Of a stretch of 64,000 nt of DNA, positions 1 to 64,000 are shown piece after piece. A program made the translations under genes and the position numbers. Each line of letters begins with the position of its first letter. Positions within the stretch are counted from its first letter, which is position 1. The notes below the pieces were generated by a model. The model did no database searches, was not told the origin of the DNA, and was given only the letters and a program-made list of their open reading frames with translations. The stretch is from Carboxylicivirga linearis (GTDB taxonomy: Bacteria; Bacteroidota; Bacteroidia; Bacteroidales; Marinilabiliaceae), in the NCBI RefSeq assembly GCF_018271995.1, contig NZ_JAGUCO010000009.1, positions 62,001 to 126,000 of the forward strand, in the 5' to 3' direction.

Positions 1-83
1 TTTTTTCCATTTTTTTTTCACAAATTTTGTTTTCGGAAAAGGGATAGTGTTGAACATAAAGCTTAAAAAAGGAAACGAAAAGA

Positions 84-1514
84 ATGAATGTCGATTACTC
101 TAATGTTTGGGATAATTGCCTACAGGTGATAAAGGACAATATACCTCAAACAAGTTACCAAACCTGGTTCGAACCAATTAGGCCTGTGAAATTGGAAAAG
201 GACATCTTAACCATTCAGGTACCCAGTTTATTCTTTTATGAATATCTGGAAGAACATTATATTGATTTGCTAAGCAAAACGCTTAGAAAAAGTTTGGGAT
301 CCACCGCTAAGCTGGAATATAATGTTGTTATGGACAACAGTCATATTGATAACAGAAAGCCATATACTTTAAATTTCCCAACAACTAACAAAACAGATTT
401 ACGTAATCGACCTGTTTCAGTTAGTTCAAATCAGGAACGTCCTGATATAAGAAACCCTTTTGTTATACCGGGGATAAAAAAGTTAAATGTTGATCCTCAG
501 TTAAATAATGATTATAGTTTTGAGAATTATATTGAGGGTGATTGTAATCGACTTGCTCGTAATGCGGCAATGGCTGTAGCAAAGAATCCAGGTAAAACGG
601 CATTTAACCCATTATTCTTACATGGTAACTCTGGTTTGGGTAAAACTCACCTGGCGCAATCAATTGGTATTGAAGTGAAGCGTCAAATGCCGGAAAAAAC
701 AGTTTTGTATGTAAATGCAAACAAATTTCAAACTCAGTTTACAGACTCGGTTAGAAATAATTCACAAAATGACTTTTTGAATTTCTATCAAATGATCGAT
801 GTCTTAATTATCGATGATGTTCATGAGTTTGCCGGAAAAACAAAAACACAAAATACATTCTTCCATATTTTTAATCATTTACATCAAACAGGTAAGCAGT
901 TGATTATCACTAGTGATAAAGCTCCTGTTGAGTTGGCTGGAATGGAAGATCGATTGTTGTCGAGGTTTAAGTGGGGTTTATCAGCTGATTTGCAGATTCC
1001 TGATTTTGAAACTCGTGTAGAAATATTAAATCGTAAAATATATACCGATGGGTTAACTGTACCTGAGGATGTTGTTTATTACATTGCCAGCAATGTTTTG
1101 AATAATGTTCGTGAGTTGGAAGGTGCTTTGATCTCATTACTGGCTCAGGCTACTTTAAATAAAAAAGAAATCAACTTCGAAACTGCTAAAAGTATTATAG
1201 ATAAGTTGGTTAAGAAAACTTCTCGCGAAGTGTCTATCGAATCTATTTCACAAACAGTTTGTGATTATTTCGGATTAGATTTGGATTTGCTCCAATCTAA
1301 GACTCGAAAGCGTGAAATTGTGCAGGCTCGCCAGGTGGCTATGTATTTTAGTAAAGGTTTAACCAATTCTTCTTTATCTACTATTGGAGCTAAGATTGGA
1401 AAAAAAGATCATGCAACGGTTTTGCATGCTTGCAAGGCTGTTAATAACTTAATTGAAACTGATAAAGATTTCAAAGGTCAAATTAAAGAAATTGAGGCTC
1501 AGTTGAAGTCGTAA
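84..1514 (+). CDS. dnaA: Chromosomal replication initiator protein DnaA
   Basis: DnaA binds DnaA boxes at the origin and opens the duplex to start replication in the cytoplasm. The 476-residue length is normal. Visible in order: an N-terminal DnaB-interaction domain (about 1-85), a variable linker (about 90-135), the AAA+ domain with Walker A GNSGLGKTHL (181-190) and Walker B LIIDDVHEF (241-249), the sensor/arginine-finger stretch MEDRLLSRFKWGL near 287-299, and the C-terminal DNA-binding domain with the signature around KKDHATVLHACK (about 440-451). It stands alone, is followed by a clear intrinsic terminator, and has only 83 bases of upstream sequence in the window, so its promoter and any origin cannot be judged. 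No cluster of DnaA boxes is visible nearby. Confidence 0.98.
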   Translation: MNVDYSNVWDNCLQVIKDNIPQTSYQTWFEPIRPVKLEKDILTIQVPSLFFYEYLEEHYIDLLSKTLRKSLGSTAKLEYNVVMDNSHIDNRKPYTLNFPTTNKTDLRNRPVSVSSNQERPDIRNPFVIPGIKKLNVDPQLNNDYSFENYIEGDCNRLARNAAMAVAKNPGKTAFNPLFLHGNSGLGKTHLAQSIGIEVKRQMPEKTVLYVNANKFQTQFTDSVRNNSQNDFLNFYQMIDVLIIDDVHEFAGKTKTQNTFFHIFNHLHQTGKQLIITSDKAPVELAGMEDRLLSRFKWGLSADLQIPDFETRVEILNRKIYTDGLTVPEDVVYYIASNVLNNVRELEGALISLLAQATLNKKEINFETAKSIIDKLVKKTSREVSIESISQTVCDYFGLDLDLLQSKTRKREIVQARQVAMYFSKGLTNSSLSTIGAKIGKKDHATVLHACKAVNNLIETDKDFKGQIKEIEAQLKS

Positions 1515-1532
1515 CTTGATAACGCTATTTTT

Positions 1533-1568
1533 GAAAAAAGACATCCAATTTTTTGGGTGTCTTTTTTT
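1533..1568 (+). terminator. Intrinsic terminator after dnaA
   Basis: The stem AAAAGACATCC pairs with GGGTGTCTTTT (one wobble pair), with a T-rich loop, followed by a run of T. It lies 19 bases past the dnaA stop codon and ends the dnaA transcript before the polyamine operon. Confidence 0.85.
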
Positions 1569-1598
1569 GTGTCCAAGTATTTGAATTAACATTTTCAT

Positions 1599-1606
1599 TA
1601 TTTTTG
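1599..1606 (+). promoter_or_regulatory. Bacteroidota -7 promoter element for aguA
   Basis: TATTTTTG matches the phylum consensus TAnnTTTG exactly and ends 21 bases before the aguA start codon. A TTTG at 1580-1583 could serve as the upstream element, though its spacing of 15 bases is shorter than the usual 19 or so. Confidence 0.6.
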
Positions 1607-1627
1607 CCTTCATATAATTTATACTAA

Positions 1628-2641
1628 ATGAGAGAGTTTCCAGCAGAGTGGCACAAGCAAAGTGCTGTTCAGTTAACATGGCCTGATTCTACAACCGATT
1701 GGAAAGATGATCTGAACGAAGTCATTCCTGTTTATAAAACAATTGTTGATGAAATCAGTCAGGATCAAAAAGTGATCATAGTGGCTCAGGATATAGATGA
1801 TGTGAGTCTGATGTTTTCAGAAAAGGAGAATGTAAAAGTGGTTAAGAGTCAGATTGATGATACATGGGCGCGTGACCATGGAGGAATCTCTGTCTTTAAA
1901 GATGGAAAACCTGTACTTCTCGATTTTGGTTTTAATGCGTGGGGAGAGAAGTTTAGCTATCAAAAAGACAATGCTATTACTCAACATATGTTTCATTCAA
2001 ATATTTTTAATGAAGATGTTGAGTATTCAAATAACCTTGATTTTATTTTGGAAGGCGGAAGTGTTGAGTCAGATGGGAAAGGAACGGTTTTAACAACAGC
2101 AGAGTGTTTACTATCGCCCCAGCGTAATCCTGAACGTGATAAGGAGCAGATTGAAGAAGAGCTGAAACAGCGATTGGGGGCCGACAGAATACTTTGGCTT
2201 GAACATGGCTACCTGGCTGGAGATGATACAGATAGTCATATTGATACATTGGCAAGGTTTGTTGATGAAGAAACAATTGCTTACGTTGTTTGTGATGATG
2301 CAGAAGATGAGCATTTTAATAGTCTGAAGGCAATGGAAGATCAATTGATGAAATTCAGACAAAAAGATGGAAAACCATATCGCTTAGTAAAATTACCAAT
2401 GGCGGATAAGGTTTATGAAGATGAAGACCGTCTTCCGGCAACCTATGCTAACTTTTTAATTGTCAATAAAAAAGTATTGTTACCCTTTTATAATTCTCCT
2501 AAAGATGAGGAAGTAAAGTCGATGTTTCAACAATTGTATCCCCAACATCAAATTATTGGAATCAATTGTTTGCCTTTGATTAAACAACATGGTTCACTGC
2601 ATTGTATTACCATGCAATATCCCATTGGATTTGTAAAATAA
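1628..2641 (+). CDS. aguA: Agmatine deiminase
   Basis: Converts agmatine to N-carbamoylputrescine and ammonia, the first step of the two-step agmatine route to putrescine. At 337 residues it has the size of the peptidyl-arginine deiminase-type family. The substrate and catalytic motifs are visible: the DTWARDHGG block (about 78-86), EGGSVESDGKGT (about 142-153), the catalytic His region DTDSHIDTLARF (about 200-211) and the nucleophile Cys326 in GSLHCITMQYP close to the C terminus. The next gene, 6 bases downstream, is N-carbamoylputrescine amidase, so the pathway is complete in one operon. A TAnnTTTG promoter lies just upstream. Confidence 0.96.
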   Translation: MREFPAEWHKQSAVQLTWPDSTTDWKDDLNEVIPVYKTIVDEISQDQKVIIVAQDIDDVSLMFSEKENVKVVKSQIDDTWARDHGGISVFKDGKPVLLDFGFNAWGEKFSYQKDNAITQHMFHSNIFNEDVEYSNNLDFILEGGSVESDGKGTVLTTAECLLSPQRNPERDKEQIEEELKQRLGADRILWLEHGYLAGDDTDSHIDTLARFVDEETIAYVVCDDAEDEHFNSLKAMEDQLMKFRQKDGKPYRLVKLPMADKVYEDEDRLPATYANFLIVNKKVLLPFYNSPKDEEVKSMFQQLYPQHQIIGINCLPLIKQHGSLHCITMQYPIGFVK

Positions 2642-2647
2642 CAAAAC

Positions 2648-3538
2648 ATGAAAAAAGAGAAGTTAATTGTAGGTGTTGTTCAGCAATCAAATATAGATTC
2701 AGTTAATGATAATTGTAAATTATTGGAGCGAAATATAAGGGATTGTGCAGATAAAGGGGCGGAGTTAGTTGTTTTGCAGGAGTTGCACAATAGTTTGTAT
2801 TTCTGTCAGCACGAAACGGTTGACTATTTTGATTTAGCTGAAACCATTCCTGGACCATCTACAGAATTTTATGGAGCTATTGCAAAAGAGCTGGGGATAG
2901 TATTGGTTACATCACTATTTGAAAAACGTGCTCCAGGCTTGTATCATAATACAGCGGTTGTATTTGAGAAAGATGGAAGTCTAGCTGGTAAATACCGCAA
3001 AATGCATATTCCTGATGACCCCGGTTTTTACGAAAAATTCTATTTTACTCCAGGTGATATGGGGTTTGAACCCATAGTAACTTCAGTTGGTAAGTTAGGT
3101 GTTTTAGTTTGTTGGGATCAATGGTACCCTGAAGGAGCCAGGCTGATGGCTTTGAAGGGAGCAGAGGTTTTGATTTATCCTACAGCAATAGGTTGGGATA
3201 TCAATGATACATCTGATGAACAGGAACGTCAACTTGGTGCCTGGACGATTTCGCAACGAGCTCATGCTGTTTCAAATGGATTACCTGTTATAGTGGCAAA
3301 CCGAACAGGTCATGAATCAGATCCTACAGGTAATTCAGATGGAATTAAATTCTGGGGAAATAGTTTTATTGCTGGTCCGCAAGGGGAAATATTGGCAAGT
3401 GCTCCTTCAAATGAACATTGCAATATTATACAGGAGATCGATCTGAAGAGAAGTGAAGATGTTCGTCGTATTTGGCCTTTTCTAAGGGACAGGCGCATAG
3501 ATGCATACGGAAATATTGTTAAACGGTATATTGATTAA
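2648..3538 (+). CDS. aguB: N-carbamoylputrescine amidohydrolase
   Basis: A nitrilase-superfamily enzyme that hydrolyses N-carbamoylputrescine to putrescine, CO2 and ammonia. The Glu-Lys-Cys triad is visible: Glu45 in VLQELHN, Lys118 in KYRKMHIPDD, and Cys155 in LVCWDQWYPE. The stretch DDPGFYEKFYFTPGD is characteristic of the AguB subgroup rather than of other nitrilases. The 296-residue length is normal. It starts 6 bases after aguA and must be co-transcribed with it. Together they supply putrescine without passing through ornithine decarboxylase. Confidence 0.97.
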   Translation: MKKEKLIVGVVQQSNIDSVNDNCKLLERNIRDCADKGAELVVLQELHNSLYFCQHETVDYFDLAETIPGPSTEFYGAIAKELGIVLVTSLFEKRAPGLYHNTAVVFEKDGSLAGKYRKMHIPDDPGFYEKFYFTPGDMGFEPIVTSVGKLGVLVCWDQWYPEGARLMALKGAEVLIYPTAIGWDINDTSDEQERQLGAWTISQRAHAVSNGLPVIVANRTGHESDPTGNSDGIKFWGNSFIAGPQGEILASAPSNEHCNIIQEIDLKRSEDVRRIWPFLRDRRIDAYGNIVKRYID

Positions 3539-3572
3539 AAATTGAAAACCACCATATTTATTTAAAGAATCT

Positions 3573-5693
3573 ATGAAAAGAATGAAACACTTATGTTTTT
3601 TATTAATTGCATTAACGATAATGATTAATTCTTGTCAGAATAAAACGGTAGAGGAGCAAAATCCTTTTTTTGTGGATTATGATACTGAATTTAAGGCACC
3701 TCCTTTTGATTTAATTAAAGAGTCGCATTATTTACCTGCCTTTAAAAAGGGGGTTGAAGAGCAGAATAAAGAAATAGAGGCTATTGTGAAAAATATGCAA
3801 GCTCCTGATTTTAAAAACACTATTGTTGCTTTTGATAAATCTGGTGAACTGCTAACAAAAGTAGGAAGCGTATTTTACAATATTAAAGAAACGGACAATA
3901 ATGATGAGTTACAATCTATTGCCCGTGAGGTAGCTCCTTTAATGACTAAACATCGTGACAATATCTCAATGAATATGGAGTTGTTTAAACGTGTTAAGTC
4001 GGTTTATGATCAAAGAGAGACTTTGGATCTAAACCTCTCTCAAATAAGGGTGGTTGAAAAGTATTATAACGATTTTGTGAGAAATGGTGCTGAATTAAGT
4101 ACTGAGGATCAGGAAAAGTTAAAGAAACTGAATGCGAAACTGGCTTTATTGCAATTAAAGTTTGGTGAAAACCAGCTGGCTGAAACAAACGAAAACTTTC
4201 AGTTGATAATTGACAAAGAGGAAGACTTGGCGGGCTTGCCTGAAGGAGTGATTGAAGCAGCTGCTTTAACAGCCAGGCAAAATGGTGAAGAAGGAAAATG
4301 GATGTTCACTCTTCAAAAACCAAGCTTAATTCCATTTTTGCAGTATGCTGATAATAGAGCACTAAGAGAAAAGATCTACCGTGGTTATTTTATGCGAGGT
4401 AATAACAACGATGAATTTGATAATAAAGAAATCGCTATTCAGATGGCGAGTATTCGAGCTGATAGGGCAAAACTGTTGGGGTATGATACTCATGCCGGGT
4501 ATGTGATTGATGAGAATATGGCAAAGACTCCTGACAAAGTGTATGATTTTCTTAATCAGCTTTGGGTGCCGGCTTTAGATAAATCAAAAACTGAGTTAAA
4601 AGAAATGCAAGCCATAATTAATGCAGAAGGCGGCGATTTTGAGCTCAAAAGTTGGGATTGGTGGTATTATTCCGAAAAGTTAAGAAAAGCTAAATATGAC
4701 CTTGATGAGGCGCAAATAATCCCATATTTCCAGTTGAGTAATGTTCGTGATGGAATGTTTTGGGTAGCTAATCAATTATATGGAGTTACTTTTTCTTCAA
4801 CTGATAATGTGCCTTTATATAATGATGAAGTTGAGGTATTTGAGGTGAAAGAAGCGGATGGAGCACACTTAGGATTGTTGTATTTAGATTATCATCCGAG
4901 AAATAGTAAAGGACCGGGTGCCTGGTGTACTGGATTTCGTGAATCTATTACCTGTGATGGGGTGAAAACAGCCCCTTTGGTATCTATTGTTTGTAATTTT
5001 ACGAAACCTACGGGTGATGCGCCGGCCTTATTAAATTTCGACGAAGTAAGTACTTTATTCCATGAATTCGGACATGCTTTGCATGGTTTGTTTACTACCG
5101 GCGAATATAAAAGAACAGCGGGAGTAGTGCCTCAGGATTATGTAGAGTTACCATCTCAGATAATGGAAAATTGGGCTGCCGAACCAGAAGTATTGAAGCA
5201 TTTTGCCAAGCATTACAAAACAGGTGAGATAATTCCGGATGAGCTGATTCAGAAAATTCAAAGCAGTGGCCATTTTAACCAGGGATTTGCAACCGTTGAA
5301 TATTTGGCAGCATCTATATTGGACATGGATTGGCATAGTTTATCTGCCGCACAGGAGGTGGATGATGCATTACTATTTGAAAAAGAGTCGATGGATCGAA
5401 TTGGTTTGATCGATGAAATTATACCTCGATACAGAACAACATACTTTGGTCATATTTTCGATGGCGGATACGCAGCTGGTTACTATGTGTATATTTGGGC
5501 AGAAGTATTAGATGCTGATGCTTTTGATGCTTTTAAGCAATCAGGTGATATTTTTAATCCGGAATTGGCTGCTAAGTTCCGCAAACATTGTTTATCGGAA
5601 TGTGGTGAAGATGAAGGAATGGTGCAGTATATGAAATTCAGAGGACAAGAACCAACTGTTGATGCTTTACTATCAAAACGAGGTTTAAACTAA
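3573..5693 (+). CDS. M3 family metallopeptidase (peptidyl-dipeptidase Dcp-like), lipoprotein
   Basis: A thimet-oligopeptidase-family zinc peptidase that probably trims short peptides in the periplasm. The zinc motif HEFGHALHG begins at His497, and the further Glu ligand is expected in the QIMENW segment about 28 residues later. At 706 residues it matches Dcp. The N terminus has a hydrophobic stretch ending in MINSC, a lipobox-like site with Cys21, so the mature protein is probably lipid-anchored, unlike cytosolic E. coli Dcp. It lies 34 bases after aguB and ends at a strong terminator, so it could be the last gene of the agu operon, although no functional link is obvious. Confidence 0.93.
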   Translation: MKRMKHLCFLLIALTIMINSCQNKTVEEQNPFFVDYDTEFKAPPFDLIKESHYLPAFKKGVEEQNKEIEAIVKNMQAPDFKNTIVAFDKSGELLTKVGSVFYNIKETDNNDELQSIAREVAPLMTKHRDNISMNMELFKRVKSVYDQRETLDLNLSQIRVVEKYYNDFVRNGAELSTEDQEKLKKLNAKLALLQLKFGENQLAETNENFQLIIDKEEDLAGLPEGVIEAAALTARQNGEEGKWMFTLQKPSLIPFLQYADNRALREKIYRGYFMRGNNNDEFDNKEIAIQMASIRADRAKLLGYDTHAGYVIDENMAKTPDKVYDFLNQLWVPALDKSKTELKEMQAIINAEGGDFELKSWDWWYYSEKLRKAKYDLDEAQIIPYFQLSNVRDGMFWVANQLYGVTFSSTDNVPLYNDEVEVFEVKEADGAHLGLLYLDYHPRNSKGPGAWCTGFRESITCDGVKTAPLVSIVCNFTKPTGDAPALLNFDEVSTLFHEFGHALHGLFTTGEYKRTAGVVPQDYVELPSQIMENWAAEPEVLKHFAKHYKTGEIIPDELIQKIQSSGHFNQGFATVEYLAASILDMDWHSLSAAQEVDDALLFEKESMDRIGLIDEIIPRYRTTYFGHIFDGGYAAGYYVYIWAEVLDADAFDAFKQSGDIFNPELAAKFRKHCLSECGEDEGMVQYMKFRGQEPTVDALLSKRGLN

Positions 5694-5740
5694 CCTAAGT
5701 TCAGAATTTTATATGGACTCAGGTTATTAGTCTAAAATAA

Positions 5741-5790
5741 AAAAAACGAAGCGAATTGATACTAAGAAGTCAATTCGCTTCGTTTTTTTT
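5741..5790 (+). terminator. Strong intrinsic terminator after the M3 peptidase
   Basis: A perfect 15-bp stem (AACGAAGCGAATTGA at 5745-5759 with its complement at 5770-5784) and a 10-base loop, flanked by an A run on the left and eight T on the right. It can work in both directions and separates the plus-strand agu operon from the converging peroxidase gene. Confidence 0.92.
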
Positions 5791-5793
5791 AGT

Positions 5794-5862
5794 AAAAGTT
5801 GTCAACCTAATAAATGAATGCATTGGGATAGTGTCGCATATCTTAGGAGGGTGACAACTTTT
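5794..5862. repeat. Inverted repeat with long loop at the 3' end of the peroxidase gene
   Basis: AAAAGTTGTCA (5794-5804) is repeated in inverted orientation at 5852-5862, overlapping the stop codon of the minus-strand peroxidase gene. The intervening 47 bases show no coding potential. It could be a second, minus-strand terminator with a long loop or a small repeat element. Confidence 0.4.
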
Positions 5863-6406
5863 AGTTTGTAATCCAATCAATTATTTCCTGGTCGTATGGT
5901 TTGGTTTTTGGTGAAATAACCTTAGCAATGGTTCCGTCAGTATTAATCAGGTATTTTTGAAAATTCCATTTTACTTTACTGTCTTCAAATCCATTAAGTG
6001 TTTTGGTGGTTAGCCATTGGTATAAAGGATGTATATCATCACCTTTAACCGATATTTTTGACATCATAGGAAACGTTACACCATAGTTTTCGGTACAAAA
6101 AGTCTTAATCTCACTCTCGGTACCTGGTTCCTGGCTCAAAAAATTATTTGCCGGAAAACCGATGATCATAAAATCGTCGCCTCCATATTGTTCATATAGT
6201 TGTTGTAATTGTTCATATTGAGGAGTAAGTCCGCATTTGCTGGCAACATTCACAATCATTACTTTCTTTCCTTTCAATTCACTAAGATCGAATAATTTTC
6301 CATCAATGTCTTTAACGGTAAAGTCATAGAAAGATTTATCGGCCTGGGCACTATTGTAAACCGGTAAAGCTAAAATTAAAGTCAGCGTTAAAATAATTCT
6401 ATACAT
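5861..6406 (-). CDS. Exported glutathione peroxidase family protein
   Basis: A thiol peroxidase of the GPx family that reduces hydroperoxides; bacterial Cys forms usually take electrons from thioredoxin. The catalytic tetrad is intact: Cys58 in VASKCGLTPQY, Gln92 in SQEPG, and Trp147-Asn148 in KWNFQKYL. Residues 1-21 form a signal peptide ending NSAQA, so the mature enzyme is periplasmic or outer-membrane-facing. The usual FPCNQFG block is FPANNFL here, so the Cys often found there is missing, while Cys104 (KTFC) remains as a possible resolving residue. It is the last gene of a minus-strand group with pcm, 76 bases downstream of it. Confidence 0.93.
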   Translation of the reverse strand: MYRIILTLTLILALPVYNSAQADKSFYDFTVKDIDGKLFDLSELKGKKVMIVNVASKCGLTPQYEQLQQLYEQYGGDDFMIIGFPANNFLSQEPGTESEIKTFCTENYGVTFPMMSKISVKGDDIHPLYQWLTTKTLNGFEDSKVKWNFQKYLINTDGTIAKVISPKTKPYDQEIIDWITN

Positions 6407-6482
6407 AATCTTATTATAAGGTTTGTAATTCAGTATTATAACAAAATATTGCTAGAAAGGTTGTGTCTGTTCAAGGTCAAAA

Positions 6483-7184
6483 CTACAGATCGCTGTTTCT
6501 CATAAAAGGTACAAACCTAACCGTTAACAGGTTCTTCTGTTTTATTTTCCCTCTTTCTTTCTTATATATCTTCAGGTGCTGAATGTCATGAGTAGGGCCT
6601 ACGGGTATTATCAGTCGTCCTCCTTCCGCTAATTGGTCGAGCAAAGGTTGTGGAACTTGATCGGGTGCAGCAGTTACTATAATGGCGTTAAAGGGAGCGT
6701 GTTCGGGCCAGCCATTATAACCATCGCCTGCTTTGCAATAAATATTTGCATAACCTGCAGTTTTTAATTTTTGATGACTGATGGTAGCTAATTGATTGAT
6801 TATTTCAATGGTGAAAACACTGTCAACTATCTGTGATAGTATGGCTGCCTGGTATCCGCTGCCCGTTCCAATTTCCAACACTTTATCATCAGGGGATAAT
6901 TTCAGTTTTTCTGTCATGAAAGCTACAATATAGGGTTGAGAAATAGTTTGATTGTAGCCAATGGGTAAGGGGCAATCGTAATATGCTTTGGATTTATGTA
7001 TTTGTGGTACAAAATAATGACGGGGAACAGTTAACATGGCGTCAATAACATTTTCATCAGTAATACCTCTGTTAATAATTTGTTCTTGTACCATTTTCTG
7101 CCTCATGCTATCTTCCTCTTGTTGCAAAGGGAATAAGTTTAATATGGTGATCAATAATAGAATCATAAAATAAAATCCGGGCAT
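6483..7184 (-). CDS. pcm: Protein-L-isoaspartate O-methyltransferase, apparently exported
   Basis: Methylates isoaspartyl residues in damaged proteins using S-adenosylmethionine, starting their repair. Seen: the substrate-side motif NQTISQPY (about 78-85), SAM motif I VLEIGTGSGYQA (102-113), and the conserved VPRHYFVP block (53-60). The odd point is the N terminus: residues 3-20 are strongly hydrophobic (FYFMILLLITILNLFPLQ) and precede the usual start of the family, which suggests a signal peptide or membrane anchor. SAM is normally cytosolic, so the location of this enzyme matters. It lies between an exported peroxidase and an eRF1-like gene, with 23 bases to the latter. Confidence 0.92.
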   Translation of the reverse strand: MPGFYFMILLLITILNLFPLQQEEDSMRQKMVQEQIINRGITDENVIDAMLTVPRHYFVPQIHKSKAYYDCPLPIGYNQTISQPYIVAFMTEKLKLSPDDKVLEIGTGSGYQAAILSQIVDSVFTIEIINQLATISHQKLKTAGYANIYCKAGDGYNGWPEHAPFNAIIVTAAPDQVPQPLLDQLAEGGRLIIPVGPTHDIQHLKIYKKERGKIKQKNLLTVRFVPFMRNSDL

Positions 7185-7207
7185 TATAACCCGGATTTGT
7201 TTATGTA

Positions 7208-7624
7208 TTAAGATTTTATTGATTCAAAGTGATCTTTCACTTTTGCTATTAATTGTTTTTGAGTTAATTTATCTGAGTTCTCAGTTTGTATAAATTTATC
7301 CTGAAATTGATGATGTTTTTTTAACTCCTTTTCCAGTAAATTTTTTGTTTTTGACGGTCCGAAAATAAACAGGTCCGAAGCGTCTTCAATGTTATTAATT
7401 ATTTCATCAAAGTAATGATGAAGCTGATGCTTCTTGCGATTAGTCAGCTTCTTACTCGGATTTACCTGCATAGCTCCTAATCGTGAATAGTTTTTACCCT
7501 CTCCGGGAAAACGGGTTCTGCTTTCGATGTCTGATTCAATGGTTTTAACGGTTTGGTTACCATTGTTAATATCCACCAAAATGGCTTTGGTAGAATTTAA
7601 CCAAATTCCAATTTCTCGTTTCAT
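7208..7624 (-). CDS. Small protein resembling the bacterial eRF1/Pelota-like (baeRF) families
   Basis: 138 residues without a signal peptide. The pattern (an N-terminal strand IGIWLNSTKAILVDI, a charged middle with ESRTRFPGEGKNYSRLG, then a helix QLHHYFDEIINNI followed by LFIFGPSKTKNLLEKEL) recalls the small archaeal-type release-factor-like domains found in bacteria. Family members have been proposed to act on ribosomes, but no catalytic GGQ motif is present here. This assignment is by pattern only and is tentative. It is co-oriented with pcm and the NTF2-like gene, with gaps of 23 bases on both sides, so it is probably part of the same operon. Confidence 0.55.
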   Translation of the reverse strand: MKREIGIWLNSTKAILVDINNGNQTVKTIESDIESRTRFPGEGKNYSRLGAMQVNPSKKLTNRKKHQLHHYFDEIINNIEDASDLFIFGPSKTKNLLEKELKKHHQFQDKFIQTENSDKLTQKQLIAKVKDHFESIKS

Positions 7625-7647
7625 AAAAATGAAAGTTTTTTAAGTAA

Positions 7648-8100
7648 TTAATCTAGCGGGTTTTCCTGGGCGTTGTTGTAAGGTGCCGAAATATGACTTT
7701 GTACAATTACCCATTTTTTGTTTCTTTTTTCCATTACACCTGTGTGTCTGAAACCTTCCAGATTAAATGGTTCCCCTTTGGTTTCGAAGCAGGTGTCAAG
7801 TAATTGAGAATACCATGCTACATCACCCGATTGGCTTAATTTAACATGAGTGTCTTTTTCTGTTATAGTGTAGCCTTTTCTATCAATAATGGCCGATTCC
7901 ATCCAGGTATAGAAACTGCTCCAGTTATGCCAGATTTCGTCCAGATCGGTTCCGATGTTGATCATATCATTGTCGTGAGCGAAAGAGGATGCAAAAGTGG
8001 TAAGATCACCTTCTTCCTGTGCCCGCAACATCATGCTTAAGGTATCTTTTATCTTAGCTACCTTTTCCGAATCTCTGATTGATACATCCAGTGTATTCAT
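7648..8100 (-). CDS. NTF2-like (SnoaL/DUF4440-type) protein
   Basis: 150 residues with the alpha+beta cone arrangement typical of NTF2-like folds: a helical start (KIKDTLSMMLRAQEEGDLTTFASSFAHD), then strands with DMINIGTD, GYTITEKDTHVKLSQSGDVAWYSQLLD and a final HTGVMEKRNKKWVIVQSHIS. This last pattern (write-up of a growing strand ending in W-x-IVQ-H-S) is common in SnoaL_3 proteins. These bind small molecules or act as simple enzymes, and the ligand cannot be told here. It is the first gene of a minus-strand run (this gene, eRF1-like, pcm, peroxidase) and is divergent from truA. Confidence 0.8.
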   Translation of the reverse strand: MNTLDVSIRDSEKVAKIKDTLSMMLRAQEEGDLTTFASSFAHDNDMINIGTDLDEIWHNWSSFYTWMESAIIDRKGYTITEKDTHVKLSQSGDVAWYSQLLDTCFETKGEPFNLEGFRHTGVMEKRNKKWVIVQSHISAPYNNAQENPLD

Positions 8101-8267
8101 GGTGTCGGTTTTTAATAGGTTAGTAAATCTTTATTCTGCCTTTTCGTCTTCTGCAATCTTAACTGATGATTGAATAAGTTACTAAAAAGCCATAGGGCTG
8201 TCAAGTGAAAACAAGAGTTCTTCAGGTGCGTGTTTTTTTGTTTCTTTGTACAAATTTTTCAATTGGT

Positions 8268-9053
8268 ATGCCAAGATATTTTATGGAGATGGCCTATAAT
8301 GGTCAAAACTATCATGGGTGGCAAATTCAGCCCAATGCAATAAGTGTGCAGGAAGTAATTAATGATGCTTTAAAAAAAGCTATTCGTGAAGAGGTGAATG
8401 TGGTTGGCGCCGGAAGAACTGATACAGGGGTACATGCTTCCTATTTTGTGGCTCACTTCGATTGTGAACAAGCTATTGAGGATACTCAGTTTATTCTTCA
8501 TCGATTAAATCGTATTTTACGAAATGATGTAGTTGTGTACTCCTTGTTTTTGGTTGATGATGAGGCTCATAGTCGTTTTGGTGCAGTTTCAAGAACCTAT
8601 CATTATTATATTAAGCCTTTTAAAACTCCTTTTTTTAATGACATATCATATCGTCCTTCATTTCACATTGATGTTGGAAAAATGAATGAAGCTGCCTACA
8701 CGTTATTTGAATACACCGATTTCACCAGTTTTAGTAAGTTGCATACAGATACCAAAACAAATAATTGTAAAATAATGCAGGCTCAATGGGTGGATAAAGA
8801 TGATATGTTGGTGTTTGTAATTAAGGCTGATCGTTTTTTGCGTAACATGGTTCGGGCAGTTGTAGGCACTTTATTGGAAGTGGGAAGAGGTAAAATGACG
8901 ATTGAGCAATTTAAAGAAGTGATTGAGGCAAAAAATCGTTCGCAGGCAGGAACATCAGTTCCGCCACAAGCACTTTTTTTAGTTGATGTTGAATATTCTA
9001 ATGAATTATTTCAGCCTATTGAAAAGAAACCACCAGTACAGGTTGATTTATAA
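8268..9053 (+). CDS. truA: tRNA pseudouridine(38-40) synthase TruA
   Basis: Isomerises uridine 38-40 in the tRNA anticodon arm. The catalytic Asp52 sits in GRTDTGVHA, and the family blocks RYFMEMAYNGQNYHGWQ at the start and FLRNMVRAVVGTLLEVGRG near residue 200 are clear. The start is placed at 8268 because the protein then begins MPRYFMEMAY, as the family does; an in-frame ATG 63 bases upstream would add 21 unrelated residues overlapping a likely promoter (TTTCTTTG near 8240). This gives 261 residues. The last 6 bases overlap the 3' end of the converging aroE gene. Confidence 0.96.
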   Translation: MPRYFMEMAYNGQNYHGWQIQPNAISVQEVINDALKKAIREEVNVVGAGRTDTGVHASYFVAHFDCEQAIEDTQFILHRLNRILRNDVVVYSLFLVDDEAHSRFGAVSRTYHYYIKPFKTPFFNDISYRPSFHIDVGKMNEAAYTLFEYTDFTSFSKLHTDTKTNNCKIMQAQWVDKDDMLVFVIKADRFLRNMVRAVVGTLLEVGRGKMTIEQFKEVIEAKNRSQAGTSVPPQALFLVDVEYSNELFQPIEKKPPVQVDL

Positions 9054-9794
9054 ATCATTCCAGATTGACCATGATGCCTCTGCCTGAAGATGCAACATCT
9101 CCAAACCATTTTTAGTTGTAGCTCCGTTTTTTGCCCCCAACTGCATAAACTTGGTATTCTCTGGATTGTATGTCAGATCAAAAAGTAAATGCTTGTCCGA
9201 TAAACAATCATAGTTAATGTCAGGGCACTTATCAATATTAGGATACATGCCCAGTGGAGTTGAGTTGGCTATGACAGTATATTCATTGAGAATGTCTTCT
9301 GATAATGAGGCGTAGTTGATTAAATTGTCAGAATCAGCTTTACGGCTTACATATTTAAATTCAAGACCAAGCATCTCTAATGCGTGTGCAACTGCTTTTG
9401 CTGCGCCACCTGTTCCTAAAACTAAGGCTTTTTTATGATGATCTTTTAATAAAGGCTGAATGGAATTCTTAAACCCAATCAAATCAGTATTGTATCCTTT
9501 GAGATAAGGTTTCTTATCCTTCCAGGTTATTTTAATTGAATTAACAGCCCCAACTTTTTCAGCGGTTATATCCAATTCATTCAGGTATTTTATCACCTTT
9601 TCTTTGTATGGAATAGTAACTGAAAGACCTGCAATGTAGGGGTGGTGATCAATTAAGCTGGGAAGTTCCTCAATAGTAGGAATTTCAAAATTCAAAAAGC
9701 GGGCGTTAATATTTTCGTCTTTGAATTTTTGAGTAAAGTATTTGTATGAAAATGATTGAGCAAGAGGATAACCTATTAAACCAAAAGTTTTCAT
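9048..9794 (-). CDS. aroE: Shikimate dehydrogenase
   Basis: Reduces 3-dehydroshikimate to shikimate with NADPH in aromatic amino acid synthesis. Seen: the shikimate-binding Ser pair near 14-16 (AQSFS), catalytic Lys64 in SVTIPYKEKV, Asn85 in GAVNSI, Asp104 in GYNTDLIGF, the dinucleotide loop GTGGAAKA (127-134), and NSTPLGMYP. At 248 residues it is slightly shorter than typical AroE (about 270), with a compact C terminus, as in many Bacteroidota. It is the last gene of a minus-strand operon, 2 bases after the DUF368 gene. Confidence 0.95.
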   Translation of the reverse strand: MKTFGLIGYPLAQSFSYKYFTQKFKDENINARFLNFEIPTIEELPSLIDHHPYIAGLSVTIPYKEKVIKYLNELDITAEKVGAVNSIKITWKDKKPYLKGYNTDLIGFKNSIQPLLKDHHKKALVLGTGGAAKAVAHALEMLGLEFKYVSRKADSDNLINYASLSEDILNEYTVIANSTPLGMYPNIDKCPDINYDCLSDKHLLFDLTYNPENTKFMQLGAKNGATTKNGLEMLHLQAEASWSIWNDL

Positions 9795-9796
9795 GA

Positions 9797-10717
9797 CTAT
9801 GCGTTTTGATGTTTTTTATTGGCTGTTAATTCGGTGGCAACAATGCTAGCTATCCCTAAAATAATAAAAAACAAGGCCAAATAAAACCCGCCGTCTAAGT
9901 TTGGTAAATAATAATTGTAGTCAACCGTTTTAATTTTTTCGCCAAACTGTTTTGTAACGGCTTCTTTCCAAGGCCATAATATACCCAATGATCCGGCAAT
10001 AAATCCCGATAATAATGCGATGGTTTGGTTATGATATTTTTTTAATAGCCAAGACAGGAAGTGAGAGAAAGCTACCAGTCCAACTCCGGCACCTATTGCT
10101 ACAGGTAATAATACTTTAACATTTAACTCGCTAACAGCATTAATCATTACCAATTGGTAATTTCCCAAAAGAATGAGAACAAATGAGCCTGATAAACCAG
10201 GTAGTATCATACTACATATGGCTACCACACCACAAAATAGTAAATAGATAAATGAATTGTTTTCTGAAGCTGGCGTCAATACAGATATTGATACAGCCAC
10301 TGCGGTTCCGATTATTAGGCTTACGATGGAAGAAGCATTCCATTTCTTTACTGTTTTACCCACAAAAAATACAGAAGCAATTACTAGTCCAAAGAAAAAA
10401 GCCCAAATATAAATGGGATGATTTTCGAACAAAAATTTAAAAAGTTTTGCCAGCGAAATAATGGCAATTCCAACACCCGCAAATAAAGAAACCAAGAAAG
10501 CTAAATCGATGTGATCAGCAAACTCTTTGAATTTACCAGTTAATAAGAGTTTAAGAGCTTTTACATCAAAAGATTTAATGGCATTAATTAATCGTTCAAA
10601 TATTCCGGTAATTAAAGCAATAGTTCCACCTGAAACGCCAGGTATAACATTGGCAGCACCCATGGCTGCTCCTTTGATAGCAGTTTTTAAATAAAACGAA
10701 AAATTTTGCTTACTCAT
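9797..10717 (-). CDS. DUF368 membrane protein (PopT-type polyprenyl-phosphate translocase family)
   Basis: A polytopic membrane protein of 306 residues. Two related helical-hairpin motifs, VIPGVSGGTIALITG (about 24-38) and LPGLSGSFVLILLG (about 172-185), show the internal inverted duplication of DUF368. Members of this family have been reported to recycle undecaprenyl phosphate across the cytoplasmic membrane for cell-wall and glycan synthesis; this is known of the family and is inferred here. It sits 2 bases from aroE and 20 bases from the TPR gene, so all three are probably on one message. Confidence 0.88.
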   Translation of the reverse strand: MSKQNFSFYLKTAIKGAAMGAANVIPGVSGGTIALITGIFERLINAIKSFDVKALKLLLTGKFKEFADHIDLAFLVSLFAGVGIAIISLAKLFKFLFENHPIYIWAFFFGLVIASVFFVGKTVKKWNASSIVSLIIGTAVAVSISVLTPASENNSFIYLLFCGVVAICSMILPGLSGSFVLILLGNYQLVMINAVSELNVKVLLPVAIGAGVGLVAFSHFLSWLLKKYHNQTIALLSGFIAGSLGILWPWKEAVTKQFGEKIKTVDYNYYLPNLDGGFYLALFFIILGIASIVATELTANKKHQNA

Positions 10718-10737
10718 AAGTAGCTGTAAGTTGTATG

Positions 10738-12147
10738 TTAAGTGTTTGGAAGAATTGATTTGAATTCTGGAATTTTTTGAATTTCAGGAATTTCATCCAA
10801 TAAATAAGATAATAGCGATGAGTCGGTATTCAATGCTTTTTTTAACTCAGAAAAAGCTGAGATGTTATCATTCAAATACTTGTAATTAATTATTACCGAA
10901 AGATAATGAATGGCTGCTACATCGGAGTATTGCTCTTGTAACTCTTTTAAAAACTCTTGTAGTACAAACGATTTATCCAGTCCCATCTTCAGTTTAAGTA
11001 ATTCAATCCATCCGCTTAGTTCTTCCGGATCGATGTTTAAACCATTTTCAAGACTTCGAGTGGCATCATCAGCTTGGTCTAATTCAAATAATCCACGTGC
11101 ATGAGCAAACCAATAGTCAGCATTCATTGGGTTTATCGAAATGGCTTGATCAATGGCCTGGAGACCGTTTTTAAAATCTTCCTTTTCCATCAAAGCTGTT
11201 CCAATTCCATACCATGCATCTCCACTTTCGGGGAGTTCTTTGGTTACCAGCTTGTAAAAACGAATAGCCATATCAAAATTGCCGAGTTGTTCCCAGCAAT
11301 CAGCTATGTACTGATAGGTTAAAACAACATCGCGGCTTAAGCTAACATGATAAATATAAGCTTCTAGAGCTTCAGCAAAGCATCCTTTATGTGCCAGGCT
11401 ATTTCCTTTGTTGAAATAGGCCTCGGTGTGGTATGGATTGATGGCAATGGTAAAGTCATATGCCTGACTGGCTTCAATAAAACGATCTTCTTTGTTATAA
11501 AGAATTCCAACATTATACCATGCATTTTCTGAGAAAGGATCTAATTCAAGAACTCTTTCATAAATGTTAATACTTCTTTGTCTTTCGCCTATTTTCTCCA
11601 GTGCAAAAGCAAATTCAAACAAAGCATTGGTATTATTGGGGTATTTATTAGAAAGTATTTCAAGAAACTTTACCGCCTCAATATATACTTCTGACTGGTT
11701 GAGGTTATAAGCTATTTCTAAAAGAATATCCTCTTCATCATCAAAAGCAAGGTCTACCGCCCGGTTAAAATATCTTACTGCCGAATGAATTTCATCCTTT
11801 TGCAACATAACCCATCCTAATGTGATAAATACTTCAGGATTGGTGTTTTCAATGGGGGCCACTTTTAGTAAAATACCAAGGGCATCATCCAGTTGATTTG
11901 AATCAGCCAAGAAGCCTGCTTTTTTTACAAGAAGAGAAGTGGATTGTGGATGTTGTCGCAATCCTATTTGTAGAATCTGTTCAGCCTGTTTTAATAGGCT
12001 TTTCTCCAGATAGAAATCAAAAATATTTTCAACTTGATGTACGTCAAAAAAGACTTCTTTGTCTTTGCTGATCATCCTCTCAAATCGTTTAACAGCCTCT
12101 ACTACATCATCATGGTTGGCGTGCAAGAAATCCTGCATATACTTCAT
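10738..12147 (-). CDS. TPR-repeat protein
   Basis: 469 residues built almost wholly of tetratricopeptide repeats, seen as recurring A-W/Y-x-x-G-x-x-L and N-P/D-P spacings (for example AWYNVGILYNKEDRFIEAS, AYFNKGNSLAHKGCFAEAL, AWYGIGTALMEKEDFKNGL, each followed by an INP or LDP turn). No signal peptide or membrane helix is visible, so it is probably a cytoplasmic scaffold. The partner is unknown. It is the promoter-proximal gene of a minus-strand operon with the DUF368 protein and aroE. Confidence 0.88.
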   Translation of the reverse strand: MKYMQDFLHANHDDVVEAVKRFERMISKDKEVFFDVHQVENIFDFYLEKSLLKQAEQILQIGLRQHPQSTSLLVKKAGFLADSNQLDDALGILLKVAPIENTNPEVFITLGWVMLQKDEIHSAVRYFNRAVDLAFDDEEDILLEIAYNLNQSEVYIEAVKFLEILSNKYPNNTNALFEFAFALEKIGERQRSINIYERVLELDPFSENAWYNVGILYNKEDRFIEASQAYDFTIAINPYHTEAYFNKGNSLAHKGCFAEALEAYIYHVSLSRDVVLTYQYIADCWEQLGNFDMAIRFYKLVTKELPESGDAWYGIGTALMEKEDFKNGLQAIDQAISINPMNADYWFAHARGLFELDQADDATRSLENGLNIDPEELSGWIELLKLKMGLDKSFVLQEFLKELQEQYSDVAAIHYLSVIINYKYLNDNISAFSELKKALNTDSSLLSYLLDEIPEIQKIPEFKSILPNT

Positions 12148-12161
12148 CGTTATTTATGCAA

Positions 12162-12169
12162 CAAAAATA
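12162..12169 (-). promoter_or_regulatory. Bacteroidota -7 promoter element for the TPR/DUF368/aroE operon
   Basis: On the minus strand this reads TATTTTTG, an exact TAnnTTTG. It ends 14 bases before the TPR start codon, so the 5' leader would be very short. Confidence 0.6.
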
Positions 12170-12262
12170 TCAAATTAATCAATACTTCCAATCGCATTAC
12201 AAGCAATTATATCAACACTTTATTAACGATTTATAAGGTGGTAAATGGGTGTAAAAAACAAA

Positions 12263-12279
12263 AGCCTCTGAAAGAGGCT
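12263..12279 (-). terminator. Minus-strand intrinsic terminator, inner
   Basis: AGCCTCT and AGAGGCT form a 7-bp hairpin with a 3-base loop. On the minus strand it is followed by TTTTGTTTTTT. It repeats the GAGGCT core of the hairpin 45 bases away. Confidence 0.6.
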
Positions 12280-12321
12280 AATGCATTAGGGTATTTAAAC
12301 ATTAAGGAGTTGACTAAAAAA

Positions 12322-12355
12322 AAGAGGCTGTCCTAGGGTTCGGTATCAGCCTCTT
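12322..12355 (-). terminator. Minus-strand intrinsic terminator, outer
   Basis: AAGAGGCTG (12322-12330) pairs with CAGCCTCTT (12347-12355), and on the minus strand it runs straight into eight T. No intact gene ends here: the nearest minus-strand gene stops at 12884, so either that transcript has a 530-base tail or the terminator belonged to a gene that has been lost. Confidence 0.65.
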
Positions 12356-12359
12356 GCCT

Positions 12360-12780
12360 GAAGAGAAATTGCACCTTTATCGCCAAAACACTAGAATTGT
12401 GCACTTTAATCTTACAAGCTGTGCCTGGTTTAAATGATTAAAACAGAATAAAATCGCCATTTTAAACTGTTCAGTTAGTGTTAAGAAATCGCCATTTTCT
12501 TTTGTGGGGTCACTCTTCATTTTACCTTGGCAAAAAAAATAGGGTTATGAAGACTTAAGTCTTCGGTTCGGTCAAAGCTTAGTTGTGTACTATTTGCATT
12601 TTTCCGTTGTTTGCCTTTGCAAATCAGGAATTAATTCTTCAATTGCTGTGCCAGTGTTTGTAATATTAACTTAATTAGGCTTTTATGTGAGAAAATTGAA
12701 TTGTTTGGCTTTAAAAATTTGTTCGGTTTTGATACAGGGGGTTGTACGAAAACGTGCACTGATATTTGCACACTTTATGA
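12360..12780. mobile_element. Gene-free stretch with possible remnant insertion-sequence ends
   Basis: This belongs to a 736-base gap (12148-12883) with no supportable gene. It holds TGCACCTTTATCGCC followed 26 bases later by TGCACTTTAATC, two direct copies of AAATCGCCATTTT (12451-12463 and 12486-12498), and near the other side GTGCACTGATATTTGCACAC. Repeated short motifs of this kind recall the multi-repeat ends of IS21-type elements, but no transposase reading frame remains. The match is from memory of the family and is weak. Confidence 0.28.
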
Positions 12781-12883
12781 CTAAAGGGCGCTAATTAACA
12801 AAGATAAACATTGCTAAACCTTATTTTGGCCAATGTGAATTAGTAATCAAATTTACTCACTGGCGGATGACTGATTTTAGTTC

Positions 12884-13780
12884 TTACATTGAGCCTAGAA
12901 GAAGCAGAAGAATACCTGTTAGGATACCTGCCAGATAAATAGCTTTTCGCTTGATGTTTTTTTCTTTGAATAGTAAAGCTCCGAAAACAAAAGCAATTAT
13001 TACACTACCCCGACGTAAGGCTGAAATAACTGAAATTAAGGCTTCTGGATTGCTCAGTGCATAAAAGTATGCAAAGTCGGCAATAACCAGCATAATGCCA
13101 ACCATTGGAATGCTCCATCGAAATGTAAAAGAACCGTGTTTTTTTCGTTGGGGGTACCAAATAAGGTAAACAATAGGAACCATTAACATTGCTTGATAAA
13201 CAGAAAACCAACTTTGTACAGCCATTCTGTCTAAATTGGTCATCAAGTATTTATCGTATAATCCGCTGGCTGCTCCAGTTAATGTTGCCAAAATAATAAA
13301 CCAGAACCAACGGTTGTTTTTTAATGAAATTCCTTCGAGTTTACCGATAGTTGAGAAAAGGTAGAAAAAAAGCAATGTTATTATCAATCCTAACCATTGT
13401 GTAATATTTAGTTGCTCACCAAAAATTAAAATGGCTCCAATTAATGTCCATAATGGACCTGTAGCTCGGATTGGACTAACAACGGTAATAGGTAGATGTT
13501 TGAGGGCAAAAAATGAAAAGATCCATGAGGTAAGAACTAATACTGCTTTGGCAAAAATAAATAAATGTGTTTGTAAATCGGCTCTGGGTATAAAAAGCAA
13601 GTCTCCTTCAATTAGGTAACCATTTCGCGATAAAATAAATATGGGTAGAAATAACAGGGCTGAAGACAGGGTGCTGACAAGTAATACCGGAAAAACAGCA
13701 TTGTTATTTACAGATACCTTCTTTAAAACATCGTAAATACCTAAAAAAAGAGCTGACACTAGAGCGTATAAAAACCACAT
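12884..13780 (-). CDS. EamA/DMT-superfamily transporter
   Basis: A 298-residue membrane protein with about ten hydrophobic helices in two EamA halves. The first ends near residue 145 and the second begins at RWFWFIILATLTGAASGLYD. Features such as PITVVSPIRATGPLWTLIGAILIFGEQLN in half one and EALISVISALRRGSVIIAFVFGALLFKE in half two are typical of metabolite exporters of the drug/metabolite superfamily. The substrate cannot be told. It is divergent from the amidohydrolase-like gene and has its own promoter 17 bases upstream of the start codon. Confidence 0.9.
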   Translation of the reverse strand: MWFLYALVSALFLGIYDVLKKVSVNNNAVFPVLLVSTLSSALLFLPIFILSRNGYLIEGDLLFIPRADLQTHLFIFAKAVLVLTSWIFSFFALKHLPITVVSPIRATGPLWTLIGAILIFGEQLNITQWLGLIITLLFFYLFSTIGKLEGISLKNNRWFWFIILATLTGAASGLYDKYLMTNLDRMAVQSWFSVYQAMLMVPIVYLIWYPQRKKHGSFTFRWSIPMVGIMLVIADFAYFYALSNPEALISVISALRRGSVIIAFVFGALLFKEKNIKRKAIYLAGILTGILLLLLGSM

Positions 13781-13796
13781 GAAGTAAAAATTTTCG

Positions 13797-13804
13797 CAAA
13801 ACTA
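13797..13804 (-). promoter_or_regulatory. Bacteroidota -7 promoter element for the DMT transporter
   Basis: The minus strand reads TAGTTTTG, an exact TAnnTTTG, ending 16 bases before the transporter start codon. Confidence 0.55.
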
Positions 13805-13924
13805 ATGCTTTTCAAAAGAGTGCAAAAGGTTCTACACTTTTCTTTAAGCCTTAATAGTATGCTAAGATGTATTGATTTTGCAAACCTTCTATGTTTTATT
13901 TATATTGGTATAAAACACCTTATT

Positions 13925-15250
13925 ATGGATTATGTACTAATTAAAAATGGCCAGGTAGTAGGTGATGATGAGGTGGTGGAGGCTGATTTACTAATAGGCA
14001 GTAATAAAATTGTTGCAATTGGAAATGGTTTGGAAAGACCTGAACCTGAGACTCCGGTAATTGATGCCGGAGGTAAATTTTTATTGCCCGGAGCTATTGA
14101 TACAAGCATTGCTTTTGGTGAGTTATGCACAGTCGAAAGTGACATTCAAAAGAGGTTTAATCAAGCCGAAATAATGGGAGGTACAACAGCTTTGATCGAA
14201 ACGATGATGCCTGGCTATTCGTTGGACGCAACCAGTGAATTAATAAACAGAAGAAATAAAAAGTTTTTTGTCGTTCCTGATTATAGCTTTCATTTGGCCT
14301 TGCAAGGATGGGAGGGAATTACTGCTAAGGATATTGATTATTGTTACTCTCATGAAGGTATAACTTCTTTTTTTCTTCGATGGCCTGTATTAGACTCTTT
14401 TAATCAGTCTAAGCTGGATGAAATTCTTCAGGTGATTGCTTATTTTGATTTGGTTGTGGTACTGGAAATGCAGCAGCCCGAAATAATGGAACATCGTTTT
14501 TCAAATTGGGATGAGGAATACAAAGAATCTATTGATGAACATCTGCGACAGTTCAGATATATTATTAAAAAGATCGTAAAGTTTGGTTGTCGGTTAAGTT
14601 TGTTAGGTGTTAGTTTTCAGGAACAAATGGAAGTGATAGAAGAGTATCGGGAGTCAGGATTGATTTCGGCTGAAATTGTGTTTCCATTTAATATTGGTGG
14701 TCAGGATAGATATGAAATTAATGAAGATTCTATTTTTTCAGGTTTTTCACTGAGTAACCGATTATCACTTATTAAAACAAATTATTTTTGGGAGCTTTTA
14801 CAAGATCCTCATTTCTTTATTGCACGTCCATTAATAAACCTATCCGGGGAGGGTATTGTAAAAACAAGTCAGGTTAATAATCGACCAGATGAGTTTTTTT
14901 TATTAAAGAATTTTCTTTCTGTAATATATACAGCTGGAGTTGTAGAAGGAAAGATCAGTATTTCGGAATTTGCCTCAATAGTTTCCGGCAGGCAGGCAAA
15001 AATATTTGGGCTTTATCCAAAAAAAGGCACTTTAAAAGTGGGTAGTGATGCTGATATTGTTGTTTGGGATCCTGATTTTGAGCGGAACTTATATTGTAAT
15101 TTCCCGGTTGGTATGGAATCAGAAAGTAAGAGTGTGAAATTGCGTGGGCGTCCTGACTTTGTTTTTGTAAGAGGAAATATGGTTTACGATGGAGAGAACT
15201 TTACCAAAGAAGGTTGCTGTGGACATTTTGTGTATCGTAGTCCTGTTTAA
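13925..15250 (+). CDS. Dihydroorotase/dihydropyrimidinase-like protein lacking the metal ligands
   Basis: The fold is that of cyclic amidohydrolases: N-terminal composite strands with MDYVLIKNGQVV, LLPGAIDTSIAFGE (53-66), GGTTALIETMMPG (85-97), DYSFHLALQGW (119-129), and a very typical C-terminal block LYPKKGTLKVGSDADIVVWDP (363-383). However, every expected metal site is changed. The HxH after GxID is Ser61-Ile-Ala63, the carboxylated Lys region has Arg152 (FFLRWP), VHAEN is VLEMQ near 179, VHVS is LGVS near 228, and the late Asp motif is SGEG near 307. It is therefore probably not a hydrolase but a structural or regulatory homologue, as CRMPs and inactive PyrC' proteins are. The start at 13925 is chosen because upstream codons encode an unrelated hydrophobic stretch. 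Length 441. Confidence 0.82.
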   Translation: MDYVLIKNGQVVGDDEVVEADLLIGSNKIVAIGNGLERPEPETPVIDAGGKFLLPGAIDTSIAFGELCTVESDIQKRFNQAEIMGGTTALIETMMPGYSLDATSELINRRNKKFFVVPDYSFHLALQGWEGITAKDIDYCYSHEGITSFFLRWPVLDSFNQSKLDEILQVIAYFDLVVVLEMQQPEIMEHRFSNWDEEYKESIDEHLRQFRYIIKKIVKFGCRLSLLGVSFQEQMEVIEEYRESGLISAEIVFPFNIGGQDRYEINEDSIFSGFSLSNRLSLIKTNYFWELLQDPHFFIARPLINLSGEGIVKTSQVNNRPDEFFLLKNFLSVIYTAGVVEGKISISEFASIVSGRQAKIFGLYPKKGTLKVGSDADIVVWDPDFERNLYCNFPVGMESESKSVKLRGRPDFVFVRGNMVYDGENFTKEGCCGHFVYRSPV

Positions 15251-15304
15251 TTCTCCTAAAACCCAATCCATCAAACAGAGGGCTGACTGATTACTTAAAA
15301 TAAT

Positions 15305-15312
15305 TATATTTG
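15305..15312 (+). promoter_or_regulatory. Bacteroidota -7 promoter element for the tyrosine kinase
   Basis: TATATTTG is an exact TAnnTTTG and ends 18 bases before the ATG at 15331. An in-frame TTG at 15310 lies inside this element, so it cannot be the true start. Confidence 0.65.
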
Positions 15313-15330
15313 CCTTGCAAAACTCAATCT

Positions 15331-17724
15331 ATGACTCCAGTCGAAAAAGGCAGTAAGTATATATCGCATAATGCGCGCAAAGGAAAATCAAACGATTCAT
15401 TATTCGATCTTAAACGAATATTATTTCTTCTTCGGAAAAATTGGTATTTGTTTGTGATTTCATTTCCGTTGTGTGTTGGATCTGTTTATATATATCATCG
15501 TTATACCGTGCCTGTTTATCAGGCTCGTGCCACAATGTTGTTAAAAAGTGGAGATCAACAGTCAATTAGTCGTTCAGAACTAATTGAAGGCTTTGGGTTA
15601 TCCCCTGAAGTGAGAAATGTTGAGAATCAAATGTTTGTTATTCGTTCGAAGAAACTGGTTAAGAAAGCAATTGATCGATTGAATTTTGGGGTAACTTATG
15701 TGGTTGAAGGTGTATTTAAAGATACTGAACTATACTATAGTAAGCCATTTATTGTTGAGTTTGATTCCTTGCACCCACAACTCCTGAATGTACCTATCAA
15801 TGTAAATTATATTTCAGATGATGAAGTGAGTGTAGAAGTGCAGACTGAAGGTGGTGCTTTATTTATTTTTGATGGAGATAAAAGAGCCGGATCAACAGGT
15901 CCAATTGATTTACACGAGAATTTAAAGATGGGAGAATGGTTGACGAGAGATCAATTTTCATTTCGTATTATACCAAGTTCAAATGTTTTTAAGGATGATG
16001 CGACGTATCATTTTGTTTTTAAGTCGCACGACCAACTGGCAAATCAATATCGTTCCAGGTTGGGAGTTAGTTCATACAGAGAGGGATCGAGTATTATTTT
16101 TGTAACGGCAACTGGAACGAATCATGAAAAATTAACAGTTTTTCTGGATGCTTTATGCGAGGTGATATTGGAGCATAATTTAGAGCAGAAAAACAACATG
16201 GCTACGCGCTCTTTGGCGTTTATAAATTCTCAGTTGGATAATATTGCAGATACCTTGGATAAGGTTCAGAATAGTTTGTTAGACTATCGTCGTGATAACC
16301 GCTTTATGGGGCCGTCTGAGTTTTCGCAAAAATTAGCTGAACAATATTTTGATGCAGAGAAAGAGGTGAAGATGCTGGAAATGCAGGAGTCGTATTACGA
16401 GTATCTTCAAAATAATTTGGATGATACAGCAGATATTGAAGAGTATATGTTACCGGCTGTTAATGACGAAAATACCAGTTTTATTAATCAATTGGTTCTT
16501 CAGTTAATTTCTTACGAAGAAGAAAAGGAGATGCTGTATAGTGCGGCTGAGAAGAATAATCAATATGTACGAGCTCTGGAGAGTAAAATCGATGTCACTA
16601 AAGAAAATCTGGTAAAGGGTATTAATCAGGTTCTACGAAGTTTGGATCTTGAAAAGCAAAAATATCAAAGAAAAATAAATGACATTGTGGTTGATATGGA
16701 CCAGTTACCTGCATTGGAAAAGACTTACTTGAAAATTGACAGGTCGTATAAGTTGAATGATGCCATTTATACTTTTTTGCTGCAAAAACAATCTGAAACT
16801 CAAATTGCCAAAGCCAGTAATGTTCCGGATAATGAGATAATTGATAATGCAAGTATTTCGGCAGTGGTCTCTCCAACTAAAAGAAGTAATTATCAAAAGG
16901 GTATTTTGTTAGCTTTGATTTTACCGGCGGCATTTATTGCGCTTAAAGAGTTTTTAAATACAAAAATCAGGAATAAAGATGATGTGCATTTTGTAGCTCC
17001 GAATTTGTCAATAGTGGGTACTGTAGTGCATAATAAAGCTGGAGTAAACAATGTTATTCACGAGCATCCGCATTCCATAATAAGTGAATCGTTCAGGGCA
17101 TTACGAACGAAGTTAAAGTATATGAATTCAGATAGGGATGTACAGGTAATTACTTTAACAAGTACTAATACAGGTGAAGGTAAAACCTTTTGCGCTGAGA
17201 ATCTGGCTTCGGTGTTTGCTATATCGGGTAAGAAAACGATTTTACTGGGTTTTGACTTGCGAAAGCCTCGCTTAACTGCTTTATTTAAATTGATAGATAA
17301 GCCCGGTTTGTCAAATTATCTTATTGATGAAGCAAATATTGATGACATCATTTATCAAACTGAATATTCTAATTTGTCGGTTGTGCCAGCAGGACCAATT
17401 CCTCCAAATCCCAGTGAATTGCTTTCGGGATCAGGTCCCAAAGAGTTGTTTGATTATTTGCGAAAGCATTTTGATGTGATAATTGTGGATTCACCCCCTA
17501 TAGGCTTGGTGGCTGATGCAAGGATGTTAATTCAGGAATCGGATTATAATTTGTTTGTTGTGCGTGCCAATTATACTTTACGAGAGCATATGGCGCTAAC
17601 AATTGAAAATCTGATGGATGAAGATGTTTCTAAGATTGGAATTTTAATGAATGATATTTCTCTGGCTGAAAAAGGCTATGGATATTATTCAGCCGAATAT
17701 TATAGCGAACACTACAGTTCGTAA
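15331..17724 (+). CDS. Wzc-type polysaccharide co-polymerase with tyrosine autokinase domain
   Basis: An inner-membrane protein that controls chain length and export of surface polysaccharide. Seen: a Wzz domain after a first transmembrane helix (WYLFVISFPLCVGSVYIYH), a long coiled-coil periplasmic region (about 290-490), a second helix (GILLALILPAAFIALKEF), then a cytosolic BY-kinase domain with Walker A TNTGEGKTF (about 612-620), the Walker A' loop LLGFDLRKPRL, and VIIVDSPPIGLVAD. The C terminus ends in a Tyr cluster (GYGYYSAEYYSEHYSS), the usual autophosphorylation tail. From the chosen start it has 797 residues. A glycosyltransferase gene converges on it 3 bases away. Confidence 0.95.
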   Translation: MTPVEKGSKYISHNARKGKSNDSLFDLKRILFLLRKNWYLFVISFPLCVGSVYIYHRYTVPVYQARATMLLKSGDQQSISRSELIEGFGLSPEVRNVENQMFVIRSKKLVKKAIDRLNFGVTYVVEGVFKDTELYYSKPFIVEFDSLHPQLLNVPINVNYISDDEVSVEVQTEGGALFIFDGDKRAGSTGPIDLHENLKMGEWLTRDQFSFRIIPSSNVFKDDATYHFVFKSHDQLANQYRSRLGVSSYREGSSIIFVTATGTNHEKLTVFLDALCEVILEHNLEQKNNMATRSLAFINSQLDNIADTLDKVQNSLLDYRRDNRFMGPSEFSQKLAEQYFDAEKEVKMLEMQESYYEYLQNNLDDTADIEEYMLPAVNDENTSFINQLVLQLISYEEEKEMLYSAAEKNNQYVRALESKIDVTKENLVKGINQVLRSLDLEKQKYQRKINDIVVDMDQLPALEKTYLKIDRSYKLNDAIYTFLLQKQSETQIAKASNVPDNEIIDNASISAVVSPTKRSNYQKGILLALILPAAFIALKEFLNTKIRNKDDVHFVAPNLSIVGTVVHNKAGVNNVIHEHPHSIISESFRALRTKLKYMNSDRDVQVITLTSTNTGEGKTFCAENLASVFAISGKKTILLGFDLRKPRLTALFKLIDKPGLSNYLIDEANIDDIIYQTEYSNLSVVPAGPIPPNPSELLSGSGPKELFDYLRKHFDVIIVDSPPIGLVADARMLIQESDYNLFVVRANYTLREHMALTIENLMDEDVSKIGILMNDISLAEKGYGYYSAEYYSEHYSS

Positions 17725-17727
17725 AAA

Positions 17728-18483
17728 TTATTTGTGCTTAAAGAATTGCGATAATTTGCTGAAATTCTTAATCAGTAAGGATGAAAAGCCTCCAATATTG
17801 TTGCGTTTTAAAGCAAGGTAGTCTTCTTTTGATTTTTGAATGATGTTTGACAAAGATTGATTGCTGGCACCGCCCATTCGCATGTTTACAATAAGTTTGT
17901 TTAAAAAGTAGCTTTGTGTTTCTGAATTAGAAAACAAGCGAAGGATAAAATCATAGTCTGCAGCAATTTTATAACGAGTATCAAAGCCATTGAGCTTAAG
18001 AAATAAATCTCTTTTTAAATATAGCGTTGGGTGAGGAGGCATCCAACCATTTTTTAATAGCTTAGTTTTAAATGGCTGGCTCTTCCAATGGCGAACTGTT
18101 TTGTTGATATTGTTTTCCTGCACGTAATTTAGGTTGCCATATAGTGCATTTATTGTATTGTTGGTAGCAATCACTTCCAGCATTTCTTCAACGATACTAT
18201 TGCTGGCTAAAGCATCATCGGCATGCAAAAAACCAACCCAATCTCCGTTGGCCAACTTTAGACCTTTGTTCATTGCATCATAAATTCCATTGTCGGGTTC
18301 GCTAATCCAATGGCTGATTGTATCGGTGTTATTCTTAATCAGCTCAACGGTTTCATCCGTTGAATTTCCATCAACAACTATGTACTCAATATTTTTTAAA
18401 GCGGTTTGTTCTTTAATGCTATTAATAGTGGATGCAAGTGTGTGTGCGCTATTATAAGTAACGGTAATGATACTGATTTGCAT
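17728..18483 (-). CDS. Family 2 glycosyltransferase
   Basis: A GT-A fold transferase that adds a sugar from a nucleotide sugar during surface glycan synthesis. Seen: the N-terminal SIITVTYNSAHTLASTINSI, the nucleotide motif VVDGNSTDETVELI (37-50), the NGIYDAMNKGLKLANGDWVGFLHADD block with the DxD-like metal site at 87-90, and PPHPTLYLKR near the acceptor site. The 251-residue size fits WcaA/colanic-acid-type GT2 enzymes. It lies head to tail with the small membrane protein gene (15 bases) and converges on the Wzc-type kinase, which suggests a shared polysaccharide pathway. Confidence 0.93.
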   Translation of the reverse strand: MQISIITVTYNSAHTLASTINSIKEQTALKNIEYIVVDGNSTDETVELIKNNTDTISHWISEPDNGIYDAMNKGLKLANGDWVGFLHADDALASNSIVEEMLEVIATNNTINALYGNLNYVQENNINKTVRHWKSQPFKTKLLKNGWMPPHPTLYLKRDLFLKLNGFDTRYKIAADYDFILRLFSNSETQSYFLNKLIVNMRMGGASNQSLSNIIQKSKEDYLALKRNNIGGFSSLLIKNFSKLSQFFKHK

Positions 18484-18498
18484 GGTGGCAATCGTCTG

Positions 18499-19026
18499 TT
18501 AAGAAAAATAATAAAGTTGAATGTCTTTTTTTAATGCTTCTTTAGCCTGCTTAATGTAAAAGTCTGATTCTTTACTGAAGCGCTCGATTATTTTTTGAGA
18601 TAGTTCCATTGAAGGGCCTTCTGCTTTTACTTCTCCTGCACAGGTGTTAATCAGTTTTATTACTTCGTCACGTGATTTTAGTATTAAATCCCATGTTTTT
18701 ACAGGAAGGTAGATTTGCATGGCCAGGTTATGCTCAAATTCAGAACGAATGCTTTTTAATAAAGAAGAGTGTAACTGCAAGTTTGATAAACCTTGCTTTT
18801 GTTCACGTAATATAAGAGTATCAGGGTTGATTCGCTCCAATAAAATAGTAAGCCGTTCATATGCCTGTATTCTTAATGGAAGCATTTCTTTTTGCATCGA
18901 CAGGGATAGCTCTATCTGTTTGGTTTTTAGGTTTTGTTTTAAAAACCAGTTTATAAGGATTAGAATAGGAACTCCAATCATTAAATAGGGTATTGCCTGA
19001 TAGAGGATTGTTTGCCAGTCAATCAT
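18499..19026 (-). CDS. Small membrane-anchored protein of unknown function
   Basis: 175 residues with one N-terminal transmembrane helix (about 10-28, IPYLMIGVPILILINWFL) followed by a soluble, mainly helical cytoplasmic part with KEMLPLRIQAYERLTILLERINP and conserved-looking EFEHNLAMQIYLPVKTWDLI. I recognise this type as a widespread Bacteroidota protein of unknown function but cannot assign a role. It is upstream of, and probably co-transcribed with, the glycosyltransferase. Confidence 0.8.
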   Translation of the reverse strand: MIDWQTILYQAIPYLMIGVPILILINWFLKQNLKTKQIELSLSMQKEMLPLRIQAYERLTILLERINPDTLILREQKQGLSNLQLHSSLLKSIRSEFEHNLAMQIYLPVKTWDLILKSRDEVIKLINTCAGEVKAEGPSMELSQKIIERFSKESDFYIKQAKEALKKDIQLYYFS

Positions 19027-19199
19027 TATAATTTATTTAAGTTATGTATGTTAATTGTTTTCAGTCAAATCCATTCTGATGATTCAATAACTTTTGATTT
19101 GCAAACGCTTTTAAATCTCAGCTTATAATTTACTGCAATTGTCTGATAAAAAACAACAATTAATAATAAATTGAACCTTGCGGACTTGCTTTTTTTACT

Positions 19200-19207
19200 T
19201 AGTTTTG
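19200..19207 (+). promoter_or_regulatory. Bacteroidota promoter for the aminotransferase
   Basis: TAGTTTTG is an exact TAnnTTTG, with a TTG 19 bases before it (19178-19180), the expected spacing of the upstream element. It implies a leader of about 95 bases before the ATG at 19309 and rules out the longer reading frame that starts at 19171. Confidence 0.65.
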
Positions 19208-19308
19208 TATTAAATTCGCTGCAAGATAGAAAATGTTTTCGTATTGCAGGAAACTATAATTATTGTAAAATTTACAGGAAACTGAGTCAATTTAAACGCA
19301 ATCGATTT

Positions 19309-20508
19309 ATGGAGGCTTTACAAATTTCGGACAGGATTAATCGTTTATCAGAGTCGCAAACTATTCTGATGAATCAAAAAAGCAAAGAGTTACAGGATAA
19401 AGGAGTAGATGTTGTAAATCTAACTCTTGGAGAACCTGATTTTACAACTCCCGATCATATAAAGGATGCCGCCATAGATGCAGTAAATAATAATTTTACA
19501 AAATATCCACCCGTACCTGGTTATCCGGCTTTGAAAAAAGTTATTTGTGAGAAACTGAAAAAAGACAATGGTTTGGATTACGATCCGGCCCAGATTGTAG
19601 TATCAAATGGAGCTAAACACAGTTTGGCTAATGTTCTTCAGTGTCTTGTAAATAATGGAGATGAGGTGATTGTGCCGGCACCGTATTGGGTGAGTTATAT
19701 CGACTTAATTAAATTGTCAGAAGGAACCCCGGTTATTATTGAATCAAGTGTTGATACTGATTTTAAAATTACACCGGAACAATTAGATAAAGCTATCACC
19801 CCAAAAACCAGGGCGGTGATGTTTAATTCACCTTCCAACCCATCAGGAAGTGTTTATACCAAAGCAGAAGTTTTTGCCTTGGCGGAAGTGTTGAAGAAGT
19901 ATCCTGAAGTGTTGATTATTTCAGATGAGATTTATGAGAAAATCAACTATATGGGTGAGCATGCAGGTTTTGCTGAGGTTGATTATTTGAAAGATAGAAC
20001 GATTTTAATCAATGGCGTATCAAAAGCATATGCAATGACAGGTTGGAGAATCGGTTACATTGCTGCTCCGCTTCCTATCGCTAAAGCTACATCTAAATTA
20101 CAAGGACAGTTCACTTCAGGTGTTTGTGCTATTGCTCAAAAAGCTGCAGAAGCTGCTATTGGCGATAGTCAGGATTGTGTGGAAGATATGCGTCAGGCCT
20201 TCTTGAAGCGTCGTGATATGGTGTTGGATCTGGTTAAGGATATACCTGGATTTAAGGTATCAGTGCCAGATGGAGCATTCTATATTTTCCCTGACTTAAG
20301 CTATTATTTTGGTAAGAGTGTAAACGGAAAGGTGATGAATGGATCTATGGATTTATGTTTGTACCTTTTGGAAGATGCTCATGTAGCATCGGTGCCGGGA
20401 GTAGCCTTTGGTGACGATAGATGTATTCGTTTTTCTTACGCTGCCAGCGAAGAGCAATTACGCACAGCGTTTGACAGAGTTAAAAATGCATTGGCAGAAC
20501 TACAATAG
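19309..20508 (+). CDS. Pyridoxal-phosphate aminotransferase (aspartate aminotransferase type)
   Basis: A class I fold aminotransferase, probably transferring the amino group between aspartate and 2-oxoglutarate. Seen: VVNLTLGEPDFTTPDHI (35-51), KYPPVPGYPALKK (65-77), the PLP-stacking and Tyr/Asp positions in PAPYWVSY (123-130) and NSPSNPSGSVY (173-183), and the PLP Lys239 in NGVSKAYAMTGWRIGY. The start is set at 19309 because the protein then begins as the family does (ISDRINRLSESQTILMNQKS). The length becomes 399. Similar sequences act on several amino acids, so the substrate is inferred. Confidence 0.92.
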   Translation: MEALQISDRINRLSESQTILMNQKSKELQDKGVDVVNLTLGEPDFTTPDHIKDAAIDAVNNNFTKYPPVPGYPALKKVICEKLKKDNGLDYDPAQIVVSNGAKHSLANVLQCLVNNGDEVIVPAPYWVSYIDLIKLSEGTPVIIESSVDTDFKITPEQLDKAITPKTRAVMFNSPSNPSGSVYTKAEVFALAEVLKKYPEVLIISDEIYEKINYMGEHAGFAEVDYLKDRTILINGVSKAYAMTGWRIGYIAAPLPIAKATSKLQGQFTSGVCAIAQKAAEAAIGDSQDCVEDMRQAFLKRRDMVLDLVKDIPGFKVSVPDGAFYIFPDLSYYFGKSVNGKVMNGSMDLCLYLLEDAHVASVPGVAFGDDRCIRFSYAASEEQLRTAFDRVKNALAELQ

Positions 20509-20575
20509 TTCTGCCTTTCAATATTCCTTAAAAAATTGTTTCTTTGGGTTGCATTAGTAACCGCTTGTAACAATT

Positions 20576-21307
20576 ATGGATAAATCTTCACACAACACCG
20601 TAAATAAAGAGGGTAATATTGTTGATTTTAACAATGTTTACATCCGTCAGCAGGAACATTTAATACTGCAGGATGTAAATTTTCATATCAAACCGGGTGA
20701 GTTTGTGTATTTGATTGGTAAGGTGGGGAGTGGAAAATCCAGTTTACTTAAAACAATGTACAACGAGCTGCCTTTGCAGGAAGGGTATGGATTTGTTGCC
20801 GGATATCCACTCAAGTCTCTTAAGAAAAGTAAAGTACCTTTTCTTCGTCGTAAGATGGGAATTGTTTTTCAGGATTTTCAGCTTTTATCCGATCGCACTG
20901 TGTATAATAATCTTTTGTTTGTATTGAAGGCTACTGGCTGGAAAAACAAAAAAGAGATTGATAAGCGAATAAGAGAGGTGCTTTCGCACGTTGATATGGT
21001 TCATAAGGGCTATAAAATGCCTCATCAGTTATCGGGTGGAGAGCAGCAAAGAATAGGAATTGCCCGGGCGCTTTTGAATGAACCGGATTTAATTTTGGCA
21101 GATGAGCCTACCGGAAATCTCGATCCGGAAACTTCAGATGAATTAATGTTATTGTTGAAAAAAATCTGTGAAGGAGGGAGAACGGTAGTTATGGCAACAC
21201 ATAATTATAATCTTCTAAAGAAATTTCCGGGACGAACTATTCGCTGTGAGGATACCCGACTTACCGAAAGTAAACAAGAAGAAATTGACTTTGACTTATT
21301 GGATTAG
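20576..21307 (+). CDS. ftsE: FtsE-like ABC transporter ATP-binding protein
   Basis: An ABC ATPase that, with the membrane protein FtsX, activates cell-wall hydrolases at the division site. Seen: Walker A GKVGSGKS (48-55), the Q-loop in GIVFQDFQLL, the signature LSGGEQQR, Walker B LILADEPTGNLD and the H-loop VMATHNY. The short inter-motif spacing and RRKMGIVFQDFQLLSDRTVYNN are FtsE-like. No ftsX gene is next to it, as is often the case in Bacteroidota, so a LolD/MacB-type partner cannot be excluded. It ends at a clear terminator. Confidence 0.85.
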   Translation: MDKSSHNTVNKEGNIVDFNNVYIRQQEHLILQDVNFHIKPGEFVYLIGKVGSGKSSLLKTMYNELPLQEGYGFVAGYPLKSLKKSKVPFLRRKMGIVFQDFQLLSDRTVYNNLLFVLKATGWKNKKEIDKRIREVLSHVDMVHKGYKMPHQLSGGEQQRIGIARALLNEPDLILADEPTGNLDPETSDELMLLLKKICEGGRTVVMATHNYNLLKKFPGRTIRCEDTRLTESKQEEIDFDLLD

Positions 21308-21339
21308 TAAGCTGTTCATTTCTTGATGATAAAAAACTA

Positions 21340-21373
21340 AAGTGATTGTGTATAGGCTCAATCACTTTTTTTA
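21340..21373 (+). terminator. Intrinsic terminator after the FtsE-like gene
   Basis: AAGTGATTG (21340-21348) pairs with CAATCACTT (21359-21367), a perfect 9-bp stem with a 10-base loop, followed by T6. Confidence 0.9.
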
Positions 21374-21464
21374 TCTTTAAGCGGTTATGAGGTTTTACAG
21401 ACTAATTGCCTTATTTCTGCGTTATAGTAATTAATCGATCATAATTTTCTTAAGCCTAAGGCGC

Positions 21465-24400
21465 ATGATTAGAAATATCTTCTTTCTACTATTTATAGGA
21501 ATGCTTCAGGTAAGCTTCGCTCAAAAATCGTTAAAATATCAATCGGTTGAAGAGGCTTATGAGAAGGGCATTGAATTATACAAACATCAGAAGTATGGAT
21601 TAGCACGTTTGCAATTTAACGAATATGTTGAGGCTAATCAAAATAACATGTCGGCCAGAGTAGCCGAAGCAGCTTACTTGCAAAGGGTATGTTCACAAAA
21701 ACTGGATAATGGAGATATGCAATATCTCTGGGAAGAGTTTATAAAAGAGTATTCCTATAGCAACCGACTACCTTATGCTAATATGCATATGGGTGATTAT
21801 TATAAAGATAAGAATAAGTTTCGCCAGGCATCGCGGTGGTATGAAAAGGTTGATGCAAATGGTTTGGATAAGAAAACCCGTGTGGACTATAATTTTTCAG
21901 CCGGTTATGCTTTGTTTAAACAACAAAAGTATGAGGAAGCTTTAGTTTACTTTAATAAGATAAAAGGCCAGAATAATAAGTATTACACTTCGGTGCAGTA
22001 TTATTATAGCCATATTCAGTACGAGAAAGGAAACTACCAAACGGCATTAGATGGATTTAAGAAACTGGAAAATGATAAGGGTTTCAAAAAGGTGGTTCCT
22101 TTTTATATAGCTCAGATATATTATTTGCAGGATGATTTTGATAGCGCCATTGATTATGCATTGCCAATGGTGAATGAAGGTAATAAGGAACGACAGGCTG
22201 ATATGAATCGTATTATTGCGGATTCGTACTACGGTAAAAAAGAGTATTCTAAAGCTATTCCGTATTATATTAAAGCGAATGATTTAGCATCACAACCACG
22301 AAGAGAAGATTTTTATCATTTAGGCTTTTGCCAATATTATAACAAGGATTATGAAAAGGCTACAGAAGCATTGTCACAGGTTACATCGGCTGAAGATATT
22401 ATGTCGCAAAACGCCTATTATCATTTAGGAGACTGTTATCTTAAGCTTGAGGATAAGAAACGTGCCCGTGTAGCTTTTGAAGCTGCTTCAAAATATGAGT
22501 TTGACAAAGAAATTCAGGAAGATGCCCTCTTTAATTATATCAAGCTTAATTACGAACTTTCGTTTTCGCCATTTAATGAAATCATCAATTCGTTTTTGAC
22601 TTATATTGAGTTGTTTCCCGAGAGTGATAAAGTGGATCAAGCCTATCAATATTTGGGACAGGCTTTTTTGACTACAAAAAACTATAGCGAAGCCTTGAAG
22701 TCGATGGAAAAGATTCAGCGTAAAAACGATGATGTGTATCGTGCCTTGCAGCGTGTGGCTTATTTCAGAGGATTGGAGTTGTTTACTGATTTGAACTTTA
22801 CTGAGGCCATTGAATTTTTCGATTATAGCCTTAAGTATGGCGAATACAATAAAAAGCTTAAAGTTGGAGCCTATTATTGGAGAGGAGAAGCCTACTACAG
22901 AACCAATAACTTTGCTAAAGCAATTAAGGATTATCGCGAGTTTATTTACATGCCGGGTTCCTATCAAACCAACGAATTTCCGATAGCTCATTACAATATC
23001 GCCTATTCCTATTTCAAACAGAAAGAATACAATGAGGCGAATACATGGTTTAGAAAATATATAAATATTACCAACGGTAAAAATCGTGTGATGTATGGCG
23101 ATGCTTTAAATCGCTCTGGTGATTGCTACTATGTGGATCGTAATTTTTTACAGGCTATTGCAATGTATACAAAGGCATCAAAAGTTCCGGAAGGATCGCC
23201 TGATTATTCTCTTTTTCAAAAGGGTTTTTGCCTGGGACTAGCAAAAGATAATCAACAGAAAATAGCGGTATTAAAAGATTTAACTAATCGTTATCCTCAA
23301 TCACCTTTTGTTGATGATGCATTGTATGAAATGGGGCGTTCGTATGTGGCTATGGGTAACCTAAATGAGGCTATTTACAATTATAAAACCATCAAAGAAA
23401 AGTACCCGAAAGGTAGTTTGGCTAAAAAGGCTATGCTTCAGTTAGGGTTGGTTTATTATAATGACAATGATCTGGATAACTCCATGGCTTTTTATAAGCG
23501 TGTTGTAAATGAATATCCTGGTACGCCGGAAGCAGAAGATGCATTACTCGGTATCCGGAATATATACATGGATCAGAATAACCTGGATGGATATGTGAGA
23601 TATACAGAAAATTTAGGCGGTTTTGCCCGTATAGATATTCGAGAGCAGGATTCATTAACCTTTGTTACTGCTGAGCGCTTTTATATGAAGAATGAATGTG
23701 AACCTGCAATTAAGCATTTTCAGAGTTATCTGACTACTTTCCCTGAAGGTAAATTTGTGTTGAATGCTCATTTTTACAAGGCCGATTGTCAATATAGGAG
23801 TGGAGATTTAAGTGATGCCTTAAGTTCATATGAGTATGTTGCCAGTAAAGGACGTAGTTTGTTTACAGAAGAGTCGTTGTTGCGAATGGGTGAATTAAAT
23901 TACCAACAAAAAGCCTATCGAAAAGCCTACAATGCCTTTGTGCGTCTAGAACAGGAAGCTGAGATTGGTGAAAATCGTATTGAAGCCAAAATTGGTATGA
24001 TGCGTTCGTTGGTAAAACTCGATCAACCGGAAGAATGTATCAAAGCAGCGCAAAAAGTTTTGGATGGATCAAAAATAGCGGATGAAATAAAGAGGGAAGC
24101 AACTTATTATATGGCCAAAAGTTACGACCAGTTAAATAATAAGGAACAGGCTTTTAAGAGTTATTCAAAATTGGCTGGTAACACAAAAAGTAGCGAAGGG
24201 GCAGAAGCAAAGTATTGGGTAGCTCAATATTATTACAATCAGGGAGAGAAAGACCGCTCGGAGAAAGAAATATTTGATTATATAGATAAGGGTACTCCAC
24301 ATCAATATTGGTTGGCACGAAGCTTTATCTTATTAGCTGAAATCTATCACGACCGGAATGAAGATTTTCAGGCAATACAGTATTTACAGAGTATTAAAGA

Positions 24401-24512
24401 GAATTACCAGGGAGATGATGACATTCATTCAAGGGCAGATAAATATTTAAATGCGTGGCAGCCTAAAGCTGAAGCTGAGAATGTTGCCGATACAATATCT
24501 GTTGTTGAATAG
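21465..24512 (+). CDS. Large periplasmic TPR protein
   Basis: 1015 residues with a signal peptide ending SFAQ (about 20). The rest is a long array of tetratricopeptide repeats, for example AHYNIAYSYFKQKEYNEA, ALYEMGRSYVAMGNLNEA and AMLQLGLVYYNDNDLDNS, with YPxS/YPGT turns typical of YbgF/BamD-like TPRs. It probably serves as a scaffold on the periplasmic face of the outer membrane. The next gene, 18 bases downstream, encodes an outer-membrane barrel; the two-gene pairing suggests a complex. Confidence 0.9.
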   Translation: MIRNIFFLLFIGMLQVSFAQKSLKYQSVEEAYEKGIELYKHQKYGLARLQFNEYVEANQNNMSARVAEAAYLQRVCSQKLDNGDMQYLWEEFIKEYSYSNRLPYANMHMGDYYKDKNKFRQASRWYEKVDANGLDKKTRVDYNFSAGYALFKQQKYEEALVYFNKIKGQNNKYYTSVQYYYSHIQYEKGNYQTALDGFKKLENDKGFKKVVPFYIAQIYYLQDDFDSAIDYALPMVNEGNKERQADMNRIIADSYYGKKEYSKAIPYYIKANDLASQPRREDFYHLGFCQYYNKDYEKATEALSQVTSAEDIMSQNAYYHLGDCYLKLEDKKRARVAFEAASKYEFDKEIQEDALFNYIKLNYELSFSPFNEIINSFLTYIELFPESDKVDQAYQYLGQAFLTTKNYSEALKSMEKIQRKNDDVYRALQRVAYFRGLELFTDLNFTEAIEFFDYSLKYGEYNKKLKVGAYYWRGEAYYRTNNFAKAIKDYREFIYMPGSYQTNEFPIAHYNIAYSYFKQKEYNEANTWFRKYINITNGKNRVMYGDALNRSGDCYYVDRNFLQAIAMYTKASKVPEGSPDYSLFQKGFCLGLAKDNQQKIAVLKDLTNRYPQSPFVDDALYEMGRSYVAMGNLNEAIYNYKTIKEKYPKGSLAKKAMLQLGLVYYNDNDLDNSMAFYKRVVNEYPGTPEAEDALLGIRNIYMDQNNLDGYVRYTENLGGFARIDIREQDSLTFVTAERFYMKNECEPAIKHFQSYLTTFPEGKFVLNAHFYKADCQYRSGDLSDALSSYEYVASKGRSLFTEESLLRMGELNYQQKAYRKAYNAFVRLEQEAEIGENRIEAKIGMMRSLVKLDQPEECIKAAQKVLDGSKIADEIKREATYYMAKSYDQLNNKEQAFKSYSKLAGNTKSSEGAEAKYWVAQYYYNQGEKDRSEKEIFDYIDKGTPHQYWLARSFILLAEIYHDRNEDFQAIQYLQSIKENYQGDDDIHSRADKYLNAWQPKAEAENVADTISVVE

Positions 24513-24530
24513 ATTCTGAAAACGAATAAA

Positions 24531-26297
24531 ATGAAATTGATGCAAACAAAATATATCAAGTTACTTTTAGTTAGTCTGGTTGTTATTTCTGCTAATTTAA
24601 AGGCGCAGGAAGAAATTAATAAAGATGTAAAGGTGGTTCGTGAGTATACACCAACGGTTTCAGATGCTTTTAAGGTAAATCAAATGCCTGAAGTGAATGA
24701 CTCTGTAACTCTTCGCCCTAGTTTCAATTATCGTATTATCAGTACTTCTGTAAATACCGACTATCAACCTACAATGATTACTCCGGCTAAGATTCAAACA
24801 AAGCATCACGAGTATTTAATGAAATCGTACATTAAAGGGGGTATAGGGAATTACAACACAATTTTAGGCGAATTGGGTTACAATATTCTTGAATCAGAGC
24901 CTTTTCTTTTAGGCTTGAATATCGGACATACATCCTCGTTTGGTAATCTTAAGTTGGAAGACGGTGAAACGGTTGATGCACCTATGAACGATACCTATGC
25001 AAATCTGGGTTTCAAGCATTTTTTCGATGATAAAACCTTTAGTGTTGATTTGAATTTTCAGCACAATATATATAGGTATTATGGATATCAGACATTAGAC
25101 AATGAAACTGATTATTTTTTACCAGGCTCCATTGATGCTATTTCGGGAAGTGAGTTGATGCAGGATGAAAGACAGCGCTTGTCTGCTTTTGATTTGCTTT
25201 TGGGTTTTCAGAATAATGAGGCGGATGATAGGAAAACTGCGTATCATGCCAATTTTGGTTTTTCAACATTTGGCAATGTAACCGGAGTAAATCAAAATGG
25301 TTTTAAACTGTCAGGTGGAATAAAACACCCAATAAATGATTTGCGATTTGCATTGAATGCTAATATTGAAAGTTATAAAACAAGTGTTCCGGATTCGATA
25401 GGTCCTATGTTTGGTTTTGCAGAAAGAAACTTAACTTACATTGAGGCTAATCCATCAATTAACTTTGTTTTCGACAATCTTGATTTGAAAGTAGGAATGA
25501 TTATCGGAGGTTCAATAGACTCTGAGGGAGATCAGTTTTTTGTTGCACCAGATATTTTGGCCCGATTAACCGTAGTGGAAGGTATTGTGGCAATGTACGG
25601 AGGATTAAATGGTAATATGGATGTAAACGATTATCGTTCTACTATATACGAAAATCCTTTTGTCTCGCCAGATGCCAATGTTAAATCATCTATTTATGGA
25701 TTGAATTTAATTGCCGGTATTGAAGGTAACTTTAGTTCTTCTACTTCTTTTTCTGTAGGTCTGGAGTATGGCTTTTTTAATGATGAACATTTTTTCGTGA
25801 ATCAATATTATGCAGATCAACCCGAAATAAGCAGTCTGCCATTTAATTATCATTACTCTAATTTGTTTATGCCAGTGTATGATGATGGTAATCTGTTAAA
25901 GGTTAAAGGTGAATTATTATTCCGACCTAAGAAACAGATTGAATTGTTGCTTCATGGTGCTTATTATGGCTGGAATTTGGATACTCAAGAAGCTGCGTGG
26001 CATAAGCCGGAGGTTGAATTGGGACTGAAAGGTTCGTGGGACTTTAATGAATATATTTCGGTGAATGGTAGCATTGGATATCTGGGGGAGCGAAAAGCCT
26101 ATGATTTTTATGCGGATGGTTTTCAGAAATCACTAAAGGGTGTTTTTGATATGAATCTGGGAGGTGAATACCGCTTTAGTCGTCAATGGACATTTTGGGC
26201 AAATATGAATAATATTGCTGCTTCAAAATATTATAAATGGAATGGTTATCCATCGCAACGTTTTAATGTTCAGGCCGGAATTATTTATTCCTTTTAA
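24531..26297 (+). CDS. Outer-membrane beta-barrel protein paired with the TPR protein
   Basis: 588 residues. A signal peptide ends at NLKAQ (about 25), and it is followed by an N-terminal plug-like segment (VKVVREYTPTVSDAFKV, then NYRIISTSV). The remainder consists of alternating hydrophobic strands with aromatic ends (GGIKHPINDLRFALNANIES, AMYGGLNGNMDV, KGELLFRPKKQIELLLHG), ending FNVQAGIIYSF, so the last residue is Phe as in barrel proteins. The length fits a barrel of 14-18 strands. I do not recognise a substrate. It follows the TPR gene by 18 bases and probably interacts with it. Confidence 0.82.
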   Translation: MKLMQTKYIKLLLVSLVVISANLKAQEEINKDVKVVREYTPTVSDAFKVNQMPEVNDSVTLRPSFNYRIISTSVNTDYQPTMITPAKIQTKHHEYLMKSYIKGGIGNYNTILGELGYNILESEPFLLGLNIGHTSSFGNLKLEDGETVDAPMNDTYANLGFKHFFDDKTFSVDLNFQHNIYRYYGYQTLDNETDYFLPGSIDAISGSELMQDERQRLSAFDLLLGFQNNEADDRKTAYHANFGFSTFGNVTGVNQNGFKLSGGIKHPINDLRFALNANIESYKTSVPDSIGPMFGFAERNLTYIEANPSINFVFDNLDLKVGMIIGGSIDSEGDQFFVAPDILARLTVVEGIVAMYGGLNGNMDVNDYRSTIYENPFVSPDANVKSSIYGLNLIAGIEGNFSSSTSFSVGLEYGFFNDEHFFVNQYYADQPEISSLPFNYHYSNLFMPVYDDGNLLKVKGELLFRPKKQIELLLHGAYYGWNLDTQEAAWHKPEVELGLKGSWDFNEYISVNGSIGYLGERKAYDFYADGFQKSLKGVFDMNLGGEYRFSRQWTFWANMNNIAASKYYKWNGYPSQRFNVQAGIIYSF

Positions 26298-26368
26298 TTC
26301 CTAAAACTTTTGATGTTAAGGGGTTGTGTAAAGCCTTGTATTTTGGGTGTTTATAGGGTGTAAAAAAA

Positions 26369-26401
26369 GCTGATTTTTACAGGCTGAAAATGCTGATTTT
26401 T
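26369..26401 (+). repeat. Direct repeat GCTGATTTTT in the gyrB promoter region
   Basis: Two copies of GCTGATTTTT, at 26369-26378 and 26392-26401, are spaced 23 bases apart, about two helical turns. The second ends 2 bases before the -7 element of gyrB. It could be a regulator site or chance in AT-rich DNA. Confidence 0.35.
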
Positions 26402-26403
26402 GC

Positions 26404-26411
26404 TATATTTG
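26404..26411 (+). promoter_or_regulatory. Bacteroidota -7 promoter element for gyrB
   Basis: TATATTTG is an exact TAnnTTTG. It implies a leader of about 65 bases before the gyrB start codon, which contains a small reading frame and a hairpin. Confidence 0.65.
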
Positions 26412-26414
26412 TAA

Positions 26415-28448
<2,034 letters not shown>

Positions 28449-28471
28449 GGCTTAAGATAATTAATTCATAT

Positions 28472-28508
28472 AAAAAGAGGTTGTCAAGTTATTGACAACC
28501 TCTTTTTT
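28472..28508 (+). terminator. Strong intrinsic terminator after gyrB
   Basis: AAAAGAGGTTGTCAA pairs perfectly with TTGACAACCTCTTTT across a GTTA loop, followed by more T. Confidence 0.93.
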
Positions 28509-28520
28509 GTGTAAAAAGAA

Positions 28521-28548
28521 AACACCCCATCAAGGCTGATGAGGTGTT
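28521..28548 (-). terminator. Intrinsic terminator for the FadL-like gene
   Basis: AACACCCCATC and GATGAGGTGTT form an 11-bp stem with one mismatch and a 6-base loop. On the minus strand it is followed by TTTTCTTTTT, so it serves the converging gene. Confidence 0.7.
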
Positions 28549-28626
28549 AAAAAGGTTAGTTTTGGAGTTTTAATAAGTCTGTTTGATTATAGTTGGGGAA
28601 GACTTATTAATAGGGGATCTTTAATA

Positions 28627-29880
28627 TTAAAATGTAAAGGCAATTTCAAATTCAAATTGCTTCATTGATAATTCTATATTTTGTGCCGGATCTAAAGGAT
28701 TGGGGCCGGTGACTGAATTATTAAAAGCATGAACAAAAGCAAAATCTATGCTTTTACCGTTTGAGCCAATGTTTTGGGTAAATCCAAGGGTTAAATGATT
28801 TTCAATAACAGCTGGAGCAAAAATGTTAAATAAAACTTCACTTTCTTTGACCGGTTGTTTGCCGTGTGCAAAACCGGCTCTCAGTTGTAATGATTCAGAA
28901 GCAGTAAACTCCGATCCCAGTTTAAAAATAGTCATATCATCCCATCCGAATCCGGGACCCTCATCCGAACCTAGTAAATGTCCTTCTTCAAATAATTTGC
29001 TCAAAGGATTGGCTACCGATTTAACCTTGCTGTAATAGATTTGCTGTACATCAAAAAGAACCCGCAATTTGTCCGAGAAGGCATAGTTTAGCCCAGCTGT
29101 CCAGTTAGCTGGAATATCAAATGATCCTCCTTCAGCAAATAGTCCTGCATATTCTGTAAATTCGCTTGCATTTACTCTGGATTGATAGCTGGCACCAATA
29201 GTAAGCCCTTCCATTATTTCGCCCATATAACCCAATTTAAATCCCAGACCAAAATTAGAGTCGTTATCGTTGTTCGTTAGTTTATCTGGGTTGGAAGATA
29301 GTCCCAGCATTCCAAACAATGATAATCCTTCGGCTTTAAACTGCTGATAGGCTAGTATAGCTGAAGCACCAATGGAATGTTTTTCGCCAAGCTTTAACGA
29401 ATAGGTTGGATTAGCAAATACTTGCAAAATATTGATGCCTGTGTTGTCAACGGATTCGTCGTAGAATGTTTGTGCCGGGTAGTTGGTGTTAAGTCCGCTA
29501 CCATAAAATGAAATACCAAAAGCACTTTTTTCGTTAATAGCCCAGTTAGCCCCAAACGAAGGAATAAATAGGATTTTTGTGTCGCTTATCACTTCTCCCG
29601 TTGCCAGTGGCATAGTACCATCAACACCGCTGGGAGTTCCGGTTACGTTATAGCGTCGATCAGGTAAAAAAAAGTCCAGAGCCAGGCTGTATTGAGTTCC
29701 TAAAAATGAATTACCGGCAGGGTTTCCTCCTATAATAGAGTTTTGGTAGTAAGCTACGCCAGTGCCACCCATTCCTTTGCTTCGCGTACCGAATCCAAGC
29801 ATGAAATAACCATCGGTAGCATTAACTATAAACGGACATATAAATAACAGAGATAATAACAATAAGCTGAATTTTTTCAT
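28627..29880 (-). CDS. OmpP1/FadL-family outer-membrane transporter
   Basis: A 417-residue barrel for uptake of hydrophobic compounds such as long-chain fatty acids. A signal peptide (residues 1-21, ending VNA) is followed by the characteristic hatch start DGYFMLGFGTRSKGMGGTGVAYYQNS and NPAGNSFLG; later strands include FGANWAINEKSAFGISFYGSG and LTIGASYQSRVNASEF, and the protein ends FEFEIAFTF with terminal Phe. FadL members here start from DG(Y/T)-x-x-GFG-x-R-(S/A)-x-GMGG, which is present. It stands alone, with a terminator on its 3' side. Confidence 0.93.
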   Translation of the reverse strand: MKKFSLLLLSLLFICPFIVNATDGYFMLGFGTRSKGMGGTGVAYYQNSIIGGNPAGNSFLGTQYSLALDFFLPDRRYNVTGTPSGVDGTMPLATGEVISDTKILFIPSFGANWAINEKSAFGISFYGSGLNTNYPAQTFYDESVDNTGINILQVFANPTYSLKLGEKHSIGASAILAYQQFKAEGLSLFGMLGLSSNPDKLTNNDNDSNFGLGFKLGYMGEIMEGLTIGASYQSRVNASEFTEYAGLFAEGGSFDIPANWTAGLNYAFSDKLRVLFDVQQIYYSKVKSVANPLSKLFEEGHLLGSDEGPGFGWDDMTIFKLGSEFTASESLQLRAGFAHGKQPVKESEVLFNIFAPAVIENHLTLGFTQNIGSNGKSIDFAFVHAFNNSVTGPNPLDPAQNIELSMKQFEFEIAFTF

Positions 29881-30331
29881 AATGATAAGTTTGGTTACAA
29901 ATAAAATTGTGCAAATAATAAGTATTTACAGTAATTATCCACTGTTTACATTAATGGCTAAAAAAGGTTACAAAAGAATGGAACTTATCTATTTGAAAAT
30001 AAAAATATAATGTGTTGTATTATGAATTTTAAAAATTGAATATACTAGTGAATATAAGTATATACAGGTTCATAACTTACTGGTAAATAACTAGTGAGAT
30101 GTATTAAGTTGAGGTATTATGATTTAGATAATTATTAGTAAATAAAATGTTATTCTATGACGATATAGCTTGTTGTATTTTACTTGGTTAAAAGGCTCTG
30201 TTTTGTCGGCTCAATTGAAGCTTATGGAGTTATAAGCATTCAGTTTACTTTATATTTTTAACATTGCGTTGGATTGAGTAAGTTTAAATACTTTAATTAT
30301 TATCCTTTTTAAGGAATCAGGACTAATCAGT
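29881..30331. other. AT-rich intergenic region, no gene seen
   Basis: 451 bases between the divergent FadL-like and methyltransferase genes. The minus strand has TATTATTTG (29912-29920), a near match to the -7 element for the FadL-like gene. A single DnaA-box-like TTATCCACT lies at 29935-29943. I see no reading frame of interest, tRNA, or clear hairpin. Confidence 0.5.
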
Positions 30332-31123
30332 ATGAAAATGAATTATATCGAAATCAATAAAAATCTATGGAATAAAAAGACTGAGATTCATTACGAATCT
30401 GATTTTTATGACGTAGAATCGTTTAAGAAAGGAAAAAACTCATTGAATCCCATAGAACTGCAATTGTTGGGTGATGTAGAAGGGAAGAAGATACTGCATC
30501 TTCAATGTCATTTTGGACAAGATACTATATCGTTTGCCCGACTGGGAGCCAAAGCAACGGGAGTGGATTTGTCGGATAAAGCCATTGAAAAGGCACAACA
30601 GTTGAATGATGAAGTGGGAGCAGATGCTACATTTATTCAAAGTGATATTTACCAATTGCCCGAAGTGTTGGATGAGCAGTTTGATATTGTATTTACCTCG
30701 TACGGCACCATAGGCTGGTTGCCCGATATGGATCGATGGGCGCAGTTAATTAATCGCTTTTTAAAGCCTGGTGGACAATTTCTGATTGTAGAGTTTCATC
30801 CGGTGATTTGGATGTTTAGTTACGACTTTACTAAAGTAGAATTTAATTACCTGAAATCAGAACCCATTGTTGAAGAGTTGGAAGGAACTTACACCAATAA
30901 CAATGCAGATATCAAAGAACAATCGGTTAGCTGGAATCACGGACTGGGTGAGGTAATGAATGCATTAATCAAAACAGGATTAAGCATTGCCGATGTTCAG
31001 GAATATGATTATTCGCCTTACGATTGTTTTCAGAATACGGTTGAAACTGACAAAGGAAAATATCAGATTAAAGGACTGGAAGGAAAACTGCCTATGTTGT
31101 ACTCAATATTGGCAAGTAAATAA
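30332..31123 (+). CDS. Class I SAM-dependent methyltransferase
   Basis: 263 residues. SAM motif I reads ILHLQCHFGQDTISFARLGAKATGVDLS (about 54-81), with Cys-His in place of the usual Gly-rich loop; this LQCHFGQDT form is common in a Bacteroidota/Firmicutes subgroup. Motif post-II is FDIVFTSYGTIGWLPDMDRW and motif III is FLKPGGQFLIVEFHP. The substrate is unknown, probably a small molecule. It stands alone, and its stop codon touches the terminator shared with the converging operon. Confidence 0.9.
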   Translation: MKMNYIEINKNLWNKKTEIHYESDFYDVESFKKGKNSLNPIELQLLGDVEGKKILHLQCHFGQDTISFARLGAKATGVDLSDKAIEKAQQLNDEVGADATFIQSDIYQLPEVLDEQFDIVFTSYGTIGWLPDMDRWAQLINRFLKPGGQFLIVEFHPVIWMFSYDFTKVEFNYLKSEPIVEELEGTYTNNNADIKEQSVSWNHGLGEVMNALIKTGLSIADVQEYDYSPYDCFQNTVETDKGKYQIKGLEGKLPMLYSILASK

Positions 31124-31149
31124 AAGAGACCCGACGATTGTCGGGCCTC
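31122..31149 (-). terminator. Terminator of the surface-protein operon
   Basis: GAGACCCGAC and GTCGGGCCTC (31126-31149) form a hairpin with a GATT loop and one internal A/C mismatch. On the minus strand it runs into CTTTTA, so it ends the fibre operon. The plus-strand side lacks a T run. Confidence 0.75.
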
Positions 31150-31177
31150 AAACACAACAAAACAATAGGTGAGAAGG

Positions 31178-31795
31178 CTATCGTGTATAGCCTTCGAGTT
31201 GTTGTTGAAGGGTTTCTACAGCTGCTTTCAGCTCCTCAATTCTATCTTTAAGCAAGCCAATTTGGTTACTCACTTGTTTTGCCAGGGTTTCATAAGGTAA
31301 TGTTACTGAACCGGATCCACTTAACGACAAAACATTTCCATCAATAGATAATTCTTGTATTTCGTTTTGTGGGTCAGGATCCGAATTATCAATCGAACCG
31401 GCCTTCAGTGCATACAAAGCATAAGGTACGCTCAGCATCTGATTAATTACTGTAATGGTGTGGTTTCGTCCTCCGGTTAGATCCATATCTGCCTTTAAAT
31501 AGTAAGTGCCAGCTCCCCAATTAATATCAGATAATTGATCTATGTTAGAACCTTCGCCAATATGCAAAGTAAGAAGGCCATGCTCGTTGGTTTCGGCAGA
31601 CATTTCCTGAGTAAACACCACTTCACCAGTTGGTGCATTTCTAATAATACTTATTAATACACCAATTTGAGTATTGGTCACCAGATTATTGTCAGAATCG
31701 CGAATAACCGATTGATAGGAGAATACGTGGGGAGATTGAGCACTCAAAAGTGCAGAGCAAGCTAATAATACGATTGATAAAGTAATATTTTTCAT
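31178..31795 (-). CDS. Secreted protein with fibre-type N-terminal domain and C-terminal coiled coil
   Basis: 205 residues. The signal peptide ends at about 19 (LLSAQS). Residues 20-125 (FSYQSVIRDSDNNLV ... TITVINQMLSVPYALYALKAG) match the N-terminal domain of the neighbouring 764-residue fibre protein (ISYQAIISDNQNQII ... ITSVNQLLTVPYAFRAQTA), so the two are paralogues over this domain. The last 45 residues (LAKQVSNQIGLLKDRIEELKAAVETLQQQLEG) form a coiled coil, probably trimeric. It lacks the beta-roll head and the S74 chaperone, so it may be a short partner that co-assembles with the long fibre. Gap to the fibre gene is 5 bases. Confidence 0.8.
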   Translation of the reverse strand: MKNITLSIVLLACSALLSAQSPHVFSYQSVIRDSDNNLVTNTQIGVLISIIRNAPTGEVVFTQEMSAETNEHGLLTLHIGEGSNIDQLSDINWGAGTYYLKADMDLTGGRNHTITVINQMLSVPYALYALKAGSIDNSDPDPQNEIQELSIDGNVLSLSGSGSVTLPYETLAKQVSNQIGLLKDRIEELKAAVETLQQQLEGYTR

Positions 31796-31800
31796 GATTT

Positions 31801-34095
31801 TTATTTTTTAATGGAGTTTTTGATTTGAGTGATTTCTAATTGCAATGCTTCCAATATTTTAGTTAAATTTTGGTTGCTATTCTGTAGCTCATCAATGACT
31901 TGGTTTTGTTCCTGAACGGATTTTACCAGAGGTACCACAAACTCGGCATACGACAAATTATATAGCGATTGCTGATTGGTAGGTTGTACCACACCACTAA
32001 AGTCGAATGAACTGTTTAGAGCGGCTTGTTCCACTTCCTGAGCAATAAATCCGGTATAGATCTTTTGTGATTTACTTGTGTTGAAATCATCCACAGTATT
32101 GCCTTGGAATTGATTTAGTTTGCTAAGGTTCCAGGTATAAGTAACCGGACGAAGACGCAGAATGAAATCCAGTCCGGGAACATTTTCCTGTACATTGGTT
32201 TTAAACCGTCCGTCTGACAGATTCGACCAGGCAACGGCTCCACCTATCTGATTAATACTATTGTTACCAATGCGAACGCTGTTATCGGCGGTGGCTTGTG
32301 CACTATAGCCCAAACTTATTGTGTTACGCAGATCGGTATTTACAGAGGATGGTCCGGCATTGTAGCCAACAGCCACATTGTAATCGCCAGTTTGATTGTA
32401 TTGCAACGATCGTTCTCCCATTGCCACGTTGTAGTGTCCACCTGTATTGTGAAGCATAGATCGGTTACCTGTAGCAGTGTTCATATTTCCATTAGTATTG
32501 GCCCAAAGAGCCGACTGTCCAACAGCTGTATTAGAGCGACCAACTGTGTTATTTACCATTGTACGGCTACCGATGGCTACATTTTTAGATGATGAGGTGG
32601 TATTAGAAGCACCATTGCCATTGTAGTAAAGAACCGAATCTCCAATGGCCACATTCTGTATTCCAATTTCATTTGTTTCAAGCGTGTTGGAACCAAGAGC
32701 TGTATTGGCATACCCGCTGGTGTTGTTGTAAAGAGCTTTGGAGCCGACCGCGGTATTGGCCGTGGCATCGTTCTCCGATGTGCTGTTCATTCCGTTGTTA
32801 AACAATGCATGATCGCCTATGGCTACAATATTGCTACGGTCGGTATTATTGAATAAGGCAGCATACCCAATGGCCACATTATCATTACCGGTTTTATTGC
32901 CAGCCATACTGCTAATACCCATGGAGGAATTACGACTTCCAGTGGTATTGCTAACTCCAGACAATGCTCCTATTATAGTGTTGGATTCACCGTCGGTATT
33001 TTTGCGTAAGGCTTCGTTTCCAATGGCGGTATTATTATCACCAATATTGGATTGTAAGGCCAGATATCCCATAGAAGTATTATAAGATCCATCTGCGTTT
33101 TGCCCCAGTGCACCAGCTCCCATAGCAGTGTTGCCTTCTCCTGTTTCACCAAACCCTAAAGCACCAGTACCCATTGCTGTATTATAATTCCCTTCTCGAT
33201 GATACCCTAGAGCAAGGTTACCAATGGCTGTGTTTCCTATTCCTTCATTATTGGCAAACAAGGCCTGAACTCCGATGCCAATATTGTTCTCACCCGATAA
33301 ATTATTGGTTCCGGCATAATGACCAATGTAGATGTTTCGAGTAGAAGTGGTATCGGTATTTAAGCCGGCCCAAACTCCCAAAAAGGTATTTAGTTTCGGA
33401 TTTAAAAAGTAGAGGCCACCATTCGGTGTAATCTCAATTCTTTTTTCACCATTTGTCATAAAGCTTACTGCAACCGAGTCGGTTGTGCCAATCATCGCAC
33501 CTTCTTCCGGATCGAGGTCGCTATTTCCTGATGTACTCCAGTAGTTTTGTGATAAGGTGGAGTCATTCATGGTCGATTGAATAGTAACTGTATTTCCATC
33601 TGAGATAGAAAGTTGATTATTGCTGTAGCTTAATGTCTGTAATTCGTTTTCAGGATCAGCATCATCATCGTCCACATCTTCGGCTGTTTGTGCCCTGAAG
33701 GCGTAGGGTACCGTTAATAGTTGGTTCACCGAAGTAATTTGGTAGTTGGAGCCACCTTCCGGATCAACATCAATACGGATGAATAATTGTGATTCGGCCC
33801 AATCTACATAGGCTGACAAGTGATCGCTACCAAAGTGCAGGGTGACCAATCCGTTTTCGTTGGTGGTCACAACAGATTCTTCGTAATACAGTTCTTCGCC
33901 ACTGGGCGATCCGGCTATTATGCTTAAGCGGATTCCCACTTCTGAATTGGCTATTATTTGGTTTTGATTGTCGCTGATAATGGCCTGATAACTGATGGTT
34001 TCTGGTATCTGGGCCAACATTGTAGAAGATAAACTAGCTAATATTAACTGAAGCAAATATCTTGCTTTGTAAAGATTGATTACTATTTTTTTCAT
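31801..34095 (-). CDS. Trimeric fibre protein with YadA-like head repeats and S74 self-cleaving chaperone
   Basis: 764 residues. Order: signal peptide (about 1-28), N-terminal fibre domain (about 30-140), a beta-roll head made of about 20 degenerate repeats of 14-ish to 24 residues with cores NTAIG, NVAIG or NTAMG (about 245-590), the Peptidase_S74 intramolecular chaperone with SDGRFKTNV, LRLRPVTYTW, YTGFIAQEVE and YAEFVVPLVKSVQEQNQ, and a terminal coiled coil. S74 domains trimerise the fibre and cleave themselves off by a Ser/Lys dyad. The signal peptide and chromosomal context argue for a cell-surface fibre rather than a prophage tail fibre. The middle gene of a three-gene operon. Confidence 0.9.
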   Translation of the reverse strand: MKKIVINLYKARYLLQLILASLSSTMLAQIPETISYQAIISDNQNQIIANSEVGIRLSIIAGSPSGEELYYEESVVTTNENGLVTLHFGSDHLSAYVDWAESQLFIRIDVDPEGGSNYQITSVNQLLTVPYAFRAQTAEDVDDDDADPENELQTLSYSNNQLSISDGNTVTIQSTMNDSTLSQNYWSTSGNSDLDPEEGAMIGTTDSVAVSFMTNGEKRIEITPNGGLYFLNPKLNTFLGVWAGLNTDTTSTRNIYIGHYAGTNNLSGENNIGIGVQALFANNEGIGNTAIGNLALGYHREGNYNTAMGTGALGFGETGEGNTAMGAGALGQNADGSYNTSMGYLALQSNIGDNNTAIGNEALRKNTDGESNTIIGALSGVSNTTGSRNSSMGISSMAGNKTGNDNVAIGYAALFNNTDRSNIVAIGDHALFNNGMNSTSENDATANTAVGSKALYNNTSGYANTALGSNTLETNEIGIQNVAIGDSVLYYNGNGASNTTSSSKNVAIGSRTMVNNTVGRSNTAVGQSALWANTNGNMNTATGNRSMLHNTGGHYNVAMGERSLQYNQTGDYNVAVGYNAGPSSVNTDLRNTISLGYSAQATADNSVRIGNNSINQIGGAVAWSNLSDGRFKTNVQENVPGLDFILRLRPVTYTWNLSKLNQFQGNTVDDFNTSKSQKIYTGFIAQEVEQAALNSSFDFSGVVQPTNQQSLYNLSYAEFVVPLVKSVQEQNQVIDELQNSNQNLTKILEALQLEITQIKNSIKK

Positions 34096-34119
34096 GACGA
34101 TTAAGATTTACAGTTTTGG

Positions 34120-36123
34120 TTATTTGTTCTTGATGATGGAGTAGCTTTTATGGAAACCCTGTTCGGTAATCAAGCGCAGAAAGTAGGTGCCACTTGGAAG
34201 GTCACTCATGTTAATGCTTGTTTGTTCGATTAAAGTACCCTGATAAATCTTCTGACCAGTGGCCGAGTACAGCTCTATATTATACTCGATCAACTCGCTA
34301 TTATCTTTGGTTTTAATGGTGAGGTTATCCATCACCGGGTTAGGATATGCACTTATTTCCAGAGCAAACAGATTCTCCTGAATGGCTGTGGCTGTGGTAT
34401 CGTTGTTTTCGGAGATGCTGTAAGGGTGAAGAATTCCTTCCGCTATCTCACCGTTTTCGCTGGTGGATTTGGAATAAAACAGTTGCCCAACCGACTGACT
34501 TGAGTTGTTATCATCATCAAAATAGGAACTTCCGGTTGTGTTTAGTACATAATGAATGTCTTTAACAACCATGTCTCTATATACAATAGGATAGCATAAT
34601 TCAGTAATGCCACATCCGTTTGATGCAATCATGCAAATATCAACTACACCGTATTCATTAAAAATATGAGAAGAAGAAAACTGGTTGGTGTCTTTCTGCA
34701 CTTCGTGGTTGAAATCCCAATAGAATTCATCGTAATCCGACGCTTCGCCATATACATATAATTCTTTGCCCAACTGACCACTTGTAAAATTAATGACCGG
34801 CTTTCCGTTTGGTTCTTCATCCTGAAGTTTAAAAACCAAAGCTCCTTTGTTGGTTTCGTTAATGGGGCATCCCATTTCTATATTAACACCGGTAACACAA
34901 TGGATGGCCCCATATAGATCGTTGTTATAAAGGCTTAGCCCGGCAATATTGTTAGTGCTACCTTGTTCCGGTCCACCGAGGAAATGCCAGTCGGCTGTTA
35001 GGTCTTCGTCTAACTTGCTTACAAAAGCCGTGCTAACCACACTTCGTTGCCGGGTTTCACCCTGATATATAAAGCCGGTTCCGACGGTGGATCCTCCAAC
35101 GTAAACCCCAGTTTCGTAGGCTTCCAGTTCATCAATAAAACAACCTCCGGTTTGATTTGGTAAATACGTTTCAGTATTTATTAATTCGCCATCCAGAGAC
35201 ACAGCAGCAATGGCAGAAGGATAGCCTGTTTCGAAAGGAATTGTAGTACCCAACAAATCAACATTGCTACGAAAGGTAAAGCCTACATAAAATTGACTCG
35301 ATCCGGGGTTGTAGGAGGTTTGTAAACCATAAGGGTCCTGAAATCTACCAAATGTTTTTATCCAGTTAAGTCTTCCATCAACAGAAAGCATGGCAATGAA
35401 ACCCGGACTACCATTACCCGGGTAAGAAGCACTAACAGTGGTGTCACCATAGCTTATGTTGATGCCAAATGCCCCGCTCACTATTGTAGCTGTGTCATTC
35501 ACATTAACCATTGAATGGATAACAATATAAGAAGTGGATTTTAATTGAAAAGATTTATCAATGCTAAGATCGTCATTTAAATAGAATATAGTATTGGCTT
35601 TGGTAAAAGCCAGCTTGCCATCAATTTTCATAAAATTATCTATGCCATAAAGGGTGGAATAAGATCGGGAGTCGATGTAATTACCGTCGAGGTCCAGTTT
35701 AAGTAAATAGTGTTTGTTCGATGATCGGGTAATAGAGGTGTCTAATAGGTCGATGGTAGGGCCCTGAAAATAAGCTCCTATATAAATATGCCCGTTTATA
35801 CAGCCAATACTAGTGGCGTCGTCGTAGGTGTTTGAACCGGCTTTTTTTAACCAAACCGGCTCACCGTCTTTGGTATATTTTCCAAAAAATACCGATGAAG
35901 TACCCGGCTTATCAATTTTAATGGTGTCTACACCGTTGCTCATATCTCTGCGATATACGCCAACTACGTACATGTTTCCGTCTTCGTCGTTGCACACGTC
36001 AACCGGTGGATGGAAATCATGGATGGTTGTTGGGCCAATGTTATGAACCCAATCCACTTTTTGTGCCGACAGACTAAAGGAAAAAAGCAAGCCAGCAAGC
36101 AATCCTGAATAAAGCTTTCTCAT
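34120..36123 (-). CDS. T9SS type A cargo protein with beta-propeller-like and PKD-like domains
   Basis: 667 residues. The signal peptide ends SLSA (about 20). Residues 20-430 contain repeated strands of the SBBP/quinoprotein kind (DEDGNMYVVGVYRR, GCINGHIYIGAYFQG, LFIAMLSVDGRLNWIKTFG). A PKD-like segment near 450-520 (SDYDEFYWDFNHE ... HIFNEYGVVDICMIASNGCG) follows, and the last 85 residues are a T9SS sorting domain (SAYPNPVMDNLTIKT, LYSATGQKIY, LPSGTYFLRL). It is thus secreted by type IX secretion and attached to the surface or released. First gene of the operon with the fibre genes (24-base gap). Confidence 0.9.
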   Translation of the reverse strand: MRKLYSGLLAGLLFSFSLSAQKVDWVHNIGPTTIHDFHPPVDVCNDEDGNMYVVGVYRRDMSNGVDTIKIDKPGTSSVFFGKYTKDGEPVWLKKAGSNTYDDATSIGCINGHIYIGAYFQGPTIDLLDTSITRSSNKHYLLKLDLDGNYIDSRSYSTLYGIDNFMKIDGKLAFTKANTIFYLNDDLSIDKSFQLKSTSYIVIHSMVNVNDTATIVSGAFGINISYGDTTVSASYPGNGSPGFIAMLSVDGRLNWIKTFGRFQDPYGLQTSYNPGSSQFYVGFTFRSNVDLLGTTIPFETGYPSAIAAVSLDGELINTETYLPNQTGGCFIDELEAYETGVYVGGSTVGTGFIYQGETRQRSVVSTAFVSKLDEDLTADWHFLGGPEQGSTNNIAGLSLYNNDLYGAIHCVTGVNIEMGCPINETNKGALVFKLQDEEPNGKPVINFTSGQLGKELYVYGEASDYDEFYWDFNHEVQKDTNQFSSSHIFNEYGVVDICMIASNGCGITELCYPIVYRDMVVKDIHYVLNTTGSSYFDDDNNSSQSVGQLFYSKSTSENGEIAEGILHPYSISENNDTTATAIQENLFALEISAYPNPVMDNLTIKTKDNSELIEYNIELYSATGQKIYQGTLIEQTSINMSDLPSGTYFLRLITEQGFHKSYSIIKNK

Positions 36124-36218
36124 AATGATTGATTTGAGTTAATAATTGTTTGAATACTGATGCTAAAGTATTAGGATAGAAACGGCTATACATCCATGTA
36201 AAACCTGAAAATAAATTC

Positions 36219-36234
36219 AGGGAATTCCCTTAGA
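36219..36234 (+). promoter_or_regulatory. Palindromic operator, copy 1 (before the first two-component operon)
   Basis: AGGGAATTCCCTTAGA, with the perfect palindrome AGGGAATTCCCT at 36219-36230. It is centred about 33 bases upstream of a -7-like TATCTTG (36255-36261), which would put it near -41 from the start of transcription, the classical position of an activator touching polymerase. Exact core shared with copy 2. Confidence 0.7.
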
Positions 36235-36334
36235 AAATACTTCTGTTTTGAATTTATCTTGCGCTTGGTTCAGTGAATTAGCAATTTACAGAACTTATGA
36301 GCATAAATGTTGTTTACCATTAAACCGTATACCT

Positions 36335-38317
36335 ATGAGGAATTATTTGCTTCGTTCCAACACCCGAGTGTTGCTATTGATATTGTTATTCTTGTTTGCA
36401 GCCAATCAAATAAAAAGTCAGGATAAATCAGTTATTGATAGCCTTCTGAATCAATTGCCCAAGCAAACAAACGATTCGCTCTTCATCGAAAAATTATGGG
36501 AAGTTTCATTTGCTTATGAATCATACAACCTTGATTCAGCAGCACAATATGCCCTTAAAGCAATCAACCATTCAAAAAGAACAGAGAACAATGAGTACCT
36601 GATACGATCGCTTATTACCTATGGTAATATTTTACGCGATAAACGCAGTCAAGAGAAAGCTGATTCGATTTTGCAAGTGGCTGAAAAGGTTTGTGTAGGT
36701 AGTGTCTATGAAGATAATTATGCATTTTTTTTATTCAATGCCATTGGTGGTTTAAAAACTAATGAAGGAAAATATACAGAGGCCATTGAGTATTATTTAA
36801 AAGCTTTGAAGAAAGCTGAATTGTTAGGTGATGAATATTATAAAGCTGCCACATCGCTTGATTTAGGTGTATTATGTGCGTATACAGACGAATACGATAA
36901 AGGACTGAATTATTACTACGATTCGTATCAGTATTTTAAAGAAATAGATGATGGTTATTTTATTGCCGCAAGTGCCAATGGTTTAGGAAGTATCTATCAA
37001 TTAACCGGAGAAATTGATTCGGCTTTATACTATAATAATATAGCCTTGGATTATTCATTAAAGATAGATAATCAGATTTTGGCAGCCCGTATGTATACTA
37101 ATCTGGCAGAGTGTTATGCTATCCAGAACGACTATTCTAAATCGCTTCAAGCACATTTGGATGCACTAAAAATTAAGGAAGGTCGGGGTGACTGGCAAGA
37201 TATTGCGATATCAAAGATTTTGGTTGGGCAAACTTATGCTCGAATGGGAGAATTAGCAAAGGGTCTCCGGTTTATTGACGAGGGGCAATTAATGGCAGAT
37301 ACATTGAATCTGCCGTATATTCAAAAAAGTGCCTTACTGGCTAAGAAGGAATCTTACTATTTGAATAAGAAATATGAAAAGGCTTACGATTATTTGCAAA
37401 AATATCATGAGTTGAATGATAGTATCTATTCTGAAGATGTAAAACTGCAAATTAAAGAATTAGAAGAAAAATACGAATCGGAGAAGAAAGATAAACAACT
37501 ATTGGAACAAAAAGCCAGTTTGGCAATGAGCGAGAAAAAAAGGGTGCAGCAGCGTAATTTATTATTGGTCAGTGTTGGATTGCTTGTGATTCTTGCAGGC
37601 TTAGTTGTATTTACTTTTGCTTACATGCGTCAAAGGCGGAAACTATACAACGAAACGATAGCCAATCTGGAGAAAGAGAAGGAATTAACTCAACTGAAAT
37701 TTGTGATGGAAGGAGAGGAGAAAGAGCGATCGAGGCTGGCACGTGAGCTGCATGACGGAGTAAATGGCAGCTTGGGGGCTATTAAATTAATGGCCAGCAG
37801 TGAGCTAAAAAAAGCGAGTGATACAAGTGATAACCTGATACGAATTAATCAAATGCTGGATTCGGTAAGTGATGAGGTTAGGGATATTTCGCATAATCTG
37901 ATGCCTGATACATTACTGAAACTGGGGCTGGACGAGGCTTTGCTTAAACATATTAATAAGCTTTCTGAAACAGATAAAATAAATGTTGATTTTCAATCCT
38001 ATGGAAGAATGGATGATTTGGATGTTACTGTAAAACTGGCTATATACCGAATTACGCAGGAGTTACTGAAAAATATTATTAAACATGCCAAAGCTTCGGA
38101 AGGTCTTGTTCAGGTAAACCGACATCAAAACGAATTATCATTAATTGTGGAAGATAATGGTAAGGGTTTTGATGTGTTTGATCGGGCCCAAAAGAAGAAT
38201 TGGGGCATTGGTCTTCAGAATATTTACAATCGTGTAGAAATACTGGGCGGCATAATCGATATTCAATCCTCACTGGATGCCGGCACATCAATCAATATTA
38301 ATTTACCTTTAAACTAA
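36335..38317 (+). CDS. TPR-containing NarL/UhpB-type sensor histidine kinase
   Basis: 660 residues from the ATG at 36335, chosen because a signal peptide follows directly (LLLILLFLFAANQIKSQ). Order: periplasmic TPR repeats (about 40-390, for example YYKAATSLDLGVLCAYTDEY and ARMYTNLAECYAIQNDYSKS), coiled coil, one transmembrane helix (LLLVSVGLLVILAGLVVFTFAY), then HisKA_3 with His473 in RLARELHDGVNGSL, and the HATPase with EDNGKGFDVF and WGIGLQNIYNRVEILGG. The TPR region probably senses a periplasmic peptide or protein. The response regulator starts 4 bases later. Operator copy 1 lies upstream, suggesting autoregulation. Confidence 0.93.
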   Translation: MRNYLLRSNTRVLLLILLFLFAANQIKSQDKSVIDSLLNQLPKQTNDSLFIEKLWEVSFAYESYNLDSAAQYALKAINHSKRTENNEYLIRSLITYGNILRDKRSQEKADSILQVAEKVCVGSVYEDNYAFFLFNAIGGLKTNEGKYTEAIEYYLKALKKAELLGDEYYKAATSLDLGVLCAYTDEYDKGLNYYYDSYQYFKEIDDGYFIAASANGLGSIYQLTGEIDSALYYNNIALDYSLKIDNQILAARMYTNLAECYAIQNDYSKSLQAHLDALKIKEGRGDWQDIAISKILVGQTYARMGELAKGLRFIDEGQLMADTLNLPYIQKSALLAKKESYYLNKKYEKAYDYLQKYHELNDSIYSEDVKLQIKELEEKYESEKKDKQLLEQKASLAMSEKKRVQQRNLLLVSVGLLVILAGLVVFTFAYMRQRRKLYNETIANLEKEKELTQLKFVMEGEEKERSRLARELHDGVNGSLGAIKLMASSELKKASDTSDNLIRINQMLDSVSDEVRDISHNLMPDTLLKLGLDEALLKHINKLSETDKINVDFQSYGRMDDLDVTVKLAIYRITQELLKNIIKHAKASEGLVQVNRHQNELSLIVEDNGKGFDVFDRAQKKNWGIGLQNIYNRVEILGGIIDIQSSLDAGTSININLPLN

Positions 38318-38321
38318 GCCT

Positions 38322-38954
38322 ATGATAAACCTGGCCATAACCGACGATCATCCTTCTGTTGTTGAAGGATTGAAAACCATGTTTTTGGATGATTCTTTCG
38401 TGAATATTGTAGCTGTTTACTCAACGGGCAAATCAACAGTTGAAGGATTAAAAACTCAACAGGCCGATGTGTTATTGCTGGATATCAATCTACCCGATCA
38501 GAGTGGAATAGATACGTGTAAACAGCTTCTTGAGTTTGCTCCTCAATTGGCCATCATTGCTTTTACCTCCTATAAAGACACTCGTCATTTAAAGGAGTTG
38601 TTAGGTTTGGGAGCAAAAGGCTATATGTTGAAGAACTCATCTTATGATGAGATGCATCATGCCATTTTAACCGTGTACGACGGCGGAGAATATCTTCAAC
38701 CAGAGATGAAGGATGAGTTGGTTAAAGAGTCGCTGAACAGAAGTGATACCATGAGTTATATTCCCAAACTTACCAGGCGTGAAAAGGAAATACTTCAACT
38801 GATACTTCAGGAACATACCACGCAAGAAATGGCCGACAAACTGTTTATCAGCTTTAAAACAGTTGAATCGCATCGCCTGAATCTGCTGCAAAAGCTGGGT
38901 GTTAAAAATACTGCAGGATTGGTACGTATGGCTATTGAGCACAAGTTGGTGTAG
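38322..38954 (+). CDS. NarL/LuxR-family response regulator (first system)
   Basis: 210 residues. The receiver has the acidic pair Asp8-Asp9, phosphoacceptor Asp54 in LLLDINLPDQ, Thr/Lys sites in IIAFTSYKD and GYMLKNSS. The C terminus is a LuxR-type helix-turn-helix: LTRREKEILQLILQEHTTQEMADKLFISFKTVESH. It is co-encoded with the TPR kinase. Directly after its stop codon (8 bases) begins operator copy 2, followed by a secreted protein gene. It is one of two candidates to bind the GGGAATTCCC sites. Confidence 0.95.
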   Translation: MINLAITDDHPSVVEGLKTMFLDDSFVNIVAVYSTGKSTVEGLKTQQADVLLLDINLPDQSGIDTCKQLLEFAPQLAIIAFTSYKDTRHLKELLGLGAKGYMLKNSSYDEMHHAILTVYDGGEYLQPEMKDELVKESLNRSDTMSYIPKLTRREKEILQLILQEHTTQEMADKLFISFKTVESHRLNLLQKLGVKNTAGLVRMAIEHKLV

Positions 38955-38960
38955 AAATGT

Positions 38961-38977
38961 AGGGGAATTCCCTTAGA
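38961..38977 (+). promoter_or_regulatory. Palindromic operator, copy 2 (after the first response regulator)
   Basis: GGGGAATTCCCTTAGA, the palindrome GGGAATTCCC being at 38963-38972. The preceding bases AAATGTA and following ATA are shared with copy 3. It lies 75 bases before the start codon at 39047. Confidence 0.7.
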
Positions 38978-39027
38978 TACGATTTGGTTGTTTTACCTGA
39001 ACTTCCGTTGGTATAGAATAGTGACCT

Positions 39028-39044
39028 TAGTGTAAAATTCACTA
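39028..39044 (+). promoter_or_regulatory. Palindrome directly before a start codon
   Basis: TAGTG-TAAAATT-CACTA, an inverted repeat ending 2 bases before the ATG at 39047. It could be an operator or an mRNA hairpin that hides the start. A palindrome is also found in the leader of the other downstream target gene at 49.64 kb. Confidence 0.4.
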
Positions 39045-39046
39045 CC

Positions 39047-39904
39047 ATGAAAACACTATTACTACTTATGCTTTTATTTATGGGATTACAGTCAAATGGT
39101 CAGAACACTCAACGCATTAACTATCGAAACATTGAATTTAACCTGCCACCTGACTGTATTGGTTCCGAAAACGTCGAAGGTTATCTGATCGAAAATAAAG
39201 ATGCAGATTATTATATTATCGTCAGACCGGCATCGTTTGCTTCACAAGATGCAATCATTCAAGAATTAAACTCAAATGCTTTAGGTGGAGAAAGTAATGC
39301 TGAATTTATCCGAAACAGCGAAATTACTAGTATTACCAACAATGCCTTTGGGGCACAGTATACATTAAGTTCCGAAAATCAGTATTATTATATGTACATC
39401 GCAGGTGTGATGGGGGCCAATAATCGAGGTGCCATGCTGGTAGGTGGTAAAAAAAGCGGCACCCAATCTTTGGTATATGAATTAGCGTGTAAACAACTGA
39501 TTTCGAAATTAACTTTTAAAAATATTGAGGCTCGATCGGGCATGCTTAATCAATGGGAGAAAAACTATGCCAATACAAGTCTTACTTATATGGATTCGTA
39601 TTATAGTTCGGGTTACGGTGATTCATATGGCGCTTATCGACAAAAGATAGTTATTCAATTATCGGGGCAAGGGCTTTTCACCTATTCCGATAATTTTGAA
39701 ATGGGCGGAGGGGGCGATGCCTCTGCATTTATTGGTAAAAATGGCAACGCCGGCGAAGGTAACTGGTATATCAAACAAAATAATAATGAGGTGTTTCTGA
39801 TTTTAGAGTTTTATAATGGCAAACTTTATGAGTATAGATTAGAGACAGACGCTGAGGGAGCTACCTATTTAAATGGTAAAAGATATTATTGTACGACCAA
39901 TTGA
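39047..39904 (+). CDS. Secreted protein of unknown function, putative target of the first two-component system
   Basis: 285 residues with a signal peptide ending SNGQ (about 18). Residues 20-165 form an alpha/beta region with INYRNIEFNLPPDCIGSENVEGYLIENKDADYYIIV. The C-terminal part (about 170-285) has LNQWEKNYANTSLTYMDS, a Gly-rich stretch EMGGGGDASAFIGKNGNAGEG, then WYIKQNNNEVFLILEFYNGKLYEYRLE, which looks like a small beta-barrel or calycin-like fold seen in other Bacteroidota exported proteins. I cannot name it. Operator copy 2 and a palindrome lie in its upstream region, so regulation by the adjacent response regulator is likely. Confidence 0.78.
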   Translation: MKTLLLLMLLFMGLQSNGQNTQRINYRNIEFNLPPDCIGSENVEGYLIENKDADYYIIVRPASFASQDAIIQELNSNALGGESNAEFIRNSEITSITNNAFGAQYTLSSENQYYYMYIAGVMGANNRGAMLVGGKKSGTQSLVYELACKQLISKLTFKNIEARSGMLNQWEKNYANTSLTYMDSYYSSGYGDSYGAYRQKIVIQLSGQGLFTYSDNFEMGGGGDASAFIGKNGNAGEGNWYIKQNNNEVFLILEFYNGKLYEYRLETDAEGATYLNGKRYYCTTN

Positions 39905-39996
39905 CTGATGAAGTAAATAGTTTAGGTTTTTAGAAATCAAAAAATTGATTATAAATTTGAGAATGAGTTAAGAAAAAACAATCATCCCAGATTATC

Positions 39997-40539
39997 ATGA
40001 ACAGAAAAGACTTCTTAAAGAAAGCATGTATTTCAACAGCTTGTTTTTGTGGTTTTGGCGCTGTTGCATCGGCTGCATCAGATATAAATACAGAACCCGA
40101 GGAGAAGGAGGACACTATACAGCATGAATGGTTGGCTAATTTATTAGAAAACCTGGGTGAAGATATGGATGAAGAATTATTACGCCCTGTGATTAAAAAA
40201 GCATCGGAGGTTCATTATAATCAATTGAAAATGGATGAAATGTTATCGTCTTATGTTGGTGATATAGATGCATTTATTCAGTTTATTCAGAAAGAGTGGG
40301 CATGGAATATTACCTACAATAAAGATGAAAACATTATTTTAGCCGATGAAAACAAACCGCATTGTGTTTGTCCGGTTTTGCCGTTTAAAAAAGGAAAAAA
40401 CACTTCTGCCATATGTTATTGTTCCGAAGGATTTGCCGAAAGGATGTTTTCTTATGTGTTGAATAAACCTGTTCAGGCAGAGGTAATATCTTCGGTTCGA
40501 AGAGGCGATAGTACCTGTATATATCAAATAAACGTTTAA
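39997..40539 (+). CDS. Cys-rich protein with Tat-like N terminus, unknown function
   Basis: 180 residues. The N terminus NRKDFLKKACISTACFCGFGAVASAAS resembles a Tat signal (NRKDFLKK instead of RRxFLK). The C-terminal domain has HCVCPVLPF at about 127-135, CYCSEGF at about 146-152, and STCIYQINV at the end, a Cys/His pattern seen in V4R-like and 2-amino-thiazoline hydrolase-like domains that may bind metal or a small ligand. This relationship is by pattern. A Crp-like regulator gene starts 19 bases downstream and is probably co-transcribed. Confidence 0.7.
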   Translation: MNRKDFLKKACISTACFCGFGAVASAASDINTEPEEKEDTIQHEWLANLLENLGEDMDEELLRPVIKKASEVHYNQLKMDEMLSSYVGDIDAFIQFIQKEWAWNITYNKDENIILADENKPHCVCPVLPFKKGKNTSAICYCSEGFAERMFSYVLNKPVQAEVISSVRRGDSTCIYQINV

Positions 40540-40558
40540 ATGAAATTGAATTAGCCTA

Positions 40559-41170
40559 ATGAATACTATCAGTCAATCTGATTATCAACAATTTTATCAG
40601 TTTTTAAATAATATTACTCCGGTTTCTGAAGACTTGTTTGCCAATATCAGGCCCCTTCTTAAAAAGAAATGTTATCGAAAAGGAGATGCTATTTTACGGG
40701 AAGGAGATATAGAAATCAACTCAAAATTTGTTTTAAAAGGAGTGGTGCATCAATATATATTTGAAGAAGATGAACCTTTGACCATCAATTTAACACCGGG
40801 TGGATTGGTTTTTAATTGTATTAAAAGTTACATCGAAGGAACTCCCTCGGTTGAGATACAGGAGGCCATTACGGATGTTGAGTTATTATTTATAGAGAAG
40901 TTTGCTTTGGAGGAACTGGCTCAAAAAAATCAGGAATTCAGTTATTTATTATTTAAAATATACGAAAGCATACTTGCCGACCGTGAGAACAGAACTTTAA
41001 TGCTTCAGTATCGAAATCCATCTAAAAGATATCAATTGTTTTACGAAACAGTGAAACGAGCTCAATGGATAGTGGGAGATACGCCTGATAAATATATTGC
41101 AAGCTACCTTAATATGACTCCCCAGCAATATAGTAAAGAAAAGAGATTGGCAGCAAAGAAGTTATCTTGA
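40559..41170 (+). CDS. Crp/Fnr-family transcriptional regulator
   Basis: 203 residues. The cyclic-nucleotide-binding-type barrel is visible (LLKKKCYRKGDAILREGDIEINSKFVLKGVVHQYIFEEDEPLTINLTPGG), followed by the C helix and a short C-terminal helix-turn-helix region (DKYIASYLNMTPQQYSKEKR) that corresponds to the IASYLGITPxxLSR helix of the Bacteroidota group. The third residue set of the recognition helix is atypical. The effector is not known, and the phosphate-binding residues for cAMP (RxSAE type) are absent. It follows the Cys-rich gene by 19 bases; the two may form a ligand-sensing unit. Confidence 0.88.
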   Translation: MNTISQSDYQQFYQFLNNITPVSEDLFANIRPLLKKKCYRKGDAILREGDIEINSKFVLKGVVHQYIFEEDEPLTINLTPGGLVFNCIKSYIEGTPSVEIQEAITDVELLFIEKFALEELAQKNQEFSYLLFKIYESILADRENRTLMLQYRNPSKRYQLFYETVKRAQWIVGDTPDKYIASYLNMTPQQYSKEKRLAAKKLS

Positions 41171-41226
41171 GATAACTTTTATTTGAAATCAATGTATTTG
41201 TTTTGCTTCAACCAAATAAATAGAAT

Positions 41227-42579
41227 ATGTTGAAGTACACTTTTTCATTCCTACTAATTAGCCTTATATGTGTTGTTGTTTCTTCGCAGGTAAAAAATAC
41301 CGAATTGCAGCATGTAATTCATAAGCGACAAGCACTCAAAAAAGAGGTCTTAAGACATTTAGAAACTTCTCTAAACTCTCATGAAGCGCTAAAATCATCT
41401 GTCGAACCTAAATTGAAGTTAGATAGCTTGATTGAGTATAATCAAAATAGTGAAACCGATCTATGGGATAAAAAATTCACGAAAGAAACCTTTCGTTATA
41501 ACGAAGATAATAACGAAGTTTTATGGATATATTCCTCATGGAGTGATGATGCCAACGAATGGTATGGTCTGATGAAAGAGGAAAGTGATTACTACTCCAA
41601 TGGAAAGCTAAAAGGATTTATAAATTATGTATGGGGTGTTAATGATCAATGGAATGGCTTTATTAAAGAGACCTATCAATACGATGAATTAAACCGTTTG
41701 CAAGAAACTACCCATTACTCCTGGAAGAACAGTATTCAAAACTGGATAGCTACCTCGCTTACCAAATACAGTTATAACACTGATAACAGTTTAAAAAAGG
41801 ATAGTACTTATCATTGGGTGGCTGACCTGGAAGACTGGAGTATACAATCAAAAAATGATTACACCTATATTCATGGTGGCTTAATTCATCATATATATCA
41901 TTCAGAATATAATACTGCCAGCGAGTCATGGGATATTAATGAAGATACCTGGTATTTGTACGATAATATTAAGTGGTTATTGCACTCAATTACCGTTTAT
42001 GAGTTTCATAGCAATGAATGGTTTCGTAAACAGATGGATGGAATGACATACAATGATGATGATTGGCTTAATGGTAATGGTGTTGTTAAATGGAATATTA
42101 CAGGTGAAAAACCTGAGTTAACAAGCATGACAAACAGCTATTACGATTACGACCATAATACGAAGATGGAAGATTTAGTAATACCATCTTATTTGACCAA
42201 TACATACCCTCAGTTCTTCCATCATCAGGTTATAGGCCGAAGGTTATATCAGAATGAACTGGAAACAAATACAAAGTATCAGTACCGTACAATCAAATAC
42301 TATTATTCAGATGTTGATGAGGCCACAAATATCAATAACAGACAGGTGAATTCTTTTGAACTATATCCAAATCCTGCAACTGATTTTGTTTATTTAAACT
42401 TTGCAGACATAAATCAACCAGTACAATTTCAATTGTTTGATATTATGGGGGCTATAATATTTAATGTTCAGGTAAGGGCAACAGATAAGGTGGATGTGAG
42501 CTCAATTGCTCCGGGTTTGTACTTGTATGTGATACAACAAGGAAATAAAAAAGAATCAGGTAAAATAATCATTAACTAA
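41227..42579 (+). CDS. T9SS type A cargo protein with repeated YD-like segments
   Basis: 450 residues. The signal peptide ends VVSSQ (about 20). The central part (about 75-350) has repeats of the kind YQYDELNRLQETTHYSWKNS and YSYNTDNSLKKDSTYHW, that is Y-x-Y-(N/D)-x-x-x-x-L-x-x-x, resembling YD/RHS-type strands with Trp. The end (residues 375-450) is a T9SS sorting domain: VNSFELYPNPATDFVYL, LFDIMGAIIF, SSIAPGLYLYVI. So it is exported by type IX secretion. The function of the repeat region is unknown. Confidence 0.85.
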   Translation: MLKYTFSFLLISLICVVVSSQVKNTELQHVIHKRQALKKEVLRHLETSLNSHEALKSSVEPKLKLDSLIEYNQNSETDLWDKKFTKETFRYNEDNNEVLWIYSSWSDDANEWYGLMKEESDYYSNGKLKGFINYVWGVNDQWNGFIKETYQYDELNRLQETTHYSWKNSIQNWIATSLTKYSYNTDNSLKKDSTYHWVADLEDWSIQSKNDYTYIHGGLIHHIYHSEYNTASESWDINEDTWYLYDNIKWLLHSITVYEFHSNEWFRKQMDGMTYNDDDWLNGNGVVKWNITGEKPELTSMTNSYYDYDHNTKMEDLVIPSYLTNTYPQFFHHQVIGRRLYQNELETNTKYQYRTIKYYYSDVDEATNINNRQVNSFELYPNPATDFVYLNFADINQPVQFQLFDIMGAIIFNVQVRATDKVDVSSIAPGLYLYVIQQGNKKESGKIIIN

Positions 42580-42634
42580 ATTAATTGTACATTGTTAGGA
42601 TAATGAAAATATCGAATCATTATCAATTTTAAAT

Positions 42635-43117
42635 ATGCAATTACAACCAAATATTGTTTTGGGCCAAGAAAGAAAATTAGTTGGGGTAAACAAGCAAATG
42701 AGTCTGGCAGATTTTAAGCCAGCAGAGCTTTGGAAACATTTTATGCCCCTTCAGCATAAAATTAAAAATCGTGTAAATAATGAGCTGATAGCACTCACCG
42801 AATATTCAGATGATTATTTTACTGACTTTAATCCGGAGCGAGTATTTGTAAAATGGGCATTGGCTGAGGTCAATAATTTTAATGTCGTGCCTGAAAATAT
42901 GCAAACATTAGTTGTGCGCTCAGGTTTATATGCGGTATTTAATTATAAGGGGGCAGCAAATAATAATACCGTTTTTCAATATATTTTTAATGATTGGCTT
43001 CCCGCATCATCCTATCAACTTGATGACCGACCTCATTTCGAGATATTAGGGGAGAAGTATGATAATCATTCCCCCAACTCAGAGGAAGAAATCTGGATTC
43101 CTGTAAAAACGTTATGA
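42635..43117 (+). CDS. GyrI-like small-molecule-binding protein
   Basis: 160 residues that match the effector-binding fold of AraC/MerR regulators and GyrI: strand LVGVNKQMSLADFKPAELWKHFMPL, then VFVKWALAEVNNFNVVPENMQTLVVRSGLYAVFNYKG, and the C-terminal NDWLPASSYQLDDRPHFEILGEKYDNHSPNSEEEIWIPVK, which is the signature of the family (a ligand-binding Glu before IWIP). No DNA-binding domain is fused. Such stand-alone proteins bind or hydrolyse small molecules. Confidence 0.85.
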   Translation: MQLQPNIVLGQERKLVGVNKQMSLADFKPAELWKHFMPLQHKIKNRVNNELIALTEYSDDYFTDFNPERVFVKWALAEVNNFNVVPENMQTLVVRSGLYAVFNYKGAANNNTVFQYIFNDWLPASSYQLDDRPHFEILGEKYDNHSPNSEEEIWIPVKTL

Positions 43118-43161
43118 GCTTGGAATAAAGTATAAAGTGAAATTATAGTGAATGATAAACA

Positions 43162-43926
43162 ATGAGGTTTTTTAGGATCATCAGACAGACTTTATTAAAT
43201 GATAATAAAATTCGCAGATATCTGGTTTACGCGGTTGGTGAGATTATTTTAGTTGTAATTGGTATTCTAATTGCATTGGCCATTAATAATGTCAATCAAA
43301 AACATAAAATTCATAAAAAAGAGCAGGTGTATCTGCAAGGTTTGCGAAAGGAGTTTCAAACCAGTAGAATAAAATTGGTGGAACTCATTAAAGTTAATCG
43401 TTCCAATTTAAATGGGGCAAAACAGATTATTACCTTTATTGGAGCTGATAGTATCCCATCAGAGAAAGAATTATCTACCTTTCTGTTTAGCACCTTGGCA
43501 TTTGATATAGCATTTAATCCCAATAATTCGCTGCTAAACGAAATGATCAATTCGGGTAGCTTAAAAGACATTTCGAGCGATCTGTTACGTATTCATCTCA
43601 CCACATGGATTTCTACAGTGGAGGATATTTCTAAACAGGAATATGATCAGGAATTACAACGAGAAAGGGTAATGAGTGTTTTGAGTGGAGATAAATATAG
43701 TATTAGAACGGCGTATGAATTGAACGGGGCAATAAACAATCAACTTGGATTGCCGCGCATGAAAAAGCACACCAGTAATATGGGACTTTTATCCTCAAAC
43801 GAATTTGAAAATAAGCTCTTTCTGTTTATTTCATCAGCTTATGCAACTAATGTAAATCATTACCAGCCATTATTAGAGGAGTTAGATACAATAATAGAAC
43901 TGATTGATTCGGAGCTTGATAACTAA
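43162..43926 (+). CDS. DUF6090-type membrane protein
   Basis: 254 residues. The N terminus RIIRQTLLNDNKIRRYLVYAVGEIILVVIGILIALAINN has one transmembrane helix (about 22-42) after a basic segment, followed by a helical domain with QVYLQGLRKEF and NSLLNEMINSGSLKDI. This N-terminal pattern is typical of a widespread Bacteroidota family of unknown function. The helical rest probably faces the periplasm. No special neighbourhood signal. Confidence 0.8.
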   Translation: MRFFRIIRQTLLNDNKIRRYLVYAVGEIILVVIGILIALAINNVNQKHKIHKKEQVYLQGLRKEFQTSRIKLVELIKVNRSNLNGAKQIITFIGADSIPSEKELSTFLFSTLAFDIAFNPNNSLLNEMINSGSLKDISSDLLRIHLTTWISTVEDISKQEYDQELQRERVMSVLSGDKYSIRTAYELNGAINNQLGLPRMKKHTSNMGLLSSNEFENKLFLFISSAYATNVNHYQPLLEELDTIIELIDSELDN

Positions 43927-44032
43927 AGGGAGTTTTCGTTAGTTATATGCAAGTAATCAATCCCTAAAGTCTAAATAATGTGGGAATGAACTAATTTGTA
44001 TAGGAAAATTTCCTGCTTCAGCCTTTGCTTAT

Positions 44033-44040
44033 TACATTTG
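44033..44040 (+). promoter_or_regulatory. Bacteroidota -7 promoter element for the exonuclease/DUF294 operon
   Basis: TACATTTG is an exact TAnnTTTG, ending 21 bases before ATG 44062. A palindrome AGGAAA-A-TTTCCT lies upstream at 44002-44014. Confidence 0.6.
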
Positions 44041-44061
44041 TGTGCTGGCAAAATTCAATTT

Positions 44062-44715
44062 ATGAAAGATTACATCCTGTTTATTGATACAGAAACTTCG
44101 GACAAACCGAACCAATGGAATTCATCCACTAAAGAGGTGCACAAGTGGCCTTATGTGCTGCAAATATCCTGGACAGTTTGTAAAAGTAATGGACAATTAG
44201 TGTTAACACGAGATTATTATATTAATCCGGGGCAAATTGAAATTAACCCAACAGCTTATAAAATTCATGGTTTAAATCTTGATTTTCTGAAAGAAAATGG
44301 AATTCCCAGGGAAGGTGCTTTAAAGCAGTTGCTTATTGATATTAATTTGTATCAACCCCTTTTAGTGGGGCATTTTCTTAAGTTTGATTTAAAAATGATT
44401 GAAGTGGCTTTTAACCGGGTGGGTGAATCATTAAAATTAGATAATCTACCTAAGTTTTGTACTATGCTTAATACAAGGCGACCTTTTGCTCCTGCTGATA
44501 CGCCCTTATTACGATTGAATGAACTATATCATTCGCTTTTTAATAAGGAGTTGAAAGATATGCATAATGCAAAAGTAGATGCACTGGCAACAAAGAAGTG
44601 CTTTTTTGAGTTAGTTAATCAAGGTAAGATTGATGATAAGGTAATACAAAGGCAACAAAAGCTTTTTAAAAAAGGAGGTAAATTTAAAAGTATCTTACTT
44701 CAACTTTTTCCATAG
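44062..44715 (+). CDS. DnaQ-like 3'-5' exonuclease
   Basis: 217 residues from ATG 44062. The DEDD(h) motifs are present: Exo I FIDTETS (7-13, Asp9 and Glu11), Exo II LVGHFLKFDLKMIE (about 99-112), and Exo III HNAKVDALATKKCF with the His six residues before the Asp. The substrate could be DNA or RNA. The start was moved downstream from a longer frame because the promoter lies between. Its 3' neighbour, 65 bases on, is a cNMP/CBS/DUF294 nucleotidyltransferase; exonuclease and DUF294 genes are often neighbours in other bacteria. Confidence 0.92.
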   Translation: MKDYILFIDTETSDKPNQWNSSTKEVHKWPYVLQISWTVCKSNGQLVLTRDYYINPGQIEINPTAYKIHGLNLDFLKENGIPREGALKQLLIDINLYQPLLVGHFLKFDLKMIEVAFNRVGESLKLDNLPKFCTMLNTRRPFAPADTPLLRLNELYHSLFNKELKDMHNAKVDALATKKCFFELVNQGKIDDKVIQRQQKLFKKGGKFKSILLQLFP

Positions 44716-44780
44716 TAAAACCTTTGTATTATTATGGTATTGTAAATGTAGTAGCTGGTGTGTCAGGTTAGACATGTATT

Positions 44781-46679
44781 ATGAAAGATAAAAAAGAATT
44801 CTTACAACATATTTCTCCATTTAATATTTTATCCGATTCAATACTTTCTGATGTTTCGGAAATGATGTCAGTTAAATCATTTAAGAAAAATGAAACCATT
44901 TATGTTCAGGATAAAAGCCCAATAAAAACGGTTGATATTATTGTACAAGGAGCTTATAAGGCTAACTTCTACGATAGTAATCACGTTCTTCGATTGGAAG
45001 AATTATACAATAGTGAAGATATTTACGGAGGTAGTTCCGTTCTTCTGAATAAGCAATATTCAATTCGTACAGTTATAGCGCTGGAAGATACAGAAGTGCT
45101 TACACTTGACAAGGAGGAGTTTAAGGCTTTGTGCAGGAGTTATCACGAATTCTTCGATTTCTTTTCAGATCAGTTTGGTAATAAAATGCTGAATGATGCC
45201 TATGCGCATTTTGTCAAGCAGAATACCATGTTTGAAGAGAACTTTATTGATGCTGATCTGATTTTTACGCGAAAGATTGATACTATTGCGCCTCGGTTAT
45301 TAGTTACTTGTTCTCCTGAAACCCCATTGCACAAAGTAGCTGCTTTAATGCGCGATAATGTTGTTAATTGTGTATACATAGAGCAAGATGAAGAGCTGAT
45401 TGCTTATGTGTCGAAAGATACTTTGATTAAGAATGCCTTAGCAAATGAAGTAAGCACCAATGCAGAAGTAATTAGCGTAGCAGAGACTGATGTCGTTACT
45501 ATTTCAAAAGATGCATTGGTTTATGAAGCGCTTTTAGCATTATATCCATCTCAAAAGGAATACTTATTGGTAAAAGACGGTGATAAAAACCTGGGGTATT
45601 TAAGCCGATATCGATTGTTGACCGAGCATGCTCAATCGCCCATGGTATTTATTCAATCGGTAAAATTATCAAATACTACCTTTGAATTAAAAGAGAAATG
45701 GGCTAAAGTTCCTGAGTTTATCGAATCAATGTTGGGGCGTGGTGTAAATGCCGAAATTGTAAACCGAATTATCAGCACCATTGCCGATGAGATTTTGTCT
45801 CGGGTAATAAACGGTGTGATTAATGAAATGCCACCAGCTCCGGCTCAATTCTGTTTTATGGTTTTAGGTAGCGAAGGACGAAATGAGCAAACATTAGCCA
45901 CCGATCAGGATAATGCCATTATATACGAAGACAAAGCCAACCTGCAACGAGAGACCGTAAGAGCTTATTTCCTTGAATTTGCTGATCGTATTTCTTCACG
46001 ACTGGATGATATTGGATTTAAATTTTGTACAGGTGGTTTTATGGCTAAAAACCCCAAGTGGTGTCATTCGCTTTCGCATTGGAAACGTAATTACGATAGT
46101 TGGATTGCTGAACCGGCACCAGATCAGGTAGTGAAGTTTTCTACTTTTTTTGATTGTCGTTTTGTATACGGTGATGAGTCTTTATTCGATGAACTACATC
46201 AGCATATGCTGGATTGTATAGATAAAGCTCCACCTAAATTTTCATATAATTTGGTAAGTAATACATTACAATACGAAGTTCCGCTAACTGTATTTAAAGG
46301 AATTAAAACCTTTGTAAAAAACGATAAGAAAGTATTTAACATTAAGCATGCAATGAGCACTATTGTAGATATGGCACGTATGTATGCATTGCGATATAAA
46401 ATTCAGGACAACAATACAGGAGTAAGACTTAAAAAGCTATATCAGGCCGGTCATTTTGATGAGTCGCAATACAAAGAATTGCTTAATGCTTATTATTATT
46501 TAATGGGGTTAAGATTGAAAAATCAATCGACCCAAATATTGCGGGATTTTACCGAAGCAACTAACTTCTTAGAGCTAAAAAGGCTAACTGCTGTTGAGCA
46601 AGCTACACTGCGTGAGATATTTAAGTTCTTAAAAAATATGCAGTGGGTTATCAAAGCCAGGTTCAATATTAATCGGTAG
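44781..46679 (+). CDS. cNMP-binding, CBS, DUF294 nucleotidyltransferase-like protein
   Basis: 632 residues. Order: cyclic-nucleotide-binding barrel (about 10-135, IVQGAYKANFYDSNHV then IYGGSSVLL), a pair of CBS domains (about 165-285), the DUF294 putative nucleotidyltransferase domain with LGSEGRNEQTLATDQDNAII (about 355-375), the Gly-Ser plus two Asp pattern of the GlnD/KNTase superfamily, and the DUF294_C substrate-binding domain (about 470-620). It therefore probably modifies a protein or nucleotide in response to a nucleotide signal. The target is unknown. Follows the DnaQ-like exonuclease. Confidence 0.92.
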   Translation: MKDKKEFLQHISPFNILSDSILSDVSEMMSVKSFKKNETIYVQDKSPIKTVDIIVQGAYKANFYDSNHVLRLEELYNSEDIYGGSSVLLNKQYSIRTVIALEDTEVLTLDKEEFKALCRSYHEFFDFFSDQFGNKMLNDAYAHFVKQNTMFEENFIDADLIFTRKIDTIAPRLLVTCSPETPLHKVAALMRDNVVNCVYIEQDEELIAYVSKDTLIKNALANEVSTNAEVISVAETDVVTISKDALVYEALLALYPSQKEYLLVKDGDKNLGYLSRYRLLTEHAQSPMVFIQSVKLSNTTFELKEKWAKVPEFIESMLGRGVNAEIVNRIISTIADEILSRVINGVINEMPPAPAQFCFMVLGSEGRNEQTLATDQDNAIIYEDKANLQRETVRAYFLEFADRISSRLDDIGFKFCTGGFMAKNPKWCHSLSHWKRNYDSWIAEPAPDQVVKFSTFFDCRFVYGDESLFDELHQHMLDCIDKAPPKFSYNLVSNTLQYEVPLTVFKGIKTFVKNDKKVFNIKHAMSTIVDMARMYALRYKIQDNNTGVRLKKLYQAGHFDESQYKELLNAYYYLMGLRLKNQSTQILRDFTEATNFLELKRLTAVEQATLREIFKFLKNMQWVIKARFNINR

Positions 46680-46694
46680 TAAAATGGTCTGATT

Positions 46695-47180
46695 ATGAAG
46701 AAAGATCAGATAAAACCTCTTGTTGACAGTGATTATCTGTTGGAAAAGTTTCCAGGTAAAGGAGGCTGGACTTATGCCGATATTCCTGAAGTAGCACCTG
46801 ATAAACATAGTTGGTTCAATTGGGTGAAGGTTCGAGGGTTTATTGATAATTATGAAATTCAGCATGCCCGATTAATGCCCAAGGGTGATGGCATGCTCTT
46901 TTTACCGGTTAAAACAGCAATTCGTAAGGCGATTAAAAAACAAGCAGGTGATACAGTTCGTATTATTCTATACCCCGATGATACTTCAGTAGAATTACCA
47001 AATGAATTAAAAGACTGTTTTGATTTTGAAGACCTTCGGTTAAAGGAAGCCTTTGAAAAAGAACCTGAAGGAAGAAGAAAAGAATTTATCGAATGGATTT
47101 TTGAAGCTAAAAAGGAAGAGACAAAAGCTAAGCGAATTGCAAAGTGTATTGATTATTTAATAGAAAAGTATCGTCTTTAG
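46695..47180 (+). CDS. YdeI/OmdA-type protein (DUF1905 plus YdeI C-terminal domain)
   Basis: 161 residues. The N-terminal half has PGKGGWTYADIPEV and WFNWVKVRGFIDNYEIQHARLMPKGDGMLFLPVKTAIRKAI of DUF1905. The C-terminal half has FEKEPEGRRKEFIEWIFEAKKEETKAKRIAKCIDYL, the YdeI/OmpD-associated helix pair. In other bacteria such proteins are linked to peptide resistance or stress, with no proven mechanism. It starts 15 bases after the DUF294 gene and is probably its operon partner. Confidence 0.87.
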   Translation: MKKDQIKPLVDSDYLLEKFPGKGGWTYADIPEVAPDKHSWFNWVKVRGFIDNYEIQHARLMPKGDGMLFLPVKTAIRKAIKKQAGDTVRIILYPDDTSVELPNELKDCFDFEDLRLKEAFEKEPEGRRKEFIEWIFEAKKEETKAKRIAKCIDYLIEKYRL

Positions 47181-47335
47181 GTTTCAAAAAATCAAGTATT
47201 ATACCCATGGCTGCCTTCATTGAATGTCGATAAAAGAACCGACTATTGATTTTATTAAAAAGTCTGGTTTATTCTTACCAACTCCGTTTAATATTTTGTG
47301 TATTTATTCTTATATTTATAAATAGCATTGATTAA

Positions 47336-48916
47336 ATGAATATAGATAACCAAACTCATAATACATCGCTTAACCAAAATAAGTTAAATGATAAAATACT
47401 AAAAAGGGTATTTTTAATTTTAACCATACTGGTTGTTCCGGTAATTATAATAGCTGTTGTTCGTTCCTATCTTATATCAGGAAATTTAATTACGGTTGGA
47501 CTAACCGGGATGGCGCTGATTATTAGCTTATCATTTCTTTTCTATACAAAATGGAAAACTGAATTAAGAATTCAGACTTTTTTAATTGTTCTGATTTCTT
47601 TGGCGGCCTTTGGTATGTATCATTATGGAATCTTTTCTTTAAGTAAATATGCACTTGTTTTGGTACCTGTTTTTGCCATTGTGTATTTATCCTACAAGCG
47701 GACATTACTATTAGGGGGGATTTCATTATTGGTTTTTATTGTTTTTGGAACATTATATTCCTTAGAATTAATTTCGTACAAAGCAGATGCTAATATTTTG
47801 GCAGTGATGCCAACTACATGGATAACGGAAGCTCTGGTTTTAATGATTATATCCGTTTCAATCAGTATTGTTGTCTATAATATGGTGAATGCTTATAAAA
47901 AGGAAGTTCTTAAGCTAAAAGCAAGTGAAGAAATGCTTTATAATAGTTTAAATGATTTGCCTCTTCCGGTTGGTATTATGAATAAAGATTATGAGATTCT
48001 TTTCATAAACAACAGTTTAGTCGAACACATGGGCTACTCATTAAATGATGGGGGCGATGTACAATCGATTTTAAAACTGGCATTTCGAGAAAATGAGAAG
48101 TTTAAGGAAATTATTAAAGAGTGGCAGATTAGTATTGATAAAGCCTTCGAAAGTCAAATTGTTCCGCCGGTTAAAGAGTACTCTTATTTAAGTAAGAATG
48201 GTGAGAAAAGAATTTCGGAGATTCATTATAGTTTATCAAATGATAAGATTCTATTGATATTTGTTGATCAGACAGAGAAAAAAGAGCGGATGAAAGAGAT
48301 TGTTAAAGCAATTGTGCAAACAGAAGAGAAGGAAAGAGGAAGGGTGGCAAAGGAGTTGCATGACGGTTTAGGACCTCTAATTTCCACAGCAAAAATATAT
48401 GCTCACAGTTTAACAAAAGTAAAAGATGAAAAAACAGTATCATCATATAACGATAGGTTGCAGCAAATATTAGATGAATCAATAAATGAAATAAAAGATA
48501 TATCCAATAATCTGAGTCCGCATATTTTGCGTAATTATGGACTAAAAGATGCCATACTTTCATTTGTTGAGAAGTTAAGACCTGTTTCTGGTATAAACTT
48601 TTCTATAAGTATTGATTTTCATAGTCAGCTAAATGAAGTGATACAGTTTACCACCTATCGTTCCATAGTAGAGTTGATCAATAATTCCATAAAGCATGCT
48701 GATGCGAAAGATATAATTATAAAGGTCAAAGAAGAAGATTCTAACTTGTTGATTGTATTTGAAGATAATGGAGTTGGCTTTGATTTTGAAGAAAATAAGA
48801 ATAAAGGATTTGGATTAAATAATTTACTTGCCCGTATTAATAATATAGGCGGTAATTTTGACTACTTTACTGGCCCTGATAGTGGGGTGGAGATAAAAAT
48901 AAACTTACCATTGTAG
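47336..48916 (+). CDS. Integral-membrane PAS sensor histidine kinase (second system)
   Basis: 526 residues. The N-terminal 190 residues contain about six transmembrane helices (for example RVFLILTILVVPVIIIAVV, LITVGLTGMALIISLSFLFY, WITEALVLMIISVSISIVVY), then a PAS domain (about 205-320, LPLPVGIMNKDYEILFINNSLVEHMGYS), HisKA_3 with His342 in AKELHDGLGPLIS, and the HATPase with EDNGVGFDFEENKNKGFGLNNLL. The sensor region is buried in the membrane and no periplasmic domain is seen. The response regulator starts 4 bases later. Unlike the first system, no palindrome is seen before this gene. Confidence 0.93.
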   Translation: MNIDNQTHNTSLNQNKLNDKILKRVFLILTILVVPVIIIAVVRSYLISGNLITVGLTGMALIISLSFLFYTKWKTELRIQTFLIVLISLAAFGMYHYGIFSLSKYALVLVPVFAIVYLSYKRTLLLGGISLLVFIVFGTLYSLELISYKADANILAVMPTTWITEALVLMIISVSISIVVYNMVNAYKKEVLKLKASEEMLYNSLNDLPLPVGIMNKDYEILFINNSLVEHMGYSLNDGGDVQSILKLAFRENEKFKEIIKEWQISIDKAFESQIVPPVKEYSYLSKNGEKRISEIHYSLSNDKILLIFVDQTEKKERMKEIVKAIVQTEEKERGRVAKELHDGLGPLISTAKIYAHSLTKVKDEKTVSSYNDRLQQILDESINEIKDISNNLSPHILRNYGLKDAILSFVEKLRPVSGINFSISIDFHSQLNEVIQFTTYRSIVELINNSIKHADAKDIIIKVKEEDSNLLIVFEDNGVGFDFEENKNKGFGLNNLLARINNIGGNFDYFTGPDSGVEIKINLPL

Positions 48917-48920
48917 ATCT

Positions 48921-49562
48921 ATGATACGTATTGTTTTAGTTGAAGATTTAGATTTAATAAGAGAAGGAATAAGAGTTTTAGTGTCGCAAATTGATGATTT
49001 TGAGATAGTGGCTGAATACTCAAATGGTAAAGAATTAGTTGATAATATTAAGCATCTGGAAGTTGACGTCATAGTAACGGATATTGATATGCCTGTAATG
49101 GATGGCATTACAGCAACCCGAAAGGTTTTAGCTTTTAAGCCCGACCTTAAGGTGATAGCACTTTCTTTATATAACGAGTCTCAATATTATCACGATTTAT
49201 TATCTGCTGGAGCAAAAGGCTTCATTTTAAAACAATCAAGTATCCATGAGCTGGAAGAGGGAATCAGAGAGGTTTTTAATGGTAACTCATATTTCTCGCA
49301 GGAATTGTTGCAGAATGTTATTAAGAACATGAACTATAAAAATGCCAATTCCAATACCCTTGAAGAGCAAATAACTGATAAAGAAAAAGAATTACTTCAA
49401 TATATCTGCCAGGGTTTAACTAATCAGGAGTTAGCTGATAAATTATTTGTTAGTGTTAAAACCATTGAAAGTAACAAGGCAAGGTTAATGCGTAAAACCA
49501 ATTCAAGAAATAATGTTGCCCTTATCTTGTGGGCCATAAAAAATAGGGTTGTCCAGCTTTAA
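48921..49562 (+). CDS. NarL/LuxR-family response regulator (second system)
   Basis: 213 residues. The receiver has Glu8-Asp9, Asp54 in VIVTDIDMPVMDG, and the Ser/Lys sites ALSLYNES and GFILKQSS; the C-terminal LuxR domain reads ITDKEKELLQYICQGLTNQELADKLFVSVKTIESNKARLMRKT. It is paralogous to the first regulator (38.3 kb). Operator copy 3 begins 5 bases after its stop codon, the same place as copy 2 has after the first regulator. It is the nearer candidate for control of the receiver/MCP genes downstream. Confidence 0.95.
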   Translation: MIRIVLVEDLDLIREGIRVLVSQIDDFEIVAEYSNGKELVDNIKHLEVDVIVTDIDMPVMDGITATRKVLAFKPDLKVIALSLYNESQYYHDLLSAGAKGFILKQSSIHELEEGIREVFNGNSYFSQELLQNVIKNMNYKNANSNTLEEQITDKEKELLQYICQGLTNQELADKLFVSVKTIESNKARLMRKTNSRNNVALILWAIKNRVVQL

Positions 49563-49566
49563 AATG

Positions 49567-49583
49567 TAGGGATTTCCCTAGAT
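49567..49583 (+). promoter_or_regulatory. Palindromic operator, copy 3 (after the second response regulator)
   Basis: TAGGGATTTCCCTAGAT, centred at 49573-49574. Preceded by AAATG as in copy 2. A -7-like TATCTTG, the same as that of copy 1, lies at 49626-49632, so the centre would be near -63 from the transcription start. The difference from copy 1 is about 22 bases, two helical turns. Confidence 0.65.
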
Positions 49584-49643
49584 AAAAACCAAGATTTCAC
49601 TGCTTCGCAAAAATAATTTCCTACCTATCTTGCACACTATAAA

Positions 49644-49658
49644 TAACGAACTTCGTTA
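49644..49658 (+). promoter_or_regulatory. Palindrome in the leader of the degenerate receiver gene
   Basis: TAACGAA-C-TTCGTTA, a perfect 7-1-7 palindrome 10 bases before the GTG start and just after the likely promoter. It may be an operator or a small mRNA hairpin. Confidence 0.4.
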
Positions 49659-49668
49659 TACATAGTTT

Positions 49669-50070
49669 GTGAAGAAACAACATCCAAATATAGTTATTGT
49701 TAATAGTTTGAAAAGCATGGTTGATGCTTTGTACGATTTTATTGAAAGCGATACTGATTATAAAATAATTGGTAATATGTCTGAATTTAAAAAGCTATTA
49801 AAATTGCCACAACTTAATGAAGTTGATATGGTATTGGTTGATACTATTATACTTGATGAAAATAGTGAAGATATAATAGAAAAGGTCAAGAAAAATAGTC
49901 CTGAATGTAAATTTATAGCTATCAGCTTGTATGATGATCAGGTTTATTTACAGGATTATTTGAAAATTGGTTTTTCCGGAATGGTAAGTAAAAACAAGAT
50001 TACCGAAGAACTTATAGAAACAGTTACTCAGGTGATGGAAGGTTTAAATGCTTTTCCGAATAAGAATTAA
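49669..50070 (+). CDS. Degenerate receiver-domain protein without output domain
   Basis: 133 residues, GTG start. The fold is that of a response-regulator receiver: phosphoacceptor-like Asp58 in VLVDTII, Ser86 in FIAISLYDD, Lys108 in MVSKNKI. However, the acidic pair that binds magnesium is replaced by Asn12-Ser13 (IVIVNSLKS), so normal phosphorylation is doubtful. No DNA-binding domain follows. The resemblance of ISLYDD and GFSG to the two nearby regulators suggests descent from one. It is probably co-transcribed with the MCP gene 11 bases downstream and may act as a decoy or adaptor. Confidence 0.85.
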
Positions 50071-50081
50071 AGAAGGGGGAG

Positions 50082-51200
50082 ATGAAAGAATTTATAATTT
50101 TTGTATTGCTGATGATACCTTCCATAGGAAGCTTGATATTTGTATTACGAAAAATATTTAAAACATCGATGTTATTTACATTTGGTGTGATATGGATCGT
50201 TACTCAGTCCATTATTGTGATAGAAGCTTATGGAATTGGGAAAATGGGTGAGTTAATTGATTTTGCGTGGGCTTTCCCATTAGGTATTGGAATTATTATT
50301 TTAGGCTTTATCTATTTGGCAAAAAATTATAAAAAGGTGCTTGAGGATACTAGTAATTATATCCTTCGTTTATCCGAAGGCGATTTAAATGTAAAGCTGG
50401 ATGAAAAGCAGTTTAAACGAAAAGATGAGGTGGGTATTATCCTTAATTCTTTAAATGTTTTAATTACGCAATTGCGAGAAGTAGTAGGAAGTGTGCAGGA
50501 TAATGCTAACAATGTGTTGAGTGCCAGTATGCAATTAAGTTCCAGTTCTGAACAATTGTCGCAAGGTTCAACGGAACAGGCTTCATCGTTGGAGGAGATT
50601 TCATCCACTATGGAAGAAATAGCAGGTAATATTTCGAGTAATACTGATAATGCTAAAACAACATCAGGTATAGCCAATGATTCTAGCAGTAGTATGCAGG
50701 AAGTAGCTCAGGCAGCAGATGGTAGTTTTCAATCGGTAAATCAAATTGCTGAGAAGATATCAATAATTAATGAGATTGCAGATCAAACCAATATATTGGC
50801 TTTGAATGCAGCTGTTGAATCGGCACGAGCAGGTGAATATGGAAGAGGATTTGCCGTTGTGGCTTCAGAAGTAAGGAAGCTGGCAGAAAATAGTAAACGA
50901 GCAGCAGTGGAAATTCTTGAACTTTCTGGTAATAGCTTGAAGGAAACGGAAATGGCTCATGAGAAATTAAATAATATAAAACCAAATATTGAAAAAACAT
51001 CAGATCTAATTCAGGAAATTACGGCTGCCAGTATGGAGCAAAACAATGGAGTGGATCAGGTAAACAACGCGATTCAGGAGTTGAATAATGTTACCCAACA
51101 AACTGCATCGATGGCAGAGGAGATAGCCAGTAGTTCTGAAGAATTATCTGGACAGGCAAGGGGGTTAAAAGAGGCTATTTCTTATTTTAAGCTAAAGTAA
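50082..51200 (+). CDS. Methyl-accepting-type signalling protein without a periplasmic sensor domain
   Basis: 372 residues. Three transmembrane helices in the first 75 residues ([56 protein letters not shown]) have only short loops, so no periplasmic ligand domain exists. A HAMP-like segment (about 90-140) follows, then a coiled-coil signalling domain with tip [37 protein letters not shown]. No che genes are seen in the window. Its upstream partner is a degenerate receiver. The gene may serve non-chemotactic signalling. A terminator follows. Confidence 0.92.
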
Positions 51201-51237
51201 TTACACTATCGGGTAACTTTATTTTATAGGGGGAGTT

Positions 51238-51279
51238 GTAGGGCTTGCGACATTAGTTGCGGGCCTTACTTCTTTTTAT
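51238..51279 (+). terminator. Probable terminator after the MCP gene
   Basis: GTAGGGC (51238-51244) pairs with GCCTTAC (51263-51269) with one wobble, followed by TTCTTTTTAT. The loop is 18 bases, so the strength is uncertain. Confidence 0.5.
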
Positions 51280-51349
51280 ACTACCTTGAATGTTTATTAA
51301 TAAGCCGAATTTTATTATTTTAAGTGCATTGTTAATAAATAGGTAAATA

Positions 51350-51760
51350 ATGACTTTTTTATTCGTTTATGGTACTCTTTTGCACAAGGTAGATAGCAGA
51401 ATGGCTAACTTTTTAAAGGCTAATGCCAAAAAAATAGGTAGTGGTTATATGATTGGAAGGTTATATGAGATTAATGGTTATCCGGGTGTTATTAAGAGTA
51501 CAAATACAGAAGATAAGGTCTTTGGTAATATCTTTGAATTGGACGATACCGATATGGTTTTTAAAGAGCTGGATCAATATGAAGAGGTGGGGATTGAATT
51601 TAAACAACCCAATGAATACAAACGAGAGCAAATAACTGCCTATTTCGAAGACGGAAAAAATATGAATTGTTGGGTATATACCTATAATCATTCAATTGAG
51701 AAGCTAACCAGAATAGAATCTGGTGATTATTGGTCGTATATAAATAGAATAGATGGTTAA
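51350..51760 (+). CDS. Gamma-glutamylcyclotransferase-family protein
   Basis: 136 residues of the AIG2/GGCT fold: FVYGTLLHKV at the N terminus (the substrate-binding YGTL motif), GYMIGRLYEINGYPGVI, VFGNIFELDDTDMVFKELDQYEEVG with the catalytic Glu region (DxYE), and the final EIT type WVYTYN. The catalytic Glu of the family is expected at the Asp-x-Tyr-Glu motif and is present (LDQYEEV). Substrates in bacteria vary. It overlaps the next gene by 8 bases, so the three genes here are one operon. Confidence 0.88.
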   Translation: MTFLFVYGTLLHKVDSRMANFLKANAKKIGSGYMIGRLYEINGYPGVIKSTNTEDKVFGNIFELDDTDMVFKELDQYEEVGIEFKQPNEYKREQITAYFEDGKNMNCWVYTYNHSIEKLTRIESGDYWSYINRIDG

Positions 51761-52490
51761 TCCACTAACATATATCGTACTCATGTCAGTAATGATTGTG
51801 ACCGGATTTAAAGGTGAGCAAAAAAAGTTTAAGAGAGTAAGAGATGCCTATGCCGAAAAAGAATCCGGAGTAAAGGCTTTGTTGGCTGAAAAATCAATAC
51901 AACCAGATCAACTTGAGATTTACCTCAGAGCTTTTAAGTCTGAACAGCAATTGGAGTTGTGGGGAAGAAATAGAGGAGGCAATCAGTTTCAATTACTAAA
52001 AACCTATTCAATTTGTCAGACTTGCGGAGTTTTGGGGCCTAAGCGAAAGCAAGGTGATCTGCAGATACCCGAAGGCTTTTATCACATCAATGCATTTAAC
52101 CCGACTAGTAAATTTCATTTGTCGATGAGGTTAAATTATCCTAATCAATCCGATAAGGTTTTGAGCGATAAGAAGTATCCCGGCGGTGATATTTATATAC
52201 ACGGCGATTGCGTAACTATTGGCTGTTTGCCCATTACTGATGAACAGATAAAGGAACTGTATATAATTTGTGTTGAGGCGAAAAACAATGGTCAGAATAC
52301 AATACCAGTAACCATGTTTCCAGCAAGACTGACAGATGATAACTTTCACAAGTTACGTCAGAAATATAAAGGAGATACAGATCGTATTAACTTATGGAAT
52401 GAATTAAAGAAAGGGTATGATCTTTTTAATCAGAACAAGCAATTGTTTTCGGTGAAATTTTTACCCGATGGGCGTCACCAAGTGAAATAA
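51753..52490 (+). CDS. Exported L,D-transpeptidase (YkuD/YafK type)
   Basis: 245 residues with an N-terminal signal-anchor (about 5-18, LTYIVLMSVMIVTGF). The catalytic motif HGDCVTIGC (150-158) matches the YkuD pattern HxxxxxxGC with nucleophile Cys158. GDLQIPEGFYHINAFNPTSKFHLSMRLNYPN is typical of the YafK subgroup, which act in amidase-like removal of peptidoglycan-linked lipoprotein or cross-linking. Overlaps the GGCT-like gene and is followed after 3 bases by a ferredoxin-like gene. Confidence 0.9.
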   Translation: MVNPLTYIVLMSVMIVTGFKGEQKKFKRVRDAYAEKESGVKALLAEKSIQPDQLEIYLRAFKSEQQLELWGRNRGGNQFQLLKTYSICQTCGVLGPKRKQGDLQIPEGFYHINAFNPTSKFHLSMRLNYPNQSDKVLSDKKYPGGDIYIHGDCVTIGCLPITDEQIKELYIICVEAKNNGQNTIPVTMFPARLTDDNFHKLRQKYKGDTDRINLWNELKKGYDLFNQNKQLFSVKFLPDGRHQVK

Positions 52491-52493
52491 GGT

Positions 52494-53192
52494 ATGAAAC
52501 TTATGAACCAAAACATAACAGAATTTCTAAGCTTAAAAGGAATAAAAATTGTTCGTTTTGTTGATGTGTCTCATTTGAATCCTAATCAGACTTTAGGTTA
52601 TAAAACGGCAATATTATTTGCCATACCTCTTTCCGTTGGGTATGTTCGTAAGGTTTATGCCAATCCCGATTATGTAAGAGATATGATTCGCCATAAGGAG
52701 GTTGATCAGGATGAATTTAATTTGATTGAGAAGAAAACCGATAGACTGGCAGATGAAGTAGCAGATTATCTGATAAGTAATGGATATAAAGCATATTCGC
52801 AGTCGGAAAGAAATATAGAAGCGACTCATCGATATAACCAAACAGAACATCGAACTCCCTTGCCTCATAAAATCTTAGCGTTGAAGGCAGGTATGGGCTG
52901 GATCGGCAAACATAATTTGTTAGTAAATACTGTTTATGGAAGTGCGTTAAGTATGTGTTCGGTATTAACCAATGCTAAACTGGAAACCAGGAACCATAAG
53001 CCTTCTGTTTCGAAATGTGGTGATTGTATGGTTTGTGTTAAAGCATGTGCTCCCGGTGCTCTAAATGCAGTTAGCTGGAATGATCAACTGGACCGAGATG
53101 ATATTGTAAATATCAGAAAATGCACTACCTGTATTCAATGTATGATGGCTTGTCCATGGACACAGAAATATGCCATGGCTGTTCATGATTGA
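52494..53192 (+). CDS. 4Fe-4S protein related to epoxyqueuosine reductase (QueG-like)
   Basis: 232 residues. It has two 4Fe-4S sets (CGDCMVCVKACAPGAL and CTTCIQCMMACPW) near the C terminus and the segment KAGMGWIGKHNLLVN, which matches QueG (GWIGKHT). At 232 it lacks part of the usual N-terminal cobalamin-binding region and the C-terminal HEAT domain, so it is a short homologue, not necessarily a tRNA-modifying enzyme. It is the last gene of an operon with the transpeptidase. Confidence 0.85.
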   Translation: MKLMNQNITEFLSLKGIKIVRFVDVSHLNPNQTLGYKTAILFAIPLSVGYVRKVYANPDYVRDMIRHKEVDQDEFNLIEKKTDRLADEVADYLISNGYKAYSQSERNIEATHRYNQTEHRTPLPHKILALKAGMGWIGKHNLLVNTVYGSALSMCSVLTNAKLETRNHKPSVSKCGDCMVCVKACAPGALNAVSWNDQLDRDDIVNIRKCTTCIQCMMACPWTQKYAMAVHD

Positions 53193-53670
53193 AAAATTCT
53201 CTGCCGCTGCAGGAACGAAATTCTTGTGAATAGTTTAACTTATATCATCCTTTTTTTCTTCTTGTTCCTTTTTTGAAAAAGGAACCAAAAACTTTTCGGA
53301 GTGAGGGGATTGCTTCGCACCGTTGATGAACTTATGGCTTCAGGTACATCTCTCGTACCTCGAGACACCATTCCGCCATGTTCACAACTATCCCTAACAA
53401 TCCGAAGTTCGAAACGCCGTTTCGAGTGGGGAGATAGTGCATCTTTTAGATTTTGTAAAACAAAGAGTTATTTCATTCTAAGGGTTTGAGTTTTGTTTAT
53501 AATTCATTCATCCGAGTAAAACAAATAGAATCTTAATCACGGAGGGATGTTACATTAATAACCATGGGATGAACCGATGTAAGTCACATATATCTTAAGA
53601 TGGAACCCCAAGTTGTGTTCAACTATTATGTTCTTCGTGCTAGCAAAACAATCAAGATTGAGTTAGCTTT
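53193..53670. other. Gene-free region with palindromes
   Basis: 493 bases to the helicase start. It holds a hairpin GTTCCTTTTTTG/AAAAAGGAAC (53264-53285), probably the terminator of the 52.5 kb operon, and a near-perfect palindrome TCGAAACG-C-CGTTTCGA (53409-53425). The stretch 53300-53450 reads more GC-rich than its surroundings and could be a decayed repeat element. No supportable gene seen. Confidence 0.5.
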
Positions 53671-53673
53671 ATG

Positions 53674-53681
53674 TATCTTTG
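53674..53681 (+). promoter_or_regulatory. Bacteroidota -7 promoter element for the helicase
   Basis: TATCTTTG is an exact TAnnTTTG and ends only 4 bases before ATG 53686, so the message is probably leaderless or nearly so. It overlaps an upstream ATG (53671) that therefore cannot be the start. Confidence 0.7.
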
Positions 53682-53685
53682 CGCC

Positions 53686-55011
53686 ATGAAAACAAGAGAA
53701 CAACAGATACAATCATATATAAAAATTTTAGGAATAGAGGCTCTGAAGCCTATGCAGCAAAGCATGCTGGAAACTGTTACAAAAGGGGATGATACCATTT
53801 TATTATCGCCCACAGGATCGGGTAAAACACTGGCATTTTTATTACCTCTGATAATAAAGCTTGATGAACAAAAAGAAGGTGTACAGCTAATGATTCTGGC
53901 TCCGTCGCGCGAGTTGGCTATTCAGATCGAGCAGGTATTTCGTGAGTTGAAAACCGGATACAAAGTGTTGTGCAGTTATGGTGGACATTCGATCCAAACA
54001 GAGCGTAATAGTTTTTTGCATCCTCCAACCGTTTTGATAGGTACCCCGGGACGAATTGCTGATCATGTGCGACGCGAACGATTTTCGTTAGACAATCTGA
54101 AATTTCTAGTGCTTGATGAGTTTGATAAATCACTTGAGTTGGGATTTCAGGCCGAAATGAAAGAGATCATTCTTCAACTCAAAGCCTTAAAGCAACGTAT
54201 TCTGACTTCGGCTACTAATTTGAAAGATATTCCTGCCTTTGTAGGAATTAAAAGTGCTGAGACACTTAACTTTATTGGAGCGGAAGAAAAATCAGTAACC
54301 TTATCGCTCAAAGGAGTTCGATCGGAAGGAAAAGATAAGTTGGATGCTTTTTTTAAGCTGGTTTGCCATCTGGGTAATGAGCCTATGCTGGTTTTTGTGA
54401 ATCATCGCGATACGGCAGATCGTATCAGCAACCACTTGCTTGATATGGGCTTAATGCATGATGTGTTTCATGGAGGTATGCAACAGGAAGACAGAGAACG
54501 GGCCTTAATAAAATTTCGTAATGGTAGTCATCATCTATTAATAACTACCGATCTGGCATCGCGTGGTTTAGATATCCCGGAGATAAAATATGTGATTCAT
54601 TACCATTTGCCAAGTAAGGAGGATGCATATATTCATCGCAATGGTCGTACCGCAAGGATGAATGCTGAAGGAACCGTTTATTTGTTGTTGGCGGAGGAAG
54701 AGCAATTACCTGAATATATCAGAACAGAATTAGCGTTTGAAGAAGTTGGTTCATACACTGAATTGCCTGAGGCACCCGACTGGACTACCATTTATATCGG
54801 AAGCGGAAAGAAGGAGAAAGTCAATAAAATTGATATTGTTGGCTTGTTTTATAAAAAAGGAAGATTGCAGAAAGACGAACTGGGACGAATTGATGTACTG
54901 GATCACTCAGCCTTTGTGGCAGTAAAAAGCGGTAAAGTAAAGAAATTGCTTCAGAATCTGAAGAACGAAAAGATTAAAGGGAAGAAGCTCAGAATGGAAC
55001 TGTCTAAATAA
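53686..55011 (+). CDS. DEAD-box RNA helicase (DbpA-like C-terminal domain)
   Basis: 441 residues from ATG 53686. Helicase motifs: Q-motif region LGIEALKPMQQSML, Walker A SPTGSGKT, PSRELA, motif II DEFD (instead of DEAD) in VLDEFDKSLELGF, SAT, and in domain 2 LVFVNHRDTAD, ITTDLASRGLDIPEIKYVIHYHLP and HRNGRTARM. The C-terminal 75 residues (IYIGSGKKEKVNKIDIVGLFYKKGRLQ ... AFVAVKSGKVKKLLQ) resemble the DbpA RNA-binding domain that recognises 23S rRNA hairpin 92. A ribosome-assembly role is therefore likely. A terminator follows. Confidence 0.93.
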   Translation: MKTREQQIQSYIKILGIEALKPMQQSMLETVTKGDDTILLSPTGSGKTLAFLLPLIIKLDEQKEGVQLMILAPSRELAIQIEQVFRELKTGYKVLCSYGGHSIQTERNSFLHPPTVLIGTPGRIADHVRRERFSLDNLKFLVLDEFDKSLELGFQAEMKEIILQLKALKQRILTSATNLKDIPAFVGIKSAETLNFIGAEEKSVTLSLKGVRSEGKDKLDAFFKLVCHLGNEPMLVFVNHRDTADRISNHLLDMGLMHDVFHGGMQQEDRERALIKFRNGSHHLLITTDLASRGLDIPEIKYVIHYHLPSKEDAYIHRNGRTARMNAEGTVYLLLAEEEQLPEYIRTELAFEEVGSYTELPEAPDWTTIYIGSGKKEKVNKIDIVGLFYKKGRLQKDELGRIDVLDHSAFVAVKSGKVKKLLQNLKNEKIKGKKLRMELSK

Positions 55012-55019
55012 TTTATTAG

Positions 55020-55045
55020 AGGCGTAGTAGTATTTTACTACGCCT
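55020..55045. terminator. Shared terminator between helicase and membrane-protein genes
   Basis: AGGCGTAGTA (55020-55029) and TACTACGCCT (55036-55045) form a perfect 10-bp stem with a 6-base loop. It lies between converging genes that end at 55011 and 55050. T runs are weak on both sides. Confidence 0.7.
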
Positions 55046-55049
55046 GTGT

Positions 55050-55622
55050 TTAATAATTCTCCAACTCATCAATTAAAGCCAAGATATTATCACGTATTGG
55101 TTTTTGACGTTTGCGCCAAACTAATACCCCAATTATAAACCCTACAGAAATGGCTATCGCAAAAATTATTTGAAACTGAATAATATCTGATATAGCAGAT
55201 TGAGTCATGGGTATTACAACTTTGTTTAGGGAAGAAGCAATATTAATTAATATCACGGCTCCAATAGCAATCCTCAATTTGGGCTGAAAAAGCTTATATC
55301 TTTGAGCAGCTTTGCGAAGCATCAAAATGGTGGGTAAGGAATAGTCAATCTGACTATATTCTTTATTGGCCTTTCGGAACAGAAGTGCAAAAGTAATCCA
55401 TGCCAGAACATAAAAGATTCCGCTTAATGAATCTGTCCAGGCATTATCTTCATCAAACAAAAAATGAAGAATGAAAACAAATGCATATACAGCACCAAAT
55501 ACAAAATAAAATATTTTAAATCTATTGGTTGATTTTTTGTTTCTCTCATCTTCATATCTTAATAGAGAAATAAGGTCGGGAAGATTTGTTTGTTGTTTAT
55601 TTAGTTCATTATTCATGGCCAT
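55050..55622 (-). CDS. Four-helix membrane protein encoded with an ECF sigma factor
   Basis: 190 residues. After a soluble N terminus with LPDLISLLRYEDERNKKSTNRFK (1-36), four transmembrane helices follow (about 38-56, 66-83, 116-134, 145-167), ending in a short soluble tail. The gene overlaps the end of the upstream sigma factor gene by 14 bases, which indicates translational coupling. Its place is that of an anti-sigma factor, but it has no zinc-binding ZAS motif and its N-terminal segment is short. It may still bind the sigma factor; unknown. Converges on the helicase gene. Confidence 0.75.
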   Translation of the reverse strand: MAMNNELNKQQTNLPDLISLLRYEDERNKKSTNRFKIFYFVFGAVYAFVFILHFLFDEDNAWTDSLSGIFYVLAWITFALLFRKANKEYSQIDYSLPTILMLRKAAQRYKLFQPKLRIAIGAVILINIASSLNKVVIPMTQSAISDIIQFQIIFAIAISVGFIIGVLVWRKRQKPIRDNILALIDELENY

Positions 55623-56127
55623 CAGGTTTAAATTTGGTTTTCAATTGTTCTTTAATACGATGGATCTTCACCTTTACATTAGGCTCTGTAATGCCAATAA
55701 TATCAGCAATCTCACGCATGGATAGTCCTTCCAGTAAAAGAGTGATTAGTGATTTATCAATCACCGACAACTGATTGAGCTCTGTTTGTAGTTGGTTCAG
55801 GTTCCTTTCAAGGTTGAGTTTACTTTCGGTCTCGTCTTCATCAAGTAAGTTGTGCAGATTAGATGTATCAGTATTGACTATCAGCTTCATCTTACGGAAG
55901 CTTTTTCCGGTAAAACTCAACGAAGTGTTAACCGAAATACGATAAATCCACGTACTAATAGCAGCATCGCCTCTGAAAGAATGTAAACTGTTCCAAATAT
56001 TAATCAGTATCTCCTGATACATATCTTTTTGCTCATCCGGATCGGAATTGTAATAGCTGCAAATGCGCCTTATTTTATCCCCATGATCGGTTACCAGAGC
56101 ATTAAACTGTTGTTCTTTGTCTTTCAT
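55609..56127 (-). CDS. ECF-type RNA polymerase sigma factor
   Basis: 172 residues. Region 2 (DPDEQKDMYQEILINIWNSLHSFRGDAAISTWIYRISVN) binds core polymerase and the promoter -10, and region 4 (LLLEGLSMREIADIIGITEPNVKVKIHRIKEQL) is the C-terminal helix-turn-helix. This is a typical size. No FecR-type anti-sigma gene or TonB receptor is beside it; instead it overlaps a four-helix membrane protein. Such pairs occur in Bacteroidota as envelope-stress systems. No obvious autoregulated promoter was identified. Confidence 0.93.
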   Translation of the reverse strand: MKDKEQQFNALVTDHGDKIRRICSYYNSDPDEQKDMYQEILINIWNSLHSFRGDAAISTWIYRISVNTSLSFTGKSFRKMKLIVNTDTSNLHNLLDEDETESKLNLERNLNQLQTELNQLSVIDKSLITLLLEGLSMREIADIIGITEPNVKVKIHRIKEQLKTKFKPDGHE

Positions 56128-56187
56128 TCTTTAATTAGGTTTTGCTATTTAGATGGCCTAACAATTGAATCGTTACATTTTTTTTTG

Positions 56188-56219
56188 AAAAAAATAAAAC
56201 CCGACTAATTGCCGGGCTT
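56188..56219 (-). terminator. Intrinsic terminator after the S9 peptidase
   Basis: On the minus strand AAGCCCGGC pairs with GTCGGGTTTT (with wobble), loop AATTA, then ATTTTTTTC. It lies 29 bases past the S9 peptidase stop. Confidence 0.75.
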
Positions 56220-56247
56220 ATCTTATAAGTTCGAAAATAATAAAAAT

Positions 56248-58302
56248 CTACCAATCTAATCCGTACTGATCGCTGATGTCCAATGGAGGCATTGGTCCAT
56301 CCAAAGGTTTTAAATCGCGCACATACCAATCCATCCAGGCAATTTGACGATAAAGCACATCAATCTGACCAACTTGTTTTCGATTTCCATGTCCTTCGCC
56401 CGGGTACTGCACCAGGCGTACTGCAGGGTGGTTGTTCATCTTCATACGACGATACAATTCGTAGCTTTGTGTAGGGTGCACCCTCGGATCAGCAGCACCA
56501 CCATAAATCAAAGTTGCAGTTTTACTTTGATGTGCGTAATAAATAGGACTTCGTTTTAAACTTATTTCCCACATTTCCTCCAATGGCTTCCCACTATGAA
56601 CGTATAATTCTTCGTAAGGAATATCAGTAGTTCCACGTTTGCTTATGATGTCGCTGATACCTACAAACATTCCCACTGCTTTTACATAATTGGTATAATA
56701 GGTGGCAAACCATGCCGAAGCATAACCTCCGTAAGATCCACCTGCCATTCCAACACGATTGCGGTCAGCTCCTTTTTCTTCTACAAGGTAATCAATAGCA
56801 TCAGCTAAATCATCAAATTCAGTTCCGGCCGGATCTTCGAAACCGTGCATACCAAAATCAACCCCGTAACCAGTGCTTGCTCTGTAGTTGATGTAGGCTA
56901 CCAGATATCCTTTACCAGCCATTACTTGTCCGGGTGTAGAATATCGGCTTAACCACCCATTAGTGTGATGCGATTCTGGTCCGCCGTGTACAAATAAGAT
57001 CAATGGATATGTTTTGTCTTCTTCATAATTAGTTGGCTTAATTAATAAACCTTCAATTTCTAATCCGTCGCGGGCATTGTATTTAATAACCTCTTGCTCA
57101 CCTAACAATCTCTCAGAAAGAATGGGATTTATATCTGTTGCTTTAGTTAGTTCTTTTTTACCATCCCAGATATAGATATTTGAAGCATCGTAGGGCGTAG
57201 TGCCGGTAAATACAAAAGTTGAGAAGTTTGAAGTGAAAAGAGGTGTGCTAAAAATAATGCTGCTGTTGCTGGAATTAAGCAATAATGACCGCTTTTCTTT
57301 TTTTAAGGAGTAGGAGTAAAGTTTGTTGTTTACCCCTTCTTCACCCATGTAAATCAATTCTTTATTGTTTTTCCAGTCGGCCCAACTGATATGACCTTTA
57401 TAGTTATTAGGAGTAATGTTTATTGTGGATTGATTATTCAGATCGTAAATGTAAGCCTGACTAACTGAGTGATCATTAATGTTTAAGGCTGCTGAATAGG
57501 TTAGTTTAGTTCCATCGGGACTGAAGGAATAATGTCCCAGTTTTCCTTCATTTTGTAATTGATGAGTTATTGAATTAGATTCGATGTTGTAAATGTTAAG
57601 TTTGCGAAACATATACTTTTGGTCAATCAGATTTAAATCGGATGAAGAGTAAGCTATTTGTTTACCTTGTTTATCAAATTCAAAGTCCCATACATTGCCT
57701 GATGAAGTTACTTGTGTAAGATGAGTTGGCTTGAAATTGTTATCAAATTTTTGCAGCCAAAGCTGGTTATTGATTATATCTTCTTCATAAAAGATAAAGT
57801 CGTAACCTCTCTTAGCTAACTCTTTTTGTTTTTCTGTTTTTCCAACGGATACGATATAGGCAATAGCATTATTCATTGGGCTCCATTGATAAGTTGATAC
57901 ACCTGTAGCCGAATGCGTAACCTGAAATTGTTCTCTGCTTTCGTTTTGAATAAAAACCTGATTTGTACCGTCGACTTTTTTTGTGAATGCTAATAACTTT
58001 CCATCCACATTCCATTTAGGCGAAGAATGTTTGTCGTCATCATTAAATAATGTATGAGTTTCTTTGGTTTTTAAGTCCATTACCATGTATGAATGATGAG
58101 CTCCTCCAGCTTTTTCATTTGCTGTACGTGGTGTATAAATTGTATAGATTAGTTTTGAACCATCAGGGCTTAGTTGATTGGTTCGCACTGTTTTTAAGGA
58201 TAATAAGTCTTCAGGACTTAAACTCTCTTGAGCATGGGAATAATGCGTACTTGTAAACGCAATTATGACAATTGTGAAAAGTTTAAATAATGGTGTCTTC
58301 AT
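56248..58302 (-). CDS. Exported S9 family prolyl oligopeptidase-type peptidase
   Basis: 684 residues from ATG at 58302, chosen because a signal peptide follows at once (PLFKLFTIVIIAFTSTHYSHAQ). A beta-propeller (about 30-400, with repeated SPDGSKLIYT, SPKWNVDGKLLAFTKK, SPDGTKLTYSA) precedes the alpha/beta-hydrolase domain. The triad is clear: Ser523 in GGSYGGY, Asp in GAADPRVHPTQSYELYRRM, His in GEGHGNRK. It removes dipeptides or other peptides from exported substrates. A longer frame to 58398 would add 32 residues of non-secretory sequence. Terminator downstream. Confidence 0.94.
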   Translation of the reverse strand: MKTPLFKLFTIVIIAFTSTHYSHAQESLSPEDLLSLKTVRTNQLSPDGSKLIYTIYTPRTANEKAGGAHHSYMVMDLKTKETHTLFNDDDKHSSPKWNVDGKLLAFTKKVDGTNQVFIQNESREQFQVTHSATGVSTYQWSPMNNAIAYIVSVGKTEKQKELAKRGYDFIFYEEDIINNQLWLQKFDNNFKPTHLTQVTSSGNVWDFEFDKQGKQIAYSSSDLNLIDQKYMFRKLNIYNIESNSITHQLQNEGKLGHYSFSPDGTKLTYSAALNINDHSVSQAYIYDLNNQSTINITPNNYKGHISWADWKNNKELIYMGEEGVNNKLYSYSLKKEKRSLLLNSSNSSIIFSTPLFTSNFSTFVFTGTTPYDASNIYIWDGKKELTKATDINPILSERLLGEQEVIKYNARDGLEIEGLLIKPTNYEEDKTYPLILFVHGGPESHHTNGWLSRYSTPGQVMAGKGYLVAYINYRASTGYGVDFGMHGFEDPAGTEFDDLADAIDYLVEEKGADRNRVGMAGGSYGGYASAWFATYYTNYVKAVGMFVGISDIISKRGTTDIPYEELYVHSGKPLEEMWEISLKRSPIYYAHQSKTATLIYGGAADPRVHPTQSYELYRRMKMNNHPAVRLVQYPGEGHGNRKQVGQIDVLYRQIAWMDWYVRDLKPLDGPMPPLDISDQYGLDW

Positions 58303-58437
58303 ATGTATTAAATTCAAATTTTTGTAAAAATAATGATTGGATCTACAATTTAACAAGGTTGCCCAACTAACTGTTTGCCTAATTTGTATTAGCGTCAAAA
58401 AAAAGCATTAGTTTAGCAGTGCCTAAATCTTACAATT

Positions 58438-59325
58438 ATGCCATGGAATAAAAAATGGTTTCAGTTTGCCGTTCTGATGATTTTAGCCTTTGTATGGGGA
58501 AGTTCATTTATACTGATGAAAATTGGCTTAAAAAGTTTTAGTAGTGAGCAAGCCGCTTCCATACGTATCGGTTCTGCCTTTTTGGTGTTATTACCCTATT
58601 CAATTAAAAATCTTAAGCACCTCAAGAAAAAAGATCTGAAAAGCTTATTGATAGCTGGCTTTATAGGTAGTTTAGTGCCGGCCTTTTTATTTACAAAAGC
58701 TCAAACTCATATTGATAGTGCTCTGGCTGGCATGTTAAATTCATTAACTCCGGTTTTTACATTTATTATAGGGCTTCTGTTTTTCAAAAGTACCTTTAAG
58801 AATGCACAACTAATTGGTATTATTTTAGGTTTAGTGGGTGCTTCTGGTTTAATTACTATGGGAAGCGGATTGCAACTTGATACATTTAATAGTTATGCCT
58901 TATTGATTGTTTTAGCAACTACTTGCTATGGTGTTAATATTAATGAAGTAAAAGCCCGGCTGACGCACCTTAGTGGTGTTCAGATTACTTCATTGTCATT
59001 CTTTTTTATTGGACCTGTGGCCATCTTTTACTTATTAACAACAGATATAAATCAAGTAACTCAAAGTGATGGTTGGTATATTCATTTGGGAGCTTTGGCA
59101 CTTTTGGGTATTATGGGAACAGCTATTGCGATGTTGGTGATGAATACTTTAATTCGATATGCATCAGCTGTTTTTGCATCTTCAGTGACTTATATAATTC
59201 CAATATTTGCCATTTTATGGGGAGTGTTAGATGGCGAATCTATTTCTTTACTGCATATTGTTTTTATGGGTGTTATTTTAACCGGAGTTTATATGATTAA
59301 CCGATTAAAAACAAAAAGAGACTAA
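58438..59325 (+). CDS. EamA/DMT-superfamily transporter (second copy)
   Basis: 295 residues with ten hydrophobic helices in two EamA halves; the start FAVLMILAFVWGSSFILMKIGLKSF and the late region VFASSVTYIIPIFAILWGVLDGESIS are family hallmarks. It is not closely similar to the transporter at 12.9 kb and probably carries another substrate. Stand-alone; a terminator overlaps its stop codon. Confidence 0.9.
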   Translation: MPWNKKWFQFAVLMILAFVWGSSFILMKIGLKSFSSEQAASIRIGSAFLVLLPYSIKNLKHLKKKDLKSLLIAGFIGSLVPAFLFTKAQTHIDSALAGMLNSLTPVFTFIIGLLFFKSTFKNAQLIGIILGLVGASGLITMGSGLQLDTFNSYALLIVLATTCYGVNINEVKARLTHLSGVQITSLSFFFIGPVAIFYLLTTDINQVTQSDGWYIHLGALALLGIMGTAIAMLVMNTLIRYASAVFASSVTYIIPIFAILWGVLDGESISLLHIVFMGVILTGVYMINRLKTKRD

Positions 59326-59350
59326 TTCATATCGAACCAGTCTCTTTCTA
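59315..59350 (+). terminator. Terminator overlapping the transporter stop codon
   Basis: AAAGAGACT (59315-59323) pairs with AGTCTCTTT (59339-59347), a perfect 9-bp stem with a 15-base loop. The stop codon TAA lies in its left arm and loop. It may serve the converging aconitase gene less well, since T runs are short. Confidence 0.7.
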
Positions 59351-59447
59351 TATTCTAATTTAAATAGTTATCGGTTTTTAAGATTGTAGCTTAACTCGCA
59401 AGTAAAAAACTACTGCCTTCGGCCTTAAAACTATTCAACTATTTATA

Positions 59448-61712
59448 TTATGCATTTTGCTTTTTGATGAGGTTCAATGCCGATCCGGCTTTAAACCATT
59501 CAATTTGCTGTTGATTATATGTGTGATTAGTTGTAATCACATCTTTTGAACCATCAGCATGAACCAATTCAACCGATAAGGTTTTACCCGGAGCAAACTG
59601 ATCCAAATCAAGGAAGTTAAATGTGTCATCTTCCTGAACCAAATCATAATCCGCTTCATTGGCAAATGTTAAGCCAAGCATTCCCTGTTTCTTCAGATTG
59701 GTTTCATGAATACGCGCAAAACTCTTTACAATTACAGCTCTCACACCTAAATGACGAGGTTCCATAGCAGCATGTTCACGCGAAGATCCTTCACCGTAGT
59801 TATGATCACCTACCACAACAGTTGGAATACCTGCTTCTTTGTATCCGCGCTGTGTTGCTGGTACTTCACCGTATTCACCTGTTAATTGACTTTTAACTTT
59901 ATTGGTTTCATCATTGAAAAAGTTAACGCCACCAATTAACATGTTGTTTGATATATTATCAAGGTGTCCACGGAACTTCAACCAAGGTCCGGCCATTGAA
60001 ATATGGTCGGTAGTACATTTACCTTTTGCTTTAATAAGCAATTTAGCATTGGATATATTTTTACCATCCCATGGAGCAAATGGTGTTAACAACTGAAGAC
60101 GATCACTCTCAGGATTTACAACTACTTCAACGTCTGATCCGTCTTCGGCAGGAGCCTGATATCCGGCATCTTCAACGCCAAAACCTTGTGGAGGTAATTC
60201 ATATCCTGTCGGCTCATCCAGCTTAACTGTCTCACCATTTTCATTTACCAAAGTATCGGTAATTGGATTAAATCCTAAGTCTCCGGCAATAGCCATAGCT
60301 GTAACTAATTCAGGAGATCCAACAAATGCGTATGTATTTGGATTACCATCGGCACGTTTGGCAAAGTTACGGTTGAAAGAGTGCACAATGGTGTTCTTTT
60401 CTTGCTTTTCAGCACCGGTGCGAGCCCACATTCCAATACATGGTCCACAGGCATTGGCAAATACTTCGCCACCCATTTTATTGAATACGTCGATTAAACC
60501 ATCGCGTTCAATTGTATATCTTACCTGTTCAGATCCTGGAGTGATTTTGAATTCACCTTTGGCTTTTAAATTCTTTTCAGCAGCTTGTTCTGCAATAGAA
60601 GCAGAGCGCGAAATATCTTCGTATGATGAGTTGGTACAAGAACCAATTAAACCAACTTCAATTTTTAATGGCCAGCCATTTTTCTCAGCCTCTTCTTTCA
60701 TTTTAGAAATAGGAGTAGCACGATCAGGAGTAAAAGGTCCGTTCAAGTGTGGTTCTAATTCATCCAGATTAATTTCAATCAGCTCATCGAAATATTTTTC
60801 TGGATTAGCATATACTTCAGGGTCTGCAGTTAAATGCTCTTTTACTGAGTTGGCTGCATCGGCAACATCAGCTCTGTCTGTGGCACGTAAATAACGTTCC
60901 ATTGATTCGTCATATCCAAATGTTGAAGTGGTTGCACCAATTTCAGCACCCATATTACAAATGGTTCCTTTACCGGTACAGCTTAACGATTTTGCTCCTT
61001 CACCAAAATATTCAACAACACAACCAGTACCGCCTTTTACAGTAAGGATACCTGCAACTTTCAAAATAATATCTTTAGGTGCAGTCCAGCCATTTAATTT
61101 GCCGGTTAGTTTTACACCAATTAATTTTGGAAATTTCAGTTCCCAAGGCATTCCTGCCATAACATCAACGGCATCAGCTCCACCAACACCTATAGCAATC
61201 ATACCTAAACCACCGGCATTTACAGTATGAGAATCGGTTCCAATCATCATACCTCCCGGGAAAGCATAGTTTTCCAATACCACCTGGTGTATAATACCAG
61301 CACCTGGTTTCCAGAAGCCAATACCATAGCGGTTTGATACCGAGCTTAAGAAGTCATACACCTCTTTGTTGCTAACTTCTGCAGTTTTTAAATCAGTTGA
61401 GGCACCTACTTTAGCCTGAATAAGGTGGTCGGCATGTACAGTTGACGGAACAGCTGCTTTGCTTTTGCCGGCTTGCATAAATTGCAGTAAGGCCATTTGC
61501 GCTGTTGCATCCTGCATGGCAACACGGTCAGGATTAAAGTTTACATACGAATTACCTCTTTCGTAAGCTGATGTGGGGAGATTGTCAGCAAGATGGGCAT
61601 ATAAAATTTTCTCTGTTAATGTCAAAGGCTTACCAAGTTGCTTGCGTGTTTGTTCTACTTTAGCAGGCATCTCTGCGTAAACCTTCTTAATCATCTCAAT
61701 ATCAAAAGCCAT
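59448..61712 (-). CDS. Aconitate hydratase (mitochondrial-type)
   Basis: Interconverts citrate and isocitrate in the TCA cycle. 754 residues, the size of the mitochondrial-type aconitase that is usual in Bacteroidota. Seen: the DSHT region [17 protein letters not shown], the cluster Cys positions [10 protein letters not shown] and [13 protein letters not shown], and in the swivelling C-terminal domain [18 protein letters not shown] and [19 protein letters not shown]. All expected iron-sulfur Cys are present. Monocistronic with a promoter upstream. Confidence 0.96.
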
Positions 61713-61757
61713 TTTTATGATTGTTTAGATAATGAATATTGCGGTTCTTTGAATTAG

Positions 61758-61765
61758 CAAATCTA
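61758..61765 (-). promoter_or_regulatory. Bacteroidota -7 promoter element for aconitase
   Basis: The minus strand reads TAGATTTG, an exact TAnnTTTG, ending 45 bases before the start codon. Confidence 0.6.
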
Positions 61766-61902
61766 CTAAAAAAAGTCTCTCTGCATATAACAACATCATC
61801 AGCTTTTTGTTGATACCCATAAAGTGCTTTAAAATTCTTTTACTAACTTGACGCTGTAATTAACAAACCAAATAGAAGTGCCAAAGGCGTAAAGCCAAAA
61901 TT

Positions 61903-63147
61903 ATGAAGCTAATACTCATATACGAAAACTTGCGCATTGCGTTAGGATCCATTCGCTCTAATTTGTTACGAACCATATTAACTGTATTAATTATTGGTAT
62001 AGGACTAACTGCCTTGATTGGTATTTTAACGGCTATATCATCTATAAAAGGAGCTATTAGTACAAAGTTTACGGGGATGGGAGCCAACTCGTTTACCATC
62101 GAAAACAGGGGCATGAATGTTCAGGTTGGAAATAATTCCATGCGTCAGAAAAACTATGGTTATATCTCTTTCAGGGAAGCCATGGCATTTAAGGAACAGT
62201 TTGACTATCCGGCAACAGTATCTATATCCTATATGGCAACAGGTGCGGCTACTGTAAAAGCTAATGAGAATAAGTCAAATCCTAATGTTGCAGTCTATGG
62301 AGTAGATGAAAATTTTGTTGAGGTGGAAGGTCATACCTTTAGTAAAGGAAGGCATTTTAGTGCTCAGGAAGTAAGAGATAACAGGTATGTGGCTGTTATG
62401 GGAAGTGCTTTGGCCAAAAAGGTGTTCCCGGATAATGAGGATCCAATAGAAAAAGTTATTAGTGTAGGTGGGGCCAAATATTTGGTGATTGGTGTGTTGG
62501 AAGAGAAAGGAGCTGGTTTTGGTAGTCAGAGTGATAATCTATTGTTATTGCCTGTTACTAATGTCAGGCAGAATTTTAGTCGTCCTAAAATGTCGTACAA
62601 CATAGTAGTTAAAGCCATGGATAGCCAGCAGATTGATAATGCAGTAAGCGAGGCTACAGGTTTATTCAGGATTATCAGACGATTAACAGTTCATGATGAG
62701 AATAATTTTAATGTGAATAAAAGTGATAATCTTTCACGCATACTAATAGAGAGTACAGGTCAGGTTACCATGATAGCATCAATTATAGGATTAATAACAT
62801 TGTTGGGAGCTGCTATTGGTTTGATGAATATAATGCTGGTAGCAGTAGCAGAAAGAACAAGAGAAATTGGTATAAGAAAAGCAATGGGAGCCAATACCAA
62901 AGCCATTCGTAACCAGTTTTTATTCGAATCGATAATTATCGGGCAGGTTGGCGGGGTAGTTGGAATTGTATTAGGTATTCTGGTTGGAAACTCAATGTCA
63001 ATGTTTTTTAATGCACCTTTTGTGGTACCTTGGAATTGGATATTTTTAGGTATTGGCATTTGCCTGGGAGTTGGGCTTTTATCCGGATTAATGCCTGCCT
63101 TAAAAGCATCCCGTCTTGATCCGATAGAGTCACTTCGTTATGAGTGA
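61903..63147 (+). CDS. MacB/FtsX-type ABC transporter permease
   Basis: 414 residues. An N-terminal helix (LLRTILTVLIIGIGLTALIGILTAISSIKG) follows a short cytosolic segment, a periplasmic MacB-type core domain is next (about 45-270), and then three helices with the coupling segment MLVAVAERTREIGIRKAMGAN, ending LMPALKASRLDPIESLRYE. It probably works with an ATPase encoded elsewhere (the ATPase at 20.6 kb is not adjacent). The substrate may be a lipoprotein or a small molecule. Confidence 0.92.
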   Translation: MKLILIYENLRIALGSIRSNLLRTILTVLIIGIGLTALIGILTAISSIKGAISTKFTGMGANSFTIENRGMNVQVGNNSMRQKNYGYISFREAMAFKEQFDYPATVSISYMATGAATVKANENKSNPNVAVYGVDENFVEVEGHTFSKGRHFSAQEVRDNRYVAVMGSALAKKVFPDNEDPIEKVISVGGAKYLVIGVLEEKGAGFGSQSDNLLLLPVTNVRQNFSRPKMSYNIVVKAMDSQQIDNAVSEATGLFRIIRRLTVHDENNFNVNKSDNLSRILIESTGQVTMIASIIGLITLLGAAIGLMNIMLVAVAERTREIGIRKAMGANTKAIRNQFLFESIIIGQVGGVVGIVLGILVGNSMSMFFNAPFVVPWNWIFLGIGICLGVGLLSGLMPALKASRLDPIESLRYE

Positions 63148-63178
63148 TTTGGAATATGAATTAATCCTAAATACATAA

Positions 63179-64000
63179 ATGGTTAAAATATCAGTTAAAA
63201 GTAGTTTTGTTATAGCTTTAGGAGTCATTCTAATTCTCATAATTGGAATATTCATTTGGCTACATCATGAGACCAGCCCAGAACCATATCCGGTAGAGGA
63301 AATTATATTGGCTAGCCCGGATTCAATTGTAATTCAAACAGACTCAATCATTGAGCCTATTATCTATCATGGTAATCCAAACTTGCGAACAGTGTTAGGC
63401 CCTGAAAGAAAAGAATTATTTGTAAATATGATGCTTCCATCAATAATGCTTGCACTAAAGAAAATAGAGCACGAAAAGCGTAAGATGGAAAAGTTACAAC
63501 GCAAGATTGAAAGAGGAAGACTGAAAGTACAAGATAGTGTAAGGGTTGATTCAATAGTAAAGTACTATAAGTGTATGAACTTAGTACAGGTGATTCACAG
63601 TCTTGAAACTCATCCAATAAGCATTATTTTGGCTCAGGCAGCTATAGAAAGTGGTTGGGGTACTTCCCGTTTTTTTATTGAAGCTAATAATGTGTTTGGT
63701 ATATGGTCATATAATTCATCCGAAGAGAGAATTGCCGCATCTGAAACAAGAGGTGACAATACTATTTATCTAAGAAAATATGATAATTTATATGGTTCGG
63801 TTTTCGATTATCTGATAACGGTAGCACGAGCACCTGCTTATAAAAAACTCAGGGAGGTTCGGTTGGAAACCAATGATCCATATGAATTAATCCAGTATCT
63901 GGTTAATTACTCTGAACTTCGCGAAGAATATGTAAAGATCTTAGGAACAGTTATCAGGCAAAATGATTTTACTAAATACGATCATTATAAATTAGTTGAC
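63179..64000 (+). CDS. Bax-like glucosaminidase-domain protein, cut by the window end
   Basis: The frame is open from ATG 63179 to the end of the window, 274 codons, so the C terminus is missing. An N-terminal transmembrane helix (SFVIALGVILILIIGIFIWL) is followed by a linker and a helical segment, then the glucosaminidase domain (about 140-274) with PISIILAQAAIESGWGTSRFF, where the Glu of IESGWG is the catalytic residue, and NNVFGIWSYN and LRKYDNLYGSVFDYL. It cleaves peptidoglycan glycan strands on the periplasmic side, like the E. coli Bax family. It starts 31 bases after the permease gene and may be co-transcribed with it. Confidence 0.88.
   Translation, partial: MVKISVKSSFVIALGVILILIIGIFIWLHHETSPEPYPVEEIILASPDSIVIQTDSIIEPIIYHGNPNLRTVLGPERKELFVNMMLPSIMLALKKIEHEKRKMEKLQRKIERGRLKVQDSVRVDSIVKYYKCMNLVQVIHSLETHPISIILAQAAIESGWGTSRFFIEANNVFGIWSYNSSEERIAASETRGDNTIYLRKYDNLYGSVFDYLITVARAPAYKKLREVRLETNDPYELIQYLVNYSELREEYVKILGTVIRQNDFTKYDHYKLVD

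Follow-up and report, generated by a model that had tools for sequence, protein, structure and literature searches.

Three palindromes in the 64,000-nucleotide window (the whole stretch of DNA analyzed here) are very likely operators, and the reading that we hold to be probable assigns them to the NarL/LuxR-type response regulators of two two-component systems, with RR2 acting at copy 3 and RR1 at copies 1 and 2. The receiver and MCP genes at 49.7-51.2 kb are the likely target of the copy 3 system, because every one of the 20 related loci with a receiver gene has a palindrome in the gap that separates this gene from the regulator. The regulators probably act on their neighbouring genes as activators. 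The first-pass annotation had proposed that the sites are regulator-bound operators controlling adjacent genes, which agrees with the present results for the operators and for the receiver/MCP target, but the single regulon implied by that proposal is improbable. Copy 3 falls within an RR2-family operator set and copies 1 and 2 belong to system 1, and the three copies probably do not form one regulon.

Copy 1 (AGGGAATTCCCTTAGA, 36219..36234, plus strand) is located between kinase 1 and a divergent gene for a T9SS-sorted protein. Copy 2 (GGGGAATTCCCTTAGA, 38962..38977, plus strand) lies 7 bases past the stop codon of RR1 (TAG, 38952-38954), and copy 3 (TAGGGATTTCCCTA, 49567..49580, plus strand), a full palindrome that forms box A of a conserved candidate operator, lies just past that of RR2 (TAA, 49560-49562), the form first reported for it starting after 5 bases. 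Both the letters and positions first reported for the three palindromes (36219-36234, 38962-38977 and 49568-49582) and the placement of copies 2 and 3 just past NarL-type regulator stops were reproduced. All three copies share a GGG-N4-CCC core, which is present seven times in the window against a mean of 4.0 in 100 shuffles. The earlier description of the copies as the only such sites in the window is nearly right: the narrower pattern AGGG-[AT]4-CCCT is found at copies 1 and 3 only (mean of 0.07 and largest count of 2 in 100 shuffles), and copy 2 lies outside it with the core GGGG-AATT-CCCT.

Exact copies are rare in the 6.05-Mb genome. The exact 15-mer GGGAATTCCCTTAGA occurs twice, at copies 1 and 2, with ~0.014 occurrences expected and both of them intergenic. 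Similarly, GGGAWTTCCCTWAGA has two exact matches, both in the window, where 0.05 are expected; its single match with one mismatch (C159:13166) lies within a reading frame and was dropped as a target. At up to three mismatches, the written pattern shows no enrichment in the window (7 versus 6.1 expected). The palindrome signal resides in the exact copies and their position. The flanks AAATGTA and AGATA, said to be shared by copies 2 and 3, are indeed present; however, the two closest orthologs have not conserved them, and for this reason they are left unused as evidence.

System 2 begins with kinase 2 (47336..48916, plus strand), which carries HisKA_3 and HATPase_c domains and an N-terminal half without a Pfam match; a PAS domain was not matched in Pfam at 0.001. 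It is followed by RR2 (48921..49562, plus strand; Response_reg 6.6e-24, GerE 3.4e-13), a receiver joined to a GerE HTH with the recognition helix KTIESNKARLMRK. Past the candidate operator, the first gene encodes a stand-alone receiver (49669..50070, plus strand) and the second an MCP signalling protein that matches HAMP weakly (50082..51200, plus strand), such that both genes are present behind RR2 in this order.

Conservation was assessed across the 23 best kinase-2 matches in 36 genomes, window included, with MCP and receiver genes behind the regulators called by Pfam scans; these 23 loci are related and not independent, and two of them (L116 and L117) are nearly identical. A stand-alone receiver gene stands behind the regulator in 20 of the 23. 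An MCP gene follows the receiver in 15 of these 20, with none seen in three (L110, L115 and L241) and the sequence ending first in two (L116 and L118). Comparing the flanks of orthologous kinase/regulator pairs, a check that had been suggested at the outset, reveals that the palindrome is kept between regulator and receiver in 20/20 receiver loci at 8-10 of 10 positions, as the TAGGG-N4-CCCTA type in 15 and as the TGTGG-N4-CCACA type in five. In each of kinase-2 matches 1-15, a receiver gene follows the regulator, with a TAGGG-type site (8-10 of 10 positions) in the gap, and matches 16-23 include five with a receiver and a TGTGG-type site (10/10 in four, 9/10 in one). Behind the regulators of the three loci that have no receiver gene, no site exceeds 7/10. 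The regulator-receiver gaps measure 77-398 bp, and for 16/20 at most 6 of 1000 shuffles match the observed score; L119, L120, L241 and L121 are individually weak, at 12, 13, 21 and 55 of 1000 shuffles. Kinase, regulator, putative operator, stand-alone receiver and usually MCP constitute one conserved cassette that exists in several divergent copies per genome.

Inspection of the gaps also reveals repeated boxes. Secondary boxes in 17 TAGGG-type gaps peak at an offset of 22-23 and then at 44-45, and those in five TGTGG-type gaps peak at 22-24. The repeat at 22-23 bp is a tendency of the set, amounts to about two helical turns and resembles protein-bound arrays. In the window itself the array is weak: the degenerate box B (49589..49602, plus strand), 22 bp past box A and strong in several related loci, agrees at 4/10 positions (+22/23), and box C at 3/10. 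We propose that phosphorylated RR2 dimers would bind the TAGGG-N4-CCCTA box A together with the weaker boxes that lie, on the same face of the DNA, 22-23 and ~45 bp further downstream. Placed between the RR2 stop and the receiver gene, this control region would allow kinase 2 and RR2 to set transcription of the receiver and, where present, the MCP gene.

The spacing to putative promoter elements suggests activation. The -7-like element TATCTTGC lies at 36255..36262 (plus strand; one of five candidates) and at 49626..49633 (plus strand), and starts 30 bases past the copy 1 centre and 52 bases past the copy 3 centre, respectively, where the promoter type is presumed and the cited elements were chosen by distance among several -7-like words near each site. 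The two-helical-turn difference noted in the first-pass annotation is accordingly real. On the minus strand, TACTTTAG lies 54 bases past the copy 1 centre toward the T9SS gene. For copy 2, a TAnnTT word is absent from both +30 and +52. The two TATCTTGC elements would set both copy 1 and box B near -41.5, and box A near -63.5. Repression is the unlikely counterpart of this arrangement: the same regulators at the same sites would block RNA polymerase, and the phosphorylated state would keep the receiver-MCP and T9SS genes off. It would be consistent with a third TAGGG half-site ~45 bp past box A, just before the -7-like alignment column, since a third box would sit between the -33 and -7 regions. 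Against it stand -63.5 for box A and -41.5 for box B and copy 1, which are the usual activator positions, counted here from presumed start sites. Activation by RR2 remains our preferred reading for copy 3.

The type of half-site goes together with regulator clade and with a changed recognition helix. All 15 TAGGG regulators carry the helix [TA]IE[SK][NQH]K, and the four regulators with exact TGTGG sites form one clade (support 0.992) with the helix TVE[ST]TKSRLMQK. L241, of the TGTGG type, departs from its fellow TGTGG regulators in retaining N at a helix position that is T in the rest. In another family, G467 has a regulator with the helix of the TGTGG clade (LRTVETTKSRLMQK), then TGTGGTTTGCCACC (TGTGG type, 9/10) with more boxes at +23 and +45, and past this TGTGG-type array a receiver-like frame and then an MCP-like frame.

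System 1 comprises kinase 1 (36335..38317, plus strand), with TPR repeats, HisKA_3 and HATPase_c in Pfam, and RR1 (38322..38954, plus strand), with a receiver and a GerE/LuxR-type HTH (Response_reg 6.6e-23, GerE 3.9e-18). A receiver gene and then an MCP gene behind the regulator are not found in system 1. The gene past copy 2 (39047..39904, plus strand) encodes a 285-aa protein with a signal-peptide-like start by eye and no Pfam or NCBIfam match, and is a possible copy-2 target. The divergent gene beside copy 1 (34120..36123, minus strand; a 667-aa T9SS-sorted protein), whose start is 95 bases from the copy, is a neighbour that had not been considered previously. RR1 would use a closely similar GGG-N4-CCC palindrome twice, such that copy 1 may control the kinase 1-RR1 operon and/or the divergent T9SS gene, while the 285-aa gene may be under copy 2. 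The support for copies 1 and 2 comes from their exact identity and place, and both are less certain than copy 3. By the TAGGG-N4-CCCTA score, the copy 2 gap is unremarkable at 7/10, which is equalled by 434/1000 shuffles.

Relatives of system 1 are few. At E<=1e-60, kinase-1 relatives were found in one of 35 other genomes (G004) and in 31 of 394 other class genomes, with only three candidates scored per genome. The G004 regulator is 46% identical to RR1 and is followed by CAGGGTAAACCCCT and then by a T9SS gene homologous to that beside copy 1 (29%, 2e-53), so that this T9SS gene too lies past a palindrome. The -7-like element before the G004 gene is at +55, compared with +54 for copy 1 on its minus strand, and the G004 gap is unremarkable by the TAGGG-N4-CCCTA score (7/10). 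Among wider kinase-1 loci, 29 (L130-L158) have no site above 7/10 upstream, and the nine with a recognised regulator have none above 6/10 within 200 bases downstream; copy 2 itself reaches 7/10 on this score, and copy-2-like sites could consequently be missed in these loci. RR1 relatives in the genome contigs are at most 37% identical (51 loci). RR1 and RR2 share 35% identity and occupy different clades in the tree. System 1 appears rare, its kinase is of another type than that of system 2, and its regulator is only distantly related to RR2; these differences in kinase type, identity and clade speak against one three-site regulon.

A second unlikely alternative, of about the same standing as repression, is that RR2 or another TAGGG-type regulator binds copies 1-3 and RR1 binds elsewhere. 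The GGG-N4-CCC core common to all copies is consistent with such sharing, as is the presence in this genome of at least three regulators (C180 RR2 and those of C22 and C93) that are followed by TAGGG-type sites matching at 9-10 of 10 positions. Against sharing, G004 has no kinase-2 match at E<=1e-30 and nonetheless keeps a palindrome behind its RR1 relative, and the sequence TTAGA is common to copies 1 and 2, which lie on either side of the kinase-1/RR1 operon. A point against the operator reading as a whole is that, of the best 19 of 26 own-genome GerE loci, most lack a site of this kind after the regulator.

Searches beyond these loci did not recover a genome-wide regulon for the motif as originally written. 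Aside from the two exact matches of GGGAWTTCCCTWAGA, the near-identical AGGGAWWTCCCTWAGA shows no excess over control either genome-wide at up to three mismatches (168 versus 216 control matches) or in 60 genomes at up to one mismatch (21 versus 32). The relaxed motif at up to one mismatch gives 30 sites versus 97 control sites in the own genome, and was rejected as regulon evidence as its matches never exceed the reversed control. Nine of these 30 sites were followed up besides copy 3 and C22. Near matches at C94:62394, C44:125940, C92:90822, C93:774544, C94:86979 and C94:102414 fall within reading frames and were not retained as targets. Exact TAGGG-N4-CCCTA occurs at 12 sites in 14 genus genomes, eight of them in regulator-receiver gaps (reversed control, 41). 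One belongs to a triple array that precedes an unlinked MCP gene in G003, a genome whose own module (L115) has no adjoining MCP gene. The own genome has 23 MCP gene matches, of which four were previously mapped and the other 19 fall in 18 stretches (C97 ends at a contig end). When these stretches were scanned with the PWM, only L281 (C93:219237) scored above 15, at 20.4. L276 (14.7, at a reading-frame end), L285 (13.2, inside a reading frame) and L278 (an array-like place inside an MCP frame) were set aside, and L277 and L275 scored 11.1 and 10.7.

The palindromes may also be read as RNA, that is, as small transcript hairpins with a role in termination, attenuation or processing. Pairing of the two arms can give a stem of 5 bp around a loop of 4 bases, symmetric half-site changes would also preserve the stem, and folding is more favourable than in shuffled sequences for two related arrays (z -4.2 and -3.4). 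The three window copies nonetheless fold unremarkably (z -0.35 to -1.46). The spacing of the boxes by about two helical turns, the occurrence of the motif ahead of an MCP gene outside the cassettes and the tracking of half-sites with regulator clade all point to DNA, and make an RNA role very improbable. No intrinsic terminator (GC stem and T run) coincides with copies 1-3 on the plus strand among the nine sites found, and there is no match to Rfam families in 34000-51500. Chance occurrence of the palindromes in AT-rich DNA, for which one could cite the common GGG-N4-CCC core, the unenriched relaxed patterns and the shuffle-like score of the copy 2 gap, are the least credible explanation given the 20/20 receiver loci, the shuffle results and the twofold exact 15-mer, and it is already very unlikely for copy 3.

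We favor the operator reading, and extend it tentatively, with somewhat less than even confidence. In this bacteroidotal lineage, kinase-regulator-receiver-MCP cassettes may each work as an autonomous, inducible unit for a chemoreceptor under one shared kind of multi-box operator, in which same-genome copies either share TAGGG and engage in cross-talk, or have switched to TGTGG together with the helix and become insulated. The box may also reach unlinked MCP genes, and perhaps a central cheA operon (single site at C93:219237). Such an arrangement suggests that a second sensor prompts these bacteria to change their chemoreceptor make-up. To our knowledge, few binding sites of NarL-type regulators have been described from Bacteroidota. 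In many of these loci the site lies beside the gene for its own regulator, which lets the operator be compared directly with the recognition helix, and the half-site switch, seen also in another family (G467), is a natural one.

With respect to known systems, both pairs have the domains of NarL/FixJ-type pairs, a receiver with a GerE/LuxR HTH and a partner kinase with HisKA_3 and HATPase_c. By sequence, the solved structures nearest to RR2 include chains named VraR (5hev, 3.9e-34), NarL (1a04, 1.5e-23) and DesR (4ldz, 3.8e-23), and LiaR/VraR, NarL and DesR of the NarL/FixJ family have the same two-domain architecture as RR2. Both RR1 and RR2 fall below the cut-off of every NCBIfam model among the matches listed (25 of 92 and 25 of 96), and orthology to a named regulator is therefore not supported. 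In openly licensed literature, titles and abstract openings gave no description of the operator or cassette, and papers retrieved by the motif letters were unrelated by title. Box A may be identical to the NreC consensus, probably TAGGG-N4-CCCTA. NreBC of staphylococci is likewise a two-component pair, whose partner kinase NreB is an Fe-S PAS kinase, and its phosphorylated regulator, the NarL-type NreC, is described as binding a GC-rich palindrome (PMC8139620). NreC, together with NreA, controls genes for nitrate/nitrite respiration, whereas the genes next to the present sites, in Bacteroidota, encode receivers and MCPs, and the boxes repeat at 22-23 bp in many loci. Two-component control of chemoreceptor genes, in which a sensor pair sets the amount of MCP, is a known principle. 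The principle here would be the same, with pair, operator, stand-alone receiver and usually MCP brought together in one cassette.

The three palindromes quoted in the first-pass annotation, at 36219-36234 (copy 1), 38962-38977 (copy 2) and 49568-49582 (copy 3), are present in the sequence as given there; the full palindrome of copy 3, or box A, spans 49567-49580. AGGG-[AT]4-CCCT occurs twice in the window, as copies 1 and 3, whereas 100 shuffles gave 0.07 on average and at most 2, and TAGGG-N4-CCCTA occurs once, as copy 3, against 0.04. The 15-mer GGGAATTCCCTTAGA has two exact matches in the 6.05-Mb genome, copies 1 and 2, where 0.014 are expected under an order-1 Markov model of window composition. 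Mismatch-tolerant motif searches gave no excess of matches, so the signal rests on exactness together with position.

Copy 3 follows the kinase and NarL-type regulator (kinase 2, RR2) of the second system. A search for kinase 2 covered 36 genomes, our own among them, and the surroundings of the 23 best matches by E-value were mapped, with the window as one of these related, non-independent loci. A stand-alone receiver gene lies 3' of the NarL-type regulator in 20 of the 23, with Response_reg detected in all 20, and an MCP-domain gene follows it directly or one gene later in 15. Three loci (L110, L115 and L241) showed no MCP gene within the stretch retrieved, and contig ends cut L116 and L118 short. 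All 20 regulator-receiver gaps contain a palindrome, which fits TAGGG-N4-CCCTA at 8-10 of 10 half-site positions in the 15 best kinase-2 loci and TGTGG-N4-CCACA at 9-10 of 10 in the other five. The observed score is attained by at most 6 of 1000 shuffles in 16 of the 20 gaps; the weaker ones are L119 (12), L120 (13), L241 (21) and L121 (55). Where the regulator has no receiver gene behind it (L237, L239, L242), no site above 7 of 10 was found in the 120-656 bases 3' of it, so the operator tracks the receiver gene rather than simply marking where a regulator gene stops. The best 19 of 26 GerE matches in our own genome are mostly without such a site 3' of the regulator. Outside the 20-locus count, AGGG-type sites scoring 8-9 of 10 occur in three further modules, two noticed via motif matches (L126, L129) and one a relative of the first (L243). 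Beyond the family, kinase 2 is seldom found: of 295 genomes from the order, 3 gave matches at 1e-60, our own included. At one locus (L122:799-2382, G006:C79), a stop codon splits the kinase frame, while the rest of the module (regulator gene, operator, receiver gene and MCP gene) seems undamaged.

Alignment of 14 gaps reveals TAGGG repeats at about +23 and +45 (boxes B and C) and, 3' of these, a conserved -7-like column and then a CGTT block ahead of the start codon. In the mean of 17 gaps of the TAGGG type, including L126, L129 and L243, the best secondary match falls at offset 22-23 (5.7 of 10 versus a mean of 3.1, sd 0.7), followed by 44-45; five TGTGG-type gaps give 22-24 (5.8 versus 3.1, sd 1.2). 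Box B of the window's own array is degenerate (4 of 10). The -7-like TATCTTGC begins 52 bases past the copy-3 centre and 30 past that of copy 1, and the two closest orthologs have TACCTTGC and TAACTTGC beginning likewise at 52, these words having been chosen by distance among other -7-like words nearby. Copy 2 has no -7-like word at +30 or +52. If the -7 promoter rule of Bacteroidota applies, box A would lie near -63.5 and both box B and copy 1 near -41.5, predicted positions which suggest that the regulators act as activators at these sites.

Half-site type parallels the recognition helix. The four exact-TGTGG regulators form one clade (support 0.992) with the helix LRTVE[ST]TKSRLMQK, and all 15 TAGGG regulators of the kinase-2 ranking carry [TA]IE[SK][NQH]K. 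L241 has a TGTGG-type site (9 of 10) yet keeps N at the changed helix position, so the changed residue is not decisive alone. The one kinase-2 match from another family (G467) has the helix LRTVETTKSRLMQK (TVETTK). Between its regulator and receiver lies TGTGGTTTGCCACC, a TGTGG-type site of 9 of 10, with boxes at +23 and +45 of 7 of 10 each (L159:3861-3919), followed by receiver-like and MCP-like frames. Since this gap was examined for TGTGG only once the helix pattern was known, it provides independent agreement from a single case.

Across 14 genus genomes, exact TAGGG-N4-CCCTA occurs at 12 sites versus 41 for the reversed control pattern, and 8 of the 12 fall within regulator-receiver gaps. 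Another, G003:C96:20304-20317, forms the central box of a triple TAGGG-type array with 22+22 bp spacing (L291:6283-6340), 5' of an MCP gene (6456-7574); the 12 kb retrieved contain no kinase-regulator pair. This gene is likely an unlinked target of the array; the same genome's own module (L115) has no MCP gene adjoining. Two sites 91 bp apart (G013:C197; L292:5738-5842) lie 5' of a T9SS-sorted cadherin-like protein. In our own genome, exact TAGGGATTACCCTA (C115:351470-351483; L219:1501-1514) sits at the 3' terminus of a gene for a ZIP-like transporter, about 225 bp 5' of a guaB-like gene; both names were assigned by eye, and the 3-kb locus showed no MCP gene. Domain searches of our own genome returned 23 MCP-domain and 5 CheW-domain matches, so a CheA/CheW system exists for the MCPs. 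TAGGGTTTTCCCTT (C93:219237-219250; L281:5238-5251) has a menF-like gene on one side and on the other a run encoding, in order, DUF4154, MCP, STAS-like, CheY-like, Hpt-like, CheA, CheW, CheW and CheR-like proteins (DUF4154 and CheA from Pfam, MCP and CheW from domain searches, the rest by eye). As it lacks a clear array, and neither +30 nor +52 carries a -7-like element, its association with the run is only suggestive.

For system 1, a search of the other 35 genomes with kinase 1 (TPR, HisKA_3) gave a single relative at E<=1e-60, in G004. The regulator there is 46% identical to RR1, the window's first regulator, and CAGGGTAAACCCCT lies 253 bases 3' of it, ahead of the gene for a T9SS protein of 1340 aa, a homologue (29%, 2e-53) of the 667-aa T9SS protein encoded in the window. 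The gene for the latter and that for kinase 1 diverge, copy 1 lying in the gap between them, and -7-like elements lie at +54 from the palindrome centre in the window (copy 1, minus strand) and +55 in G004, so that copy 1 may serve both promoters. G004 has no kinase-2 match at 1e-30, which favours RR1-type regulators as the users of GGG-N4-CCC palindromes. No clear site emerged at the wider set of kinase-1 homologs, and the copy-2 gap is shuffle-like by TAGGG score (434 of 1000 attain it), which leaves copies 1 and 2 on less firm ground than copy 3. An inverted repeat, CCTGAA-N6-TTCAGG (36204-36221), overlaps the left edge of copy 1 and is terminator-like on the minus strand. Also nearby, two adjoining minus-strand genes (31178-34095) encode secreted-type proteins with similar N-terminal regions, and the 764-aa product of the pair has many short repeats, both judged by eye.

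Taken from sequence comparison, the palindromes are in high likelihood real operators. Copy 3 appears to be part of a control region that is conserved and for the most part local, in a cassette whose last gene usually encodes a chemoreceptor. Copies 1 and 2 are probably RR1 sites of a rare system. A literature search found no description of this operator or cassette, and RR2 falls under the cut-off of every NCBIfam model among the matches listed. Among solved structures, chains labelled VraR come closest to RR2 by sequence, and NarL and DesR rank lower. The NreC consensus presumably equals box A. NreC-P binds a GC-rich palindrome, according to a passage of one review (PMC8139620).
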